From positions 1 to 64,000 of the forward strand of contig JAPWUD010000006.1 in assembly GCA_028275705.1 (NCBI GenBank): a stretch of DNA of 64,000 nucleotides, written 5' to 3'. Below, in pieces: positions 1 through 64,000 of the stretch. Numbering within the stretch: position 1 is the first letter of the stretch; each line of letters opens with the position of its first letter. The stretch is from Desulfurococcaceae archaeon. Lineage in GTDB: Archaea; Thermoproteota; Thermoprotei_A; Sulfolobales; Desulfurococcaceae. The position numbers and the translations under genes were made by a program. The notes under the pieces are model-generated. The model made no database searches. It had not been told where the DNA came from and saw only the letters and a program-made list of their open reading frames with translations.

Positions 1-917
1 TGAGCTAGGAACATGTATGGTATTAGCATGTCACCCATGTGTCTATCAAAAGCCATACCAGTCTCGTAGTCTTCGAGTAGGGATAAGGCTGCCTCCTCGC
101 CAACTCTCTCCGCTGGTTTACCCTTCTCTCCGAGTGCGTCTCCTCCAAGCCTCACGTTTTTATCTGTCTCAACGTAGACTAAAACCCCGCTACCGGGGCC
201 TAGGTGGGGGTCTTTGTCTGGTGGATATGTTTCAACAACTACTCTGGGCTCTACGTTTATATACTTCTTGATTAAGCCTAGTGCTGACTCGGCTTGGCGT
301 CTAGCCACGTGGTGGGGTAGCTTAACGCAGTGGCTTATAATGTATAGTCCCACGGGCTTACCCCTTGAAACTATGTCTACGGGGTTTAATGGCGCTTTAA
401 CGGGTTTTACGAGTAGCTCAACTACACCTCCACCCCTCGGGTAGTGTCCCCTCCTCTCCAACTTAATCTCTAGTTCAACCCCGAAGTGTTTTAAATTATG
501 TGAAAACACGTGGATCATGTAGTCTATTGGAGGGCTTAGAGGCACATTTGTACCACCTTTAATCACCACTCTCGAGGTGCAATCGCTATAGAGTAGTACT
601 GGTAGTATTGCTTGAATCACTAGTGATACACTACCAGCTGTTCCAACATCGAAGTAGAAGTCTCCGCAAAGCCTCTCCCTAGGCTTAAATACTAGTCTAG
701 AACTACCGACAAAGGCGCCTTCAACATCTGCTTTTGTCAAGTCAGCTAGGGCTTTTACAGCTGTTAAATGCTGTGGTCTTAGACCTGGATTACTCCTCTT
801 AGCCCTTATATTGTAGATCTCTATGGGTTTTAAAAGTAGTGCGGATAGTGCTATAGAGTACCTTAGTATCTGCCCCCCACCCTCCCCCATGCTTCCATCA
901 ATGCGCAGTATGCTCAT
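1..917 (-). CDS. rtcA: RNA 3'-terminal phosphate cyclase (RtcA), 3' end cut by window edge
   Basis: RtcA converts an RNA 3'-phosphate to a 2',3'-cyclic phosphate using ATP through a covalent enzyme-AMP intermediate. The minus-strand frame is open from an ATG at 917 to the window edge. The N-terminus carries the family glycine-rich motif DGSMGEGGGQILRYSIALS, followed by RSNPGLRPQHLTAVKAL, GSxxLxFxP and FDVGTAGSVSLVIQ blocks, all typical of the cyclase fold. A late block DRHMGDMLIPYMFLA contains the conserved region of the C-terminal third that normally holds the adenylated histidine (H in DRHMGD). The first 20 bases overlap the end of the upstream nadM gene, so the two are probably co-transcribed. 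The remaining C-terminus lies outside the window. Confidence 0.93.
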   Translation of the reverse strand, partial: MSILRIDGSMGEGGGQILRYSIALSALLLKPIEIYNIRAKRSNPGLRPQHLTAVKALADLTKADVEGAFVGSSRLVFKPRERLCGDFYFDVGTAGSVSLVIQAILPVLLYSDCTSRVVIKGGTNVPLSPPIDYMIHVFSHNLKHFGVELEIKLERRGHYPRGGGVVELLVKPVKAPLNPVDIVSRGKPVGLYIISHCVKLPHHVARRQAESALGLIKKYINVEPRVVVETYPPDKDPHLGPGSGVLVYVETDKNVRLGGDALGEKGKPAERVGEEAALSLLEDYETGMAFDRHMGDMLIPYMFLA

Positions 918-1425
918 CTAGACACAGCCTCCTAACTCTCTCAACCCCCTTGATCTCGTCAATGTACTCAGCAACCTCCAATGGGACGAGTTCTCTCCAC
1001 TCATCACTACCGTGGATCATTAAGTCCCTTATCCTAGTCCCATAGTACTTACTCGGCTCAACCAACCTAATCCTCTTAACAGGGTAACCAAGCCACTCAA
1101 ACAAGTAGAGTGTTTGTGGATTTCCAGAGGCTACAGCATCCACTCTTGGAGCCATTGAGAGTGTGTAAGCAGTCCAAGTCAAAGGCATGTTTATGTCGGG
1201 AACAGTGATCATCCAAACCCTCCCAGTGAGGTTATTCCTCTTCACTACATTATACACCATCTCCCAGCGTTCACCAGCTGTAAAGGGGTTTCTACAAGTA
1301 TAGCCCTCCTGTGCACTACCAATAGCAACCACTACCTCGTCGTACTCCTCTAGTAGCTGTGTTAGTGCAGCGTAGTGTCCCTTGTGGAATGGCTGGAATC
1401 TACCTGGGAATAATACACGCTTCAA
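898..1425 (-). CDS. nadM: Nicotinamide-nucleotide adenylyltransferase, archaeal type
   Basis: Transfers AMP from ATP to NMN, making NAD+. At 175 residues it has the usual length of archaeal NadM. Visible signatures are the nucleotidyltransferase motif GRFQPFHKGH (residues 8-17, with the HxGH histidines at 14 and 17) and the second phosphate-binding region around SKYYGTRIRDLM (125-136), where archaeal enzymes have the I/S-x-x-x-x-R-R/D element. It ends by overlapping rtcA by 20 bp and starts 27 bp after the aCPSF1 gene, so the minus-strand run aCPSF1-nadM-rtcA looks like one transcription unit. Confidence 0.93.
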   Translation of the reverse strand: MKRVLFPGRFQPFHKGHYAALTQLLEEYDEVVVAIGSAQEGYTCRNPFTAGERWEMVYNVVKRNNLTGRVWMITVPDINMPLTWTAYTLSMAPRVDAVASGNPQTLYLFEWLGYPVKRIRLVEPSKYYGTRIRDLMIHGSDEWRELVPLEVAEYIDEIKGVERVRRLCLDEHTAH

Positions 1426-1452
1426 TTAAATCAACCAAGTATATGCTATACG

Positions 1453-3393
1453 CTACTGGGCTGTTAAGTGTATAGAGTCTAGGTTTGATGGTGTAAGGAT
1501 TCTCTCAGCATAAGACCTTATCTCCTTTGATTTCTTCAATAGTGTTGCAAGAGCCTCAATAGCGCTTGGTTCACCGTGGTTTAGTATTATTGTCTTAGGC
1601 TTTGGATTAATATCTCTAGCATAGGCCACCAACTCCCTTTGGTCGCTGTGTCCACTAAACCCCTCAATACTCTCAACCTCTAAGGCAACCTTAATTACTT
1701 CAACTTTGTTTTCAACCACTATGGGGACTTCCTTCATGCCATCCTTTACCATTCTCCCAAGAGTCCCCTCAGCCTGGTATCCTACAAATACAACTGCGTT
1801 TCTAGGATCTTCAGCTAGGAGCTTAAAGTACTCTACTGCCGGTCCTCCATTAAGCATTCCATTAGTAGCGATAATTACGGAGGGCCTATCCTCCACTATA
1901 TCGGGCCTTGCAACAGGGCCTTCGAGGACTCTAACGTGGTCTGTAATGAATGGGTTTTCACCATTATATATATCATCTCTAACCTTCTTACTCAAGTACT
2001 CTGGGTATTGGAGGTGTATAGCTGTTACCTCGTTGACTAAACCCTCTACATAGATGTTTATCTCCGGTATTTGCTTCTCCTTCATGGCTTGGTTTAGTAC
2101 GAGTAGTATCTCCTGCCCCCTACCAGCCGCGAATACGGGGATTAATGTAACTCCCTTACGCTCTGAAACCTTCTTCACGATATCTATTAACCTTGCTTCA
2201 GCCTGTGGTCTCGGCTCCTGTAGGCTTGCTCCATAAGTACTCTCCATTATCAACGCCTCTACCCTCGGGAACTCCGTGTTTGCTCTACTCAATAGCCTTG
2301 AGTCAGCGTACTTGAAGTCACCTGTGTAGACAACATTGTATAATCCCATTCCAATGTGTAAGTGGACTATCCCGGAGCCCAGTAGGTGTCCTGCATTATA
2401 CATTGTTAGCTTTACATCTGGCGCTACATCTGTTACTTCATCATAGTCAACTGTTATAGTGTGTGTTAGTGTGGTTAGTAAGTCTTTTTCACCATAGGGG
2501 AGGTATCTACTCGACCTACGTGAAACCTCTATGAGGTCTTTCAGCATTATAGCCATGAGTTCTCTAGTGGGTTTTGTCACGTATACTGGCCCTCTATAGC
2601 CATACTTGTATAAGAGTGGTATTAAGCCAACGTGGTCTAGGTGTGCGTGAGTAGCTATAACTCCATCTAGTTCATCTACTCGGAGAATATCGATTATTGG
2701 GTATGCCTTACTGGGGTCGTTGAATGCTCCAACGTTTATTCCAAAGTCTAGTAGTATCCTGCTCTCACGGGTTTCAACGAGTATCGAGGACCTCCCAACC
2801 TCTTTGAAGCCTCCTAGAGCTGTTACTCTTACATAGTTGTTCTTGTAAACAACGTCTCTATGTACCCTCTCCCCCAGATACCTCATGAATTCAAGCCTAT
2901 ACTCACTCTGCTTCAATAAGTAGTGTGTAATCTCCTTGAGCGTCTTAGTTTCAAATGGCGTGGTCCGTAGCGGTACAACCCTCCAACCCGTCTCAGCGAG
3001 TAGCATGTTTCTAAAGACATTTCCCCTCCCCACTATGTACCCAGGCTTTGCAGCCTTAACTATAACCTCTCCACTCGCTTCATCGAAGTATATTGCATCG
3101 GGGTCTACACCTGCCTCCCTCGGAGAGCTCTCTATTATGATCTTCTTGGCTTCATCTGGGCTAAGCCTAGCGTCTGGTGAAACCCTTATAACAATTCTCT
3201 TTCTAACTTTCTTCGCGATTGATTGTGCTAGTGCTGGGTACTTTACAAGTGCTTTTCTATTCCTAACATATATTACTATCAACGGCCCCTCAAACTCTAT
3301 GTTGGATAATTCAAGCTCTTGTGGTATTTGCTCCATTATACTCTTTAACAGCATTAATTTTCCTCTATCTAGTATTAGCCTACCAGATGCCAA
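1453..3393 (-). CDS. aCPSF1-type KH-domain beta-CASP ribonuclease
   Basis: Archaeal homologue of the cleavage and polyadenylation specificity factor nuclease (FttA/aCPSF1), which in characterised archaea cleaves nascent RNA and takes part in transcription termination. The 646 residues show an N-terminal region of two KH-type RNA-binding domains (about 1-150), then a metallo-beta-lactamase core with THAHLDH at 248-254, the HLLGSG and GDFKY metal motifs and ESTYG, and finally the beta-CASP region with motif C GHSDQREL near the C-terminus. All metal ligands appear intact, so it should be active. Length and order match the archaeal family. Confidence 0.94.
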   Translation of the reverse strand: MASGRLILDRGKLMLLKSIMEQIPQELELSNIEFEGPLIVIYVRNRKALVKYPALAQSIAKKVRKRIVIRVSPDARLSPDEAKKIIIESSPREAGVDPDAIYFDEASGEVIVKAAKPGYIVGRGNVFRNMLLAETGWRVVPLRTTPFETKTLKEITHYLLKQSEYRLEFMRYLGERVHRDVVYKNNYVRVTALGGFKEVGRSSILVETRESRILLDFGINVGAFNDPSKAYPIIDILRVDELDGVIATHAHLDHVGLIPLLYKYGYRGPVYVTKPTRELMAIMLKDLIEVSRRSSRYLPYGEKDLLTTLTHTITVDYDEVTDVAPDVKLTMYNAGHLLGSGIVHLHIGMGLYNVVYTGDFKYADSRLLSRANTEFPRVEALIMESTYGASLQEPRPQAEARLIDIVKKVSERKGVTLIPVFAAGRGQEILLVLNQAMKEKQIPEINIYVEGLVNEVTAIHLQYPEYLSKKVRDDIYNGENPFITDHVRVLEGPVARPDIVEDRPSVIIATNGMLNGGPAVEYFKLLAEDPRNAVVFVGYQAEGTLGRMVKDGMKEVPIVVENKVEVIKVALEVESIEGFSGHSDQRELVAYARDINPKPKTIILNHGEPSAIEALATLLKKSKEIRSYAERILTPSNLDSIHLTAQ

Positions 3394-3478
3394 CTAAAAC
3401 CCCTTTCTCTGCACTAGGATTGGTGTTCTACACGAATCCATGTATGTATAATACCTAGTCCTTTATAAATCCCTTAGG

Positions 3479-4105
3479 TTAAAAACTAGCTATGGTTTTC
3501 TTCAATTGTATTGTTTTCTCCAATACAACTCCTTGTCTCCCAATAACAAGTACATCTATTCCCTCACCTGTAAATCCATCTCTCATTAAGGCTGCATTCA
3601 CAGCTTTTACAGCTAAGTCTACTGCCTCCTCAACACTCATATTCCCCTTAAACCCCGTCTCTAAGACTCCGAATGCTACTGGTGAGCCACTACCAGTAGC
3701 CATGTACTTCTCCCTCGTGATGGTTCCATAGAGGTCTAGGTAGTAGAGGCTTGGGCCATCTACGTCATCGTATCCTCCAAGTAGGAGTTGTACTATGAAG
3801 GGGTATACTCTAAGGTATGTTGATAGTATTAGTGATAGAGTTGAAGCCATGGACTTAATACTCATTGGTTTACCAAAGGATACCTCGTAGTCTCTAGCAA
3901 TATACTTTATGTTTTCAACTAATACTTGTGCATCAGCTACAAGCCCCGAGATCGTCATAGCTGCTTTATCAGTTATTTTCGCTATCTTCCTAACCGCTTT
4001 ATGATATACTGCCGAGCCCGCAGTAGCCCTTCTATCAGCTGCTAGTACAACAAAGTCTCCTGTAGTTACACCGACAGTCGTTGTTTTAGATTCTTGATTC
4101 ACCAT
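3479..4105 (-). CDS. psmB: Proteasome beta subunit (catalytic)
   Basis: Beta subunit of the 20S proteasome, an N-terminal nucleophile threonine protease. I place the start at ATG 4105, giving the short propeptide MVNQESK before the mature N-terminus TTTVGV. A GGTG ribosome-binding element lies shortly upstream, while the longer frame would need a TTG at 4189. Counting from Thr1, Asp17 (in LAADRR) and Lys33 are present, so the active-site triad is complete and this is a catalytic rather than a silent beta subunit. Crenarchaea commonly carry two beta subunits; no second one is in this window. The gene is divergent from the G1P dehydrogenase gene. Confidence 0.93.
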   Translation of the reverse strand: MVNQESKTTTVGVTTGDFVVLAADRRATAGSAVYHKAVRKIAKITDKAAMTISGLVADAQVLVENIKYIARDYEVSFGKPMSIKSMASTLSLILSTYLRVYPFIVQLLLGGYDDVDGPSLYYLDLYGTITREKYMATGSGSPVAFGVLETGFKGNMSVEEAVDLAVKAVNAALMRDGFTGEGIDVLVIGRQGVVLEKTIQLKKTIASF

Positions 4106-4196
4106 GGAGAACACCAATCGTGATAATTCAATACTGTGAGAATTTAACTCATTATGCAACTTAAAAACCTTCTCAGTTCTAGACTGCAAAGTACTA

Positions 4197-4210
4197 GTCT
4201 TTATAATTAG
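4197..4210. promoter_or_regulatory. Shared TATA region between proteasome and G1PDH genes
   Basis: The sequence TTTATAATTA lies between two divergent genes and reads as an archaeal TATA box in both directions (AATTATAAAG on the minus strand). On the plus strand it sits about 30 bases before the first possible start of the G1P dehydrogenase (GTG 4234, ATG 4243), which suits a leaderless or near-leaderless transcript. Assignment is by position and sequence only. Confidence 0.5.
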
Positions 4211-4233
4211 TCTTCGACATTAGAGTATCTATA

Positions 4234-5301
4234 GTGAGCTCTATGAGTAGCATACACGAGATCACGCTACCCTTAAAGGTAATTGTAGGTAATGGTGCAA
4301 TTAATAGCATACCAAGCGTACTGAGAGAGCTCAGCGAGGGTAAATCCATAAGAATAGGGATTGTAACGGGTGAGTCGACTTATAGTGTTGGTGGATGGGT
4401 TGTTGAGGGCATGGCTAGGGGTTTTGGAGAGGTATTCGTGTATAGAGTGAGGGATTCCACGGTGGATACAGCGAGTAGAATTGCTGAAGATGCTTCAATT
4501 AGGCAACTAGACGTAGTTATAGGCGTTGGTGGAGGTAAATCTATTGATGTAGCTAAATACGCTGGCTTCAAGGCTGGTGCAGTGGTTATTAGTGTTCCAC
4601 TAGCCCCGAGTCATGATGGAATAGCAAGCCCCTTTGCGAGTTTAAAGGGTGGTGACAAACCCTACAGCATGATGACTAGGGTTCCACACGCTGTGATCGC
4701 CGACACTGAGGTTATTTCAAAGGCTCCACGTAGACTAATACTCTCCGGTATAGGGGATTTACTGGGTAAATTCGTCTCTGTGAGAGACTGGGAGCTTAGT
4801 CATAGATTGAGGGGGGAGTACTATGGAGAGTACGCTGCACAATTAGCACTCCTCAGCGCTAAGCATGTTCTTAAATACCACGATGTAATAGCTAGGAGCT
4901 CGCCTGAGGGGGTGAGAATACTTGTAGAAGCACTAGTGAGTAGTGGTGTAGCGATGTGTATAGCTGGCTCTAGTAGGCCTGCTAGTGGTAGCGAGCACTT
5001 GTTTGCCCACGCGCTTGAACTACTTGCCCCTGGTAGAGTACTCCACGGTGAGGGCGTTGCCCTAGGCACTATTATAATGCTATATGTGTATGGAGATCCA
5101 TTGTGGAGGAGGATTAGGGGGGTTATGAAGAAAATTGGTTTACCCACAACCAGCGTGGAGCTTGGATTACCCAGCGAGGTCTTAGTGAAGGCTTTGACTA
5201 TAGCTCACACAATTAGGCCGGAGAGGTATACAATTCTCGGTGAAAAGGGGCTATCCGAAGAGGCTGCTGTAAAAGTATTGAGGGAGACGGGTGTCGTGTA
5301 G
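4234..5301 (+). CDS. egsA: sn-glycerol-1-phosphate dehydrogenase
   Basis: Reduces dihydroxyacetone phosphate to sn-glycerol-1-phosphate with NAD(P)H, the step that sets the archaeal stereochemistry of the lipid backbone. The 355 residues carry the family cofactor motif GVGGGKSID (97-105), the substrate and metal region PLAPSHDGIASPFASL (about 122-136), and a HALELLAPGRVLHGEGVALG block with the zinc-binding histidines (HxxE...HGE). Two starts are possible, GTG 4234 and ATG 4243; the latter may be the true start given the TATA position. It is convergent with the FKBP gene, with a 12-bp gap. Confidence 0.93.
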   Translation: MSSMSSIHEITLPLKVIVGNGAINSIPSVLRELSEGKSIRIGIVTGESTYSVGGWVVEGMARGFGEVFVYRVRDSTVDTASRIAEDASIRQLDVVIGVGGGKSIDVAKYAGFKAGAVVISVPLAPSHDGIASPFASLKGGDKPYSMMTRVPHAVIADTEVISKAPRRLILSGIGDLLGKFVSVRDWELSHRLRGEYYGEYAAQLALLSAKHVLKYHDVIARSSPEGVRILVEALVSSGVAMCIAGSSRPASGSEHLFAHALELLAPGRVLHGEGVALGTIIMLYVYGDPLWRRIRGVMKKIGLPTTSVELGLPSEVLVKALTIAHTIRPERYTILGEKGLSEEAAVKVLRETGVV

Positions 5302-5313
5302 TCTCCAGTCCTC

Positions 5314-6012
5314 CTAGCTACTCTGCCTCTTTATCTCCTCCTGGAACATTAGGGATGTTACTTGTTCCTTGAATAAGTCAAATACATCTGCAGCTAGTGA
5401 GAGCTTTGCGTAGCCTAGGTTTTCCCGTGCAATGTATTTACCGGGGATTTTCACGATGAGTTTTTTATCTACTTCACTGTATTCTATGCCTAGCTCATCG
5501 CTCGGTATCTTTAAGTGCCTAGATGCTAGGTGTTTCGCCTTATCCTGGAACCCCTCGATTTTCCTAACTACCTTCACCTTGTAGATTAGGGTTTTACCTG
5601 CTAGTGGGTGGTTGAAGTCAACTACTACTCTACCCCCACTGATTTGCTTAACTATTCCACGCTGTCCCCCAATCTCGACGACGTCTCCAACTCCAACGCT
5701 ATATCCTCTACGCTGGAACTCCCTTAGGCTGAAGACTTTTACTTTACCTGGATCCCTCTCTCCATATGCTTTCCCCGGTGGTAGCTCTATCTCCCTCTCC
5801 TCGTTTTCACCTAGTTTGGTGATCTCCTCCTCAACGTGTGAGTTAAGCCAGTTTTTACCAAGCACTATTAAGACTGGCCCGTAGACTCTGTTTGATTCAA
5901 AAATATTCTCCCTCTTAGCTAGCTCTGCATCAGTTGTATCTATCACGGCATTCGTGTCTTTTACTCTAACCGTGTACTCAACTAGTAAAAAGTCTCCTTT
6001 ACTAAACACCAT
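5314..6012 (-). CDS. FKBP-type peptidyl-prolyl cis-trans isomerase (SlyD-like)
   Basis: Protein-folding helper that isomerises prolyl bonds. The 232-residue protein has an N-terminal FKBP domain with an insert-in-flap chaperone domain (about 1-155), as in archaeal long FKBPs: GDFLLVEYTVRVKD at the start, LPPGKAYGERDPGKV in the middle, and VDFNHPLAGKTLIYKVKV closing the FKBP fold. About 75 further residues form a charged C-terminal domain typical of the archaeal 26-30 kDa FKBPs. No signal peptide is seen, so it is cytoplasmic. The ATG at 6012 is the first start after a short AT-rich leader. Confidence 0.9.
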   Translation of the reverse strand: MVFSKGDFLLVEYTVRVKDTNAVIDTTDAELAKRENIFESNRVYGPVLIVLGKNWLNSHVEEEITKLGENEEREIELPPGKAYGERDPGKVKVFSLREFQRRGYSVGVGDVVEIGGQRGIVKQISGGRVVVDFNHPLAGKTLIYKVKVVRKIEGFQDKAKHLASRHLKIPSDELGIEYSEVDKKLIVKIPGKYIARENLGYAKLSLAADVFDLFKEQVTSLMFQEEIKRQSS

Positions 6013-6209
6013 GTTTAACCCCCTGTTAACCCATAACTGTTAAAACTCAAGTTTAAATAAGCTTTATAAGTTTATGAGTTTTCAGCTTGTAAACCAACAG
6101 TACATGTTTATTCAGTAGTGTGGAAACGTATTTAAAGCCCATATATCCATAACTACCACAGTCTTGGATTACACTTAACACGATTGCATGTGTATCTGGG
6201 TGTATTGGC

Positions 6210-6437
6210 TTGAGTGACACTGCACACAAGATACTCGAGGAGAATGTTGGTAACATAGTGTTGATTAAGACGAGGGAGGGGGTTGCACTCCGCGGGAAGC
6301 TAAAGAGCTTCGACCAGCACTTGAACATAGTGCTCGACGATACTGAGGAGATTAGGAGTGATGGAACAGTGAGGAAACTAGGATTGGTTGTTATTAGAGG
6401 AGACAATGTAATACTAATATCTCCAATAACCGAGTAG
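6210..6437 (+). CDS. Sm-like RNA-binding protein (LSm)
   Basis: Archaeal Sm protein that forms heptameric rings binding U-rich RNA. The 75 residues contain Sm1 ([26 protein letters not shown]) and Sm2 ([15 protein letters not shown]) motifs in the right order; the Sm2 arginine-glycine pair (RGDN) is conserved. The start is a TTG at 6210 preceded by GGGTG at 6198-6202. The next gene, L37e, begins 15 bp later, an LSm-L37e pairing common in archaea. Confidence 0.93.
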
Positions 6438-6451
6438 TAGAGGTGTGTGTA

Positions 6452-6640
6452 TTGGTTAAAGGAACAACGAGTATGGGTAAGCACGGTAGGAGCAAAACAC
6501 ACATTAGATGCAGGAGGTGCGGTAGGCATAGCTTTAACGTTGCCAAGGGCTATTGCGCTGCATGTGGATTTGGACGTAGTAAGAGAATTAGGAGGTATAG
6601 TTGGCAAAACAAGAAAGTGAATAGAGTGAGGGTTGTCTAG
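6452..6640 (+). CDS. rpl37e: Large ribosomal subunit protein eL37 (L37e)
   Basis: Zinc-ribbon protein of the large ribosomal subunit. The sequence [20 protein letters not shown] is typical of the family N-terminus, followed by two CxxC pairs (CRRC and CAAC) that bind zinc, and a basic tail. I choose TTG 6452 as start because eL37 proteins begin within a few residues of KGT and because GAGGTG (6440-6445) is properly spaced before it; a GTG at 6443 would lie on the ribosome-binding site itself. It follows the LSm gene in the same operon. Confidence 0.93.
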
Positions 6641-6716
6641 TCCTCTATGCTCGTAGAGATAGTAGGTATTATAGTGTCCAAACAAGATTTATTCTCGTAG
6701 TCATGGTGTTACACTT

Positions 6717-7919
6717 ATGGCAAAGTACTTGATTAGAGCGAGAGTAGTAGTGGATGGAGTAGTGGAGAAACACGATATTATAGGGGCATTATTCGGTCAG
6801 ACGGAGGGGCTTCTTGGAAGTGAATTTGACTTGAGGATTCTACAAGATAAGGGTAGAGTTGGGAGAATAATTGTAAATACTAAGACTCAGGGCAGTAAAA
6901 CAACCGGGGAGATCCTCATACCAAGCAATCTAGATAGAATTGAGACAGCTCTACTCGCAGCAATGATTGAGACTGTTGATAGAGTAGGGCCCTACGATGC
7001 AGAGGTTAAAGTTCAGGATATACAAGACCTCAGACTTGAGAAAATAAAAATGATTGTTGAGAGAACAGTTGAGATCCTGAGAGTGTGGGGTAAGGAGAAA
7101 ACACCCGATCTAAAGGAGGTAATTAAGAGTATTCAGGAATACTTAAAAGCCCCAGAGCCCGTGTCCTATGGCCCGGAGGGGCTTCCAGCAGGTCCTGATG
7201 TCGAGAAAAACGATGTAGTAATAGTGGTTGAGGGTAGGGCAGACGTCATTAACTTACTGAGGTATGGATATACAAACGTCATAGCACTCGGTGGAGCACG
7301 TAGAGTACCCGAGACTATTAAAAACCTCGCCTCGAGGAAGAAGATCATTCTACTCGTGGATGGGGATCATGGAGGGGACTTAATAATAAAGGAGGTCTTG
7401 AGGACTATCAAAGTAGACTACGTTGCGAGAGCACCCCCTGATAGAGAGGTAGAGGATTTAGCTGGTAAAGAACTTGAGGAGGCTTTAAACAATGCTAAAC
7501 CAGTCTTCGAGTACCTAGAGGAGGCATTGAAGACTGGTGAGAAGGATGTACAGGAGTTAATACAAGTGCAGAAGAAGCTACACAAAATACCTGAGGAGGT
7601 GAGAGAGGCGGAGACTATTCAAATACCGAGTAGTGTACTCACTACAGCTAAGGGCCTCCAGGGAACATTAGAGTCCATACTATACTCTCAGGACTGGAGT
7701 GAGGTGAAGAAAATCCCTGTTAGAGACTTAGTAAATGAGCTTGAATCAATCGAGCCCGGTAGAGTGTACGCTGTTTTAATGGATGGTATAGTAACACAGA
7801 GGCTTATAGATACTGCTCTAGGTAAAAACGTAAAGCTATTGATTGCTGCCCGTATTGGGAAGATTCAGGTTAAGCCCCCGGAGTTAACTATTTTAACCTA
7901 CAATGAGCTGTTTACCTAG
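6717..7919 (+). CDS. dnaG: Archaeal DnaG-like protein (TOPRIM; exosome-associated primase homologue)
   Basis: Archaeal DnaG has a bacterial-primase-like TOPRIM domain; in archaea it associates with the RNA exosome and primase activity has been reported in vitro. The 400-residue length is usual. The TOPRIM core is visible: VVIVVEGRADV with the conserved Glu at 172, NVIALGGARRVP, and the acidic motif LVDGDHGGD (213-221). A conserved N-terminal domain starts MAKYLIRARVVVDG and contains DIIGALFGQTEGLLG. The ATG at 6717 is preceded by an AT-rich TATA-like stretch about 30 bp upstream. Convergent with polB. Confidence 0.93.
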   Translation: MAKYLIRARVVVDGVVEKHDIIGALFGQTEGLLGSEFDLRILQDKGRVGRIIVNTKTQGSKTTGEILIPSNLDRIETALLAAMIETVDRVGPYDAEVKVQDIQDLRLEKIKMIVERTVEILRVWGKEKTPDLKEVIKSIQEYLKAPEPVSYGPEGLPAGPDVEKNDVVIVVEGRADVINLLRYGYTNVIALGGARRVPETIKNLASRKKIILLVDGDHGGDLIIKEVLRTIKVDYVARAPPDREVEDLAGKELEEALNNAKPVFEYLEEALKTGEKDVQELIQVQKKLHKIPEEVREAETIQIPSSVLTTAKGLQGTLESILYSQDWSEVKKIPVRDLVNELESIEPGRVYAVLMDGIVTQRLIDTALGKNVKLLIAARIGKIQVKPPELTILTYNELFT

Positions 7920-7933
7920 GTATTTATTTTTTA
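7920..7933 (+). terminator. T-rich candidate terminator after dnaG
   Basis: A T-rich stretch, TATTTATTTTTTA, directly follows the dnaG stop codon and lies in the 4-bp gap and 3' end of the convergent polB gene. Archaeal RNA polymerase often terminates on such U-tracts. Position and composition are the only support. Confidence 0.3.
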
Positions 7934-10311
7934 GCAACGTAGTCGAATAAACCCTTTCTACCCGTTGACGCTCTCTTCAACTGTGCTTCTGTAACCCCGA
8001 AATACTCGAGTATTCTGAGTGCAGCTGGGATTATCTGGTGGTCTATGTAGTAGTTGTAGTCTATTGCCTTGAGGTCTTTTACAAATGTGTATGGGTAGGC
8101 TCTATCGGATACAGACCCCGATCCCTTTAATACAACATAGCCTACTTTATCACCTACCTCTACTTTAAACCCCTGTTTCATCATTTTCCTCGCCGCACTA
8201 ACGTGTGGTGTTGTCGCTTCATACTCTTCAATTGGCTTAGTGAGGGTTTTCCATATTATTAGCTTCTCAAGTGGGATTTTACCCTGTGTTAGACTTGAAA
8301 CTATTGATCTAACGTATTCAATAGCCTTCTCAACACTCCTCTCCTTGAGGAGTATCTCTACAATGTTCTCCTGTACTTCACGCGCTATTTCAGCCCAGTC
8401 GCCTCTAACTGCTTCGAATCCAACAATATCTATTCTACCATCTTCGAGGAGACCCGCATACCTCTTCTTAGCCTCCGTGAAGAACACTCTCTTGTAGACC
8501 TTGTCTATTTTAATTTCAAAACCAAGCTCCTCTTCAACAAGCTCTGTAAACACTTTTACTTTATCAGGGATGTATGTGACGAACAAGGAGTCTGTGTCTC
8601 CATATATAGCCTTTAAGCCAAGTCCAGAGGCTAGCTCTACAGCTCTCTTAATCAACTGCCTACCCCACGCAGTAACTGCTTCAGCACATGCTTTGCAATA
8701 CCATCGTGCACCAGCCCAACCCATGTATCCATATGTAGCGTTAGCTAGGATCTTCACTGCTCTCTGCCTCTCATCTAGTATTCTATACTCGTAGCTAGTG
8801 GGTGGATACTTCTTCAACTCCTCTCTAAGCGCCTTCCTTAATTGTAGTAGTTTTGCTAAAACACTCTTGAAGAATCCCGGTGGCTCTGCCTTGAAGCAGT
8901 GTCCTACTTCGGGTGCTCTATAGTCCTCCTCCTCGTTGCATACATCTTCAACTAGTGTGTCCGGCCCCACATTATACTTGATCATTATACTGGGGTACAT
9001 ACTCGTGAAGTCTAAAACCGCTATGTCGTCGTGTATACCTGGAATAGGCTTGAAAACCACTGCCCCCTTATATGGCTCTGCTTCTCTCTCCTCTCTATTA
9101 GGTATTAACTCACCCCTCTTATAGGCTTCATACATTAAAACCCACTCTAGTCTAAACCCAACACTAGCGGCTCCAACTTGGTCTAGTGGTAGCCTAGTAG
9201 TGTATGATAACTGCATTGCAAATGGGAGGAATTTATCGCTCAAACCGAGAGTTGAGACTACATCGTCTGCATTGTACTTTAAGAGTAGTTTCCTCTTCTC
9301 TGGGTTTCTCCAGTACTGGGGGAACTCTGTGTAGTCTATGAGTACTCTCTCATCCCTCCTCATCACTCCCAGGTACTCGGCTACAACATCGAGGCTCTTC
9401 AACTTAATCTCGGGTATTTCCTCAGCGTAGTTGTAGAGATCCATGTTTATCCTACCTGGCACAGAGACGTGTCCATATGTACTAGTTGATGGTGGAGCCC
9501 CGATCTTCCTCCCAATGTCGAATCTAACTCCCAGTACCTTTGCCCTCTCTAGTAGGTAGGGCCAGTCAAATGCATTGCTATTATACCCCATTATTATATC
9601 GGGGTCTAACTCTAAGACGTAGTTGACGAACTCCTCTATTATCTTCTTGTCGTCTAGGTCTTCAGCTATAAATTGCTTTACACCACCCCCGGGTACACCT
9701 GTCCCAATAATTATCACTGGGTCTCTACCAGGCTTAGGGGATCCATGCTCTGTGTACACCTCTACATCGAAAACCATTACTCGTAGGTCTCTCGGTGGCT
9801 TAGAGTCTTCTAGTGACTTTACTTCGCCCACTACCTCGTATTCATTGTTTACTCTAAAGGACTTTGTAGATGGGATCTCTCTAACTCTCGCAGTGTGCCA
9901 TCCGCATGGTCTGAGCTCTTTGTCTAGTATATACCTCATGCTAAACCTTATATCAGCCTCTACAACGTCTCTAACGAATCCGAGTTCTCTAATTCTCTCT
10001 CTATACTTCCTCACAGACTCCGGTATAACTGTTGTTACTTTAAGTGCTTTCACTAGTCTACCATAATACCTCTTATCTACAACGTCTACTCTCGTGATGG
10101 GGGATCCAGCCTCGGAGAGAGTTTTCACCTTTGAGACTGCTTGTGATGGATCTGTGTTTTCACGTAGTATTACGTAGAAGTATGGTCTAAATGAGCGGTC
10201 TCTAATAACTACTCTCCTACCATCACGGGTAATACCATACATAATGATGTGTGGCTCTCCACCAATAACCTCGTACGTTACGTCGAGTAGGTAGAACTCT
10301 AGCTCCTCCAT
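7924..10311 (-). CDS. polB: B-family DNA polymerase with 3'-5' exonuclease
   Basis: Replicative-type crenarchaeal family B DNA polymerase. Numbering from TTG 10326 (800 residues), the exonuclease motifs are DVEVY (187-191), NSNAFDWPY (249-257) and YNADD (351-355); the polymerase motifs are A DFTSMYPS (439-446), B KILANATYGY (525-534) and C YGDTDS (575-580). All catalytic carboxylates are present, so both activities should be intact. I prefer ATG 10311 as start because a TATA-like TTTATAC centred near 10341 would start transcription almost at that codon and the TTG has no ribosome-binding site. There is no intein or insertion. Paralogue assignment (B1 versus B3) is not made here. Confidence 0.93.
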   Translation of the reverse strand: MEELEFYLLDVTYEVIGGEPHIIMYGITRDGRRVVIRDRSFRPYFYVILRENTDPSQAVSKVKTLSEAGSPITRVDVVDKRYYGRLVKALKVTTVIPESVRKYRERIRELGFVRDVVEADIRFSMRYILDKELRPCGWHTARVREIPSTKSFRVNNEYEVVGEVKSLEDSKPPRDLRVMVFDVEVYTEHGSPKPGRDPVIIIGTGVPGGGVKQFIAEDLDDKKIIEEFVNYVLELDPDIIMGYNSNAFDWPYLLERAKVLGVRFDIGRKIGAPPSTSTYGHVSVPGRINMDLYNYAEEIPEIKLKSLDVVAEYLGVMRRDERVLIDYTEFPQYWRNPEKRKLLLKYNADDVVSTLGLSDKFLPFAMQLSYTTRLPLDQVGAASVGFRLEWVLMYEAYKRGELIPNREEREAEPYKGAVVFKPIPGIHDDIAVLDFTSMYPSIMIKYNVGPDTLVEDVCNEEEDYRAPEVGHCFKAEPPGFFKSVLAKLLQLRKALREELKKYPPTSYEYRILDERQRAVKILANATYGYMGWAGARWYCKACAEAVTAWGRQLIKRAVELASGLGLKAIYGDTDSLFVTYIPDKVKVFTELVEEELGFEIKIDKVYKRVFFTEAKKRYAGLLEDGRIDIVGFEAVRGDWAEIAREVQENIVEILLKERSVEKAIEYVRSIVSSLTQGKIPLEKLIIWKTLTKPIEEYEATTPHVSAARKMMKQGFKVEVGDKVGYVVLKGSGSVSDRAYPYTFVKDLKAIDYNYYIDHQIIPAALRILEYFGVTEAQLKRASTGRKGLFDYVAKK

Positions 10312-10391
10312 AATGGGGTTCCTCAATTAATAATACTGTATAAACCGGGAAAAATAGATATCTTAAAGAGAGTGCAGTGTAGGAGTGTAGA

Positions 10392-11453
10392 ATGAAGATT
10401 CTTGGAGTTGACTTAAAACACGGTGTTGTAGAAGTACAAGTTGAGACCCTTGACGATCTATGGGTACTCTACAATATGATCAGGGAGAACGACGTAGTCT
10501 ACGCGAAGACAACGAGGGAGGTGAAGATTGGAGAGGGGAGTGAGGGTTCACGACTACCAATGACTCTAGGTGTCTTGGTTAAGAAAGTGGAGTTTCAGGA
10601 GTTTAGTAGTAAGATGAGGATTATGGGTATAGTGGTTAATGGACCCGAGAAGTATGGTGTTAGGGGTAAACACCACACATTGACTATTGGTGTTGGAGAC
10701 TCATTGAGAATAGAGAAGAAGGAGTTGAGTAGCCTTGACCTCGAGTTGTTGAAGAGGCAGGTTAGAGGGGAGAGATTGTTGCTTGTGTCTATAGACTACG
10801 ATGAAGTCTGTGTAGCTCTAGTGGCTGAGCAGGGTGTTAGGTATTTATGGGAGTCCAATCTTGGACTACCGAGTAAACACTACTCAGTTGACACTGAATC
10901 TCTTGTCAAGGGGTATTTGAAGCAAGTTGTTGACTATACTCTAAGTGCTTTAAAGAGCGAGGAGGTGAGCGCAGTAGTTGTTGTTGGACCCGGCGACTTC
11001 AAGAATCAATTAAAGACACTACTTAGTGAGCACACTAGTACACCAGTATACATGGATACTACTTCAACGGGTGGTTGTAAAGGGGTTTCCGAGGCATTGA
11101 ATAGAGATGTAGTAAGGAACATTGTGAGTGAGTTGAGCTTAGTTAAGGCAGCGGAGATACTAGAGGAGTTTAAAGAACTACTTGTCAAAGAACCTGGTTT
11201 AGTCACTTATGGACTACGTGAAGTGAGAGAAGCTGCGTTAATTGGCGCTATTCAAAAACTCCTAGTACTCGATGAGTTGCTGAGAACCCCGGTCGACGAG
11301 GATAGAGCCACAGTCTATGAAGCACTAAGACACGCATATGAGAGGAAAGCAGAAGTAGTTATTGTACCATCAAAGAGCGAAGTAGGAGTAGAACTCGCGG
11401 GCTTTGGAGGCATAGTAGCAATACTGAGATTCAAAGTATACAGCAATCCGTAG
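10392..11453 (+). CDS. pelA: mRNA surveillance protein Pelota (Dom34)
   Basis: Pelota resembles release factor aRF1 and, with aEF1A or ABCE1, rescues ribosomes stalled on mRNA. The 353 residues start MKILGVDLKHGVVEVQVET, with the N-terminal Sm-like region including DLWVLYNMIRENDVV and AKTTREVK, a central domain with VVVGPGDFKNQLKTLL, and a C-terminal eRF1_3-like domain ending with GFGGIVAILRF. This order and length match archaeal Pelota. An AGGAGTG element lies just before the ATG. It is divergent from polB with a 65-80 bp gap. Confidence 0.93.
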   Translation: MKILGVDLKHGVVEVQVETLDDLWVLYNMIRENDVVYAKTTREVKIGEGSEGSRLPMTLGVLVKKVEFQEFSSKMRIMGIVVNGPEKYGVRGKHHTLTIGVGDSLRIEKKELSSLDLELLKRQVRGERLLLVSIDYDEVCVALVAEQGVRYLWESNLGLPSKHYSVDTESLVKGYLKQVVDYTLSALKSEEVSAVVVVGPGDFKNQLKTLLSEHTSTPVYMDTTSTGGCKGVSEALNRDVVRNIVSELSLVKAAEILEEFKELLVKEPGLVTYGLREVREAALIGAIQKLLVLDELLRTPVDEDRATVYEALRHAYERKAEVVIVPSKSEVGVELAGFGGIVAILRFKVYSNP

Positions 11454-11596
11454 AGAACAATTCACAGTAAAGGAGTTAATGAGTTAACGAATTCCACAAT
11501 CCTCATTCAATAAACCCTTGATCACTATCCCTATTCCTACGGTAATGACCGTGCTTGTGGACATAGGTGGTATAAAATAAACACCCTTGATAGCGT

Positions 11597-11640
11597 ATTT
11601 ATAAACTTACCCCGGGTAAGTTAGATACCGGGGGTAAGTT
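11597..11640 (+). promoter_or_regulatory. TATA box plus palindromic operator-like site before AAA ATPase gene
   Basis: A TATA-like ATTTATAA (11598-11604) is followed at once by a perfect 19-bp palindrome, AACTTACCCCGGGTAAGTT (11604-11622), centred on C11613. A third half-site, GGGTAAGTT, repeats at 11632-11640 and runs into the TTG start codon of the ATPase gene. Placement between TATA box and start codon is where an archaeal repressor would block transcription. The binding protein is unknown. Confidence 0.6.
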
Positions 11641-12752
11641 TGCTCTTTGATCCAGGCGTAAAAACTAGTAAACGAGACCTCTTTGACAGAGAGAGGGAGT
11701 TAGAGGAGATCTTTGATGCCGTGAGAAATAGAGAGAAACTCATCGTAGTGTATGGTGTTAGACGAGTTGGTAAATCTAGTTTAGTTAATACTGCTCTAAG
11801 GGAGATAGGGGAGCCATTTGCAATAATTGATGTTAGAGCACTATACTTCGAGAGTGGATTCAGGGGTGTTTCCGAGTCTATTATCGTGGAGACCCTGCTT
11901 GGTAAACTCAGAGAGAGTGGGGTTTTATATGAAAAGTTTAGGGACATTCTTTCCGATTTGATCTCTAGAATAGAGTCTATTAGTATGGGTTTTATTGAGC
12001 TTAGAGTTGGTAGGAGACGGGGTTATCTAAGACTTATTGATGTTCTAGGCTTGATCGATGATTGGTGTAGGAGGAATGGGAGGATCTTCATAATTGCACT
12101 CGATGAAGCACAATACCTTAGGTTTTCCAATAAGAGGTATGATCTACTGATAGCTTGGTCTATTGATAATCTCAACAATATTCTCTACGTGCTAACTGGT
12201 AGCGAAGTTGGACTACTGCATGATTTCCTGAGATTAGACTCTATTGATTCACCACTTCGAGGTAGAGTGAGGAGAGAGGTGTATGTTGAAAAATTCAGTA
12301 TTGAGCAGAGTGTGGAGTTTCTTAGGAGGGGGTTTGAAGAGAGGGGGGTTGAGGTTAAAGCTAGTGAAATCGAGGAGGTAGTTAAGAAGCTGAATGGTGT
12401 ACCAGGGTGGTTGACTCTCTATGGATACTATAGAGTAGTGAGGGGGATGAATAATATTGATGCATTGAACAAGGTGCTTGAAGAGGGCACAGCGATTGTC
12501 ATCTCTGAGCTAGACAAAGTCATTGAGAGATCTAGGGATAGGTATACTGCGATATTGAAAGCGATTGCCATGGGATTCAAGAGGTGGAGGGATATTAAAG
12601 CATTTGTAGAGGCGAGGACGGGGCCAATACCCCCCAATAAGTTCAGTGAACTACTAGAGCGGCTTGTAAAGTATGGATATGTCAAGAAGATAAATGGAGA
12701 GTACACTATAGATGACCCAATAGTTAAACACGCTGTTTTAAGTAAGCTATGA
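11640..12752 (+). CDS. Archaeal AAA ATPase (PF01637-type)
   Basis: Belongs to the archaeal ATPase family of STAND/AAA-type proteins with unknown cellular role. Of 370 residues, FDRERELEEIFDAV precedes a Walker A GVRRVGKSS (39-47); Walker B is FIIALDEAQ (150-158); an arginine-rich sensor region LRGRVRREVYVEKF follows; and the last ~90 residues look like a winged-helix domain (KPNKFSELLERLVKYGYVKKI-like pattern). Start TTG 11640 overlaps the last base of a GGGTAAGTT half-site. It is convergent with a gene remnant that ends 9 bp beyond it. Often such genes are multicopy and mobile in crenarchaea; a second family member is at 42.8 kb. Confidence 0.85.
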   Translation: MLFDPGVKTSKRDLFDRERELEEIFDAVRNREKLIVVYGVRRVGKSSLVNTALREIGEPFAIIDVRALYFESGFRGVSESIIVETLLGKLRESGVLYEKFRDILSDLISRIESISMGFIELRVGRRRGYLRLIDVLGLIDDWCRRNGRIFIIALDEAQYLRFSNKRYDLLIAWSIDNLNNILYVLTGSEVGLLHDFLRLDSIDSPLRGRVRREVYVEKFSIEQSVEFLRRGFEERGVEVKASEIEEVVKKLNGVPGWLTLYGYYRVVRGMNNIDALNKVLEEGTAIVISELDKVIERSRDRYTAILKAIAMGFKRWRDIKAFVEARTGPIPPNKFSELLERLVKYGYVKKINGEYTIDDPIVKHAVLSKL

Positions 12753-12760
12753 CTACGTCT

Positions 12761-12915
12761 CTATCTCTCCACCGTATTAGTGTGCTTCCAGCCCATTATG
12801 TCGTGTGCGCAGATTAATCCAGAGATCACTACTCCCTCGACGCCTCCACCCGGGAATGTTGATGCTCCCACGAGGTATAGCCCTTTAGTCTGCGTCGTTG
12901 TTAATAGTCCTCCTA
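12761..12915 (-). pseudogene. C-terminal remnant of a phytoene-dehydrogenase-like FAD oxidoreductase
   Basis: On the minus strand a frame without its own start reads LTTTQTKGLYLVGASTFPGG and continues GVEGVVISGLICAHDI before a TAG at 12761-12763. GLYLVGAST-x-PGGGV is the classic C-terminal FAD-binding motif of CrtI/phytoene-dehydrogenase-like enzymes, which are normally about 450-550 residues. Only about 50 codons survive, and their 5' end overlaps the 3' end of the nucleotidyltransferase gene in another frame. The rest of the gene has been lost, probably by a deletion that also set the end of its neighbour. Confidence 0.75.
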
Positions 12916-13607
12916 ATTAATGGTTTTTCCCTCAATAGGCGCTCAATCGCCTCCTCGAAGCTCTCTCCCGGTGCTAGAGCTATTTTCGCGAATATTCCTG
13001 TTCTCCCCACTTGGTCTCTCCTAGTTAATACCTCTACTCTCTCCCTCACTATATCTACGCTAACGCCTAGTACTTTCGCAACGTAGTCTTCGTAGCCTGG
13101 GACTGGTGCTTCTAGGTGTCCGCTCTCCGTGGGTATTATCAACACCAAGTTCTTGTTAACCCCCGGTACTCTCTCATCTGCGAGTAGTTGGCTATAGGTT
13201 AATACACCACTATACTTGTAGAACTCTACTTCCCTCGGCTTATAGTTGAATAGGGGGAAGCTCACAGAGACTCTCTCCTCATCGTCTAGGTATATGATCC
13301 CCTTCGGCGTGGATGTTGGTGTTGCAGCTATAATGTACCTTGAGAACGGCTTAAAGCCCGAATCCTCGAGGATGTGCTCTACAATGAGGCCGGGGGTCTT
13401 TAGTGGAATCACTACGTCTACATCACTCTTCTCCCATACATCACCCCTAGCAGTGCTTCCATGAAGCCAGACTGTGAAGCCGTGTCTATTGAAAACCTCC
13501 ATTACTCTACGAGCTATACTCCTGAGATCCCTGAGTATACTCCAGTGTTTCTCATCATACACTACTTCCCTGAACTCCGGTATATTTCTAACCCTTGTTC
13601 TAGTCAA
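12885..13607 (-). CDS. Nucleotidyltransferase-domain protein (COG2413-like)
   Basis: A 240-residue archaeal protein with a pol-beta-type nucleotidyltransferase domain: HGSTARGD at 49-56 and the metal-binding DVDVV at 62-66, matching the GS-x(n)-DxD pattern. The downstream region (KGIIYLDDEERVSVSFPLF, then an EAPVPGYEDYVAKVLGVS block) agrees with an archaeal family of predicted nucleotidyltransferases whose substrate is not known. The final residues (about the last 10 codons) overlap a remnant of an FAD enzyme gene, so its natural C-terminus may have been changed by that deletion. Confidence 0.82.
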   Translation of the reverse strand: MTRTRVRNIPEFREVVYDEKHWSILRDLRSIARRVMEVFNRHGFTVWLHGSTARGDVWEKSDVDVVIPLKTPGLIVEHILEDSGFKPFSRYIIAATPTSTPKGIIYLDDEERVSVSFPLFNYKPREVEFYKYSGVLTYSQLLADERVPGVNKNLVLIIPTESGHLEAPVPGYEDYVAKVLGVSVDIVRERVEVLTRRDQVGRTGIFAKIALAPGESFEEAIERLLREKPLIRRTINNDAD

Positions 13608-13743
13608 TGTAGCTCACTACTACCTCGCTGTTTTCTCTCAATTATCAATTAATTAACTAAAAGTGCTAATTATACTCTCGCGGAGACTCCGTGGATATTC
13701 ATGGTTTAATAAGTACTTGACTATACTCTTTTGCAGGGTGTAG

Positions 13744-14820
13744 TTGATGAGTATAGTGTTGTTTTTGTTATTTGTATTGGTGACTTGGCTATTTATCAAC
13801 TTTGCCTATTTATTCTTGAAGACTAGGCTTAGTAGTGGTAGGACATCTATTGAGTTATACTATCGATTAGTAATGCTCGTGAAGAGGAGGTATGAGGGGG
13901 TTCCGCGAGTTGGCTATACTAGGTTTTTCAAGTACATCTTTATAGCTATATATGCTTTTGCACTTGTCTTCTCACTAATCACCCTTGTTCAAATGCTATA
14001 TGCGGGTTTATTCGCTAATGTTAAGACCGCTGTAATCCTTGTGCCTGGGTTGAATATCACGGGGGAGGATTTAGTGTACTTTATACTAGCTGTGGCTATT
14101 GGTGCTACTCTACATGAATACCTACATGCGTGGGCTGCATTGAAGACTGGTATACCTGTTAAATCATATGGATTCCTCCTAGCATTGATTATTCCAGCGG
14201 CTTTCGTGGAGATTGATGAAGGGGTTTTCGCTAAAGCAGAGAAATCGGTTAAAGTAGCTGTTTTAAGTGCTGGTGTGGCAGTAAACCTACTCGTAGCACT
14301 CGTCTCCACGGGTATAATAATGTTATTGGTTTCACCAACGGGGTTTATGATTAACGATGTGCAGTTTGGTACGCCTGCTAGTAGAGCTGGCTTGCAGCGT
14401 GGAGACATCGTGTACGAGATCAATGGATCAGAGGCTACGCTTGATGTTTTGAGAAGCTATATGTCTAGGAATGAGTCGTTGACTCTAAAACTGAGTGTCT
14501 ACAGGCCTGGAGTGGGGTTTATAGAGTTATTCGCTAGTAAAGAGCCAAGTGAGCGACTACTAGGTGTTCTAGTAGCGCCAGCACCCTCAAAAAACCTCCT
14601 AGAGCTACTCAATCCATTAGTATTCATAAGCGTAGTTAAGGCAATTACGTGGATCTACATAGTAAACTACAGTCTAGCATTCATCAATACACTACCACTA
14701 TTCATAACAGATGGAGGTAGAATAGTGAGGGAAGTAGCTGGTAGGAGAATAGGAGACATAATAAACTACGCTACACTAGTAGCACTCATAGCAGCACTAT
14801 TATTCACAGCGAGAATATAG
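13744..14820 (+). CDS. Membrane-embedded site-2-type metalloprotease (M50) with PDZ domain
   Basis: Predicted intramembrane zinc protease. An N-terminal TM helix and a second near 63-85 precede the zinc motif HEYLH (124-128) in a hydrophobic segment. A PDZ domain spans about 203-265 (NDVQFGTPASRAGLQRGDIV). The third metal-ligand motif NTLPLFITDGG (315-325), with the family N-x-x-P-x-x-x-x-DGG form, lies in a late TM segment. TTG 13744 and ATG 13747 are adjacent; the ATG is likelier. Active-site residues appear complete. The SRP RNA gene begins on the other strand right after the stop. Confidence 0.88.
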   Translation: MMSIVLFLLFVLVTWLFINFAYLFLKTRLSSGRTSIELYYRLVMLVKRRYEGVPRVGYTRFFKYIFIAIYAFALVFSLITLVQMLYAGLFANVKTAVILVPGLNITGEDLVYFILAVAIGATLHEYLHAWAALKTGIPVKSYGFLLALIIPAAFVEIDEGVFAKAEKSVKVAVLSAGVAVNLLVALVSTGIIMLLVSPTGFMINDVQFGTPASRAGLQRGDIVYEINGSEATLDVLRSYMSRNESLTLKLSVYRPGVGFIELFASKEPSERLLGVLVAPAPSKNLLELLNPLVFISVVKAITWIYIVNYSLAFINTLPLFITDGGRIVREVAGRRIGDIINYATLVALIAALLFTARI

Positions 14821-15110
14821 TAGCCGCGGGCAGAGCTCCACGTGCAGCCCGCAAACACCCACCAGAGCCATCTCACGCCGACTCCCCCCGGTGACCCATG
14901 AACGCTGGCGTCCGGGGTTAGGTTGCTCCCTTCCGGGCCTGGCCTGGTTCCCCCAGCTAAGGCGGTTCACCCCCTCTCTCCAGAGGGGGCTCCGCCTCCG
15001 CCAGCCCCATGGGGCGGGGTTCATTGCCTCTGCGTGAGGGGTGATGGGTGTTTGCGGGCTGTACGTGGTTTCTGCCCCGGTGGTCCGGGGCCTTCCCCTG
15101 CCCGCGGCTA
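14821..15110 (-). ncRNA. ffs: Signal recognition particle 7S RNA
   Basis: A strongly G+C-rich block in a moderate-G+C genome. Read on the minus strand it begins GCCGCGGGCAGGGG and ends CTCTGCCCGCGGC, so the two ends pair to close the molecule. Inner arms also pair: CAGCCCGCAAACACCCA near the 5' side against TGGGTGTTTGCGGGCTG near the 3' side (helix 5). The SRP54-binding helix 8 core, CCAGGCCCGGAAGGGAGCA (about 14930-14950 region), is present with its GGAAG loop element. Length near 290 nt fits archaeal SRP RNA. Ends are placed by pairing and may be off by a few bases. Confidence 0.93.
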
Positions 15111-15138
15111 GTATATACTTTGTTGTGGGGTTTAATTA

Positions 15139-15150
15139 CTCTTTATAATA
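15139..15150 (-). promoter_or_regulatory. TATA box of the SRP RNA gene
   Basis: TATTATAAAG on the minus strand overlaps the end of the threonine synthase gene and lies about 25-30 bases before the paired 5' end of the SRP RNA. A second TATA-like GTATATAC (15111-15118) is too close to that end to act for it. Confidence 0.5.
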
Positions 15151-16210
15151 GTGTTTTAAGCCCTGACCCTGTTAGAACCATGAGTATACTTGAATTACTC
15201 GGTATTTTCTCCCTTAATTTCCAGTATGCTGCGTACACTATTGCCGAGGTTGGCTCTACTAGGAAGCCCATTTGCCACAGTTCACTGTGTGCTCTAGAGA
15301 TCTCTGTGTTTCCAACCAATACTACGTCTCCACCATACTCTCTGATTTTCCCAGCAATCTCCCCCGCTCTCGGTGGGTTGTAGACCATTACTCCATCAGC
15401 TAGTGTTGAATCCTCTCCTTTCTCTTCAGCCCCGTAGAGTGCTCTATATATTGGCTGGCAGCTATAGCCCTGAACACCTATAATCCTCGGTGTTTTCTCT
15501 ATGAAGCCGCATTCTCTAAGTTTCTCAAAGCCGTAGACCACGCCTAGTAGTAAGCCCCCTGAGCCTATGGGGAGGATCACGTAGTCTGGCACTCCATAGT
15601 CTTCATAGACTTCGTACGCTATTGTAGCGTGTCCACTAATGTATAGTGGACTCCACAAGTGTCCAACATAGTAGACACCGGGCTCTCCAATGTACTCTTC
15701 AACTATTTGCGTTGCAGCAGTACGTGATTCAGCCTCTACAAGTCTCCCACCAAGCTTCAATACAGCCTTCTTCTTCCCCACTGGTGCAGTTCTAGGCATT
15801 ACTATAGTTGGCTCTAGGTTGTAGAGCTTAGAGTAGAGTGTTACAGATATACCTGTATTACCACTAGTGTCTACAACAGTCTTTTTATAGCCAAGCATGT
15901 AGGCGTATGCAATAGCTAGTGCAGTACCTCTATCCTTGAAGCTACCACCGGGGTTTAAGTAGTCTAGTTTAAAGAGTAATGTGTGTCCACTGGCTTTCTC
16001 AGAGACGAGTGGTGTGAGCCCCTCACCCCTCCACCTACTTGGCTTAAATGGTGTAAACCCCGAGTACCTCTCCCACACAACTCTACTATCAGAGACCCTG
16101 CACTCCACTGGGTAATCTAAGCTTAATGGACTGCCGCAGCGAGGGCACTTCCAGTAGTATACTCTAGATGCATCCTCCTCGAAGCCGCAGTAATTACACC
16201 TCCACTTCAA
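15143..16210 (-). CDS. thrC: Threonine synthase
   Basis: PLP enzyme making threonine from O-phosphohomoserine. The 355-residue sequence has a short N-terminal zinc-ribbon-like element (C5, C8, C22, C25), then GEGLTPLV, the PLP-lysine motif GGSFKDRG (K92), VVDTSGNTGISVTLYSKL, and the glycine-rich phosphate-binding loop LPIGSGGLLLGV. This layout is that of archaeal type threonine synthase. Start is TTG 16210. Cysteate synthase and other close homologues share the fold, so specificity is by overall similarity. Confidence 0.87.
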   Translation of the reverse strand: MKWRCNYCGFEEDASRVYYWKCPRCGSPLSLDYPVECRVSDSRVVWERYSGFTPFKPSRWRGEGLTPLVSEKASGHTLLFKLDYLNPGGSFKDRGTALAIAYAYMLGYKKTVVDTSGNTGISVTLYSKLYNLEPTIVMPRTAPVGKKKAVLKLGGRLVEAESRTAATQIVEEYIGEPGVYYVGHLWSPLYISGHATIAYEVYEDYGVPDYVILPIGSGGLLLGVVYGFEKLRECGFIEKTPRIIGVQGYSCQPIYRALYGAEEKGEDSTLADGVMVYNPPRAGEIAGKIREYGGDVVLVGNTEISRAHSELWQMGFLVEPTSAIVYAAYWKLREKIPSNSSILMVLTGSGLKTLL

Positions 16211-16308
16211 GTACTAAGCACCTGTAAGTACTTGTCTAGATTATTTAAACAAGTATATAAAGTATTATTTATTACCCATATTAAGGCATTCCTCCTAACG
16301 GGTGAGCT

Positions 16309-19300
16309 TTGTTGAATCCCTTAACTCAATCCACTAAGAGCGTGTACTCTATAGTAGTCCTTGCATTGATCGCTATAAGCACACTATTGACCGCTGTGAA
16401 TGTAGTGCATGCAGGGTATGATAAAATATATGTTGCATTCATATGGCACTACCACCAGCCATGGTACTATAGCCCGGATGAATCATACTTTGTACTACCA
16501 TGGGTTAGAATGCACAGTGTGGGCAACTACTATAAAATGGCATATATACTCTCCAAGTACCCCCAGGTAAAGGTGACATTCACATTCTCCGGCTCACTAC
16601 TAGAGCAGCTAGTAGACTACGTAGAGAGTGGTAAAATGGATAAGAGGCAAATAATCTCCTGGAAGATAGTCAATGGAACAATTACAATAGACGATGTATT
16701 TGAAATGCTTAGAATACCTGGAGGATTCTTCGATATAAACTGGGCTAGGATTGTTGAGAAGTCACCGAGATTCAGGGAGTTGAGAGATCTAGCCCAAAGC
16801 CTACACAACAAATGCTCTAAGATAGCAACATCGGACATTGAGTATAAAAACTGCGTTGTAAACGGGTTTACGGGTGGTGATTTAACGAGCCAGAATGTAG
16901 TGGATCTCGCTGTATTATTCAACCTACTATGGATAGACCCTCAGGTTGCTAGAGAGAAGTATCCAGATATCTATGGTTTAATGCAGAGAGCATATAGTGA
17001 GGCACAACCAGGTTTTACAATAAGTAATTTAACCCGTATACTCAACGTACACGTAGATATAATGAGTAATATAATCCCAATATATAAACAGCTCTCGTCG
17101 AGCAGTCAAGTTGAGTTAATCCCAGTGCCATATAGTCACCCACTAGCCCCAATACTCGCTGATGCTGGTTTATCAGAGGATTTAGAGATCCACGTGAGGC
17201 TCAGTATTGAATTATTCCAGAGCAAGCTCGGGGTTACACCGAGAGGGGTTTGGCCAGCTGAGCAAGCGGTAAACGAGTATGTTGTTCATGCTTTCAGGAG
17301 AGCGGGGGTTAACTGGACTGTAACTGATCAAGCAATACTCGGTGCAACTGGTGTAAATACGGGTGATATTGAAAACCTGGGTGTACCCTGGTATATTGAA
17401 TTCCCTGAGGGCAGGATCTACATTGTGTTTAGAGAGCTTGATCTAAGCAATAGGGTAAGCTTCCAGTACGCTAGCTGGGATCAAGACAAAGCAGTCAACG
17501 ACCTCGTAGGTAAGCTACTATCCTATAAGAATAGCGCTCAAGGGCCTAGACTAGTAGTTATAGCTCTTGATGGTGAAAACCCCTGGGAGAACTACCCGGA
17601 GTTCGGTGATGTATTCTTAAATAAGCTATACTCTAAACTAGTAGATCTGCAAAACCAAGGCATAGTTGAAACAATAACCCCCGGAGAGTTCATCGATAAG
17701 TTCTCAAACATTGCTAAGCAACTACCAGAGAGGCAATACACATACCTAGACCTAGCTGGGAGGGACATATCAGATCTACCAGCTAGTAGCTACGGGGACG
17801 CCTATTCAAAGCTACCGACTAGAACAGTTACCGCAAGACTACCCGAGGGCTCTTGGAGTGGTGGAGCACTAGCTACTTGGATTGGCGATAGACAGGAGAA
17901 TGTTGCATTCATGTGGATGATTAAAGCTAGAGAAGATGTTATGAAGAAACTGGGTGCTTCATCCTTCAATGAACTATACAAGAACAACCCCAGTGTAGCG
18001 AAGTATATTGTGAAAGCACAGGCGAGTGATTGGTGGTGGTGGTATGGTGGTGATGGCGGGGGTTCACCAGTTACATTTGACCCAATCTTCAAGTCATACC
18101 TTGCAAGAGCATATAGTCTATCGGGGCTTAATCCACCATCGTATTTAAATGTAACAGCGTATCCAGATGGACAGCCAATTGGGACAATTAACCAGGCTGC
18201 ACCACAATTAGTTGACACGCCTCCAATTATTGATGGTGTAATAGAGGATACGTGGGATAAACTAGTTTCAGCTAATAAAGCCCTACTAGTAACCGTTGGC
18301 CCCACTCTACAGAAAGCCTATATTGCACTAGACCAGTCTAATCTATACTTTGCATTCAAGTTGAATACGCAGTCTCTATTCAATTTAAAGATAGGGGTAT
18401 ACTTCGCTACGCCATTAGTTAACATGACCCCCTATAATCCAGGCTATAATGTATATCCACGCGGGGGAAGAATAGATCTAGGGATACACCTAGCGAGGGA
18501 GATCTACATAGATCCAGTAGCCAAGACAGCAGTGATCTCTAGGGCTGATGGTAGTGGAGGGTGGATTACTCTAAAAACCATTAATAATATACCGGTGGCT
18601 GGATCACCTGGAAACTACTCAATAGAATTATCCACTGGAATACTGGATGTTGAACTAGCTACTGGTCAGCCTGCATACCTGGCAATAGTACTATATACTA
18701 ATGATAATCCAAGAGAGTGGTCTTCAAGGCTTGGATTGGCATACTTGTTGTCTATTCCGCGGCCACCACCAGGGGTTGGTGGAGTAGTAATCCTCGACAT
18801 GGAGGATCCCACGGGGGATGATGATGGGCCTGGAGGATATGGCTATCCAGGTAATGCGGTGTTTAAACCAGGTGTTTTCGACTTAACAAGGTTTACCATG
18901 GTGGATACTGGGAGCTCTGTATTGTTTAGACTCGTATTTAGAAACCTAGGGGGCAACCCGTGGAGTGGGCCTAATGGATGGAGTCTTCAATACATACACA
19001 TATATGTCAAGACAACTCTGCCAGCAGAGGGTAGAAGAGATACGTTTGGACTCAACGTTAATATTACACATGGATGGCACTTCGCTATTCTAGCTGCTCC
19101 AGGGTGGGGTAGTGACCCAGTTCCACAGGGTGAGAGAACAGCTCTCTACTACTATGATAAAGACACGCCAGTAGTCCAGAATGGTGTTTTAAAGGCTTAT
19201 GCTGATCAAGCCACGAACTCAATATATGTCGAGGTCTCCAAGAGCATAGTCTATGACTCTGGAAACATAGATAAGTGGACTATAGCTGTACTAGTTACAA

Positions 19301-19824
19301 GCTATGATGGATACTCTCCAACTAAGGTAAGGCCATTTGTAATTAGTGGAGGAGAGTGGCAGGTAAACGTTCCAAGCAACTACTCACTAGCGTCATTAAA
19401 GGGTGTTCTACCACTAGTCTTAGACCTACTTGCTCCAACAGCGAAGGAGCAGTATCAAATGCTCAACTCATTCAATGCAGCCACGGGTGAGCAGGCGAAA
19501 GTGTATGGAGTAGCACCAACCCCAACTACTACGACTACGCAGCCAACTCCACCTCCTACACCCGCTACTCCCACAGGAACAACTACTCCAACTACACCCA
19601 CCACCGTGACAACTACGACTCCTTCACCAACACAAGTTTCACCAAGCCCACCTGTAACGACAACCCCACCCACTACGACGCCGACTAGTATTATTCCACC
19701 ACCAACTATCACTAGTGCCCCTGCTCCAGAGATTACTGGTATAGCTGTGGCTGTTGGAGTGGTAGTCGTTGTTGCTGGCTTAGCACTATACTATATGTTT
19801 GTAAAGAGGAAGCGGACTCCATAA
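16309..19824 (+). CDS. Large secreted, membrane-anchored GH57 glycoside hydrolase (amylopullulanase-like)
   Basis: At 1171 residues this is the largest gene here. A signal peptide/TM (about 13-33, ending near VVHAG) is followed by a GH57 domain: VAFIWHYHQPWYY (about 42-54), TFTFSGSLLEQL, GVWPAEQAVNEYV with the predicted nucleophile Glu, and ALDGENPWENY with the predicted acid Asp. After the catalytic part come beta-rich domains resembling those C-terminal to other archaeal GH57 amylopullulanases (TPPIIDGVIEDTWDKL; LDMEDPTGDDDGPGGYGYP), then a ~75-residue Thr/Pro linker and a C-terminal helix followed by KRKR. It probably degrades alpha-glucans outside the cell. Two TTG starts (16309, 16312) follow GGTGAG. 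Confidence 0.9.
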   Translation: MLNPLTQSTKSVYSIVVLALIAISTLLTAVNVVHAGYDKIYVAFIWHYHQPWYYSPDESYFVLPWVRMHSVGNYYKMAYILSKYPQVKVTFTFSGSLLEQLVDYVESGKMDKRQIISWKIVNGTITIDDVFEMLRIPGGFFDINWARIVEKSPRFRELRDLAQSLHNKCSKIATSDIEYKNCVVNGFTGGDLTSQNVVDLAVLFNLLWIDPQVAREKYPDIYGLMQRAYSEAQPGFTISNLTRILNVHVDIMSNIIPIYKQLSSSSQVELIPVPYSHPLAPILADAGLSEDLEIHVRLSIELFQSKLGVTPRGVWPAEQAVNEYVVHAFRRAGVNWTVTDQAILGATGVNTGDIENLGVPWYIEFPEGRIYIVFRELDLSNRVSFQYASWDQDKAVNDLVGKLLSYKNSAQGPRLVVIALDGENPWENYPEFGDVFLNKLYSKLVDLQNQGIVETITPGEFIDKFSNIAKQLPERQYTYLDLAGRDISDLPASSYGDAYSKLPTRTVTARLPEGSWSGGALATWIGDRQENVAFMWMIKAREDVMKKLGASSFNELYKNNPSVAKYIVKAQASDWWWWYGGDGGGSPVTFDPIFKSYLARAYSLSGLNPPSYLNVTAYPDGQPIGTINQAAPQLVDTPPIIDGVIEDTWDKLVSANKALLVTVGPTLQKAYIALDQSNLYFAFKLNTQSLFNLKIGVYFATPLVNMTPYNPGYNVYPRGGRIDLGIHLAREIYIDPVAKTAVISRADGSGGWITLKTINNIPVAGSPGNYSIELSTGILDVELATGQPAYLAIVLYTNDNPREWSSRLGLAYLLSIPRPPPGVGGVVILDMEDPTGDDDGPGGYGYPGNAVFKPGVFDLTRFTMVDTGSSVLFRLVFRNLGGNPWSGPNGWSLQYIHIYVKTTLPAEGRRDTFGLNVNITHGWHFAILAAPGWGSDPVPQGERTALYYYDKDTPVVQNGVLKAYADQATNSIYVEVSKSIVYDSGNIDKWTIAVLVTSYDGYSPTKVRPFVISGGEWQVNVPSNYSLASLKGVLPLVLDLLAPTAKEQYQMLNSFNAATGEQAKVYGVAPTPTTTTTQPTPPPTPATPTGTTTPTTPTTVTTTTPSPTQVSPSPPVTTTPPTTTPTSIIPPPTITSAPAPEITGIAVAVGVVVVVAGLALYYMFVKRKRTP

Positions 19825-19884
19825 CTCCTTGTAATTAATTATTTTTACGATTTTCTACATTAATTCTTATTAGAGTGGGTTGGA

Positions 19885-21063
19885 ATGGCGAGGGTTGAGT
19901 TAAGGGATATTGTTAAGAGGTTTGGTAGAGTCATAGCTGTAGACCATGTTAGCCTAGAGATTGGTGATGGAGAGTTCTTCACTCTACTCGGCCCCAGCGG
20001 CTGTGGTAAAACAACTACTTTGAGGATTATTGCTGGCTTAGAGTTCCCGGATGAAGGAGACGTGTTGATTGATGGTAGAGTAGTCACTAATCTACACCCT
20101 CGTGATAGAGACGTCGCCATGGTTTTCCAGAATTACGCTTTATACCCACACATGACTGTATTTGAGAATATTGCTTTCCCACTAGAGGCTAGGAGGAGGG
20201 AGCTGGGGCTTACAAAGGAGGGTATTAGGAAGCAGGTTGTTGAGGTAGCTAAGTTTCTTGGGATTGAGGAGTTGCTTGATAGGTATCCAAGTCAACTTAG
20301 TGGTGGTCAGCAGCAGAGAGTTGCTCTTGCACGTGCACTAGTGAGGAAGCCTAAGGTTTGGCTTCTAGATGAGCCACTGAGTAATCTAGATGCGAAGTTG
20401 AGGGTGTTAATGAGGGGTGAATTGAAGAAGCTTCAGAGAGCTCTTAACATAACCACGATCTACGTTACACACGACCAGGTTGAAGCAATGAGTATGAGTG
20501 ATCGAGTCGCGGTTATGAATAGAGGGAGAGTTCTACAAGTAGATAACCCGGATAACCTCTATAGTAGACCCCAAGATGTATTCGTAGCCACCTTCATTGG
20601 TAGCCCCCCAATGAATATGATTACATGTGAGCTAGTTGAAGAACCTTCTGGACTAGAGTACGTTGTCCCACCCGAGTACGCTGGAAGTATACTAGGTGAG
20701 GGGAGGGTTAAGACAAGCCATGTTCTAGACTGCCAGGGTATACTTAGGCTTCCAATAGCACCTCTCTATGCTAAGCAATTAATTAGTCAAGGGGCTAAGT
20801 CAATATACCTAGGTATAAGGCCCGAGCACGTGGAGATCTCTAAGTCAATAATACTAGAGCCATTCACCACTATAAAAGTAAAAGTAGACGTAGTAGAGGC
20901 CCTCGGCTCCGAGAACATTGTAAATGTATTAATAGGAGGAGACTTAGTTAAAGCGAGAACACCGGGTACAGTGAAGCTAGAGCCAGGAGAGGAAGTATAC
21001 CTCAAAATAAACCCCAAGAAAACACTAATATTCAACAAGCAAACAGGAAAATTAATAATATAA
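19885..21063 (+). CDS. MalK/UgpC-type sugar ABC transporter ATP-binding protein
   Basis: ATPase of a carbohydrate importer. The 392 residues show Walker A GPSGCGKTT (36-44), Q-loop FQNYALYPHM, signature LSGGQQQR (138-145), Walker B WLLDEPLSNLDA, and H-loop VTHDQVEAMS, then the C-terminal regulatory TOBE/OB region seen in the MalK class (YLGIRPEHVEI). It lies 60 bp after the GH57 gene, on the same strand, so it may energise uptake of oligosaccharides that the enzyme releases. No permease or sugar-binding protein is next to it, so it must serve permeases encoded elsewhere. Confidence 0.9.
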   Translation: MARVELRDIVKRFGRVIAVDHVSLEIGDGEFFTLLGPSGCGKTTTLRIIAGLEFPDEGDVLIDGRVVTNLHPRDRDVAMVFQNYALYPHMTVFENIAFPLEARRRELGLTKEGIRKQVVEVAKFLGIEELLDRYPSQLSGGQQQRVALARALVRKPKVWLLDEPLSNLDAKLRVLMRGELKKLQRALNITTIYVTHDQVEAMSMSDRVAVMNRGRVLQVDNPDNLYSRPQDVFVATFIGSPPMNMITCELVEEPSGLEYVVPPEYAGSILGEGRVKTSHVLDCQGILRLPIAPLYAKQLISQGAKSIYLGIRPEHVEISKSIILEPFTTIKVKVDVVEALGSENIVNVLIGGDLVKARTPGTVKLEPGEEVYLKINPKKTLIFNKQTGKLII

Positions 21064-21178
21064 GCGATTAAAACTACAGGTCCGCAGGAAAGCGAAAAAA
21101 GTGGGAAGCGAAGCAGAGTGCTCACCTGGATGAGACGCTTCTTGCCAGAGAACTTGATAGACAGTATATTCCATCCTG

Positions 21179-21521
21179 GTGAAGAGATTGAAGTTTAGAG
21201 AGCTTAGTAGTGTTGTTGAGTGTTTAAAGAGGAGGTTTAATCTCTACGCTATCATATTGACCGGGTCGAGGGCTTGGAGAGGTATTGGAGGCGCTATCAT
21301 GTACGCATCTACCTATTGAGCCGCATCCCTACACACTTATTGAAGCATTATCAATGCTCTCAAAGGGGAATCCATTAATCGTGGATGCGCTGAGTGAGGG
21401 AATTATTCTCTATAAAACAAGTGAATTGATGGTTTTAGAGGAGAAGTATAGAGAGCTTGTGAGGAGGGGTTTAAAAAAGTCTAGTGTCTCGGTAATACTC
21501 CCTGAGGACTCTGCGGACTAG
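21179..21521 (+). pseudogene. Broken MNT-type nucleotidyltransferase
   Basis: A GTG-started frame (21179) reads RELSSVVECLKRRFNLYAII then LTGSRAWRGIGG, matching the start of small archaeal nucleotidyltransferases (LYAIILTGSRARGD). At about 21285 the homology moves to another frame: HLPIEPHPYTLIEALSMLSK, GNPLIVDALSEGIILYKTSE, ending ESVSVILPEDS-like. The DxD catalytic segment that should lie between (about 40 residues) is missing, so an internal deletion with a frame change has inactivated the gene. The 78-codon downstream half might still be translated from TTG 21285 but cannot be a nucleotidyltransferase. Convergent with livF with no gap. Confidence 0.65.
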
Positions 21522-22241
21522 CTACACTGCTAGGTATATTCTTCTCAGCTCCTCGAGGTTTCTCAACTCCTCGCTTTTACCTGAGGCTATTATTTTACCA
21601 CCTTGTATTACGTATGCTCTATCAGCTAGTTCAAGTGATTCCTTAACGTGCTGCTCTACTAGTAGTATTGTAATGTTTCTCTCAACTCGTAGTTTCTTAA
21701 CTACCTCGAAGACCTCTGCAACTATTTTCGGGGCTAGTCCAAGGCTCGGCTCATCAAGCATTAGTAGTTTTGGACTACTCATGAGTCCCCGTGCAATAGC
21801 GAGCATTTGTGCTTCTCCACCCGATAAACTACCAGCTCGTTGATTCTCCCTCTCCTTGAGCCTTGGGAATAACTCATAGACTGTTTTCAACCTCTCCTCG
21901 ACTTCACTCCTACTACTAATAGTGTATGCTCCTAGGAGTAGGTTCTCCTTCACTGTGAGGTTGGGGAAGAGCCCTCTCCCCTCAGGTATTAGTACAAGCC
22001 CTGCTTTAACCCTCCTATCGGGGCTTGTCTTTGTTAAATCGTGTTTATTGAATAAGACTCTACCATCGTATAGTGTTGTAAGACCCATAATGGTCTTGAG
22101 TAGTGTTGTTTTACCAGCTCCATTTGGACCTATAACAGCCACTATTTCACCTGGGTTAACCACCATGTCTATGCCGTGGAGTACTCTGAACTCTCCATAA
22201 CCCGCGTGAATATTCTTTAACTCTAGTAGTGGCTCCACCAC
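21522..22241 (-). CDS. livF: Branched-chain amino acid ABC transporter ATPase LivF
   Basis: Second ATPase of a HAAT-family importer. It has 239 residues: Walker A GPNGAGKTT, signature LSGGEAQM, Walker B KLLMLDEPSLGLAP, and H-loop LVEQHV, with EGRGLFPNLTVKENLLLGAY typical of LivF. GTG start at 22241. It is the last gene of the five-gene run livK-H-M-G-F and is separated from livG by one base. Confidence 0.92.
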   Translation of the reverse strand: MVEPLLELKNIHAGYGEFRVLHGIDMVVNPGEIVAVIGPNGAGKTTLLKTIMGLTTLYDGRVLFNKHDLTKTSPDRRVKAGLVLIPEGRGLFPNLTVKENLLLGAYTISSRSEVEERLKTVYELFPRLKERENQRAGSLSGGEAQMLAIARGLMSSPKLLMLDEPSLGLAPKIVAEVFEVVKKLRVERNITILLVEQHVKESLELADRAYVIQGGKIIASGKSEELRNLEELRRIYLAV

Positions 22242-22242
22242 A

Positions 22243-22968
22243 CTACACCCTCATCCCTAAATATACCTCAACTACTCTAGGGTTCTTAGCCACCTCCTCG
22301 GGTGAGCCCTCAGCTATTAATTGGCCTTCATGCATTACAGCTATTTCATCACTAAGCTTCATTATAAAAGTCATTAAGTGCTCAACTACAACTATTGTTA
22401 TATCTAGCTCTCTATGAACTCTCCTGAGTAGATCTATCAACCCCTCAACCTCCACGGGTCTAAGTCCAGCCGCGATCTCGTCTATGAATAGTAGTTTAGG
22501 CTTTAACACAATTGCCCTCGCCAAGTCAACGAGTTTGTGCTGTACTAGTGTAATATCACTACCACGCCTATTCATTAATTCCTCTGTAAAACCAAGTAGT
22601 TTAAGTACATCTACAGCTTCACTCCTAGCAACACTAAGATCTTTCACACGTATAAGGGCAGACGTCATAACGGCCTCTAGTACAGTCATCTTCTTGAATG
22701 GTCTAACAATCTGCCATGTTCTAGCAACACCTATCTTAGCAGCTCTATGCGGTGGTAAACCTGTTATATCCCTACTCTCAAAGAACACTCTACCCTCATC
22801 TGGTCTATGAACCCCCGTTATGCAGTTTATTAATGTGGTTTTACCAGACCCATTTGGCCCAATTAACCCCTTTATAACTCCCTTCTCAACTTTGAAGTCT
22901 ACCTCTTTAACCGCTATAATGCCTCCAAACCTCTTAGTTAGTTTTCTAGTTTCAAGTAGAGTACTCAC
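22243..22968 (-). CDS. livG: Branched-chain amino acid ABC transporter ATPase LivG
   Basis: First ATPase of the Liv importer, 241 residues: Walker A GPNGSGKTTLIN, RTWQIVRPFKKMTVLEAV typical of LivG, Walker B LLFIDEIAAGLRP, H-loop VVEHLM. The ABC signature region reads GSDITLVQHKLVDLAR, where LSxGQ is replaced by LVQHK; other LivG proteins carry LxYGxQR or LPYGxQR here, so this copy has a divergent signature. GTG start overlaps the livM stop by 4 bp (GTGA). Confidence 0.9.
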   Translation of the reverse strand: MSTLLETRKLTKRFGGIIAVKEVDFKVEKGVIKGLIGPNGSGKTTLINCITGVHRPDEGRVFFESRDITGLPPHRAAKIGVARTWQIVRPFKKMTVLEAVMTSALIRVKDLSVARSEAVDVLKLLGFTEELMNRRGSDITLVQHKLVDLARAIVLKPKLLFIDEIAAGLRPVEVEGLIDLLRRVHRELDITIVVVEHLMTFIMKLSDEIAVMHEGQLIAEGSPEEVAKNPRVVEVYLGMRV

Positions 22969-23951
22969 TTAACAACACCCATAGGTCTCTTAGTTGTTTT
23001 CAATAGAGTTGTAAAGCGTCTAGCTATGCCTGGAATACCCTCAGGCTCAACTACTCCCAGCGTTATTAATACTGCTCCATATAGGAGTAGGTGTAGTCCA
23101 GGTATTATGTGTGCTAGGCTTGTTCTAAGGTACTCTCCCACACCGCGGAGGAGGAATGCAGAGACTAGGCACCCCTCAATACTACCCAACCCACCAATTA
23201 TGCCTAGTATAGCTATACTCACCGAGATACCTGTGTCGAAGAATCTATACGTATAGAAGTACCCTATCATGACGACGTATAAGTATCCTAGAGAGCCAAC
23301 TATGAATGCATATATCATGAGCGCTAGTAGTTTGTATCTACGCGTATCTACCCCAATAGCTTCAGCCGCTAACTCATCTTCTCGAATAGCCTTCAAGTAG
23401 TATCCAAGGCGTGAATTATTCACAGCGTGGTTTAGTAGGAAGACCAGTACTAGTGCAATAGAGGTTGCCAAGTATAGTTCATCATATGTCTTTATAGGCC
23501 TAACCCTCAAGTAGTATTCGTATGGTCCAATCAACAAGCGCACAGCATTATTCAATATAACAACTATAGCTGCTGTAGACAATGCATACCAAACCTCTCT
23601 AACTCCAAATCTAAACATTGGGAACCCTATAGCCCCTGCTAGTAGGGCTGATGATAAACCACCTAGAATAATGGAGATTAATGGGTGTAATCCAATATTG
23701 TTTGAAAGTATTGATGATACTATAGCACCAACACCCATGTATCCAGTTGTACCTAGGTCTAATTGTCCAGCATACCCCCCAATAATATTCCATGCGAGAA
23801 CTATAGCCGCGAAGAACACTAGGTTAGTAATGAATAAGAGGTAGTACTTATTAGTCATGAATGCAATGTACATAGCGGCTAAGAGTACTATTAGTCCTAT
23901 GAGCCTTAAATATAAGCCCCTTCTACGTAGGGAGCGCAGCACCCTGATCAC
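22965..23951 (-). CDS. livM: Branched-chain amino acid ABC transporter permease LivM
   Basis: Membrane subunit with about 8-9 hydrophobic segments over 328 residues. It carries the family features: NLVFFAAIVLAWNIIGGYAG near the N-terminus, AIREDELAAEAIGVDTRRYK, which is the EAA-like coupling loop that contacts the ATPases, and AILGIIGGLGSIEGCLVSAF. The GTG start overlaps livH by 4 bp and its end overlaps livG by 4 bp, so the genes are translationally coupled. Confidence 0.91.
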   Translation of the reverse strand: MIRVLRSLRRRGLYLRLIGLIVLLAAMYIAFMTNKYYLLFITNLVFFAAIVLAWNIIGGYAGQLDLGTTGYMGVGAIVSSILSNNIGLHPLISIILGGLSSALLAGAIGFPMFRFGVREVWYALSTAAIVVILNNAVRLLIGPYEYYLRVRPIKTYDELYLATSIALVLVFLLNHAVNNSRLGYYLKAIREDELAAEAIGVDTRRYKLLALMIYAFIVGSLGYLYVVMIGYFYTYRFFDTGISVSIAILGIIGGLGSIEGCLVSAFLLRGVGEYLRTSLAHIIPGLHLLLYGAVLITLGVVEPEGIPGIARRFTTLLKTTKRPMGVVK

Positions 23952-24829
23952 CTCCTCCCAAATAACCCTCGTGGTTTAAACCATATTGTTAGTATGAATG
24001 CAATATACATTGGTATGTACTTACCAGATGGAGTTAGGAATATGCTTCCAAGGCTATCGAGCACTCCTATAATGAACCCCGATGCAATAATTCCAGCTAC
24101 TCCCCCAAGCCCTCCTAGTGCGACAATAATCCAGCATAGTAGTCCAAATATTGTCCCTAGGTATGGGTCTACAGGTCCTATTTGCATCCATAGGAAAGCT
24201 GCAGTAGTTGTTAGTAGTACTCCTATAGTGAATGTAGCCATGTAGATCAATGGTACATTAATGCCCATAAGCCACGCAGCCTCTCTATTCTCAGCAACAG
24301 CTCGTGAGGCAAGCCCTAGCTTTGTCCTCGTGGAGTAGTAGTGTACTAGTATGCAGAGTATTATTGAAACCAATGCGACAAATACTCTATTAGCACTCAG
24401 AGTTAAAGGCCCTATGCTCAGTGGATATGGGAAGAGTGTTGATGGCAGTGCACGCGGCTCTGCTCTAAACAATGCTAGTGCAAGGTTTTGGAGTATTAGA
24501 CCAAGCCCCACTGTTATAGCTATTTGTATGAGTGGCTCTTTACCGAGAACATAGTGTATTATACCGCGGTAAACCCCGGCTCCAAATAGTGCAAATAAAG
24601 CTAGAGATGATAGGAGAGCTATCCACGGGTTCCCCGTTGAGAGTGCTACTAGGTATACTATGTATGAGGAGATCATTAATATGTCTCCATGCGCGAAGTT
24701 TATTATATCGAGTACTCCGAAGATCAATGCAAGCCCTAGTGAGGCGAGTGCGTATAGTGATCCAAGGACCAGTCCATTCACTACCCCAGTACCAATAGCT
24801 GATAAATCAAAAGCTGTTGGTTCAAACAA
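23948..24829 (-). CDS. livH: Branched-chain amino acid ABC transporter permease LivH
   Basis: Second permease, 293 residues with about 8 TM helices. The N-terminus VNGLVLGSLYALASLGLALI and FGVLDIINFAHGDILMISSY are diagnostic of LivH; the coupling loop ASRAVAENREAAWLMGINVP and LGGLGGVAGIIASGFIIGV follow. The start is TTG 24829 with GAGAGGTTG just upstream. It follows the binding-protein gene after 56 bp. Confidence 0.92.
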   Translation of the reverse strand: MFEPTAFDLSAIGTGVVNGLVLGSLYALASLGLALIFGVLDIINFAHGDILMISSYIVYLVALSTGNPWIALLSSLALFALFGAGVYRGIIHYVLGKEPLIQIAITVGLGLILQNLALALFRAEPRALPSTLFPYPLSIGPLTLSANRVFVALVSIILCILVHYYSTRTKLGLASRAVAENREAAWLMGINVPLIYMATFTIGVLLTTTAAFLWMQIGPVDPYLGTIFGLLCWIIVALGGLGGVAGIIASGFIIGVLDSLGSIFLTPSGKYIPMYIAFILTIWFKPRGLFGRR

Positions 24830-24885
24830 TATAATTCAACCTCTCACAGCTCTTTGAAACAAGTATGAAGAGGGGTAGAAAAAGC

Positions 24886-26262
24886 TTATGGTCTAGGGAA
24901 TACAACTGAGACTCCTGGCTGTGGCTCAGGCCACACTAGTACTGGTGTGAGTGTGCCATTAATCTTCTGTACTTGTAGAACTACTGCTAGTGCATATAAG
25001 TTGTCTCCATTTGGCGCGAACTTTATTCTACCAGATGGATATAGTTGTGCAGCTATGCTATTAGAGTCGTTTAAGTCTAGACTTAGGAATGCTTGCCTCA
25101 AGTTGTCGGGGTTTAATGGGTTATCTGGGAACATTTGCCCTGCTTTCTCTAGTGCTTCATAGACTACGAATAACGAGTAGAATATTATTCCACCAGCCTC
25201 GGTTGGTAGTTTTCCATAGCGTTGCTGGAACATTGATACTACTTTCTTAGTCCACTCCGTGTTCCTGTATGGGTTGAAGCTATATGTATTTGTGTAGTAT
25301 AGTACTGCCTCGCCAGCAGCTTTAATGGAGTCTGGGTCTGTGAATCCACATCCACCAGCGCCAGCGATGAATTTCACCTTCATACCGCTCTCAGCGAATT
25401 GCTTAGCGAATAATACTCCATCCGAGAAGTATGGGACCATTATTATGAAGTCTGGATTACTCCTCTTTATAGTGTCTAGTATTGATGAGAAGTCTGCTAT
25501 GTCGTATGGATATGATATGTGGTTTGCAACTTCAATACCCTTCTTAATGGCCTCCATGTGTGCACCATTAGATACATATGTTCCAAAGACTGAGTCCTCG
25601 TTGAGTATAACAACTCTCTTAACCTCTACACCAGCTTTCTTTGCAGAGTCTAGTACGAAGTCTACAGCGCTTGCACCATGCATAGATGCTTTTGGAGCTG
25701 CTCTAAATACGTATTGCCATCCACGCTCAGTTAGGTCGTCTACTAGTGCATCCATTACTAGTATTGTCTTCTCCCTCTCTGTAACCTCAGCTACAGCTGC
25801 AGTCATTCTACTAATATATGCACCTAGAACTATATTGGGGTGGTTCTCGGATATGAGCTTCTCAGCCGCTATTCTAGCTTCATCCGGGCTTCCACCAGCA
25901 TCAACAACAACTAGTTTAAGCTTTGCACCACCCATCGATTTAATACCTCCAAGCTCGTTGTTTATAATGTCTACAATGAGTTCAGCTGCCTGCCTAGCCT
26001 CCTGCCCAAACACAGCGTACTTACCCGTTAAGGGCTCAATAAGGCCTATAACTACCTCCTTCACCTTGGGAGGTGTTGGAGTAGTAGTTGTGGGTGTTGT
26101 AGGAGGCGTTGTCGGTGTAGTGGGTGGTGTAGTTGGAGTAGTAGGGGTTGGAGCTGGAGGTGCAGTCATATAGTATAATCCAATCCCTATAGCCACTAAA
26201 ACAACTACTACAGCGAGGACTATAGCTAGAGTTTTAGTTGCAACTCCCTCCACGAATTCCAC
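24886..26262 (-). CDS. livK: Branched-chain amino acid ABC transporter substrate-binding protein
   Basis: Periplasmic-binding-protein type 1 (Peripla_BP_6) lipoprotein-like or TM-anchored receptor of 458 residues. The N-terminus has a TM helix (about 10-32), then a ~25-residue Thr/Pro-rich linker, then the binding domain starting EVVIGLIEPLTGKYAVFGQE. The first, strongly expressed gene of the operon. Starts GTG 26262 and GTG 26253 are both possible; TATA-like sequences at 26277-26286 and 26290-26306 on the minus strand lie at suitable distances. The substrate is not determined; some proteins of this family bind amides or urea instead. Confidence 0.9.
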   Translation of the reverse strand: MEFVEGVATKTLAIVLAVVVVLVAIGIGLYYMTAPPAPTPTTPTTPPTTPTTPPTTPTTTTPTPPKVKEVVIGLIEPLTGKYAVFGQEARQAAELIVDIINNELGGIKSMGGAKLKLVVVDAGGSPDEARIAAEKLISENHPNIVLGAYISRMTAAVAEVTEREKTILVMDALVDDLTERGWQYVFRAAPKASMHGASAVDFVLDSAKKAGVEVKRVVILNEDSVFGTYVSNGAHMEAIKKGIEVANHISYPYDIADFSSILDTIKRSNPDFIIMVPYFSDGVLFAKQFAESGMKVKFIAGAGGCGFTDPDSIKAAGEAVLYYTNTYSFNPYRNTEWTKKVVSMFQQRYGKLPTEAGGIIFYSLFVVYEALEKAGQMFPDNPLNPDNLRQAFLSLDLNDSNSIAAQLYPSGRIKFAPNGDNLYALAVVLQVQKINGTLTPVLVWPEPQPGVSVVFPRP

Positions 26263-26276
26263 CTTTATAAAGTAGT

Positions 26277-26306
26277 AATTATAAATCCCCTACTTATAAA
26301 TATTAC
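26277..26306 (-). promoter_or_regulatory. Promoter region of the liv operon
   Basis: Two TATA-like elements on the minus strand, ATTTATAATT (26277-26286) and AATATTTATAAG (26294-26305), stand before the first gene of the liv run. Transcription from them would begin about 26257 or 26273, close to the two candidate GTG starts. Confidence 0.4.
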
Positions 26307-26527
26307 TTATGCAGATCTAAAGTCTACAGTAGAATTTATAGTGATTGTAGGTGTGATATAGAGTCCGTATTGATCTTGAAGCGTCTTCAACCTCTGGAAC
26401 ATGGAGTAGTGAAAAGCGTTAAGTAAATAGTTTCAAAGACACTGTGGAGAGACAGCTTAATTTGTTGAATAAGTGCCTTTATACATTTTAAGTTTTTATA
26501 GTCATTTCCTACATTATTATCTACTGC

Positions 26528-26962
26528 GTGATTGTCTTGGCATTAATTGCTTCAGCGTGGAGTGTGGCTTTAGAGAATGGTGCTTCAAGGGATTCTCTCG
26601 AAACTGCTAGGAGTGTGGTTGCTGAATACTTACTACCTGGATTAATTACTCGCGATGTTGTTCAGCACTATGTGAGGAAGGCTCTTAGGGTTGGTGCTTG
26701 GTGTAGGCTTAGGAGGGAGTCCCGTGCACTACTCTTAGCGGCACGCTTTCTCCCCATCATTAAATCCCCTGTTTTGAATAGTATTTTGAGAGAGATTTTC
26801 CTCAATATAGAGCTCTATACTCTGAGGGGTAGAGCAGTTTTCTACGGGGTATTGGTTGCACTAAGGCAGGGGTTACTAAGTGCTCTCAGAAACCTCAAGA
26901 GGCTGACTACACTGGGGATCAGCTACTTAAACCTACCTTTAACTTGGAGAGTGCTGGGCTAA
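26528..26962 (+). CDS. Uncharacterised ~144-aa protein, paralogue of the gene at 42.3 kb
   Basis: I do not recognise the family. It is a mainly alpha-helical protein without a clear signal peptide, 144 residues long. It aligns over nearly its full length with the product at 42334-42756: both share SRALLLA-R, a IEL-TLRGRA-YGVLVALR block, and LGI-YLNLPL-WR-LG as their last residues. The two genes bracket the 15-kb archaeosortase/MoxR run. Start GTG 26528 is the first in frame. The shared C-terminal block is probably functional. A regulatory or adaptor role is a guess only. Confidence 0.7.
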   Translation: MIVLALIASAWSVALENGASRDSLETARSVVAEYLLPGLITRDVVQHYVRKALRVGAWCRLRRESRALLLAARFLPIIKSPVLNSILREIFLNIELYTLRGRAVFYGVLVALRQGLLSALRNLKRLTTLGISYLNLPLTWRVLG

Positions 26963-27022
26963 GTCTCGCCACCATAACTATACCTAGGTAAATAGTGCTT
27001 TAACTGGACTGGTGTTAGAGAC

Positions 27023-28684
27023 GTGGCTAGTTGGCTTGAGCGTGGAGACCATTCATTTAAACTCATAGCTGGCTTCGTAGTCTTCGCTGGGTTAATTGGA
27101 TTCCTATTAGAGACTACTTACAGGGAGTTCTTTGAGTCTATAATTAAGCTCTCGTTGAGTGAAGAGTATAGCTACATCATAGTCTCGTTCTTCACTGTTC
27201 TCACAGTTCTCTACTTAGCAACGAGGTATATTGGGTTCTCGTATGGTGTAAGGTTGAGTAAAGTAGTGTTTGCAGCCACGCTCTTAGCATTCTCCATAGC
27301 AATCTACATGTTAGCCCGCGTTGACTTAGAGCGTGGAGTGCAGTTGATGGGGCTTAGTTTTGCATGTGTATTTGTATCTCTACTTGTATTCATCTACGAG
27401 CCAAGGACTTTGAGGGAGGTAATAGTTCTCCTAACACCACTATTACTAATTCCACTGCCAACAAGTATGATTGACTCCCTCACACCCACGCTCTCCAGGT
27501 ATATTGGCTTACTAGCTGGGTTTGTAACGGGTGCTAGAGTTATTGAATCGCCTGGCTTTACTCAAATAGAGGTTGTATCAGCTAGTGGTGAATCTGTGAG
27601 ACTAAGTGTTGAGGCTGCATGCACAGGTGTTGTGACAACTAGCTGTATTATAGCGGTTGCACCACTATTAGCATACATGGCATCATTCAGCGTGGATAAA
27701 CCATTGAGGAAAGTAATTATTTCAATACTATCAATTCTCACAGCTCTAATGATAGGGCTTGTAGGCAACTTCGTGAGAGTTATCCTAGTGATCTATGTGG
27801 CGATGAATTTAGGTGTAGAGTACGCATACACGTTCTTCCACTACTCTCCATCAATACTATACTCCACAATATCAGTCCTTGCGGCAGTTTACATTATGAG
27901 GAGGTACTTGAACTTCAAGGAAATCCCGTTGAGGAGCCTCCGTGAAGACTTCGCGCCTAGGGCTACTTGGGATTACATTGCAGGCGTCCTCCTACTGTTA
28001 ATAATTGTCGTTGGTGCTACCAGTCTAATAGTTCAAAGTGCTGGCACCGGGTCGGGCGTATCCAGCGTCATTGTTGAAGCACATAGTGTTTCAGAATACC
28101 TAAGCAACCCAGCCAAGTACTTGTCAACTAGCAGATTAGTATTCACAGGTGGCGTTTACGACGCCTTCTTAACGAGAGTACTGGGAGGGCTATCCGTCTA
28201 CAGGGTTTCAGCGAGCTCCATGGGGGAGCTATACACGGGCTACATTGAGTTAGTTGATACACCCGCTAGACTCCACACGTGGGAGCTCTGCTTAACTCTA
28301 CAGGGTTACAATGTTAAGTCTTCTTGGAGCACTGATGTTGAAGGTGCTAGAGTAAACTTCATTGTAATTGAGCGAGGCGTCTGGAGGGGGGTATTAGCAT
28401 ACACATTAATCCCCATCACTATTAGAACTCCTAGTGGGGATTACAATGTATATACTAGAGTATCGCTAGTGAGCGGGGAGGTGGTCAATGCTACGGGTAA
28501 ACTCACTAGCGCGCTAATCTCGATCATTGTGGAGCACTCGAGTGTGCAGAGTCGTGGAGGCGGGGTGTTAAACACCTTAATGCAGGCATTTATTTATATG
28601 CTTGGAGTTTTTCTAGCATACTTAGTGGTTTTAGCAATACACAAGCTCTACGGGTATAGAGTTAAGGGTGTTTTCCATGGCTGA
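27023..28684 (+). CDS. Archaeosortase/exosortase fused to an EpsI-like domain
   Basis: Predicted multi-pass transpeptidase that cuts C-terminal sorting signals of surface proteins. The first ~295 residues hold about 8 TM helices with the family catalytic residues in order: Cys200 in VEAACTGV, Arg252 in GNFVRV, and His273 in FFHYSP. A further TM helix (about 316-337) leads into a soluble C-terminal half with RLHTWELCLTLQGYNV (416-430), which fits the His/Cys motif of EpsI-type proteins encoded next to bacterial exosortases, then a final TM at about 525-545. Exosortase-EpsI fusions are known in bacteria. Its end overlaps the MoxR gene by 8 bp. Confidence 0.82.
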   Translation: MASWLERGDHSFKLIAGFVVFAGLIGFLLETTYREFFESIIKLSLSEEYSYIIVSFFTVLTVLYLATRYIGFSYGVRLSKVVFAATLLAFSIAIYMLARVDLERGVQLMGLSFACVFVSLLVFIYEPRTLREVIVLLTPLLLIPLPTSMIDSLTPTLSRYIGLLAGFVTGARVIESPGFTQIEVVSASGESVRLSVEAACTGVVTTSCIIAVAPLLAYMASFSVDKPLRKVIISILSILTALMIGLVGNFVRVILVIYVAMNLGVEYAYTFFHYSPSILYSTISVLAAVYIMRRYLNFKEIPLRSLREDFAPRATWDYIAGVLLLLIIVVGATSLIVQSAGTGSGVSSVIVEAHSVSEYLSNPAKYLSTSRLVFTGGVYDAFLTRVLGGLSVYRVSASSMGELYTGYIELVDTPARLHTWELCLTLQGYNVKSSWSTDVEGARVNFIVIERGVWRGVLAYTLIPITIRTPSGDYNVYTRVSLVSGEVVNATGKLTSALISIIVEHSSVQSRGGGVLNTLMQAFIYMLGVFLAYLVVLAIHKLYGYRVKGVFHG

Positions 28685-29636
28685 GGCTGAGCAAATAGGC
28701 TTTGATGAAGCGTCAAGAGAGATCAGGGATGTCGTCTCAGCTGTTTCCAAAGTCTACATGGGTAAACTAGAATTAGTTAAACTATGCATAGCAGCCCTCT
28801 ATAGTGGGGGGCATGTATTAATAGAGGGTTACCCCGGTACAGGTAAAACACTCCTAGCTAAGACAATTGCTAAAGTCATTAGTGGTGTCTATAAGCGTGT
28901 TCAAGGACACCCCGATATACTTCCAAGCGATATACTGGGCTTCCACGTTTACAGAGTAACTGGTGAGAGAGTATTTGTAGAAGGCCCTGTTTTCACAAAT
29001 ATCCTTTTATTCGACGAGTTGAATAGGACTCCCACGAGAACACAGGCAGCACTACTAGAGGCGATGCAGGAGCAGCAAGTCACAGTTGATGGTGTAACAT
29101 ACAAGTTGCCCAGGCCATTCATGGTTATAGCTACTCAAGTACCATACAAGTACGCTCGCGGAGCATACGAGATCATGGAGACACTTGCAGATAGGTTTGC
29201 TATTTCAGCGCCAAGCTACTATAATCCACCCGAGGAAGAAGTGGAAGTTGTCCAGAGATCCGACTACATCATAACCATACCAGTTGAGCCTGTTACAACC
29301 CCGAAGAGGGTACTTGCTGTTTCAAGGAGGATAAGTGATTTAATCCACGTTAGCGACTACGTGGTTGACTACATGGTGAGGCTAGTTAACTACATTAGAT
29401 ACCACCAGGCAGTTGCCTATGGCCCATCACATAGAGCAACAGTCCACCTACTTGGAGTAAGTAGAGTCATGGCCCTCATGGATGGCAGAGACTACGTAAT
29501 ACCAGATGACGTGAAGAAGGTGTTTACTCCAATAGTAGTTCACAGGTTTAAGCTAAAGGAGGAGTTCGAGCTTGAAGGAGTTAAACCAGAGAGCATTGTT
29601 GAAGAGGCATTGAAAAGTGTCCCAGTTCCAAAGTAG
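28677..29636 (+). CDS. MoxR-family AAA+ ATPase
   Basis: MoxR proteins are AAA+ chaperone-like ATPases that often act with DUF58 or vWA proteins in assembling membrane or surface complexes. From ATG 28677 (320 residues; GGGTG ribosome-binding site just before) there is Walker A EGYPGTGKT, HPDILPSDILGFHVY, Walker B LLFDELNRTP, the MoxR block QAALLEAMQEQQVTVDG, sensor 1 IATQVP, and the arginine finger region ETLADRFA. A GTG at 28668 is also in frame. It overlaps the archaeosortase gene by 8 bp and the next gene by 20 bp. Confidence 0.92.
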   Translation: MAEAEQIGFDEASREIRDVVSAVSKVYMGKLELVKLCIAALYSGGHVLIEGYPGTGKTLLAKTIAKVISGVYKRVQGHPDILPSDILGFHVYRVTGERVFVEGPVFTNILLFDELNRTPTRTQAALLEAMQEQQVTVDGVTYKLPRPFMVIATQVPYKYARGAYEIMETLADRFAISAPSYYNPPEEEVEVVQRSDYIITIPVEPVTTPKRVLAVSRRISDLIHVSDYVVDYMVRLVNYIRYHQAVAYGPSHRATVHLLGVSRVMALMDGRDYVIPDDVKKVFTPIVVHRFKLKEEFELEGVKPESIVEEALKSVPVPK

Positions 29637-30294
29637 CTACTTTGGCTTACTAGCATTAATAATCCTCGCCTCCTCAGTTCTCTTCCTGAGACTCCAGAGT
29701 GATTTACCCACTTACACGATATCAGCTATAGCCTCCATCATTGTTCTAAACTCCACGCTCATACTAGCTAGTGGGCTAGAGTACAGGGGTTTACTAATTG
29801 TTTATAGCGGCTACATCTTCTGCGTAAGCTTAATGAGTGCACTCGGTTTACTCGAGGCAACTGGTCACCTACTAGACTTAGGCTACATAGTAATACTGCT
29901 CTTACTTCTAACAATCTATCACTATAATACTGGTTTACGTGAATTACTAACAGCTGAGTTACCCATAATACTAATAGCCTCGGTTATTCTCGGGGTGTAT
30001 GTGGGCTTACATAACCCACTCAGATACAGTGTTACAGCACTAATAGATGCTATTTCACTAATTGTGGTTTCCTCTACTGGTGAAGACATTGTGCTATTTC
30101 TCGCAGCCACCCTACTAGTATTCACAGTACTATACGCTATGCCAACATTGATGCAGAGCACTGTGGTTTTCACTCTAATGCTCACAATATACATATTGAG
30201 AGCAGTACTGGTGCTCCTCAAGAGAATGAGGGTTTTCAAAGCAGTATTGATCCTAGATATCCTATTGAGGCCCGTGCTGGTGGCTTACCTTTGA
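29617..30294 (+). CDS. Polytopic membrane protein of the MoxR cluster
   Basis: A 225-residue very hydrophobic protein with about 7 TM helices and few soluble loops. No known family could be assigned by eye. It overlaps moxR by 20 bp and the next gene by 4 bp, so it is clearly part of the same transcript. The GTG at 29617 is the only early start before the first helix. Confidence 0.65.
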   Translation: MSQFQSSYFGLLALIILASSVLFLRLQSDLPTYTISAIASIIVLNSTLILASGLEYRGLLIVYSGYIFCVSLMSALGLLEATGHLLDLGYIVILLLLLTIYHYNTGLRELLTAELPIILIASVILGVYVGLHNPLRYSVTALIDAISLIVVSSTGEDIVLFLAATLLVFTVLYAMPTLMQSTVVFTLMLTIYILRAVLVLLKRMRVFKAVLILDILLRPVLVAYL

Positions 30295-30992
30295 ATACAC
30301 GCCTATTGATCTTGGGGTTGAATATACTGGTTGTATCACTACTACTAGTAGTTTACGGTGTATTAGTTAGTGACAATGGCTTAGTCGGCGTGGCTGTATC
30401 ATTGGGTATAGTTGGAGGAGTACTAGTTGTTTACAGTACTACACCGCAAGATCCATCAATAATGGCTCTAACGAGTTATAGTGAAATACTAGTAAACGCC
30501 ACCACGAGTGCTCTCGAAGACTTAGACCTACTGGAGCCAAGTATATGTGCTATTAGGAGAGCCGATCTCACTCTACTAGTCTACTCTAAAACACCTTGCC
30601 CAGTCGAAGTAGACCCTGGATTAGGCTTCACTAGTGGCTCACCATACTTAGCCATACCAGTGAAGACTCCTATTGAATTAACCGAGTCTTCGAGCGAGCC
30701 CGTAGTCACCCAGCTCGAGAGGAACTTGGTAACTCTACTCGTCGACGAGTACTCAGCTTGTAGAAGTGTTAGAGTTGAGGAGGAAGGTGGATTCATCAGA
30801 GTCTACATTACTGGTTTAGCTGAGACTCTTAGACAATACTGTGAGCGCCCAGTAGACCCCTACGCACTGTTAGTTCTTGCATTGGCTTCGAGTATTCTTG
30901 GAGCTAGGTGTATTAGGCTTGTTGATAAGAAGGCTACACCTGATGGACTACTACTGGTTCTAGGTGTTGAGCAAGTTGGAGAGAAAACTTAG
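30291..30992 (+). CDS. Membrane-anchored protein of the MoxR cluster
   Basis: Two N-terminal TM helices (about 5-25 and 29-48) are followed by a ~150-residue soluble domain with scattered cysteines (PSICAIRRADL, KTPCPVEV, YSACRSVRVEE, QYCERPVD) and a short hydrophobic segment near 193-203. Not recognised. Four-base overlap with the previous gene and a 29-bp overlap with the next. TTG start. Confidence 0.62.
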   Translation: MNTRLLILGLNILVVSLLLVVYGVLVSDNGLVGVAVSLGIVGGVLVVYSTTPQDPSIMALTSYSEILVNATTSALEDLDLLEPSICAIRRADLTLLVYSKTPCPVEVDPGLGFTSGSPYLAIPVKTPIELTESSSEPVVTQLERNLVTLLVDEYSACRSVRVEEEGGFIRVYITGLAETLRQYCERPVDPYALLVLALASSILGARCIRLVDKKATPDGLLLVLGVEQVGEKT

Positions 30993-31227
30993 TGTACTCA
31001 TACTTGTCTACACTATTCTAGTAGTTGTATCAGCTATAAGCCTCTACCTACTGGGTGAGAGGAGAGTAGATGTATACGTATCCCTCAACATCCTCTCATA
31101 CTACGTATCATACGCTATTATGAGGCCATCTTACACTTCGAGAAGCATTAGATTACTCAACATAGTTCTATTCGCAGTCTTCACTGTAATAGTGTCTTTT
31201 AGAGTTTACGAGGTGCTCACCTCGTGA
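30964..31227 (+). CDS. Small three-helix membrane protein of the MoxR cluster
   Basis: An 87-residue protein with three hydrophobic segments (about 10-28, 35-50 and 64-82) separated by short basic loops (GERRVDV, YTSRSIR). No family recognised. It overlaps both neighbours (29 bp before, 4 bp after), supporting real translation in the operon. GTG start. Confidence 0.6.
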   Translation: MLSKLERKLSVLILVYTILVVVSAISLYLLGERRVDVYVSLNILSYYVSYAIMRPSYTSRSIRLLNIVLFAVFTVIVSFRVYEVLTS

Positions 31228-32987
31228 AAACACATAGAGTAATACCATTGCTTGTGCTCACAGCATTGACACTCTCAACACTACTAGTGAGCTGCGAGAT
31301 TGTGAGAAACCCCCAGCCAATATCTGACTGCACCTACTTAATCACGGTGCTTGAGAACACCATTAACTACGCTGTAAACATAGATCGTAGAGGCGAGTTC
31401 TTGGCCAGTATAATGCTAAGTACACCAGTAGATCCTAGCCTACAGTCACTACATAGGCAAGTATACAAGCTCATACTGGACTACTACTCAGCCATGAACT
31501 CTAGTAGTCCAAGTGTTGACTCACTGAGAAGCATATACCGTGGAATAGATGCAGTGTCTGAGTATATGAGTAAACTACAAGGGTGCTCTAAGACCAGTGG
31601 TGTGGTTGCAGTTGCAACTAGGATCAAGCAGAGATTAGAGAGTTTAAAAACTAAGCTAGTAGACCTCATAACGCTGTACTCAGCAAGCCCCAATAATATA
31701 CTAGTCCAAATACCCGAGAAGACTTTTGAACCGGGAGAGTACATACCAGTACAAGTGACTTTGAGGAATAGTACTTGCAGTGTGAACACTGCTTCACTAG
31801 TATATAATGAAGCCATACTCGAATCCAGCGGCTTCAACTGCAATGGATCTAATTGCACTGCCTACCTGAGGACTCCACCTGCTAATATTGTCCAAGGAGT
31901 TATTCAGAGTGGTGTTGTAAAGTACTCTATTGTTATTCGAGGCGTTTGTAGTGGTGTTGATTTAAGAATCTATAGGTTTATTGACTCGAGTTACAGCTAC
32001 CCACAGGTATACATTGATGCCCCACCCGTTACTACTCGTGGAGACGTAGTCAACTTAACTCTGTACTCTAGTATTGGTGAATTAACTGGTGTACTACTAG
32101 TTAAAAACTCTACTATTGAAACACCAGTACTAAATATAACTATTACTAATAATCCCAGAGAGTACCCGTTGCAAGTCGATAAACCACTATTTACAATTGG
32201 TTTAAACGTGTTGAAGATATGTGTGAACGCTACTGAGAAGACTCTCTCCCATTGCTTCGAGAAACCAATCATTGTTCAGCCGAGAACCCCTGGGGTTGTT
32301 GTTGAAGCATCATCTACTTCTATTACATGGACTGGCAGCATCCCGGTTTACGTTGGCAGCGTTGAGGGCTCGGATTATATTTTACAAGCATACTTAGACA
32401 ATAGACTAGTATTTGAGTCAAGGGTTTCCAATACTGGTGTTTTAATAGTTTACAATAGTTTACTCCCATTATCCACAGCGAATTTAACAGTGGTTATAAG
32501 GGATCCACGCGGGGTTTTCGATGAATACACTTACTCAGTGCAGGTAGCGGTAGTGAATGCAACTACTATACTACTATTACTCATTGGAGGCTCAGCCATT
32601 ACAACTATACTCCGTGAACACGAGAGATTATTCATGCTAACACTTAGAACTAGGGGTATGCGTGGAGCTAGGAGACTTGGGGAGGGGGTTTCAAGCGCCT
32701 TTAAGAGTATTCTCGAACCATACATACTTGGACTTGGATCCAGCATAGCGAAGCTCTACTATAGTATACTTAGAAAACTCAGAGTCAAGCTCCCAGAACA
32801 CTATGAAACACTCAGAGAGCACTACACCGACGTAGTTGCACCGAGTACTAGGAGTGACTCACTGAGGAATATACTTTGGAGGCTACTATTACTATCTGAG
32901 AGAGACATGTATTCTCGTAGGAAGCCTAGTTTAAGGGAGGCTGAAGAGCTCTATAAGGGTGCTTTAAGTGGTGTTAAAGAGGAGTAG
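31224..32987 (+). CDS. Surface protein with Ig-like domains and DUF4129-like cytoplasmic tail
   Basis: 587 residues. A signal peptide (about 5-24) precedes a helical ectodomain part (40-150) and then beta-rich, Ig/CARF-like repeats starting ILVQIPEKTFEPGEYIPVQV. A TM helix (about 437-455) leads into a basic cytoplasmic tail of ~125 residues. Its end, ILRKLRVKLPEHYETLREHY and WRLLLLSERDMYSRRKPSLR, has the pattern of DUF4129 tails in other MoxR-DUF58 neighbourhoods. DUF4129 assignment is by pattern and is only moderate. Overlaps both neighbours. Confidence 0.7.
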   Translation: MKTHRVIPLLVLTALTLSTLLVSCEIVRNPQPISDCTYLITVLENTINYAVNIDRRGEFLASIMLSTPVDPSLQSLHRQVYKLILDYYSAMNSSSPSVDSLRSIYRGIDAVSEYMSKLQGCSKTSGVVAVATRIKQRLESLKTKLVDLITLYSASPNNILVQIPEKTFEPGEYIPVQVTLRNSTCSVNTASLVYNEAILESSGFNCNGSNCTAYLRTPPANIVQGVIQSGVVKYSIVIRGVCSGVDLRIYRFIDSSYSYPQVYIDAPPVTTRGDVVNLTLYSSIGELTGVLLVKNSTIETPVLNITITNNPREYPLQVDKPLFTIGLNVLKICVNATEKTLSHCFEKPIIVQPRTPGVVVEASSTSITWTGSIPVYVGSVEGSDYILQAYLDNRLVFESRVSNTGVLIVYNSLLPLSTANLTVVIRDPRGVFDEYTYSVQVAVVNATTILLLLIGGSAITTILREHERLFMLTLRTRGMRGARRLGEGVSSAFKSILEPYILGLGSSIAKLYYSILRKLRVKLPEHYETLREHYTDVVAPSTRSDSLRNILWRLLLLSERDMYSRRKPSLREAEELYKGALSGVKEE

Positions 32988-33843
32988 GATAATACCCGCA
33001 TTGTACTTAGCCCTTATAGCTGCTCTAACAGCGTTCTCACTAGTCATTGTTCTACCATTAAACTACGACTACTACGCTCTAAGTAGTGGTTTAACTGGAC
33101 ACAGTGAACTCGCAGAGCATGGTGCTTCCTGGACAACTACACACTCACATAGTTTAAACCCAGAGAAAACAGTACTCATACTAGCGCGCAGTAAGCCAAT
33201 GGATGAGGGGGAGTTAGAGGAGATACTCGAGTTCACTAAGAGCGGTGGATTAGTTGTCGCCTATGGATCCGTGGATTTCGTGGAATCCCTACTTAGAGGA
33301 ATAGGCTTCGACACTGTTTTCGAGGGCTTCACCAGAGACCCTGTGTTCAGTAGTGGTGATCCTAGTAGAGTACTCGTGGATGCATCTCCTTGGAATACTA
33401 CAATAGTACTCGACACTCCATACGTTATCCAAGTCACTGGTAATTTGAGCATGAGTGAAGTAGTGTTCACCGGCTATACAAGTATGTTCTCATATATTGA
33501 TGAAAACAAGAACAATTTATACGATATTGGTGAATCCATTGGAGAATTCCCAGTGATCTACGTGCTTAGAATTGGTAGTGGTTTAATAGTCATTGCCTGT
33601 GCACGCGGAGTATTCACGAATAGTGTTCTAGGGGATAACTCGTACTGGTTGGAGGAGCTGAATAGTGGAGGTAGGGTTATTGCACTAGATCAATCGGAGT
33701 ATAGGAGTAATCCACTAGCATACATTAAACTACTCGTGCTCTCACCTAGGGGTGTTTCACCAATCTACATTACTATAGTGTCTATCCTCATAGTGGTGGT
33801 GTTGTACTATGTATACCTCGCTGAGAGAGCTAAGAGGCTATAG
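32968..33843 (+). CDS. DUF4350-like membrane-anchored protein
   Basis: 291 residues with an N-terminal TM (about 9-28), a Rossmann-like ectodomain, and a C-terminal TM (about 262-283). The pattern LILARSKPMDEGELEEILEF, TKSGGLVVAYG then SVDFVESLLRGIGF is that of the DUF4350 domain (MPLTEEELEALLEWVRAGGRLV-like), a domain often encoded with MoxR and DUF58 genes. Overlaps both neighbours (20 and 35 bp). Confidence 0.75.
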   Translation: MVLKRSRIIPALYLALIAALTAFSLVIVLPLNYDYYALSSGLTGHSELAEHGASWTTTHSHSLNPEKTVLILARSKPMDEGELEEILEFTKSGGLVVAYGSVDFVESLLRGIGFDTVFEGFTRDPVFSSGDPSRVLVDASPWNTTIVLDTPYVIQVTGNLSMSEVVFTGYTSMFSYIDENKNNLYDIGESIGEFPVIYVLRIGSGLIVIACARGVFTNSVLGDNSYWLEELNSGGRVIALDQSEYRSNPLAYIKLLVLSPRGVSPIYITIVSILIVVVLYYVYLAERAKRL

Positions 33844-35497
33844 TAGAGTTGCAAGATTGCTGCTAGTAGTTGTCGTACTAGTATGCTTAATTGTGAGAGT
33901 GTATTATGAGGGGTTTACGAGTGTTTACTCATTAATCTACGCATTATTCACTATACCAGTACTTCTAGGTAACTCTATACTAGTGTTCCTACTCAGCCTA
34001 GCAATCGGCTTCATCACAGCATCTCTTGAATCCACCGCTCTACTATTACTCTCAACTATAGTTGCTTTACTCGGACTCTTAGTGCTATACTTGGAGGCCC
34101 CTGGTAAAGTATTCAATATTGCTGCTGCTTCACTACTTGCATCCACGCCAATATACATTGCTGCACCAATATCGCTCGTACCTGCATTGTCCACGGGTGG
34201 AGTGTTGTTATTATTCACTATTAGAGAGTACTTGAGGCTGGGTAGATCTGCCGTGGAGGTTTACGCAGAGCAAAGCACTATGTACATTGGTGAGCCAGTG
34301 AAGTATAAAGTAGTCGCATCCTGCCCTGGATCATTCAGATACAGTGTACTGGAGGAGAGTAAGAGTGTGAGTAGTGGTGTGGCAAGTGGGGAAATCGCTC
34401 TTGAAATACCATCCCGCGTGGAGCACTTAGGCGTAATTGAGAAGAATATAAGAGTGGTATTAGAGGATACTAGGGGTTTTGCGAGAGTAACTCACGGCCC
34501 ATACACTCTCACATACAAAATACTGGCTAGAGTGAGTGGCTTAATTAAGAGAGCTGAAAAACTAGTTGAGAAGTACGCTGAATACCTGTCAACACCAAGA
34601 GTAGTGAAGATAACTCTTGGACACGGATTCGAGGGCTCTATTGGTGAAACTGCCTCCACTCTAGGCGCAGGGCCTAAGGGTACTGGTGATCTTGGCAGTG
34701 GAGCTACTGGTCGTGGTGAGGAGGTAACTGCAGTAAGGCAATCCACGCTAAGCATAGAATCAACAAAACTACCAGCAAAACCCCGTGTTGAAAGTGGTCT
34801 CGAATTAAAACAAGCTATTATGAAGGCTCTCGTGGGTAAAATACAAGCAGCTATATTGTATTACGCGTCTAAAGCTCAACGTGGTGATTATTCGGGTGTA
34901 AGGGAGTATGAGCCAGGGGATAATCCTAAATTGATACACTGGAAGAAGAGTTTGAGGAGGGAGTTGCTGGAGGATCTCTACGTGAAGATCTACTCCGCGG
35001 AGCAAGTGGGTGGTGGGGGTGGAGCGGGGGCTAGAGTTATACTCGCTGATTTGACGGCAGTAAACCCAGTTGAGCTAGATACATTGCTCAGTGCTCTCTA
35101 CGGTGAACTATTATATGAGTTGGCTGGTGAGAAGCCGCTGACGCGAGTCCACTTATTCTTGAAGATACCTGGTGAAGAATTGATATACGTGTCTGGTAAA
35201 GTAGTGGATGTTGTAGTAGCTCTCAACACTATTATACAAGAGTATGATGTTAGAGCACTCTACAATTACGAGACATGGGGAAGAACTAGGAGCATAAAGC
35301 TGGGTGAGTCTATTGGCTTTATTAGTGAACTAGAGAACTACTACAGGACCGTTGGCTTGGCTATTGCAGAGGTTCTCAAGAGCAATACTGGTGGGAAAAC
35401 AGCTGTTCAATTAATACACTCAAATTCACTGGGATACAAGTATGCAATTGTGAAGCGTACACTGAGGGATGCGGGCTTCATGGTTTTAGAGACTTAG
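33809..35497 (+). CDS. DUF58 family protein
   Basis: 562 residues. TM helices lie at about 15-30, 40-70, 76-96 and 103-140 (the usual DUF58 N-terminal hairpin is expanded here). The DUF58 core begins after a Gly/Ser-rich insert (about 280-330) with VREYEPGDNPKLIHWKKSLR (364-383), containing the diagnostic YEPGD and IHWKKS. DUF58 proteins form the usual partner of MoxR ATPases. The C-terminal region has vWA-like ILADLTAV. Overlaps the DUF4350-like gene by 35 bp. Confidence 0.88.
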   Translation: MYTSLRELRGYSRVARLLLVVVVLVCLIVRVYYEGFTSVYSLIYALFTIPVLLGNSILVFLLSLAIGFITASLESTALLLLSTIVALLGLLVLYLEAPGKVFNIAAASLLASTPIYIAAPISLVPALSTGGVLLLFTIREYLRLGRSAVEVYAEQSTMYIGEPVKYKVVASCPGSFRYSVLEESKSVSSGVASGEIALEIPSRVEHLGVIEKNIRVVLEDTRGFARVTHGPYTLTYKILARVSGLIKRAEKLVEKYAEYLSTPRVVKITLGHGFEGSIGETASTLGAGPKGTGDLGSGATGRGEEVTAVRQSTLSIESTKLPAKPRVESGLELKQAIMKALVGKIQAAILYYASKAQRGDYSGVREYEPGDNPKLIHWKKSLRRELLEDLYVKIYSAEQVGGGGGAGARVILADLTAVNPVELDTLLSALYGELLYELAGEKPLTRVHLFLKIPGEELIYVSGKVVDVVVALNTIIQEYDVRALYNYETWGRTRSIKLGESIGFISELENYYRTVGLAIAEVLKSNTGGKTAVQLIHSNSLGYKYAIVKRTLRDAGFMVLET

Positions 35498-35519
35498 CTT
35501 TATATTACTTAAATGTTAA

Positions 35520-35951
35520 TTGGTTGAGGGGGTACTAGGATTGAGGAATGCTTACACAGTGTGCATCGCGCTACTAGTACTCGCAATGAGTGCTCTACCC
35601 GTAGTTCAAGGTAGTGATTTTGATAGTGAAGTAGGCGTACTAGTGGAGGAGGCTGGTAAACTATACTCTAAGGGGGTAGATGTAGCCATGGTTATTGAGA
35701 AGTTGGATAATGCTATTGCACTATATGAGAGTGGTAGAGTTGATGAAGCATACGCTGCCCTAAGTGAAGCTAGAAGCATGATTATGGATTTAAGTAGTGT
35801 CGCTGACCAAGTCTACTACTATAACACCTTGGTTAAAGCAGTCACGGTTGCAGTACTAGCAGCTATCCCGATAGCTATTTACCTCCTACTTCCAAGAATC
35901 TACCTCTACGTATGGTTTAAGACTAGGAGGAAGTGGATTGTGAGGGGTTGA
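35520..35951 (+). CDS. Small exported membrane protein of the MoxR cluster
   Basis: A protein of up to 143 residues with a signal peptide (about 10-30, ending VVQGSD), a helical ectodomain (EEAGKLYSKGVDVAMVIEKL and the ALYESGRVDEAYAAL repeat-like helix pair), and a C-terminal TM (about 107-130) followed by KTRRKW. TTG 35541 is a better start than TTG 35520 since GAGGGGG lies before it. No family assigned. Confidence 0.62.
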   Translation: MVEGVLGLRNAYTVCIALLVLAMSALPVVQGSDFDSEVGVLVEEAGKLYSKGVDVAMVIEKLDNAIALYESGRVDEAYAALSEARSMIMDLSSVADQVYYYNTLVKAVTVAVLAAIPIAIYLLLPRIYLYVWFKTRRKWIVRG

Positions 35952-35955
35952 TTTA

Positions 35956-36441
35956 ATGCTACTAGATGAAGAAGTCTTCGCAGTAATACTCGCTGTCTCA
36001 ATCATTGCCTCAGCACTAGGCATAGCACTCACTCTTAAACCAGGTAACCCGGAGCCATTCACAGCTATTGGATTACTCAACGAGGAGTGTAAGATAGGTG
36101 AGTACCCTGAAGTAGTTGTAAACAATAGCTTCATTAAACTATGCATATATATTGCAAACTACCTTGGGAAGCCGGGGTACTTTAAAGTAGTATATAGGAT
36201 AGCGCTGAATGAAACCCTCCCATCAAATACAACGTTTTCACCTGAGAACATGGTTGAGGAGTGGAGGATTGTGCTCGGTGATGGAGAGAACAAGACATTC
36301 CCCGTCAATGTACCCGTATACTCTCTACGTGGTGAAACAAGAGTGGCGCTAGTATTTGAGCTGTGGGTATACGATGGCTCCGCGAATACCTGGACCTACA
36401 CTGGTAGGTGGAATCACCTATACGTAAATATCACGGTGTAA
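35956..36441 (+). CDS. C-terminal half of a DUF1616 protein as separate gene
   Basis: 161 residues: one N-terminal TM (about 5-27) and an Ig-like ectodomain. In standard DUF1616 proteins the N-terminal five-TM half ends in a TM that leads to an ectodomain starting FTxFYxL..., here PFTAIGLLNEECKIGEYPEV; later blocks are IYIANYLGKPGYFKVVYRIA and WRIVLGDGENKTFPVNVPVY, all as in that ectodomain. The matching N-terminal half is the next gene, so the parts appear in swapped order. The stop is just before the ribosome-binding site of that gene. Confidence 0.72.
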   Translation: MLLDEEVFAVILAVSIIASALGIALTLKPGNPEPFTAIGLLNEECKIGEYPEVVVNNSFIKLCIYIANYLGKPGYFKVVYRIALNETLPSNTTFSPENMVEEWRIVLGDGENKTFPVNVPVYSLRGETRVALVFELWVYDGSANTWTYTGRWNHLYVNITV

Positions 36442-36446
36442 ATGCC

Positions 36447-37016
36447 TTGAAGAATGAAGTAACACTCGAGGAATACTTGAGTAAACTCAGTGGGGGGAAG
36501 GGTACTTGGAGTAAACTGCGATTAGTGTATGAGAAAACTGTGAAGGGTGAGTTGAAGCTCATAGATCCAAATCCACCGAGAACTCTCGCAGAGTACGCGT
36601 TGAGACTTGACTACTCACTATGGTTCTGGACTATCACAGTCCTAGTGCTACTAGCGGTAATAGTTGTCTATACTTCCAGCACTATACCAGAGTTAACTAC
36701 TTTGAGGTATTTCCTAGGCACACTATACGTCCTCTACCTCCCAGGCTATGTGTTAGTTGAAGCACTATACCCAGATGAGAGGGAATTAAAGCCCTTAGAG
36801 CGCTTAGCGTTATCAATAGGATTATCCCTCGCAGTTGTACCATTAATAGGACTCATATTAAACTACACACCCTGGGGTATTAGGCTAGACCCTGTTGTTG
36901 CATCGCTAGCTATTTATACACTCGTTATTAGTATAGTGGCTCTCGTGAGGAAGTACAATGTCTACAAGTCAACGCTGAGTCAAGCAAGAGTAATTAGAGA
37001 TAGGAGGCCTAGTTAA
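36447..37016 (+). CDS. N-terminal half of a DUF1616 protein as separate gene
   Basis: Carries the hallmark DUF1616 region: a helical start (YLSKLSGGKGTWSKLRLVYE), GELKLIDPNPPRTLAEYAL, a TM (WFWTITVLVLLAVIVVYTSS), LPGYVLVEALYPDERELKPL, ERLALSIGLSLAVVPLIGLI and LNYTPWGIRLDPV. TTG 36447 with GGTG at 36435-36438 is preferred over the open frame from 36408, which would overlap the previous gene. DUF1616 proteins occur in surface-structure clusters of archaea; molecular function is unknown. Confidence 0.8.
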   Translation: MKNEVTLEEYLSKLSGGKGTWSKLRLVYEKTVKGELKLIDPNPPRTLAEYALRLDYSLWFWTITVLVLLAVIVVYTSSTIPELTTLRYFLGTLYVLYLPGYVLVEALYPDERELKPLERLALSIGLSLAVVPLIGLILNYTPWGIRLDPVVASLAIYTLVISIVALVRKYNVYKSTLSQARVIRDRRPS

Positions 37017-37056
37017 AGCACTCTAATGTACTAGGTGCATTGTTACACGTGGAATA

Positions 37057-37992
37057 ATGATGACAGTGCTCATCGAAGCCTCGAAAACCCTAATACTCTC
37101 AGCTATTAGGAAGAAGCTCTACAGCACTCTCCTGGTATCCATGCTCGCGCCAGTCCTCCTAGCAGTGGTATTATTCTCAATCCCCGACCCGAGTAGCCTC
37201 AACTACGCATACATTGACGCTGGTAAACCACTACTACTGGTTTCAAGCAGTGTAGTGGGTGGAGAATGCTACCCAGCTACAACCGTGGAGGGATTTGTGG
37301 GTAATGGTAGTAGTGGTTTAAGTGCAATAGTATTAGTGGTTAAAGCAGAGGCACCCCGTGTACTTAGTTCCACTGGTTTAAGTAAGCAGTATAATTATAG
37401 TAGTGGAGTAGTGTTACCACTAGACCTATACAATGACCTCGGTAAGCCAAGCTCGGTAGTGGTTTCAATTAGTGGGAGGACACATAATTACACAGTTGCA
37501 TCTTCATGGGGCTCCAACATAGTCCTCCTACTGGATAGTGGGCTGAGCGGTTGCTTTGATGAGTACGCTTGTTTAACCCCCCGCGGGGATTTATTTAGGG
37601 GTGTTTTGAGGAGTGCTGGGAGTGATTTACTAAGTGTCTCACTCCGCTGGGTGATTCTGCTGATCCTTGCTTACTCGGTCATAATCTACATTGCCCATAG
37701 AAGAGTCGCTGAATCCATGAGGCTTGATGTAAGGATACTTGTTGAGATTGGTTTAAGCACTCGCACTGCGAAAGCCTCCACAGCCGTTGCTCTCATTGTT
37801 CTCCACGCTCTAATGACTCTATATGTCAGTGCACTAGGCGTTGTACTCGTTTACACTGCTTGGTCTCTACTAGGCTATATTCTACCACTACCACCTCCAA
37901 CTCTGAGGACGAGTACTCTCTGGATACTACTACTAGAGGTACTGCTAGGCGCTGCAGTAGCTTACCCTGCCTCTAGGAGTGTGGTTGATTAA
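37057..37992 (+). CDS. MacB/FtsX-like ABC permease subunit 1 (divergent)
   Basis: 311 residues with an N-terminal TM (about 23-43), a ~150-residue ectodomain, and three C-terminal TM helices (about 197-215, 240-275, 285-303). This 1+3 layout, AHRRVAESMRLDVRILVEIG before the later helices (as the MacB ILREIG motif) and the partner genes make it an FtsX-type permease half. Ends TAATG-overlapping with the next permease. Confidence 0.7.
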   Translation: MMTVLIEASKTLILSAIRKKLYSTLLVSMLAPVLLAVVLFSIPDPSSLNYAYIDAGKPLLLVSSSVVGGECYPATTVEGFVGNGSSGLSAIVLVVKAEAPRVLSSTGLSKQYNYSSGVVLPLDLYNDLGKPSSVVVSISGRTHNYTVASSWGSNIVLLLDSGLSGCFDEYACLTPRGDLFRGVLRSAGSDLLSVSLRWVILLILAYSVIIYIAHRRVAESMRLDVRILVEIGLSTRTAKASTAVALIVLHALMTLYVSALGVVLVYTAWSLLGYILPLPPPTLRTSTLWILLLEVLLGAAVAYPASRSVVD

Positions 37993-39062
37993 TGCATGCA
38001 CCTACACTAGTATTGTTGAAGACCAAGATCAGTGTCATAGCATACTCCCTCCTAGTACTCGTCGCAGTGAGCTGGCTTTCCCTAACTGCCTTAGGCCTCA
38101 TTAACTCAATTCTATGGCTCTATGAGGGTGTTCTAGGCGTTAGCGAGGGCTTAGTTATCTCAGCTAGGGGTTTCTCACCTTTAACAACACTAATATATAA
38201 GAGTGAGGTTGAGGGGAGGATTTCAAACATAAGCTGTATCACAGTTGAGTACTACCTCGCTACACCAGTACTATATGGTGATAGAGTCCTTGTTTTGAAG
38301 AGCACTAACTCAAGCACCATTAGTGGTGACTGTGTACTTGTAGGCGGGGATTTAGCCCGTGAACTAGGTGTTAGAGCTGGAGAGGGGATTCTCGTCTCGT
38401 CTTTATTCACGAGTGAAGTATACTACCTCAAGGTCTGTGGCTACACTAGTGGATATGTTCTAGAGGCGCCATACGATCTAGTTGCTAGGATTAGGGGTGT
38501 GGGTAGAGGCTACTACTCGTACGCTGTGGTTAGAGGCCCTAGTAGTGCTCTCAGCAGGGTAATGGAGGCTCTTGGAGTTAAACCCGAGGAGTATAAATTG
38601 ACTGGTTTAATTGTAACAGTGCTCTCACGCATTAGTAGTAATGAGACTCGTGCAGTAGTTTATAGTGCTATCACAGAGGCGTACATAGCTAACTTCGGCC
38701 TGCAGAGAGACTACATACTATACTTCGCCTGTGGAGTAGCTGTTGCAAGCGTAGTTGGCTCTATTGTGCTTGGTTTAGATAATGCGGGGAGGTTTAAGAA
38801 TACTCTACGCGTTTTCAGAGAGCTGGGGGCTTCTAGGAGGAGTATAACTACTTCAATCATACTACTAGGATTCACTGTTGCTATTCTCGCCTGCGCTATA
38901 TCACTACTAATCTACAACTACGTGAGAGTAATCAACCTAGAGATCATGGGCTACGTGCTCGAGCCTAGAGCACCCAGTATACTAGTACTACTCGTCTTCG
39001 CAGCGCTGACCACACTGTACACAACTGGTTTAACAATAGGGGTTAAACGTGAAGTGGAGTAG
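37992..39062 (+). CDS. MacB/FtsX-like ABC permease subunit 2
   Basis: 356 residues with the same 1+3 TM layout: TM at about 12-34, an ectodomain, then TMs at about 238-260, 284-305 and 325-345. The region RFKNTLRVFRELGASRRSIT is the coupling motif of the FtsX/MacB family (xxREIGAxxxxI). Probably forms a heterodimer with the previous protein and is powered by the ATPase at 40.5 kb. Overlaps the next gene by 14 bp. Confidence 0.8.
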   Translation: MHAPTLVLLKTKISVIAYSLLVLVAVSWLSLTALGLINSILWLYEGVLGVSEGLVISARGFSPLTTLIYKSEVEGRISNISCITVEYYLATPVLYGDRVLVLKSTNSSTISGDCVLVGGDLARELGVRAGEGILVSSLFTSEVYYLKVCGYTSGYVLEAPYDLVARIRGVGRGYYSYAVVRGPSSALSRVMEALGVKPEEYKLTGLIVTVLSRISSNETRAVVYSAITEAYIANFGLQRDYILYFACGVAVASVVGSIVLGLDNAGRFKNTLRVFRELGASRRSITTSIILLGFTVAILACAISLLIYNYVRVINLEIMGYVLEPRAPSILVLLVFAALTTLYTTGLTIGVKREVE

Positions 39063-40545
39063 GATACTACTGGTCACAGTACTAGTTCTAGTTCCCGCTT
39101 CTAGAATTATACCCTCATTAATGAATAACGCTGTGTTCTCTACTGACTCATGGCCTCTCATTAGGTTAACACGGCTACTAGTTGAAAACCCCTGGATTAG
39201 AGTAATATCTCTTAGTAGTCGCCACGCTAAGTGGCCTTCAGCTACATTGTTATCCACGGTCTTCGTTGAGGTGTCTGGTGTGAGTATATATGACTTCTAC
39301 GCTTTCCTCGGAGCGCCACTAGTGGCGTTTACTCTGGCACTACTACTATACGTGGTGCTTGGAGGTGTTTTCGAGGAGTTGCCGAGGGCTCTATCACTGC
39401 TTGCTCTACTAGTTTACCCTTCATTCACACTATTCACATCAGCTTACTTAAAGGAGGTTTATGCTTACCCACTAGCAGTGTTAACACTGTACCTCTCAAT
39501 GCATACTAACAAATTGTCTAGGTGGATTGGGGTATTAATTGCCTCAATTGCCCTCACTCTAAGTCACCCCCTTACAACACTCATTGTGATAGTCTACTCT
39601 CTCACATTAATCTACGTGGATTTCGTGGGTGAATTGAAGAATGGTGTTGGGGGTGGAGTGGTTCACAAGTGGAGTCTATTGGCTACTGTATTGCTCACGT
39701 CTACACTGTATACTCTACACGTTTTTTACGCGGGGCCGGTGTACGTCTTCACGTTATTAGACATTGTTGTCCTCATAGTTTACACTGTTTTCACATACAC
39801 TACATACCTCCTACTCCAGGGTGGTAGGAGGGGGCTCGGTGCATTGGCTTTAATCGTGGTTTTAGTCACCGTGATTGCTTACAGTGGCTTAGTTGAGGGG
39901 GTACAAGTTGGTTTAAGCACTATTCCCTATGGTCTACCACTATTATTGCTACTAACGGGTCTCCTTAAGCCCACGGGTAAGAATAGGGATTTAACTACAC
40001 CACTACTCCTACCATTAGGTGTTGGGTTACTCTACACTTTAACATATGCTAAGTGGCTTGCCTCTATAACGCATAGGTTCCTCAACTACCTCGTATACCC
40101 CATAGCTCTAAGCATTGGTGATTTATCGAGGTTTAAGCCGAGACTAGCGGTTTTAATAACATTTACACTACTACTAAACTGCTACATGGTTACATACAGT
40201 GCCTCTAGAGGTGGAGACCCCATACTATTCTACTGGAGGTATAGTGTAGCCGATACTGCCCTCAAGGACTTCATTGAGGACTACTCAAATAGTAGAGTAC
40301 TAGCTGGTGCAAAGTACTCCTACATGCTTGGAGAGGACTTAGCTAGCACGGGCTTAAACCTAGTTACAGCGTTGAGGTCTTGTGGCTTAACTGGCAACCA
40401 ACTACTAGTCACCAGCCCCGGGGAACTAGTCTACGGTGTACCCATTACACCACTACAATATGTTAAACCAAGATTAGACTTGTTCGAGTGTAGTAGTGTA
40501 GTGTACAGTAGCCTAGAGAACTACGTCTTGGTGGACTGGAATTGA
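39049..40545 (+). CDS. Polytopic membrane protein, GT-C glycosyltransferase-like
   Basis: 498 residues with about 11-12 TM helices. After the first TM there is an extracytoplasmic loop with VFSTDSWPLIRLTRLLVENP, and an alternating TM pattern up to residue 395, then a ~100-residue soluble tail; such loops hold the acidic motif of GT-C transferases that use polyprenyl-phosphate sugars. Family call is from layout only. It sits within the ABC module and overlaps both neighbours. A DPM-like GT2 lies 0.7 kb downstream. Confidence 0.55.
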   Translation: MKWSRILLVTVLVLVPASRIIPSLMNNAVFSTDSWPLIRLTRLLVENPWIRVISLSSRHAKWPSATLLSTVFVEVSGVSIYDFYAFLGAPLVAFTLALLLYVVLGGVFEELPRALSLLALLVYPSFTLFTSAYLKEVYAYPLAVLTLYLSMHTNKLSRWIGVLIASIALTLSHPLTTLIVIVYSLTLIYVDFVGELKNGVGGGVVHKWSLLATVLLTSTLYTLHVFYAGPVYVFTLLDIVVLIVYTVFTYTTYLLLQGGRRGLGALALIVVLVTVIAYSGLVEGVQVGLSTIPYGLPLLLLLTGLLKPTGKNRDLTTPLLLPLGVGLLYTLTYAKWLASITHRFLNYLVYPIALSIGDLSRFKPRLAVLITFTLLLNCYMVTYSASRGGDPILFYWRYSVADTALKDFIEDYSNSRVLAGAKYSYMLGEDLASTGLNLVTALRSCGLTGNQLLVTSPGELVYGVPITPLQYVKPRLDLFECSSVVYSSLENYVLVDWN

Positions 40546-41207
40546 GTGTCCTCGAGTTACAGGGTGTGAGGAAGACTGTTGGTGGTGATGCTGTATTGAG
40601 AGGGGTTGACTTATCACTAGAGCCTGGTAGAGTAGTTGCTGTTAGAGGTAGGAGTGGTGTTGGTAAAACAACTCTCGCTAAGGTAGCTGCACTACTCCTA
40701 AAGCCTGATAGTGGATTAGTCTACTTCAATGGCTTAGACACGGGTAAACTAAGTGAATCAGGGTTATCGAGTACTAGGTTGAAGTACATTGGCTACGTTG
40801 ACCAAGACTGCTCACTAATAGATGAGTTAACAGTGTGGGAGAATGTTGAGCTACCACTTAGATTAATGAATATTGAGAGAAGCAAGCGCGCGGGGATTAT
40901 TGGAGAAGTACTAGAGGTGCTTGGTTTAAGGGGGTTAGAGGGTAGGAGGCCTCGTGAACTGAGTGGTGGCCAGAGGCAGAGGGTTGTATTAGCGCGTGCA
41001 CTAGTTAAGAAGCCTATTCTACTCGTAGCTGATGAGCCATTCGCACACTTAGATGATGAAACTGTAAAAGTGGTTATGGGCTACATTAGGCAGTTAGCTA
41101 GTGTGAGTGGGTTGGCAGTATTGATAACTACTACTGACCTCTACGCGGGGATTGATGTTGATGAAGACTACTACCTCGTGAACGGTGTATTGGAGAAGAG
41201 GGCTTGA
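40542..41207 (+). CDS. LolD/MacB-type ABC ATPase with non-canonical H-loop
   Basis: ATPase for the two permease subunits upstream. 221 residues: Walker A GRSGVGKTT (36-44), Q-loop YVDQDCSLIDELTVWEN, signature LSGGQRQR (140-147), Walker B LLVADEP (160-166), D-loop AHLDDE. The H-loop reads LITTTDLY (194-201), with Thr198 where nearly all members have the catalytic histidine of xTHD. Because MacB-type pumps work as two identical ATPase sites, this should slow or change hydrolysis. TTG start overlaps the previous stop. Confidence 0.85.
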   Translation: MSVLELQGVRKTVGGDAVLRGVDLSLEPGRVVAVRGRSGVGKTTLAKVAALLLKPDSGLVYFNGLDTGKLSESGLSSTRLKYIGYVDQDCSLIDELTVWENVELPLRLMNIERSKRAGIIGEVLEVLGLRGLEGRRPRELSGGQRQRVVLARALVKKPILLVADEPFAHLDDETVKVVMGYIRQLASVSGLAVLITTTDLYAGIDVDEDYYLVNGVLEKRA

Positions 41208-41276
41208 GACTAGTTAATATAGGTTTTAATGAACACAATTGCTCAAGTATAAATATCAAACCCTGTTTAGTATCCT

Positions 41277-42227
41277 GTGGGGAGGGTTCCTGGGTTGAGT
41301 GGAGATAGCTGTAGTGACTACACTGTGATTATACCTGTTTTAAATGAAGCAGAGGCTCTACCAATTGTTCTAAGGGAGTTAGTGGAGAGCGGTGTTCCAA
41401 GGGAGAGGGTTTTAATTGTCGATGGCTACTCGAGTGATGGTAGTAGGGAGATTGCTGAGTCAATGGGTTTCAGGGTTATACTCCAGGAGGGTAAGGGTAA
41501 AGCAATGGCTATTAAGACAGGTGTTGAGAACACTAGTAGTGAGTGTATTGTATTCATGGATGGTGACTACACTTACCCAGCGAGGCACATACATGACCTA
41601 TTGAGGCAGCTTGAGAGTGGGTATGATCTAGTTATTGGCTCGAGAGTGTACTTGGAGAAGGGTTCTCAGAGTGTATTGTTTAAGCTAGGTAATAAGGCTC
41701 TCTCATTGTTCTTCGAAGTATTATTTGGCGTTAAGTTGAGTGATGTACTAAGTGGAATGTACTCAGCTAGGAGAAAACTACTCAGGGAGATAGGCTTCGA
41801 GTTCACTGGTTTCAGTGTTGAATCAGAGATTGTTGCACACGCTGCCTCAACTGGTTTTAGAGTCGCTGAAGTACCAATAGGTTACAGGAGGCGTATTGGT
41901 AGGAAGAAGCTTAGTGTTAGACATGGTTTTAAAATAGCGGTGGACATGGTTAGATTAACTTGGAGGTATAGCCCAGTATTCTTGATATTCGCACTTGGAG
42001 CACTAATGCTTATCCCAGGGTTATACCTAGACATATTTGTTCTATACAAATGGCTATACTACGGTGTAGTACACCATGTTAGAGCGCTAGCTGGTATAAC
42101 GCTTAGTGGTTTGGGAGCACTATGCTCACTACTCGCAGTTCTAGCACTATACTTCAAGAGATTTGAGATCAGGGTTTTAAGGGCATTGAGGGATCTTAGG
42201 GAGAGAGTGGAGCGTGAAGCTGGGTAG
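41277..42227 (+). CDS. GT2 glycosyltransferase, dolichol-phosphate sugar synthase-like, with two C-terminal TMs
   Basis: Probably transfers a sugar from a nucleotide to a polyprenyl phosphate at the cytoplasmic face. 316 residues: GT-A fold start YTVIIPVLNEAEALPIVLRE, VDGYSSDGS, and VFMDGDYTYPARHI (DxD-like), LVIGSRVY, LSGMYSARRKLLREIGF. Two TM helices lie at about 236-258 and 268-296, as in DPM synthases with membrane tails. GTG start 41277. It ends the 27-42 kb run and may supply lipid-linked sugar to the GT-C-like protein. Confidence 0.85.
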   Translation: MGRVPGLSGDSCSDYTVIIPVLNEAEALPIVLRELVESGVPRERVLIVDGYSSDGSREIAESMGFRVILQEGKGKAMAIKTGVENTSSECIVFMDGDYTYPARHIHDLLRQLESGYDLVIGSRVYLEKGSQSVLFKLGNKALSLFFEVLFGVKLSDVLSGMYSARRKLLREIGFEFTGFSVESEIVAHAASTGFRVAEVPIGYRRRIGRKKLSVRHGFKIAVDMVRLTWRYSPVFLIFALGALMLIPGLYLDIFVLYKWLYYGVVHHVRALAGITLSGLGALCSLLAVLALYFKRFEIRVLRALRDLRERVEREAG

Positions 42228-42333
42228 GTTCCCGGGGAAATGTGTAGTGATTAACCGTAATATTTATTAATTAAACTATGAATTAAGTATTAGTGATTTT
42301 GTGCTTAGCCATGCACCCGTGTAGAGGGATTCA

Positions 42334-42756
42334 GTGTTGGCTATAGCTAGTGCACTTGTTGCAGCTAGGTATAGTGGTGTTCCAGGGGAGTATGTTGAGT
42401 ATGCAGTTGGGAAGGTTAGGGAGAGTATTGGCGGGGTGTTAACGAGTAGTTTAATCTCGAGGTTTATTCGTAAGGCAATACGTACGGGTGTGTGGTTTAA
42501 GTTGCCCTCCACCTCGCGTGCACTACTACTTGCATCTAGGTGTTTAAAGATTGTTAAGTCACGTGTTTTAAGGGAGATACTAGTGGGAATCATGGTTGAA
42601 ATAGAGCTCTCCACTCTAAGGGGTAGAGCAATATACTATGGTGTACTAGTAGCTCTCAGGAGTGGTTTAAGGGAGGCACTAGGTGACTTTAAAAAGCTCA
42701 TAACACTTGGCATAGGCTACTTGAATCTACCATTAATGTGGAGAATTCTCGGATAG
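42334..42756 (+). CDS. Uncharacterised ~140-aa protein, paralogue of the gene at 26.5 kb
   Basis: Clear homologue of the product at 26528-26962 (shared SRALLLAS-C, VEIELSTLRGRAIYYGVLVA, LGIGYLNLPLMWRILG). No known domain seen. It stops just before, or overlapping, the AAA ATPase gene, suggesting that the pair is transcribed together. The GTG at 42334 begins a hydrophobic N-terminus (LAIASALVAA). Confidence 0.7.
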   Translation: MLAIASALVAARYSGVPGEYVEYAVGKVRESIGGVLTSSLISRFIRKAIRTGVWFKLPSTSRALLLASRCLKIVKSRVLREILVGIMVEIELSTLRGRAIYYGVLVALRSGLREALGDFKKLITLGIGYLNLPLMWRILG

Positions 42757-42812
42757 AGTGTATTCTTAGAGATAAAGGATGCTGTAGACTTCTAAATCCA
42801 GTAGTGTATTGT

Positions 42813-43817
42813 ATGAAGAGAATTAAATTACCCTTCACACCAGGGCTTGAAGTAGAGTTTGTAGATAGAGATAGGGGTTTAAAGCAGATTAGAGACTTCG
42901 CTGAGAGGGGTACTAGGCTCCCCATTGTGGTTTATGGACCTGAGGGCTGTGGTAAGACGAGTTGGCTTAAGCAAGCCGCTGTGATCCTCGGTGAGATGGG
43001 CTTTGAAGTATTCTATGTTAACCCCCTGTATAGAGATTTCACTGTCAAGACGGATATTCGTGAAGTTGTAGATAAGTTTATAGAGGTTGCTTCAGAGGCT
43101 ACTGGTGTTCAATTAAAACTAGCTACTCTAGTAACGCTTGTAGTTAGAGAGCTTCTTACAAAGTGGAGTAGGAGGAGGATAGCTGTACTAGTTGATGACG
43201 TATTCCAGGCTATTGGTCTAGATAGAGCTGAGTTCTACGTTAAAGAGCTCTTAGGGTTAATAGAGCATCCTCCAGCTAGTTACGACAATATTGTAGCTAT
43301 TGTAGCTACTAGTGAGGGTGTTACGAGGTGGAGGATTGGTAGGCACTTGTGGGCTATGATGATGCCTATGTGGAATATGAGTAGAGAGGGCTTTGAAGAG
43401 CTCTATAGTATGGTTCCCAGTTCAAAACTATCTTTTAGTGATATCTGGAGATTAACTGGTGGAAATCCTAGAGTATACTCACTACTATATCAGGTTAATT
43501 GGGATGTTGATAAAGTCATAGTTGACCTCGTTAAGGAGAAAGAGTTGACTCCTAGTTTCATCTCTAAGTGGAGGAGTTGGCTTGAGGGAGCGATTGAAGA
43601 CCCCGACATACTCTGGGATCCCAGTACACCTAGGGAACTAGTAAGTGAGCTCATTGAGAAAAACCTAGTTATATATGACCTCTACCCAAGGGATAATAAG
43701 TTCTGGATTGATGAACCCCCTCTAGAGAGAGACCTAGATATCGGTGTAGGTAGGTATGTCGCGTGGCAGACGCCACTACACAGGGAGGCCGTGAAGAGGG
43801 CTCTTCAAGAGTCGTAA
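42813..43817 (+). CDS. Archaeal AAA ATPase (PF01637-type), second copy
   Basis: Walker A GPEGCGKTS (42-50 from ATG 42813), Walker B RIAVLVDDVF, and a C-terminal part rich in aromatic and charged residues. The ATG at 42813 gives an N-terminus starting MKRIKLPFTPG, as is usual for this family; GTG 42738 is also in frame and would overlap the previous gene by 19 bp. It belongs to the same broad family as the ATPase at 11.6 kb but is not close to it. Function unknown. Confidence 0.82.
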   Translation: MKRIKLPFTPGLEVEFVDRDRGLKQIRDFAERGTRLPIVVYGPEGCGKTSWLKQAAVILGEMGFEVFYVNPLYRDFTVKTDIREVVDKFIEVASEATGVQLKLATLVTLVVRELLTKWSRRRIAVLVDDVFQAIGLDRAEFYVKELLGLIEHPPASYDNIVAIVATSEGVTRWRIGRHLWAMMMPMWNMSREGFEELYSMVPSSKLSFSDIWRLTGGNPRVYSLLYQVNWDVDKVIVDLVKEKELTPSFISKWRSWLEGAIEDPDILWDPSTPRELVSELIEKNLVIYDLYPRDNKFWIDEPPLERDLDIGVGRYVAWQTPLHREAVKRALQES

Positions 43818-43830
43818 GGGGTATACTACT

Positions 43831-44349
43831 ATGCCGGATCTACTGGCACACTATGCTTCAAGTGTGCTAGTGGCTAGGGTGAGGGTGGATACTAGGATTG
43901 CGTTGTTGATTGGGCTAGTTGGCTTAATACCAGACGTGGATGCATTGTTGAGGATTCATAGGTGGATTACGCATAGCCTAGTACTATTAGCCTTGATCGC
44001 TACACCAGTAGTGGCACTAGTATACTGGTATAAGAGGAGGTACTTTGGCATAGCCTTAACAATACTATTAATCTACACACTACACCTACTACTAGACATA
44101 TTCACAGGCCCAACACCAATACTATACCCACTAGCAGACTCAATATGGGTTAAGATACAGGTGAATGGTGCATCAACAGCCACAGGCATAACAGTAACCC
44201 CCAGCATCACAGTGGCAACTATGAAGCCGGACTTCACGCGGAGGGAGACTGTGGAGGGTCCACTAGTAACGGAGACGGGTGCAATAATAGCAGTAGTGAC
44301 AGCAGTTATCCTACTACTAGAGTACTTCTTTAAAGCCGAAAACCAATAA
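43831..44349 (+). CDS. Membrane-bound metal-dependent hydrolase, YdjM/DUF457 type
   Basis: 172 residues with about four hydrophobic helices. Metal-ligand-like motifs are all present: MPDLLAHY at the start, GLIPDVDAL, HRWITHSL, and HLLLDIFTGPTPILYPL. These agree with the family once called inner-membrane metal-dependent hydrolases (DUF457). Substrate unknown. It follows the AAA gene after 14 bp. Confidence 0.85.
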   Translation: MPDLLAHYASSVLVARVRVDTRIALLIGLVGLIPDVDALLRIHRWITHSLVLLALIATPVVALVYWYKRRYFGIALTILLIYTLHLLLDIFTGPTPILYPLADSIWVKIQVNGASTATGITVTPSITVATMKPDFTRRETVEGPLVTETGAIIAVVTAVILLLEYFFKAENQ

Positions 44350-44396
44350 TTAGGAAGGACTATGAGGATTCAGTGGCTACACCTATCAAACCTAAT

Positions 44397-44630
44397 TCAA
44401 TTAGAAACAGTCCCCTCTGGGAGCTCAGGGACGTCTTCAAGGTCTCTCTCAATCTTACTAAGCAACTCCTCAGCCTCCAAGCGGGAAACAGTCTCCTCGA
44501 TGAAGCCCCTTATCAACATACTCCAGTTGACACTGCTAAACTTCTTCATTCTCTCCCTCAACTCTCGGGATATCCTAACACATATAACGCTAGATGTACT
44601 GAATCCCTGTAAAACAATGATGTAGAGCAA
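44397..44630 (-). CDS. Orphan VapB-type antitoxin
   Basis: A 77-residue protein reading SSVICVRISRELRERMKKFS and NWSMLIRGFIEETVSRLEAE, which matches archaeal VapB antitoxins with an N-terminal ribbon-helix-helix DNA-binding part. Such genes normally overlap a vapC gene just downstream, but the minus strand after 44397 runs into the 3' end of the DUF457 gene and shows no PIN-domain start. It is probably a solitary or residual antitoxin. The true start may be internal (near FSTSSV). Confidence 0.7.
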   Translation of the reverse strand: MLYIIVLQGFSTSSVICVRISRELRERMKKFSSVNWSMLIRGFIEETVSRLEAEELLSKIERDLEDVPELPEGTVSN

Positions 44631-44703
44631 GTATATAGATACGCCTCACGTATGGCAAACAATATTAAGTAGAGAACAAGATGTAGAAACCCCGGTAGAG
44701 AAC

Positions 44704-44907
44704 ATGCCTATAGTCCACGTATACATGTGGAGTGGGGTATCAAGAGAGGCTAAGGAGAAGATAATCAAGGGCATAACAAGGGTATTCGAGGAGCTTGGAA
44801 TACCAGGGCACGCAGTGGAAGTAGTAATACTTGAGGTGCCTAAGGAAAACTGGGGAGTAGGGGGAGAACAAGCAAGCGAGAAATTCAAGGAGACTAGGCC
44901 TCCCTAA
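44704..44907 (+). CDS. 4-oxalocrotonate tautomerase family protein
   Basis: 67 residues starting MPIVHVYMW: after Met removal, Pro1 would be the catalytic base, as in the tautomerase superfamily. It continues SREAKEKIIKGITRVFEELG and VEVVILEVPKENWGVGG, the conserved positions of 4-OT-like enzymes. Natural substrate unknown. Confidence 0.88.
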   Translation: MPIVHVYMWSGVSREAKEKIIKGITRVFEELGIPGHAVEVVILEVPKENWGVGGEQASEKFKETRPP

Positions 44908-44929
44908 GTAACTAAGCGTCTATGTAGAT

Positions 44930-46249
44930 ATGAGTAGAGAGAATAGACCTATAATGATTGTCGCTGGTACTAGGCCTGAGGCTATTAAACTAGCCCCTGT
45001 TATATGGTCTCTTGAGAAACTCGGAGTAGACTACGTGTTTGTATGGAGTGGGCAGCACTATGACTACGAGATGAGCCGTGTATTCTTTAATCAACTAGGC
45101 TTACCCGATCCCGATTTAGATCTCGATGTTAGGAGTGGTAGCCACGCTGAGCAAACAGCTAGAATAATGATTGGTGTTGAGAAAGCGATAATTGACTATA
45201 AACCCTCCATAGTTGTAGCACAAGGCGATACCAATACAACACTAGCCTCAGCACTAGCCTCTGTAAAATCACTAACACCTTTCGCACACGTCGAGGCTGG
45301 TTTGAGGAGTTGGGATAGGACAATGCCAGAGGAAGTAAATAGAGTCGTAGCTGACTCTATAGCAGAGTTAAACTTTGCACCTACATGGCTTGCAGCAGTG
45401 AACCTTATGCATTCTGGTGTACCGTTGAAGAAGATATATGTGACAGGTAATACAATAGTGGATGTAGTCTACAAGTACAAAGATCTAGTAGTTGAGTGGG
45501 GGGAGAAATTACTCGGAGAATACAAGCTAGAGCCCGGTAATTACGCACTAGTAACTATTCATAGACAGGAAAACACTGATAACCAGTGGCGATTAGAGAA
45601 TATAGTTAAAGCACTAATCGAGTTATCAAAGCATATTCCAGTAGTATTCCCCGCGCACCCCAGAACCACTAGGAGGCTTGAGGCCGTTGGACTACTTGAG
45701 TCTTTGAAGAAGAACGTAAAGCTTCTCAGTCCACTAGGCTACTTTGAATTCCTGGGACTACTCAGCAAATCTGCAATTGTTTTAACAGATAGTGGTGGTG
45801 TTCAAGAAGAGGCATGCATACTGGGAATTCCGACTCTTACCCTTAGATATAATACTGAGAGACCTGAGACTGTATTAGCCGGGTCAAATATACTCGTAGG
45901 TGTTGAACCAGAAAAGGTCGTCCCCATAGCTCTTGATATGATCAAGCGTAGAAGTGAAATAGCTAAGAAAAAGGGGTGTGGCAATCTCATAGGGGATGGA
46001 ACAGCGGGAGAAAAGATATCTAAGATCCTTAATAAGTTCAAGGATGATGCAACCATAGAGACTCGCGATACACGGGAAGATCCGTACATAGTACATGTAT
46101 TAATTGACACTTCAGAAAACATGGAGGATCTATCTGTAAAAGGAGAGATAATTGCTATGTATGATGACCATGGATTTCCCACCATAGATATAAACTCGGC
46201 GAGAAAAATAGTCATTAGAGTGGCAAAACACTGTCTACTAACAAAGTGA
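44930..46249 (+). CDS. wecB: UDP-N-acetylglucosamine 2-epimerase with extra C-terminal segment
   Basis: Makes UDP-ManNAc from UDP-GlcNAc. Begins IMIVAGTRPEAIKLAPVI, then GQHYDYEMS, VVAQGDTNTTLASAL, HVEAGLRSWDR, MPEEVNRVVAD and LVTIHRQENTD, and SGGVQEEACILGIPTLTLR, all as in WecB. The core ends near residue 372; about 65 further residues (starting with DDATIETRDTREDPYIVHVL) are absent from ordinary epimerases. This segment has no domain I recognise. First gene of the glycan locus. Confidence 0.91.
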   Translation: MSRENRPIMIVAGTRPEAIKLAPVIWSLEKLGVDYVFVWSGQHYDYEMSRVFFNQLGLPDPDLDLDVRSGSHAEQTARIMIGVEKAIIDYKPSIVVAQGDTNTTLASALASVKSLTPFAHVEAGLRSWDRTMPEEVNRVVADSIAELNFAPTWLAAVNLMHSGVPLKKIYVTGNTIVDVVYKYKDLVVEWGEKLLGEYKLEPGNYALVTIHRQENTDNQWRLENIVKALIELSKHIPVVFPAHPRTTRRLEAVGLLESLKKNVKLLSPLGYFEFLGLLSKSAIVLTDSGGVQEEACILGIPTLTLRYNTERPETVLAGSNILVGVEPEKVVPIALDMIKRRSEIAKKKGCGNLIGDGTAGEKISKILNKFKDDATIETRDTREDPYIVHVLIDTSENMEDLSVKGEIIAMYDDHGFPTIDINSARKIVIRVAKHCLLTK

Positions 46250-46279
46250 TTTGTTCTGCTATCTAGAGGTGAGGCAACT

Positions 46280-47524
46280 ATAAGGAAGACGCCTAACATT
46301 ATACTAGTTACGCATCACTTTCCGCCTGAAGTAAATGGAACCGCGACAAGAGCATTTGAAATAGCCAAGATAATGATCAAAAAACATCCAGGCATCAGGT
46401 TATTCGTGATATCACCGCCTCCCGTTAGACCTTTTGGTAGGTTCCAAGTCGATCTGAGACCATTACGCATTATTAAGTTGAGCGGCAATCTCTATCTAAT
46501 ACGAGTTTGGAGTTATCAACCCATCAGCCCTAATCCATCGGTTTTTGAACGTCTTCTCAATTACATAATTTTTCCAATTCTCGCCATACCGATTATTATA
46601 GGTCTTGGACTATTCTCAAAGAGAATTATGTTCATAATACCACCATCGATTTTGACCATTATAGTTCCATTTATTAAACCATTGAGGAGTAAAATAATAT
46701 TGGACGTTACTGATCTCTGGCACGAAGAGGCCCAACTTCTGGGTTATATAAAAAGTCGTTTACTCACCGCTATATCTAGAGGGGCAGAATTACTTGCATT
46801 AAAACTTGCCCATGTAATTACCGTGGCTACATACTCTATCGGGAAATATTACGTATATCTTTTAGGCAACAAGAAAAAGAGGATATATGTACTACCAACA
46901 CCCATTGATGAGCTATTGGTAAAGAAGCATCGAGATACAAAGACTTTGCTGAGCTCAAATACCTCGTATGATACTATAGTATATGCAGGTAATTTTGGAA
47001 AACCGCAAGCTTTAGATTTTGCAATAAAAGCCTTCAAAATCCTTAACGAAAGAGGAGTCAAAGTCAAGTTATTATTGATAGGAGGGGGTGAAGAAGAAAG
47101 GTCTCTTAAACATCTTGTGAATATTCTTGGGGTAAACAACGTTGAAATCAGACCTCCAGTATCTAGGGAGGAGTTATTTAGTCGCATATATTCACAGGCA
47201 TCAGCAGGGCTTCTGGCACTTTCCCATGTTAGAGCATTATTTTATGCTATTCCCACAAAAATGTATGAATATATAGTGTGTGAGTTACCAATAGTAGCTT
47301 ATGGAAGCAGCATAGAGGTCAAACGCGTTATCACAAAATGGCGTCTCGGAGTGTATGTAACCGAAAACGATCCGCAAAAATTGGTTGAAGCCATAATGTT
47401 CTTAATGAACAATAAACATTTATTTATAGAAAATACCAGGAAGTATGCATTATATCTAACAAAACAAGTGTACGAAGTACTTGATAATATTATCTATGAC
47501 AAGCACAGAGACGTTTCAAGATGA
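46280..47524 (+). CDS. Glycosyltransferase family 4-type, predicted AUA start
   Basis: A 414-residue GT-B glycosyltransferase. The first ATG of the frame (46373) would drop the conserved N-terminal beta-strand and loop, yet the reading frame upstream encodes NIILVTHHFPPEVNGTATRA, a typical family start. Between the preceding stop (46247-46249) and 46373 there is no ATG, GTG or TTG in this frame. A strong ribosome-binding site, GAGGTGAGG (46266-46274), ends 5-7 nt before an ATA at 46280-46282, which gives (M)RKTPNIILVTHHF. C-terminal features include VYAGNFGKPQALDFAIKAF and PTKMYEYIVCELPIVAYG. Overlaps the next gene by 4 bp. Confidence 0.82.
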   Translation: MRKTPNIILVTHHFPPEVNGTATRAFEIAKIMIKKHPGIRLFVISPPPVRPFGRFQVDLRPLRIIKLSGNLYLIRVWSYQPISPNPSVFERLLNYIIFPILAIPIIIGLGLFSKRIMFIIPPSILTIIVPFIKPLRSKIILDVTDLWHEEAQLLGYIKSRLLTAISRGAELLALKLAHVITVATYSIGKYYVYLLGNKKKRIYVLPTPIDELLVKKHRDTKTLLSSNTSYDTIVYAGNFGKPQALDFAIKAFKILNERGVKVKLLLIGGGEEERSLKHLVNILGVNNVEIRPPVSREELFSRIYSQASAGLLALSHVRALFYAIPTKMYEYIVCELPIVAYGSSIEVKRVITKWRLGVYVTENDPQKLVEAIMFLMNNKHLFIENTRKYALYLTKQVYEVLDNIIYDKHRDVSR

Positions 47525-48588
47525 ACCTCGATGATAAACTCAAAGGTCTCAAAATCGATAGCGTGTTTCTTGTAAGAATACTAGGACTTAGACCATTGGA
47601 AACGACTAATGCAGCCTTAATAAATGAATTGAGCACGAGTGAACTACGTAAATTATACTGGTACGCTAAGATTAACAAAATAGGCTTTACTTACCTGAAG
47701 GCCCTAGAGAAGGCCGATGTATTAAAGAGGATCCCCGAACTCAAAAAAGAACTTGAAGTACAGGAGAAGATGTATGAGAAACATAATGAATCTATAGAGA
47801 TTATAAGCAACATATTAACTGATCTAGGCGTAGACCACGTCTTCATAAAAACTATTTACGACTTCCCCATGCTTCCCTCCGACATAGATATCCTTATATA
47901 TGGTGAAACTTTAGAAAATGTTGCATCTGCTCTAATCAAAAAAGGTTTAAAGATTTTTGATAAAGGCCCTCACTTTATTTCCATTTATAATACAATCGTA
48001 GATGCATCAGCTCAGCGTCCAAAGATGAGCTACGATATTGATATATATGATGAGATTTCTCTCAGCTACTTCAAGTATATGGACAAATCATTGTGCTCAA
48101 GTGATAGATATAAATATTCCAGCGGAGTAGAGGTATTATCAGCCGAGTGTGAGCTACTTATTCACATTAATCATTCACTCTTTGAGCATCTTTTTACTTT
48201 ATCTCACTTATACGTAATCTCCACGTTACTACCTCGAATAAACTTCCATAAGCTGGAAATCTTGAGTAATTTAGCTGAATCGAGAGTTCCACTAGCTCTC
48301 GTCTCCGAAATAGTAAATAAAGTACTTAAGTACTACCAGGACGGGATGCCCACCCCACTAGTAAAATTCGTGAGGTCTTTCCAAAACAAGAAATACACTA
48401 CAATTAGAGTCAGCCAACTACCATATCGTTATAGCTTAAAGCATGTTGCAGAGGCAATAATAGAAAAAGTACGTAAAAAATATTATTTGCTATCAATGCT
48501 CGAATTCACACATGCGCTCCGTAGCCAAGAAGAGTTAAATCATATAATGTTTCACATCATACTGAGAAGAAAAAGAATAACATATTAA
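47521..48588 (+). CDS. Nucleotidyltransferase-fold protein (NTP_transf_5-like)
   Basis: 355 residues with HVFIKTIYDFPMLPSDIDIL (near 123-142), where SDIDIL is the metal-binding DxD, and later YDIDIYDEIS and ELLIHINHSLFEH. This resembles a family of uncharacterised nucleotidyltransferases found in polysaccharide loci. It begins 4 bp before the end of the previous gene (ATGA). A broken gene with the same architecture lies at 59.7 kb. Confidence 0.7.
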   Translation: MNLDDKLKGLKIDSVFLVRILGLRPLETTNAALINELSTSELRKLYWYAKINKIGFTYLKALEKADVLKRIPELKKELEVQEKMYEKHNESIEIISNILTDLGVDHVFIKTIYDFPMLPSDIDILIYGETLENVASALIKKGLKIFDKGPHFISIYNTIVDASAQRPKMSYDIDIYDEISLSYFKYMDKSLCSSDRYKYSSGVEVLSAECELLIHINHSLFEHLFTLSHLYVISTLLPRINFHKLEILSNLAESRVPLALVSEIVNKVLKYYQDGMPTPLVKFVRSFQNKKYTTIRVSQLPYRYSLKHVAEAIIEKVRKKYYLLSMLEFTHALRSQEELNHIMFHIILRRKRITY

Positions 48589-48603
48589 AGGGCTTGGCTA
48601 AAC

Positions 48604-49506
48604 ATGAACAATGTGGTAATATCAGTCATTTTACCTACATATAATCGAGTTTCTACTATTAAATATACATTTGAAAGTCTATTAAACCAGTCATTTAAAG
48701 ATTTCGAAGTTATTATTATAGATGACACCCCTAACGATAAAGTCTACAGCTTCCTTTCTTCACGTGGCTATTTACTCAAAGACAACGTAATTTATTTCAA
48801 GACCAGCAAAAGATACGGATTACCAGCTTCACGAAACAAAGGAGTTTTATTAGCAAGAGGTAATCTCATATTGTTTATTGAAGATGATATTATCTTAGAT
48901 CGTGATGCACTGCTAATTCTCTACGTTACATATAAGGTCGTGAAAAAGAAAGTGAAAAAACTTGGAGCAATCGTTCCAGCGAGACCAATAATCATGGTGA
49001 ACTATACATCGCCTTTAATAACTAGCTTTATAATGAAGCATCTAAAGCGACCCCTTATTGAGAGTTCAATAACTCGTTTAATTTATCAAAAATATGATAC
49101 GGAGTATAATGGTATTTTTGAAATACCTACAGGTCATCCGTGTGCTTTGTTTGAAAAGGAAACACTAATTAAGATTGGGCTATTTGATTACAAAACGTTT
49201 AAGGGAAGTTTCGAGTTTGAGGAGACAGACTTATTCACACGCCTTAGGAGGAGTGGATTCATTATAATATACCAACCGAAAGCGATTTTTCATCATATCC
49301 AAGTTAATGAAGGGGGATGCAAGACTTCACTATTCAAAAAAGCTAAGAGCTTCATGAGTAATTATGTGAAGTATTTAACAAAACATTACACTCCCGCTTC
49401 ATTATTGCCAAGATTAATTCTTGCACTAGTGGAAACTAGTGTTATGTTCGTTCTGACAAAGCTAGAGGCCATTATATCAATATGCGCGATTGTACATCGG
49501 AGATAA
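48604..49506 (+). CDS. GT2 family glycosyltransferase
   Basis: 300 residues. GT-A start VVISVILPTYNRVSTIKYTF, IIIDDTPND, GLPASRNKGVLLARGNLILF and IEDDIILD (DxD equivalent), then FEETDLFTRLRRSGF. A C-terminal hydrophobic stretch (about 270-295) may bind the membrane. A 15-bp gap separates it from the previous gene. Confidence 0.88.
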   Translation: MNNVVISVILPTYNRVSTIKYTFESLLNQSFKDFEVIIIDDTPNDKVYSFLSSRGYLLKDNVIYFKTSKRYGLPASRNKGVLLARGNLILFIEDDIILDRDALLILYVTYKVVKKKVKKLGAIVPARPIIMVNYTSPLITSFIMKHLKRPLIESSITRLIYQKYDTEYNGIFEIPTGHPCALFEKETLIKIGLFDYKTFKGSFEFEETDLFTRLRRSGFIIIYQPKAIFHHIQVNEGGCKTSLFKKAKSFMSNYVKYLTKHYTPASLLPRLILALVETSVMFVLTKLEAIISICAIVHRR

Positions 49507-49521
49507 GTTATTAAGTAAAAC

Positions 49522-50571
49522 ATGACATCTATGGAACATAAGATAATATTTGTGACATTTAAAATATTCTTTTATGCGGAGGGTAAATCAAATATCGTTA
49601 AAGAGCTATCTGATACTCTCGCTTCTCTGGGGATAAGCACCGAGGTTATTCATCTCAATCCTAGGAATTTTATAAAACTACAAAGTATAATTTCAAGACA
49701 CAAAAGTTTGGCTACAGTGATCCTAGTAGTAGGGCCATCCTCTCTTTTATCCCTCGTAGTAATGGCGTACTTCTCGCTTCTGAGAAAGGTCTATAATACA
49801 AAACTTCTCGTGTATATGGTTCAACCAACGCTACTAAATACAGGTTCTACTTTAATTAAGACGCTAACACAAGGCATTCTTCGAATTATTGGTGTTGATA
49901 AAATATTGGTTCAATCAAAAGGAGTATATCGAATTCTTAGATCACTGGGTCTGAGAGCTGGGTTATTGCCTAGTGGAGTTTCTACGGAGAAGTTTAGACC
50001 ATGTAGCCTAGAAGAAAAATTACACTTAAGAGAGAAGCATGGGTTACCGGCATACGTTAAGATAATACTACACGTGGGGCCGATAAAGAAAGGTAGGGGA
50101 ATAGAGCATATAATGCCACTTTGCAACTGCCCCAATATAATGGTCTTAATAATTGGGAGACCCCATGATTTTGATGCAAAACTTGTGAAGGAGGCTACAG
50201 AAAGGGGATGTATGGTATATAATAGGTTTTTCAAGAACATAGATGAAGTATACAGGCTTTCTGATGTGTACGTATTCCCAACTAGGTCAATAAAAAATGC
50301 AGTCGATCTACCCCTCTCAATATTAGAAGCTATGGCATGTAACCTAGTAGTAGTTACCTCTCAGCTAGATGGAATCACAACGTATTGGAATAATAACCCT
50401 GAGCTAGGCTTCTACATAACTTATGATCCATCCCAGATACCAAGCTTAGTCGAGAAAATAGTAAAAGAAGGAAAATTACATGCTACAACGAGAGATCTCG
50501 TGAGACCTTTTGATTGGAAAAATATAGCAAGGATGCTTTTAATTCATATAATTGATGCCTATGCTAAATAA
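49522..50571 (+). CDS. GT1/GT4-type glycosyltransferase
   Basis: 349 residues with a GT-B layout. The C-terminal half contains IILHVGPIKKGRGIEHIMPL, VYRLSDVYVFPTRSIKNAVD and LPLSILEAMACNLVVVTSQL, matching the nucleotide-sugar site of GT4 enzymes (E-x7-E-like). The N-terminal half is divergent. Its end overlaps the next gene by 20 bp. Confidence 0.85.
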   Translation: MTSMEHKIIFVTFKIFFYAEGKSNIVKELSDTLASLGISTEVIHLNPRNFIKLQSIISRHKSLATVILVVGPSSLLSLVVMAYFSLLRKVYNTKLLVYMVQPTLLNTGSTLIKTLTQGILRIIGVDKILVQSKGVYRILRSLGLRAGLLPSGVSTEKFRPCSLEEKLHLREKHGLPAYVKIILHVGPIKKGRGIEHIMPLCNCPNIMVLIIGRPHDFDAKLVKEATERGCMVYNRFFKNIDEVYRLSDVYVFPTRSIKNAVDLPLSILEAMACNLVVVTSQLDGITTYWNNNPELGFYITYDPSQIPSLVEKIVKEGKLHATTRDLVRPFDWKNIARMLLIHIIDAYAK

Positions 50572-51241
50572 TAGGCTAATAGTGATAACGGGTCCCGACG
50601 GTTCTGGGAAATCACTATTAGCAAGATACCTCTACTATGTTTTGAGAAATAGAGGTGTGCCGGTTTGCCTGATGTACGGTGGATGGCGTAGCTTCAATAA
50701 TATATATGCACAATTAGTGAAAAAAATATGTCCAGCAATATCCAACAAGAATATAACCCATCTTTCATCGATCAAAAGTCCTAAAGCAAATATAGCCAGA
50801 AAAAAGAAGATCAAACTTTTGTTCAAACTAATAGTTTTATTGGATTATTACGCGTCCGTAATACTTAAGTTAATAATGTTCTCACTAATATATAGCATAG
50901 TAATCTTAGACCGTTACTTCATAGACCTAATAGTTAATATGTCTATAGACCTCGAAGAAGACGTGAGAGAAATGCTATCAACATATAGAATCGTCAAACC
51001 CATTATGCCGCGGCCTGAAAAAATATTTGTAATTATAGGCCCTCCTCAAATGATCTTTAAGAGAAAAAGCGACATCCCCAGCATCGATTTCTCAAGAGAG
51101 CAATGCAGAAGATTTCTCTTTATTTCAATGTATAGTCAGGAAATTCAAATAATAAGTGCACTAAAAAATTTGCAGGAAAAAGCCCATATAATATTACAGG
51201 AGACGGGTATCGAGTATGAGAATAGCATTCCTCATCGATAG
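50552..51241 (+). CDS. Thymidylate-kinase-like P-loop protein
   Basis: 229 residues starting LIVITGPDGSGKSLLARYLY, a P-loop in the form used by dTMP kinases, then VILDRYFIDLIVNMS (DR-Y motif) and a C-terminal region with KIFVIIGPP. In glycan loci such proteins are often distant relatives acting on unknown substrates rather than true dTMP kinases. The nucleotide-specificity part is divergent. Overlaps both neighbours. Confidence 0.75.
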   Translation: MMPMLNNRLIVITGPDGSGKSLLARYLYYVLRNRGVPVCLMYGGWRSFNNIYAQLVKKICPAISNKNITHLSSIKSPKANIARKKKIKLLFKLIVLLDYYASVILKLIMFSLIYSIVILDRYFIDLIVNMSIDLEEDVREMLSTYRIVKPIMPRPEKIFVIIGPPQMIFKRKSDIPSIDFSREQCRRFLFISMYSQEIQIISALKNLQEKAHIILQETGIEYENSIPHR

Positions 51242-52322
51242 ATTAGGCCTTGACGGCGTTTCTAGAGTTTGTTTGACGCAGTCCAAGGGGCTGGCGAGTA
51301 GAGGCGTTGAAGTGGCCATTTTCACCAAGAAAGTTTCTTCTCATATATTAAAATCACTAGACAGCATCAATATATTTAGAGTATATAATGAAGGTTATAA
51401 CGTGAGAAATACGCTACGTTCTTTGTCCGAATACGACATAGTTCACTCCCACTATATCACACTCAGCACTCTAGGCTCATTAATAAGTCTAGCTGGAATA
51501 CCTCACATATTTCATGAGCATGGACACTTCTTTCCCTATTTTCCAAGAAGTTTTAAATCCTTTGTAGGATTTACACGTTACATTCTATTTGAATCACCTA
51601 ACATAATATTATCCAAGCGAATCATAGCAATCAGCAACTTTGTAGATAGAGAAATACGAAGAATTTTCCCCTTTGCTAACGTGCAGAAGATACGTGTAGT
51701 TTATAATCCTATAGATAGCGGGATCTTCGGTCCAGTAAAAACCGAGAAAGCTAGAGAATTACTTGGGTTGGATGGTTTTCAACACATTATTCTAAGTATT
51801 CAATCTCCTGGGAGACAAAACGACTATGAGTACATACAAATAGTCAAAACTATTCTTTCAAAACAAAAAAATACAGCCATCATAATAATTACGAGAGATA
51901 GATACAGTTACGACTATATAAAGGAGAAATTGAAAAACCTCACTAGTGTTATTATATATAACAATATACCATCAGATCGTCATTTAAATTTACTATATAA
52001 TGCCTCGGATGTTTATTTTACGATATCAAGGTGGGAAAGTTTTGGCTATACAATTGCGGAGGCCATGTTTGTGGGTAAGCCAGTCATAGGATACGATATA
52101 ACCGCAATAGGGGAGCTTATAGTCAATGGATTTAATGGGTTTAAGGTGCCCATTGGACGGTGGGATCTTCTAACAAATGCTATTTTAACGCTTCTAAATG
52201 ATGAGGAAATACGAAAGCAATTTGGTAAAAATGCGAGGGAATTCGCAGTTGAAAGCTTCTCACTAGATATAATAACCCAAAGACTACTAGCGATTTATAA
52301 AGAAGTGGTGGAGTCGAAATGA
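51216..52322 (+). CDS. GT4-type glycosyltransferase
   Basis: 368 residues with a full GT-B fold: IAFLIDRLGLDGVSRVCLTQ, IVHSHYITLSTLGSL, HEHGHFFPYF, VYNPIDSGIF, and C-terminal SRWESFGYTIAEAMFVGKPV, with the E-x7-E motif (ESFGYTIAE). Overlaps the kinase-like gene by 26 bp and the next gene by 4 bp. Confidence 0.9.
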   Translation: MRIAFLIDRLGLDGVSRVCLTQSKGLASRGVEVAIFTKKVSSHILKSLDSINIFRVYNEGYNVRNTLRSLSEYDIVHSHYITLSTLGSLISLAGIPHIFHEHGHFFPYFPRSFKSFVGFTRYILFESPNIILSKRIIAISNFVDREIRRIFPFANVQKIRVVYNPIDSGIFGPVKTEKARELLGLDGFQHIILSIQSPGRQNDYEYIQIVKTILSKQKNTAIIIITRDRYSYDYIKEKLKNLTSVIIYNNIPSDRHLNLLYNASDVYFTISRWESFGYTIAEAMFVGKPVIGYDITAIGELIVNGFNGFKVPIGRWDLLTNAILTLLNDEEIRKQFGKNAREFAVESFSLDIITQRLLAIYKEVVESK

Positions 52323-52750
52323 CACGGTATGATGAGTGTTCAGGAGCTCCTAGCTTAGTATTATTCTCTTTTCCATATCCTTCATCAGCTAGGCTGGTGC
52401 TACTTGTGAATTTAGTCTCGTTATTAGCTCCTCTCTGCAACAAATTGTATATAATATCTGCTATAGATAGCTCCTACTTAGCGAAGCTAAGAACTTATGC
52501 ATTAAAAAATAGCCGTGGACACGTGTATGTCGTGAACATAACTAAAAAATTACCGAGGTTTTCTAGTTTTTCAATAAAGGAGGTTCTCAGATGGATTTCA
52601 AACTACATTTCAATACAGGCGGTGTTTTTTGCATATAGCATAAAGTTAGTTGGCCAGGTGGATATAGCGTTTTTCTTCGTGGGGATAAGAGATTTTATTC
52701 CATTGATGATATATATGAAGTTGCATGGGAAACAGATTGTGTGGTATTAA
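52319..52750 (+). CDS. N-terminal half of a split GT1/GT4 glycosyltransferase
   Basis: 143 codons that read like the N-terminal Rossmann domain of a GT-B enzyme: ARLVLLVNLVSLLAPLCNKL, DIAFFFVGIRDFIPLMIYMK. It ends at a TAA (52748-52750) just after GKQIVWY. The next gene, in the same frame with only five codons between, encodes the matching C-terminal domain. A one-base change of this codon would fuse both into a 398-residue enzyme of usual length. Confidence 0.7.
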   Translation: MTRYDECSGAPSLVLFSFPYPSSARLVLLVNLVSLLAPLCNKLYIISAIDSSYLAKLRTYALKNSRGHVYVVNITKKLPRFSSFSIKEVLRWISNYISIQAVFFAYSIKLVGQVDIAFFFVGIRDFIPLMIYMKLHGKQIVWY

Positions 52751-52765
52751 AAAGGTGCACTAAGA

Positions 52766-53518
52766 TTGTTTAGGATGAAAGTAGAGAATTATATGGAGAT
52801 TCTCGCTTCAATTCTAGCAGATATAATTGTCACAGAAGCTTTACTACCGCATTTTGAAACAAGACCTCGCGGTCTTTTCCCATATAAGTTGCATCCGGGG
52901 CTAAGATATATTAATCTTGATAGGTTCAAATTACTTAAAACTATTGACCAGCGGGAAAATGTTATAGGCTTTATTGGAAGACTCGAAGAAGATAAGGGAG
53001 TAATAGATTTTATTAAGATCTCTCAGCTTGTATCGTTAAAAACAAGAAAACATGGTTTGAACGCTCGTTTCTATATAGTGGGGTCAGGAAGACTCGACAA
53101 GGTGGTTAGAAGCATTACTGCTAGGATGAGCGACAAAGGCATGGACATTAAGTTCTACGGATTTATAGAAAATGATTTACTTCCAACACTCCTTAATGAA
53201 ACAAAGATCTTGATATTACCATATAAATCACCCGCTGAAGGGATCCCAACTGTGGTTTTAGAGGCGTTTGCATGTGGAGTCCCCGTTATTGCATATGATA
53301 CTGGGCTCATTAAATCTGTTGTAATAAATGAGTTAACAGGCTTTGTTGTTCCAATAAACAACTATAAGGCAATTGTTAATTTAGTTGTTCAATTGTTATC
53401 ACATCGGGAATTATTAATGAATATCTCAAGAATTCAGAGGAAATTTGCAGAGGAATTCTTAAGCTATGAAAAAGCTTTAGAGAGATATGAAGTATTGTTC
53501 ACAAGACTCTGGGGATAA
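52766..53518 (+). CDS. C-terminal half of a split GT1/GT4 glycosyltransferase
   Basis: 250 residues with NVIGFIGRLEEDKGVIDFIK, IVGSGRLDKVV, FYGFIENDLLPTLLNETKIL and SPAEGIPTVVLEAFACGVPV, the nucleotide-sugar half of GT4 enzymes. TTG 52766 is preceded by AAAGGTG (52751-52757), so it could start on its own; ATG 52775 is an alternative. Same frame as the previous gene; see that entry. Its end overlaps the next gene by 32 bp. Confidence 0.75.
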   Translation: MFRMKVENYMEILASILADIIVTEALLPHFETRPRGLFPYKLHPGLRYINLDRFKLLKTIDQRENVIGFIGRLEEDKGVIDFIKISQLVSLKTRKHGLNARFYIVGSGRLDKVVRSITARMSDKGMDIKFYGFIENDLLPTLLNETKILILPYKSPAEGIPTVVLEAFACGVPVIAYDTGLIKSVVINELTGFVVPINNYKAIVNLVVQLLSHRELLMNISRIQRKFAEEFLSYEKALERYEVLFTRLWG

Positions 53519-55304
53519 TGCGGCATGGGGTGGGGGCGCTATTAGTTTAAAATATTTAAAAGTACTTAAAATCGCAGTGATTCCCACGTTATGGTTTATT
53601 ATCCCACTACTCGCTCCCATATCTCAATACTACGTTCTCGCATATAATGATTCAACCATGACATACATAGTGCTTTCTCTAATCGTTACATCAATAATTG
53701 TGTTTTCTTATAGGAGTCGCATAATTAGCATGGATGGTAGACTAGAAGGTTTGGTTACCCATATAGTATTAACCTATAGCATTCTACTAATGCATACTAG
53801 CAGTTTTGCAGTTGGATTATATGGTGTCGATGTTTACAATGAATACCGCTATTCTTTAAATGTTTTAAAGTCAGGATTCTCTGCGTTATCAAGTGATCAA
53901 GCGACATCTAGTTTCGGTCCACTTGTCATTCCCGCAATTATTTCGATGATAACTTCTATTCGACTCGTAGATTTTTACCGGGCATTCCTACCATTACTTC
54001 TCGCCACGGTCAGCATACCATTAATTCTAGTCTATAGGAAAATGCTCGAGGACGATGCATTATTAAGGAGCTATAATATTCCGCAAGGAATGACATATCT
54101 CCTCCCACTTTTCATCGTTTTCACGACAACGTATATACATACGCTTCTCTCTGCACCTCGTCAAGGCTTGGCATTGTTGTTATATACATACATGTTGTAT
54201 TCGTTTCTTGAACTACATGAAAAGAAATCAATTAAATTTGTGTTTACGACTTCTCTTTTATCAGTAGCCCTTGTTCTATATCATTACTCTACATTTTTCT
54301 TGTATATAGCTTTCATACTTACATTAATCTTCGTTGAATTATTAATTCGCGTATTAGGAATTAAGCATGGCAAATCATACTTTGATGTATTCATGTTGAT
54401 TATATTCATTATCTCTATCATATTTGGATCGCTATGGTATGTATATACTCCAGTTGTAGCTGGAATCACGGCTAGTGTGAAATTTGCTATTAAAAGACTC
54501 CTTACACTCGAATCGATTCTAGAATATGCTAGCCCGATAATTCCAGTTAAACAATACTATATTGACATTAGATCTTTTATTAATTTGGCCATTAATGGAG
54601 TGCTTGTTCTTGGATATCTACATTATATGATATCAATGCTGAGACGAAAACACCACGATACCGCAGGAGAAGATCTATCATCGTATTTTTCACTCTTTAC
54701 AAGTAGTTTCATACTACTTGCTCTCACCCTGCTACTAAGTTCCTGGATAAGTAAATATGGTATTGGAAGGGCTTACATTCAATTCCTAATTACGGCTGTC
54801 CCACTAGTAGTATTAGCTATACCGTCGCAGATAAGTAACAAAATAAATACTACTATACTAGCAAAGTTTTTATTGACTACATTGATCATTTTTAGTCTAT
54901 TTAACTCAACATATTTGACTGAGGCTCTTCAGGGGGTTTATCAATCAAGTATTTATGACAGATTAGCATACATGCGTGGATATATGGGTGTATATACGCA
55001 AGACTTAGATGTTGTAAACTATATATTTATATACTCGCTAAACAGTCATGTTGTAATAACAGATTATTTTGGAGAAAATGTCTTCAAATTGCGAGGAGAG
55101 CTCTCCAACTTGACAACAATACATAATGAACTAAATGGAATATACTCTTACGGGCATGCCATTGTGATTTTAAGATACTACAACATTGCCTCGAAAATTA
55201 TATTTTCATATACAACTGGAATCATATCACTAAATGTGTACTTGAATAAATTAACGTCATTCAATCTAATATATAATAATGGAGCATGCGTGTTTGCCTT
55301 TTAA
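53487..55304 (+). CDS. Polytopic membrane protein, GT-C-like, of the glycan locus
   Basis: 605 residues with about 12-13 TM helices. After the early TMs an extracytoplasmic loop reads GLYGVDVYNEYRYSLNVLKS; an acidic D-x-x-x-E pattern there resembles GT-C transferases. The end is a ~110-residue soluble part. It could be a lipid-linked sugar transferase or a polymerase. No flippase of Wzx type was found in the window. The ATG lies within the previous gene (32-bp overlap). Confidence 0.6.
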   Translation: MKYCSQDSGDNAAWGGGAISLKYLKVLKIAVIPTLWFIIPLLAPISQYYVLAYNDSTMTYIVLSLIVTSIIVFSYRSRIISMDGRLEGLVTHIVLTYSILLMHTSSFAVGLYGVDVYNEYRYSLNVLKSGFSALSSDQATSSFGPLVIPAIISMITSIRLVDFYRAFLPLLLATVSIPLILVYRKMLEDDALLRSYNIPQGMTYLLPLFIVFTTTYIHTLLSAPRQGLALLLYTYMLYSFLELHEKKSIKFVFTTSLLSVALVLYHYSTFFLYIAFILTLIFVELLIRVLGIKHGKSYFDVFMLIIFIISIIFGSLWYVYTPVVAGITASVKFAIKRLLTLESILEYASPIIPVKQYYIDIRSFINLAINGVLVLGYLHYMISMLRRKHHDTAGEDLSSYFSLFTSSFILLALTLLLSSWISKYGIGRAYIQFLITAVPLVVLAIPSQISNKINTTILAKFLLTTLIIFSLFNSTYLTEALQGVYQSSIYDRLAYMRGYMGVYTQDLDVVNYIFIYSLNSHVVITDYFGENVFKLRGELSNLTTIHNELNGIYSYGHAIVILRYYNIASKIIFSYTTGIISLNVYLNKLTSFNLIYNNGACVFAF

Positions 55305-56982
55305 TATTTCCAAGTGGGCAGATCAAATGAGTGCTAGAAACAATCCTGATACAAACAGATATGTTAATCATTCCCTTAGAGTATGTATTATTACGCCTTA
55401 TGTATTTGTTGCTAATGAAATCGCTAAACGCCTTGATTCCAAGGGCTTCTCCACACTGGTTATTACTGTGACTCCCTCGAAGCTATATAAACACTGTTCT
55501 AACTACCTCACAAGACCTGATAGAAATAACACAGTTGTTTTTCTAAGCGGCATCCGTACTTTATTTACATCTGTTATTACCGTGTTTCGCTTCAGGCCTA
55601 ATATAATACAGCTTTATACCGGAGGCGGTCGACTAGGATTTGCCCTGTATCTCGTAGTTTTCTTAAGTAAGTTGTTGTTTGGTGCCAGGGTTGTTAGTTT
55701 TATAATGGAGCCCGTTCCGAGAATGGGGATAAGGAATCGTAGATTGGCGTGGCTTGAGACCAGGCTTGAGATTCTATTATCCTCAGTCGTCATCACTGAT
55801 ACAGAAAGGTTGAAGCGCCTGATAATAGGTGTCCACAAGATGCCTCCTAGTAGGGTCTTTGCATTTACAAATGAGTGGGATGCACCATGTTTCGCAATAC
55901 CGCAGAGTGGTGAGAAGGAAGAGGAGGATTGGATTCTCTTCTTCGGCAACGTCGAGGATTATAAAGGCTTGGAATACTTGATCCTAGCTGAACCATTAAT
56001 TACTAGTGAAATTCCACGAGCTAAAATAGTCATCGCCGGCAGAGGGCAGGAGAAGTATTATCATCTTATTAGGAACAAGGACAATTTCCTCCTGCTAAAT
56101 AAATTTGTCGACTACGATGAGGGCTCGGTCTTAATTAAGAAATCAAAAATCATAGTCTTGCCCTATAAAACGGGAACAGTGAGTGGTGTAATCCCAATAG
56201 CATACGCCTTCAAGAAGCCCATAGTTGCTACTAGAGTCGGGTGCTTTGACGAAGTAATAAAGCATGGTGAAACAGGAGTTCTTGTGGAACCCCATAATCC
56301 CACAGAGCTTGCGAGGGCACTCGTTTACCTCTTAAAAGATGATGAACTACGTAGGAAACTAGGCGAAAAAGGTTTTGAGAAATTAAAGAGGGAATTCTCC
56401 TGGGATGTGTTTGTATCTAAATTAATGGTCATCTACCAGAAGTTGATTTCACGACGTAACCGGCAGAGTGATCCAAAGACAAAGATGTTGATAAAGCGTG
56501 CCACGATCCTCGATCTCCATAAGATATATTCGTTCTATGAGAAAATAAGCCTCGATGCAACCACGAGTTTTTTCTACAGAAGGGTTTTGCCGAGAAGTAT
56601 CACATCACGTATCTATTTTATTACTCGCATCGCTTTAAATATACTCTTTAAGAAGGAGATATTTGCTATGTTGCTAAATAATGGAAGCATTATAGGGCTC
56701 TCGCATATTTTGGTATCGAGGAATAAGAAATATGGAGAAGAAGGGATTGTCCTATTGAAGGAGCACCAAGGGAAGGGGCTTAGCACGTTACTGGCATTCT
56801 ACACTCTTAGAGAGGCTAGAAGAGAGGGGGTGAAGGCTCTATGGGCCATTATAGATGTAGACAACTACCCTTCCATAAAATTACATCAAAAACTAGGATT
56901 CCGCATAATTAAGGTTATGCCGAAAGCAGCTTCTAGACATGGTCGTCCCGTAGACATGTACCTGTTAATAAAGACCCTTTAA
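55279..56982 (+). CDS. Glycosyltransferase fused to a GNAT N-acetyltransferase
   Basis: 567 residues in two parts. About 30-385 is a GT4-type enzyme: VCIITPYVFVANEIAKRLDS, WILFFGNVEDYKGLEYLI, VSGVIPIAYAFKKPIVATRV, LVEPHNPTELARALVYLL. About 395-567 is a GNAT domain: LIKRATILDLHKIYSFYEKI, EEGIVLLKEHQGKGLSTLL with the acetyl-CoA loop QGKGLS (497-502), and DNYPSIKLHQKLGFRIIKV. The acetyltransferase may N-acetylate an amino sugar (for example perosamine) made by the next two genes. Starts ATG 55279 or ATG 55327. Confidence 0.85.
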   Translation: MEHACLPFNISKWADQMSARNNPDTNRYVNHSLRVCIITPYVFVANEIAKRLDSKGFSTLVITVTPSKLYKHCSNYLTRPDRNNTVVFLSGIRTLFTSVITVFRFRPNIIQLYTGGGRLGFALYLVVFLSKLLFGARVVSFIMEPVPRMGIRNRRLAWLETRLEILLSSVVITDTERLKRLIIGVHKMPPSRVFAFTNEWDAPCFAIPQSGEKEEEDWILFFGNVEDYKGLEYLILAEPLITSEIPRAKIVIAGRGQEKYYHLIRNKDNFLLLNKFVDYDEGSVLIKKSKIIVLPYKTGTVSGVIPIAYAFKKPIVATRVGCFDEVIKHGETGVLVEPHNPTELARALVYLLKDDELRRKLGEKGFEKLKREFSWDVFVSKLMVIYQKLISRRNRQSDPKTKMLIKRATILDLHKIYSFYEKISLDATTSFFYRRVLPRSITSRIYFITRIALNILFKKEIFAMLLNNGSIIGLSHILVSRNKKYGEEGIVLLKEHQGKGLSTLLAFYTLREARREGVKALWAIIDVDNYPSIKLHQKLGFRIIKVMPKAASRHGRPVDMYLLIKTL

Positions 56983-57066
56983 GTTGTCTTTCTTCATAAA
57001 AACACTCATATATGCTACCAGAATTATTGTATATTGAATTATTGAAAGGTTGAGAGGTTGCTCGAG

Positions 57067-58128
57067 ATGGGGAAGAGGGCTCTGATTACGGGTATAACTG
57101 GGCAGGACGGTGCGTATCTTGCTAAGTTTTTACTGGATAAGGGGTATGAGGTGTATGGTACTTACCGGAGGCTTAGTACTCCTAACTTCTGGCGCTTGGA
57201 ATATCTTGGTGTTTACCATAAGGTGTATCTCATCCCAGCAGACCTCACCGATATGTCCTCTATTATAGAGGCGTTGAAGATATCCGAGCCCGACGAGGTA
57301 TATCATCTTGCGGCTCAGAGCTTTGTTGAGGCCAGCTTTGAAACTCCCGTGGCAACGGGTGATGTAACGGGTCTTTCTACTACGAGAATTCTAGAAGCTA
57401 TCCGCCTTGTGTACCCTGAGACAAAGTTTTATAACGCGGCGACCAGTGAGATTTTCGGTAAGACAGGGATACTTAACGGTGGAAGACCTCTTAATGAAAA
57501 CGACCCCTTCATGCCCATGAGTCCATATGCTACCGCTAAGCTCTATGGTTTCTGGATAACAAGGATATACCGCGAGGCGTACGGGATCTTCGCTGTTAAC
57601 GGGATACTCTTCAACCACGAGTCGCCTCTCCGTGGACTAGAATTCGTAACTAGGAAGATATCTAATGAAGTAGCCAAGATTTACCTTGGACTCAGCAAGG
57701 AGCTAAGACTTGGGAACCTCGATGCGAAGAGGGATTGGGGATATGCACCAGAATACGTGGAGGCGATGTGGCTCATGCTCCAACAGAAAGAGCCGGACGA
57801 CTACGTCATAGCAACAGGTGAAGCCCACAGTGTGAGGGAATTCGTTGAAAAAGCCTTCGGGCTCATGGGTTTAGACTGGCAGAAATACGTTAAAGTTGAT
57901 AAGAGGTTCTTTAGACCCCTAGACGTCCCATGCTTAGTTGGCGATTACTCAAAGGCTAAGCACAAGCTCGGCTGGGAGCCAAGAACAAAGTTTGACAAAC
58001 TAGTTGAAGTAATGGTTAATGAAGACGTTAGTCGCTGGGAGAGATGGCTCAAGGGAGAAAGGTTCCCGTGGGATGCACCTAATTACCCGAGTGAAAGCAA
58101 TGTTCTTACAAGAGCTTTGAGGATGTAG
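57067..58128 (+). CDS. gmd: GDP-mannose 4,6-dehydratase
   Basis: Converts GDP-mannose to GDP-4-keto-6-deoxymannose. From ATG 57067: RALITGITGQDGAYLAKFLL (NADP-binding GxxGxxG), VYGTYRR, VYHLAAQSFVEASFETPV, NAATSEIFG, SPYATAKLYGF (YxxxK with Thr in place of the usual Ser-Tyr spacing residues), and FNHESPLRG, a GMD signature. 353 residues, usual length. GAGAGGTTG precedes the start. The base composition is closer to the core genome than in the genes before it. Confidence 0.93.
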   Translation: MGKRALITGITGQDGAYLAKFLLDKGYEVYGTYRRLSTPNFWRLEYLGVYHKVYLIPADLTDMSSIIEALKISEPDEVYHLAAQSFVEASFETPVATGDVTGLSTTRILEAIRLVYPETKFYNAATSEIFGKTGILNGGRPLNENDPFMPMSPYATAKLYGFWITRIYREAYGIFAVNGILFNHESPLRGLEFVTRKISNEVAKIYLGLSKELRLGNLDAKRDWGYAPEYVEAMWLMLQQKEPDDYVIATGEAHSVREFVEKAFGLMGLDWQKYVKVDKRFFRPLDVPCLVGDYSKAKHKLGWEPRTKFDKLVEVMVNEDVSRWERWLKGERFPWDAPNYPSESNVLTRALRM

Positions 58129-58129
58129 A

Positions 58130-59254
58130 ATGATGTATAGATACCCTGTTGCGGAACCGGATCTAGGGGAGGAGGAGCTTAGAAACGTTATTGAGGCTGT
58201 TAAGAGTGGCTGGATTAGCAGTAAGGGGAAATTCATCGAGGATTTTGAGCGTGCATTTGCAAACTACATAGGCGTAAAGTATGGTATAGCTACATCAAAT
58301 GGTACAACGGCACTCCACCTTGCATTAGTAGCCCTAGGTATAGGGTCTGGAGATGAAGTCATAGTGCCAGACATAACTTTTGCGGCCACTATCAACGCCG
58401 TATTGTATACTGGGGCAAAACCGGTGATTGTGGATATACACCCCGAGTATTGGTGTATGGATCCAGATAAGGTTGAAAAAGCTATTACTTCTAGAACAAA
58501 GGCTATTATACCAGTACACTTATATGGTCACCCATGTGACATGGATCCAATAATGGAGATAGCATCGAAACATAGTCTGTATGTAATTGAAGACGTGGCA
58601 GAAGCACATGGAGCTGAATACAAGGGTAAAAAGGCTGGCTCTTTTGGACATGTCTCTTGTTTTAGCTTCTATGGAAACAAAATAATAACAACCGGTGAAG
58701 GGGGAATGGTGTTAACAAATGACTGTGAGCTCGCGGAGAGAATGAGGATGCTGAGAGATCATGGAATGAACCCTAAGAAGAGATACTGGCACGAAGTAAT
58801 AGGCTTTAACTACAGAATGACAAACCTTCAGGCCGCTATTGGATTGGCACAATTGAATAAGATCGACAGATTTATAGAGAAAAAGAGGAGAATTGCTAAG
58901 ATCTATGCTGAGGAGTTGTCAGGTATACCTGGTATTACTCTACACCCAGAGATGCCTTGGGCTAAAAACGTTTACTGGTTATACTCCATATTAATAGACT
59001 CTAGCAAGGCAGCAATCACCAGGGATGAGCTCTCCGAGAAACTTGAAAAAGAAGGTATTGAGACAAGGAAATTCTTTTACCCGCTACATGAAATGCCCAT
59101 ATACGCGAAGTATAGTGTTTACTCTTATCCAGTAGCGACCACTATCTCAAGGCAAGGACTAAATCTACCCTCGAGTACAAAGCTCACGGAAGAAGATGTC
59201 AAGTTCATCGCACGGAAGATCAAGGAAAGCATTTTATCATGGAAAACCCTCTAG
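58130..59254 (+). CDS. DegT/DnrJ-family aminotransferase, GDP-perosamine synthase-like
   Basis: PLP aminotransferase of the sugar-aminotransferase family, 374 residues: AEPDLGEEELRNVIEAVKSG, GVKYGIATSNGTTALHLALV, PDITFAATINAVLYTGAKPV, PVHLYGHPCDMDPI, VIEDVAEAHGAEYKGKKAGS, and the PLP lysine in SFYGNKIITTGEGGM. As it directly follows gmd (1 bp), it probably aminates GDP-4-keto-6-deoxymannose to GDP-perosamine. Substrate assignment is from gene order and overall similarity. Confidence 0.88.
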   Translation: MMYRYPVAEPDLGEEELRNVIEAVKSGWISSKGKFIEDFERAFANYIGVKYGIATSNGTTALHLALVALGIGSGDEVIVPDITFAATINAVLYTGAKPVIVDIHPEYWCMDPDKVEKAITSRTKAIIPVHLYGHPCDMDPIMEIASKHSLYVIEDVAEAHGAEYKGKKAGSFGHVSCFSFYGNKIITTGEGGMVLTNDCELAERMRMLRDHGMNPKKRYWHEVIGFNYRMTNLQAAIGLAQLNKIDRFIEKKRRIAKIYAEELSGIPGITLHPEMPWAKNVYWLYSILIDSSKAAITRDELSEKLEKEGIETRKFFYPLHEMPIYAKYSVYSYPVATTISRQGLNLPSSTKLTEEDVKFIARKIKESILSWKTL

Positions 59255-59725
59255 GAGTTCATTCAATGCTTACTGAACTTAAAAGACGTTGTCTTTAAGC
59301 TACTTATTCGAGGGTTAGATGTTACTATTAGCCAAGTATGTATTTTCGAAAATAGGCTTCAAGACCAAGCTCTATGTAAAATTGGTGGCTGTGTAAGTGA
59401 AATTTCTCCAGAAGTTTTCGCTTTTCTAATAAGCTCGTTCTGCGTGGATTAGTTAAAAGTACCAAGTGTTTAAATAGTAAAATTCCTTTAAACGATGTAG
59501 CTGTAGATAAGCTTAACGATGTACTTTTAATCCAATAAAATTCCCTTCAAGTTTTTTACTGGAGATATGATGAAACCCGTAATTCCTGGATTAAACAAGA
59601 TATTCGCTTTAGAAAAATGCATGGGTCTATAATCGCAATATTTAAATATGGCGAATGTGGAGTAATTCACGAATAGCTCCCTAATTGTTTCTGCAGCGTT
59701 GGTTTGTAAAAATGTTTTTCAAGGA
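59255..59725 (+). other. 471-bp AT-rich stretch without an intact gene
   Basis: No frame gives a convincing protein. A short stretch around 59393-59448 reads SEISPEVFAFLISSFCVD before a stop and could be the degraded N-terminus of the nucleotidyltransferase pseudogene that follows, but similarity cannot be shown by eye. A 9-base repeat, AACGATGTA, occurs at 59493-59501 and 59515-59523. Confidence 0.4.
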
Positions 59726-60376
59726 ATGCTAAGGCTATGTACGTGGAAGTTTAAGAAGCCCTTTGAACACGTCTCTGTAGATCTAGACATACTTATTAGA
59801 GTTGTGGATGTTCCTAGACTGTTAGAGCCCTGGTTTCCAGGGGTTTTAGAGCTGTTGTCTGGGAGCCGTACACAGTCACCCTTAGTAGGGGTGGGTTTAT
59901 AGTTGACCTCTACACGCACCCCCTCCTTCGCATGGGTTGTCTACATGGATGGTGGGAGGCTCTTAGATTGCTGTGTTGAGGAGGTTGATGTTGGAGGTTT
60001 AGGCGTGAAGGCTCTGAGTAGAGAGGCTGAGGTAGCTGTTGCTGCTGCACACGCTGTTTACAAGGAGCACATGGTTCTACTAATGGACTGTCTAGTGGCG
60101 TGGAGTTGGCTCAATAAGGGAGCTTGGGATATAGCCGTAGAACACCGCGTAGAGGAGTCCCTGGAGACGCTACTAGAGACATGTAGCCTCATTAAGAACA
60201 ACCTTGTAGAAGCACCATGTAGGATTAAGCCAAGTATATTGCTCAGAGCATACATGGGTAAACTAGTAAACGACCCACGGCTCCGGGGGACACTACTAAA
60301 CATAGCCAAGTACTTTGCATCGAGGCGTGACATAGGGGAGAAAATAGTCTCTAGAATAACGAGGAAGAGCTACTAG
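59726..60376 (+). pseudogene. Frameshifted NTP_transf_5-like nucleotidyltransferase
   Basis: Three reading-frame segments join into one protein. The first reads WKFKKPFEHVSVDLDILIRV (DxD motif) in the frame of 59726. Near a GGGG run (59840-59843) it moves to the next frame, RGFRAVVWEPYTVTLSRGGF, IVDLYTHP. At a CCCCC run (59919-59923) it returns to the first frame, SFAWVVYMDGGRLLDCC, and continues to TAG 60376. In the first frame alone a TAG at 59900-59902 separates the parts. The C-terminal helical part (about 130 residues) looks intact. N-terminal truncation is also likely. Confidence 0.7.
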
Positions 60377-60715
60377 TAAATACTCGAGCACCATTAAACC
60401 CCTAAATACATAAAGCCTCCCTGGATCCAGACACTAGATACAGCCCCTATCCTCCCCCTGCCGATACACTCTCCGAGAGTTAGCTATCTAAATTAAGCGT
60501 TGAAGCTGATGAGTGTACCCACCCTCCACCAGTACCTCCTTGATATATTGCTCCTCGACTAGGGGGTTTGCACGTGTGTGTAGCATGGTGGAATGAGGAA
60601 AAGGGGTTTGTGTATAGCGTGGTTGAGTCACGCAACTTGAAGGCACGTGTCAATGCCTGGTCTATGGTGGAGAGCTAGTTTCCAATTGTTTTAGTGTGGA
60701 AAGGGAAAGTGTTAA

Positions 60716-60732
60716 ACATGTATTATACATGT
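60716..60732. repeat. 17-bp perfect palindrome
   Basis: ACATGTATTATACATGT is a perfect palindrome around T60724, and ACATGTATTA is also repeated directly (60716-60725, 60728-60737 in part). It lies 70 bp before the tandem repeat array. A protein-binding site is possible but unsupported. Confidence 0.5.
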
Positions 60733-60801
60733 ATTAGGAAAGCCTGAGACACTCCCCCGCAGTGTTGACCAAGCGGTTGCAGTAATTGAGTTATCGCTCT
60801 T

Positions 60802-61041
60802 CATTACGTTGTTCATGACGATGTTCATTATGTTGTTTATGACATTGTCCATGAGTTTTCACATGAGGAACTTCATGAATTTTCTCATATGTTTTCTCAT
60901 GGGTTTTCTCATGGCAATTTTCATTACGTTTCCCATGACTTTTCTCATAACTTTTCTCATTATGTTTTTCATGAATTTTCTCATGGGTTTTCCCATGATG
61001 ATTCTCATGACGATTTTCATGAGTTGTCTCATGGGGTTGTT
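60802..61041. repeat. 12-bp tandem repeat array, 20 units
   Basis: Twenty consecutive units of exactly 12 bp with no indel, each beginning CAT (one TAT) and mostly of the form CATGRNTTTTCT. Examples are CATGGGTTTTCT, CATGAATTTTCT and CATGACTTTTCT. Units have diverged by substitution but keep phase. Two plus-strand frames (H-x-F-S and M-x-F-L repeats) and two minus-strand frames (M-R-K-x and H-E-K-x repeats) are open through most of the array. It could be a coding repeat, a minisatellite, or a binding-site array. Confidence 0.85.
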
Positions 61042-61718
61042 GACCGGGTTTTTGACTATTTCTTCAGGGGTTTTCCATGCAGCCCACTTAGTTACTAAGT
61101 AAGGCTTAAAAAAGGCTCAGCATAAACTACAGCTAGAACTCATCACAAATCAGAGAAGAGGGAACGGGGACATGGGGATTACATCAAGCATAGATAATAG
61201 TGTCGAGGCTTATAAAGGCTTCGATAAAGGACTAAACAGTATAAACTCTTCTCCAGCGGGCTATACCGTAACAATAGGTGGTATAAACCGCAGTAAACAA
61301 CCTACAGTAGCAGTACATATACCGTTACCGTAAGAGCCCCGAAGAAAGAGAGTAGCATTTCTGTAGCACACTACTCAACATACTCAGTTACCTGGCTGGG
61401 AGGGATTTGCTTAAGGATCTCGACTAGGTTAACTAGGAAGAGCTACTGGGAGAGCCGCTGTAAACTTAAACTCGGAGCCCTTGTAGCTAAAACAGTAGAG
61501 TATCCAACCCTGGTAGCGTATTGTCATTTAACAAAGATGTGAGTGCCTTGACGAGGGCTTTAAATGGTAGCACGTGGTGTTAGTCAAGCTATTATGTGTG
61601 GGTAAATAAGAGTAGCCGCTGAAGAGCGCTCGGAGACGCTTCAAGATCAGTCTAGAGTATCACAAGAGCATAGTAAGGGGTGCTCCTTGGCAATATCATT
61701 CTCTCAGAGACTACTAGC

Positions 61719-62072
61719 TTATAACAGTAGTATCCTAGACTCTTTGAGCTCCCCCGTTGTAGGGTCTACAGCTAGACCTAATGCTTCTAGAGTCAAAACA
61801 CCTACTACAACGTCCTTCAGATCTCTAGATATGAGGACTGGTGTAACAGCTCTCTTGCCCTTGATCTCAATGACTAGGAAGCTTTCATCGAGCTCCGTAG
61901 GCCCTTTAGCGGTTTCAACAATTTTCTTACCAACAATCACGAGGTTTAACTTCTCATAAACACTCCAGGGAACAACAGTGTATGTGGCCCCTGTATCAAC
62001 GAGGGCTAGAGCCTTGAGCTCAACACCACTAATTGGGTTTACAAGCCTCGCTTCAACCCATACATGACCCAT
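61719..62072 (-). CDS. Retropepsin-like aspartyl protease family protein
   Basis: A ~117-residue protein from ATG 62072 (132 from the longer frame at 62117): MGHVWVEARLVNPISGVELK, then ALVDTGATYTVVPWSVYEKL with the active-site motif DTGA, KGPTELDESFLVIEIKGKRA, and VVVGVLTLEALGLAVDP (ILG/L-like second half). Such single-domain retropepsin-like proteins would work as dimers. They are widespread in archaea and bacteria with few known roles. No mobile-element gene is next to it. Confidence 0.82.
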   Translation of the reverse strand: MGHVWVEARLVNPISGVELKALALVDTGATYTVVPWSVYEKLNLVIVGKKIVETAKGPTELDESFLVIEIKGKRAVTPVLISRDLKDVVVGVLTLEALGLAVDPTTGELKESRILLL

Positions 62073-62298
62073 AACCCGTCCCAAACACCTTTCTAGTCCC
62101 AAGAGAGCGTTAACCACTTGCTAAGCATCAAACTATCTACAGCTACCTAATAAACTTTACTGGTAGTTCACGCGACTATAGCCTCTTAGAAAAGCTGTGA
62201 TGGGTATAATAGAGATCAAAACGCTCATAGCCTATGCGGAAAACGAGCTTCTCAGAACCTCGATAGATGGGTTCTTAAGCTAAGAGGTAGGAGGTAGC

Positions 62299-62520
62299 AT
62301 GCCTTTCAAGAGCTTTAGAAAGCTTGAGGTACCTGATGTGATCCCCGTAGAGTTTGTTAGGTTCCATGATGAGCGTGGCTTCTTTGCTAAGCTCTATAAG
62401 AGGACTGATTTTCTCACTAATGACATACCATACGACTTCGTCCAAGTTAACTTAAGCTTCTCTAGGAGGGGGTGTTGTTAGGGGTTCAATGGCCGGTGAA
62501 AGAGAATGTGATATTAAGTG
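62299..62520 (+). pseudogene. rfbC: Truncated dTDP-4-dehydrorhamnose 3,5-epimerase
   Basis: MPFKSFRKLEVPDVIPVEFV and FHDERGFFAKLYKRTDFL, then QVNLSFSRRG is the typical RfbC N-terminus. The frame then ends at TAG 62479-62481. Removing one base from a GGGGG run (62468-62472) lets it read on as RRGVVRG, as in the RGVLRGLHY motif with the catalytic His, but similarity fades after about 62500 and no rest of the ~180-residue enzyme is present. A strong AGGAGGT lies before the ATG. A dead remnant of a rhamnose pathway gene. Confidence 0.75.
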
Positions 62521-62819
62521 AGAGAGATAAGAAGTGTCCACCACTGAGAGAAGCAGAAACAAACTTCGAGTACTAAAGCCACGTGTAGTATTTCAAGTTT
62601 CCTCGGAGTCGACTGGGTTTTACGCGGCTTTATCTCTGCCTCGAGTACTATATAACTAGAAGCATAGGTTAGCAATTTCCACACTCCAATCCTCCACACA
62701 TCTCTAGGTTTTACGTACTCAAGATCTTGGTTTCTGAGATACTTCCACAAGTCCTCTATATTTTCAAATAGACTACTGGGATCCACAGCCGGCAAACTAG
62801 ACCCCGGGCAATTAAACAA
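62514..62819 (-). CDS. Small unrecognised ORF
   Basis: A 101-codon frame starting MFNCPGSSLPAVDPSSLFEN with a plausible helical middle, EDLWKYLRNQDLEYVKPRDV. It begins 5 bp after the stop of the exported protein gene (62825), in the same orientation, so it may be the second gene of that unit. Its 3' part overlaps the ruins of rfbC on the other strand and looks non-natural (CFCFSQWW). Possibly truncated. Confidence 0.35.
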   Translation of the reverse strand: MFNCPGSSLPAVDPSSLFENIEDLWKYLRNQDLEYVKPRDVWRIGVWKLLTYASSYIVLEAEIKPRKTQSTPRKLEILHVALVLEVCFCFSQWWTLLISLT

Positions 62820-62824
62820 TTCCT

Positions 62825-63811
62825 CTAGGGTCTAGAGCTTTTAGGACTCTTTGCTAACAAGAGTTTTGCTATTAGTGTTGCTACTGTAGCTATTAATGTG
62901 GTAGCAATGATGATTATGATCGTGGGTGTTGGTTTTTGCGTAAAAGTGTTTGGGAGTGTGGAGTATAGTGCGAGTAGTGTTATCGATGCTGTCTCGAGGT
63001 TTAAGTCTCCCTCACCCTTGCTATTCGTGTAGAGTGTTGTGCATGGGTTTATAGACTTCAGCTTCGCTGTATACTTGTCTACATTGTCATGTGATCCTAG
63101 CGCCCTATACACGTAGAGTGCTAGTGCTAATTTATACGTCTCATACCATCCACTCTGCTCGTAGTAGGCGTCTACAAACCCCCTACCATCCCATAGGCTC
63201 TCTAATCTCTCCAGCTCCTTAATGGCATTCTCTCTATCCCCGTGTTGCAAGTGGTATAGTGCCTTGTACACGATCAGGTTTGCGTACCTATAGTAGTCAG
63301 TGATCTCATTTGTCGTTCTCTTGACGTGAACTATCCTAACATTGTTCACAACGTCTACCACGACATGCTCAATGCTCGTGAAGGGCTGGGGTATCGGCTT
63401 TCCCACGAGTACCTGGTGGTAGTCGTAGAAGTCTGTGGGATAGGACTCTAGGAACTTGTAGACTAAGTCGGCTAGCTCGCGGTATCCACACACGTAGCGG
63501 AGTGCGTAGTATGCGAGGTAATTGGAGGAGGTGTAACACACATCTCTCTCTACTAGTGGCGACTCAACGAGGCATTTACCCCTATCACCGAGGTCAACAG
63601 CTAGAGATGCTATGAAGTCGCACAGTTTCTCTCTAGTGAGTGGTTGTGAGATATATACATCTTCAGCCGTAGTAAGATAGAGAGGCGTTAATGAGTAGAA
63701 GAATAAACTAATCAATAACACCAACACACTGACGTGCTTCAACCATACATACACACCGCGTTCTCCACAGGCTACTTTAAAGACACTAATCAACCCGGGT
63801 TCCAACACCAA
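62825..63811 (-). CDS. Exported membrane-anchored protein of unknown family
   Basis: 328 residues: a TM or signal helix (about 26-46), a mostly helical ectodomain with several aromatics and paired cysteines (C64, C79, C92, C109 region: KLCDFIAS, GKCLVES, VCYTSSNYL, RYVCGYREL), YKALYHLQHGDRENAIKELE, which resembles a TPR-like helical pair, and a C-terminal TM (about 296-319) ending KSPKSSRP. It would face the cell exterior. The family was not recognised. Confidence 0.65.
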   Translation of the reverse strand: MVLEPGLISVFKVACGERGVYVWLKHVSVLVLLISLFFYSLTPLYLTTAEDVYISQPLTREKLCDFIASLAVDLGDRGKCLVESPLVERDVCYTSSNYLAYYALRYVCGYRELADLVYKFLESYPTDFYDYHQVLVGKPIPQPFTSIEHVVVDVVNNVRIVHVKRTTNEITDYYRYANLIVYKALYHLQHGDRENAIKELERLESLWDGRGFVDAYYEQSGWYETYKLALALYVYRALGSHDNVDKYTAKLKSINPCTTLYTNSKGEGDLNLETASITLLALYSTLPNTFTQKPTPTIIIIIATTLIATVATLIAKLLLAKSPKSSRP

Positions 63812-64000
63812 TCATTAAACACCTAGACTAGATAACACCTCCACCCTACAAATACACTGGTTATGCAAAACAACCACTCTCAGCATGAGCAATACATCTT
63901 CTAACGGGGTTTAATAGCATGGCAATACTCCCATTAAGCTCAGGGTTGAAGGAGAATTCTCTGGTATATAGACCCTACATTATAGTGGTAAGCCCCAGAG

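Follow-up and report, generated by a model that had tools for sequence, protein, structure and literature searches.

Which codon starts the glycosyltransferase gene at this locus? In the window, that is, the whole 64,000-nucleotide stretch of DNA that was analysed, the open frame at 46250-47524 on the forward strand codes for a GT4-type glycosyltransferase, in which a profile search finds PF00534 (Glycos_transf_1, C-terminal; 61.6 bits, above the cut-off of 26.4) and PF13692 (62.4 bits). An earlier note on this DNA held that the frame has no canonical start upstream of its first ATG, and this is confirmed: none of the 41 codons of the frame from 46250 to 46372 is ATG, GTG or TTG, and the first in-frame ATG stands at 46373. 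The local features are the following.

44930..46249, forward strand: wecB-type UDP-N-acetylglucosamine 2-epimerase gene, the upstream neighbour (PF02350, 344 bits; same neighbour in locus L043)
46247-46249, forward strand: stop codon TGA of wecB
46266-46274, forward strand: GAGGTGAGG, which contains GAGGTGA
46266..46272, forward strand: Shine-Dalgarno (SD) sequence GAGGTGA, complementary over 7 bases to the 16S 3′ end, at distance 8 from ATA
46280..46282, forward strand: ATA, proposed start codon, in frame; the only third-base-changed AUG at the usual SD distance, with codon-level parallels in L12ae and CoxM as a further basis
46280..47524, forward strand: GT4-type (WcaI-like) glycosyltransferase, 414 amino acids from ATA (PF00534, PF13692, PRK10307, orthologue L043/L091)
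46373..46375, forward strand: first in-frame ATG, 31 codons 3′ of ATA, without an SD
47521..48588, forward strand: nucleotidyltransferase-like gene with an ATG start, downstream (PF14907, 26.4 bits, below the cut-off of 31.2)

The nucleotidyltransferase-like gene overlaps the GT4 stop codon by 4 bases, and 16 bases separate the end of wecB from the SD. The locus belongs to a surface-sugar gene cluster (window 44900-59300) with a G+C content of 0.38-0.40, compared to 0.44 in the first 44 kb; its genes, judged by eye, use ATG more than those in the rest of the window. Elsewhere, the window holds an archaeal SRP RNA at 14829-15102 on the reverse strand (RF01857, 136 bits).

The first line of evidence concerns the N-terminus. 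The nearest relative found is encoded in a Candidatus Methanomethylicia MAG (CALHIW010000056.1, locus L043/L091) and is 44-45% identical; in L043 it is likewise preceded by an epimerase gene of the same type and followed by a nucleotidyltransferase-like ORF, the latter likeness being judged by eye. The two proteins share the motif VTHHF.PEVNGTATR, which lies wholly upstream of ATG 46373, and the GT4 sequence appears to include the first strand of the N-terminal nucleotide-fold half. In all 15 full-length relatives inspected (the L043 orthologue and 14 others), an ATG, GTG or TTG precedes the N-terminal strand by about 2-12 codons. The WcaI-family model (NCBIfam PRK10307) points the same way: translated from ATA, the protein scores 59.1 bits from profile position 3, compared to 49.1 bits from profile position 37 when translated from ATG 46373, so that the upstream part adds 10 bits. 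The match to the WcaI family begins at residue 7 and covers the profile whole-length, but at 59.1 bits it is far below the model cut-off of 276. Judged from these comparisons, the N-terminus upstream of 46373 is real, conserved protein, as the earlier note had proposed from the frame itself. Structural resources add little: an AlphaFold model of GT4 built from a two-row alignment has a mean pLDDT of 35, and a PDB sequence search with GT4 gave one match only, which is chance-like.

A comparison of orthologues at the ATA codon, which the earlier note had suggested, is favourable for the N-terminal strand, which is conserved, but not for the codon itself. Relative to the position that aligns with ATA 46280, the L043 orthologue has its starting ATG three codons upstream and another ATG four codons downstream. 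Since this ATG-starting gene is the only orthologue found, an AUH start is not seen conserved among GT4 orthologues. No orthologue closer than 45% was found among 214 genomes of the order, 398 sampled genomes of the phylum and 121 MAG relatives (overlapping sets); the gene is patchy and not common to close relatives.

This patchiness, together with the position of the first canonical start at 46373, would fit a broken gene that has lost its start and is decaying, or that yields only a truncated protein from ATG 46373. However, all 424 codons of the frame are uninterrupted and include a conserved GT4 domain, and the SD is intact as well. ATG 46373 lacks an SD and lies past the conserved strand, and a start there would remove the first strand and loop of GT4. 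A broken gene is thus quite unlikely.

The second line of evidence is the SD itself. The 16S 3′ end of the source genome is GGATCACCTCCT (locus L022), and distance is counted here from the A of GGTGA to the first base of the start codon. The earlier note had described GAGGTGAGG as a near-perfect ribosome-binding site at the right distance from ATA. The site is indeed strong and, at distance 8, well spaced from ATA 46280, but only GAGGTGA (46266-46272) of it pairs with the anti-SD. In a first sample of 322 genes, 13 have an SD of at least 7 nucleotides, the strength class to which the GAGGTGA of GT4 belongs, and distances of 5-8 are the commonest (84 of the 132 genes with an SD of at least 5 nucleotides). 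Counting both strands, the window holds GAGGTGA 7 times, and matches to any 7-mer of the SD number 43 in 128 kb. This gives a chance of about 0.002 that an SD 7-mer falls 4-9 bases before a given codon, or about 0.008 when the four in-frame ATA codons before 46373 are allowed for. The 16S gene in L022 (G000:C1:6686-9256) spans 2571 bases compared to a model of 1478 positions, and probably holds one or more introns.

The spacing also bears on the choice among near-cognate codons, as CTG 46256, ACG 46289, ATT 46298 and ATA 46301 are all in frame as well, and CTG 46256 follows an SD-like stretch of 5 bases, GTGAT, at distance 7. CTG 46256, however, precedes the strong SD; ACG 46289 has only GAGG at distance 12, and the scan gives no SD match for 46298 or 46301. 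A start at one of these codons is very unlikely.

The reading frame invites a further explanation, namely that wecB and GT4, which share one frame with a single TGA between them, are joined by read-through of TGA 46247 into a fused epimerase-glycosyltransferase. A shared frame arises by chance in one third of cases, and in L043 the corresponding genes (83..1381 and 1486..2727) are 104 bases apart and out of frame with each other. In the window, moreover, a strong SD stands between them. Read-through is therefore most unlikely.

The third line of evidence, initiation from ATA 46280 being the reading under consideration, comes from other genes of related archaea. According to a remark in the genome paper of Staphylothermus marinus (PMC2678158), the gene for ribosomal protein L12ae (Smar_1096) lacks a valid start and seems to begin at ATC. 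This prompted a reading of L12ae (PF00428) in relatives, where 38 of 53 loci have a readable N-terminal motif; the other 15 were dropped. Directly before the motif EY[IV]Y stands ATA or ATC in 24 of the 38 and ATG or GTG in 14. Fifteen of the readable loci have no canonical codon in frame within 20 codons, and in every one of them the SD register is followed at exactly 7 bases by ATA (9) or ATC (6); ten belong to the window's family, probably Desulfurococcaceae, and five to other families of the same order. They are listed here.

L12ae loci without a canonical start: L311, L312, L313, L318, L320-L322, L326-L328, L331, L332, L336, L337 and L358

L12ae genes of the window's own genus also carry an in-frame GTG, joined in one genome by an ATG, 2-3 codons earlier, so the ATA or ATC there need not be the start. 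Genome G028 is presumably that of S. marinus. Its L12ae has ATC at SD distance 7, in agreement with the published remark (PMC2678158). S. marinus L12ae and GT4 are both archaeal genes, from organisms of probably the same family, and both lack a canonical start and carry AUH behind an SD. They differ in that L12ae has ATC and is an essential, conserved ribosomal protein, whereas GT4 has ATA and is a patchy gene.

A second gene family was met in a genome sample of 697 kb, including the window, with 649 genes, in which further genes with an SD and a near-cognate but no canonical codon turned up. The clearest of them, listed here, has AGGTGAT followed by ATA at distance 7.

L042:4838-5716, forward strand: CoxM/XdhB-type FAD subunit gene (PF00941 from residue 2)

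After five paralogues were set aside, 28 CoxM orthologues were read. In 17 of them a canonical start is absent before the conserved N-terminus, and 15 of these 17, from eight genera, have a near-cognate codon 7-8 bases behind an SD of at least 5 bases. The codon is ATA in nine (G000, G006, G012, G024, G032, G022, G035, G010 and G009), ATT in G021 and G029, ATC in G023 and G031, and TTA in G020 and G028; the remaining two are G026 (ATA, weak SD) and G034 (ATC, no SD). The other 11 orthologues have a canonical start, and in G003 an ATG stands exactly where ATA stands elsewhere. The ten leaders examined have no forward-strand frame across the SD with more than 37 open codons; on the reverse strand, open frames reach 174 codons, which has no bearing on the start. 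A tree of 30 rows, made up of the 28 orthologues plus two paralogues, requires six changes of the non-canonical label, and this label extends over whole subclades, which indicates that the non-canonical start has been kept through speciation.

A wider test considered SDs at gene starts without a canonical codon nearby, in samples of four genomes and with GT4 left out. Behind such orphan SDs of at least 7 bases, a near-cognate codon stands at distance 6-8 in all six cases compared to 2.2 expected (p 0.0024), although three of the six genes are CoxM orthologues and so are not independent. With an SD of at least 6 bases, the figure is 11 of 16 compared to 5.8 expected (p 0.008). For ATA, ATT and ATC alone behind an SD of at least 5 bases, the excess is weak and not significant (5 compared to 2.8 expected, p 0.14).

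Several single genes are of interest beside these families. A SoxA-like flavoprotein gene (L107:16155-17651, reverse strand) is without a canonical start in five of the eight genomes examined from the genus (G000, G006, G005, G002 and G007), and may start at TTA, ATA or TCG. In G000 and G006, the gene for an AK6-like P-loop kinase (L110:1866-2468, reverse strand) carries CTG behind GAGGTG at distance 8, in the place of the ATG or TTG of other genera; G002, G005 and G007 have a canonical codon 2-3 codons further upstream. Two more genes lack a canonical start in the vicinity and have another codon 7 bases behind an SD: one in G020 (L197:18043-19020, forward strand, ABC-transporter-like by eye) has ACG, and one in G025 (L223:2156-3016, reverse strand) has TCG.

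Two candidates were discarded. The tRNA-splicing endonuclease gene (EndA; L041:13944-14534, reverse strand), which overlaps its upstream gene, lacks a canonical start in most relatives of the family, and nearly all family loci with a readable junction place ACG at distance 7 from GGTGA; outside the family, most relatives show a canonical start. An ACG start was nevertheless rejected: GGTGARGANNTACG appears to encode, in another frame, the C-terminal G-E-E-L-R of the upstream gene, and the conservation of ACG thus has another cause. In L105, a gene with ATA at distance 7 behind GGAGGTGA was set aside, as an ATG follows six codons later.

The recurrence in L12ae and CoxM bears on the possibility of an assembly or sequencing error at the GT4 locus, in which the true codon at 46280 is ATG (or GTG or TTG), or a start lies in another frame, masked by an indel. 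The genome is a single draft assembly of 42 contigs, one base change turns ATA into ATG, and the neighbouring frame offers TTG 46251 and GTG 46269 before it ends at TAA 46281. Since ATA was seen once, a base error may affect the codon itself. Starts in the other frame, however, would leave GAGGTGA without a purpose, and GTG 46269 sits inside the SD. Furthermore, ATA and ATC starts of the same layout recur in single-contig genomes (e.g. G020, G024 and G028). Recurrence of CoxM and L12ae starts across genomes and genera argues against simple sequence error, and ATA 46280 likely needs no such error as explanation. An error is unlikely, if the least so of the alternatives considered.

Translation of the GT4 glycosyltransferase from AUA 46280 is therefore considered probable, with good confidence. 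The earlier note had left three options (AUA in use, an ATG mutated to ATA with reduced expression, or a sequence error), and the first is the best supported, given the conserved N-terminus, the SD and the layout recurring in relatives' genes. It is compatible with the second, as an ATG that mutated to ATA can still be expressed.

A mechanism is suggested by this layout and by the near-cognate starts known in bacteria. The 16S rRNA 3′ end would pair with GAGGUGA over seven base pairs and set AUA in the P site, where Met-tRNAi (anticodon CAU) would read AUA by pairing at A and U, with a mismatch at the third base. Methionine would then start the GT4 chain, with a yield probably below that of AUG. 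The ribosomes could be recruited fresh from the mRNA or could arrive from wecB. A tRNA explanation for AUA decoding was not found: the sampled stretches, which make up less than half of the genome and in which intron-bearing tRNAs may escape the scan, hold one tRNA-Met (CAT) and nothing odd.

Near-cognate starts as such are already known. AUC, AUU and AUA are named as rare starts (PMC9094748). The infC gene, encoding IF3, starts with ATT in E. coli and ATC in Streptomyces, while sigR of Streptomyces starts with GTC, which was shown by experiment to limit expression (PMC5472188). Like the proposed start of GT4, that of infC is a third-base near-cognate, kept by evolution; it differs in its known autoregulation through IF3. 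The sigR start resembles that of GT4 in being a near-cognate that gene finders misplace, and differs in being bacterial and GTC. In a survey of start-codon switches, 61,358 ancestral AUG starts yielded two changes to CUG and one to AUU; AUA is absent from the available portion of its text (PMC5622118). Likewise, a review on initiation in archaea lists AUG, GUG and UUG, and AUA does not appear in its accessible part (PMC7531240). In a literature search confined largely to open-access papers, the S. marinus L12ae remark was the only mention of an archaeal near-cognate start found. Because start prediction relies on ATG, GTG and TTG (PMC5472188), it truncates near-cognate genes or marks them as broken, and L12ae itself would be affected in 15 of its 38 readable loci.

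The interesting part is the lineage-wide use of AUA and AUC. GT4 appears to be one case of a wider habit in an archaeal order, probably Desulfurococcales, in which near-cognate codons, mainly AUA, AUC and AUU, follow an SD at a spacing of about 7 and have been kept over long times in L12ae and the CoxM-type subunit. By analogy to bacterial infC, the weak codon of L12ae could serve homeostasis, conceivably with the protein repressing its own start, and the archaeal fidelity factors, aIF1 and its partners, would be the judge. To our knowledge, archaea do not have the bacterial IF3. The joint reading, to which we give an even chance, is that Desulfurococcales keep a class of third-position near-cognate starts that includes GT4, and that the weak codon of L12ae is possibly homeostatic. 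The class would comprise AUA, AUC, AUU and perhaps UUA, about 7 bases after an SD, and would be found above all in L12ae and CoxM-type genes. Should selection maintain AUA and AUC starts across an archaeal order, archaeal start-codon fidelity becomes directly testable, and it may then be asked why these genes have such starts and which factor judges them.
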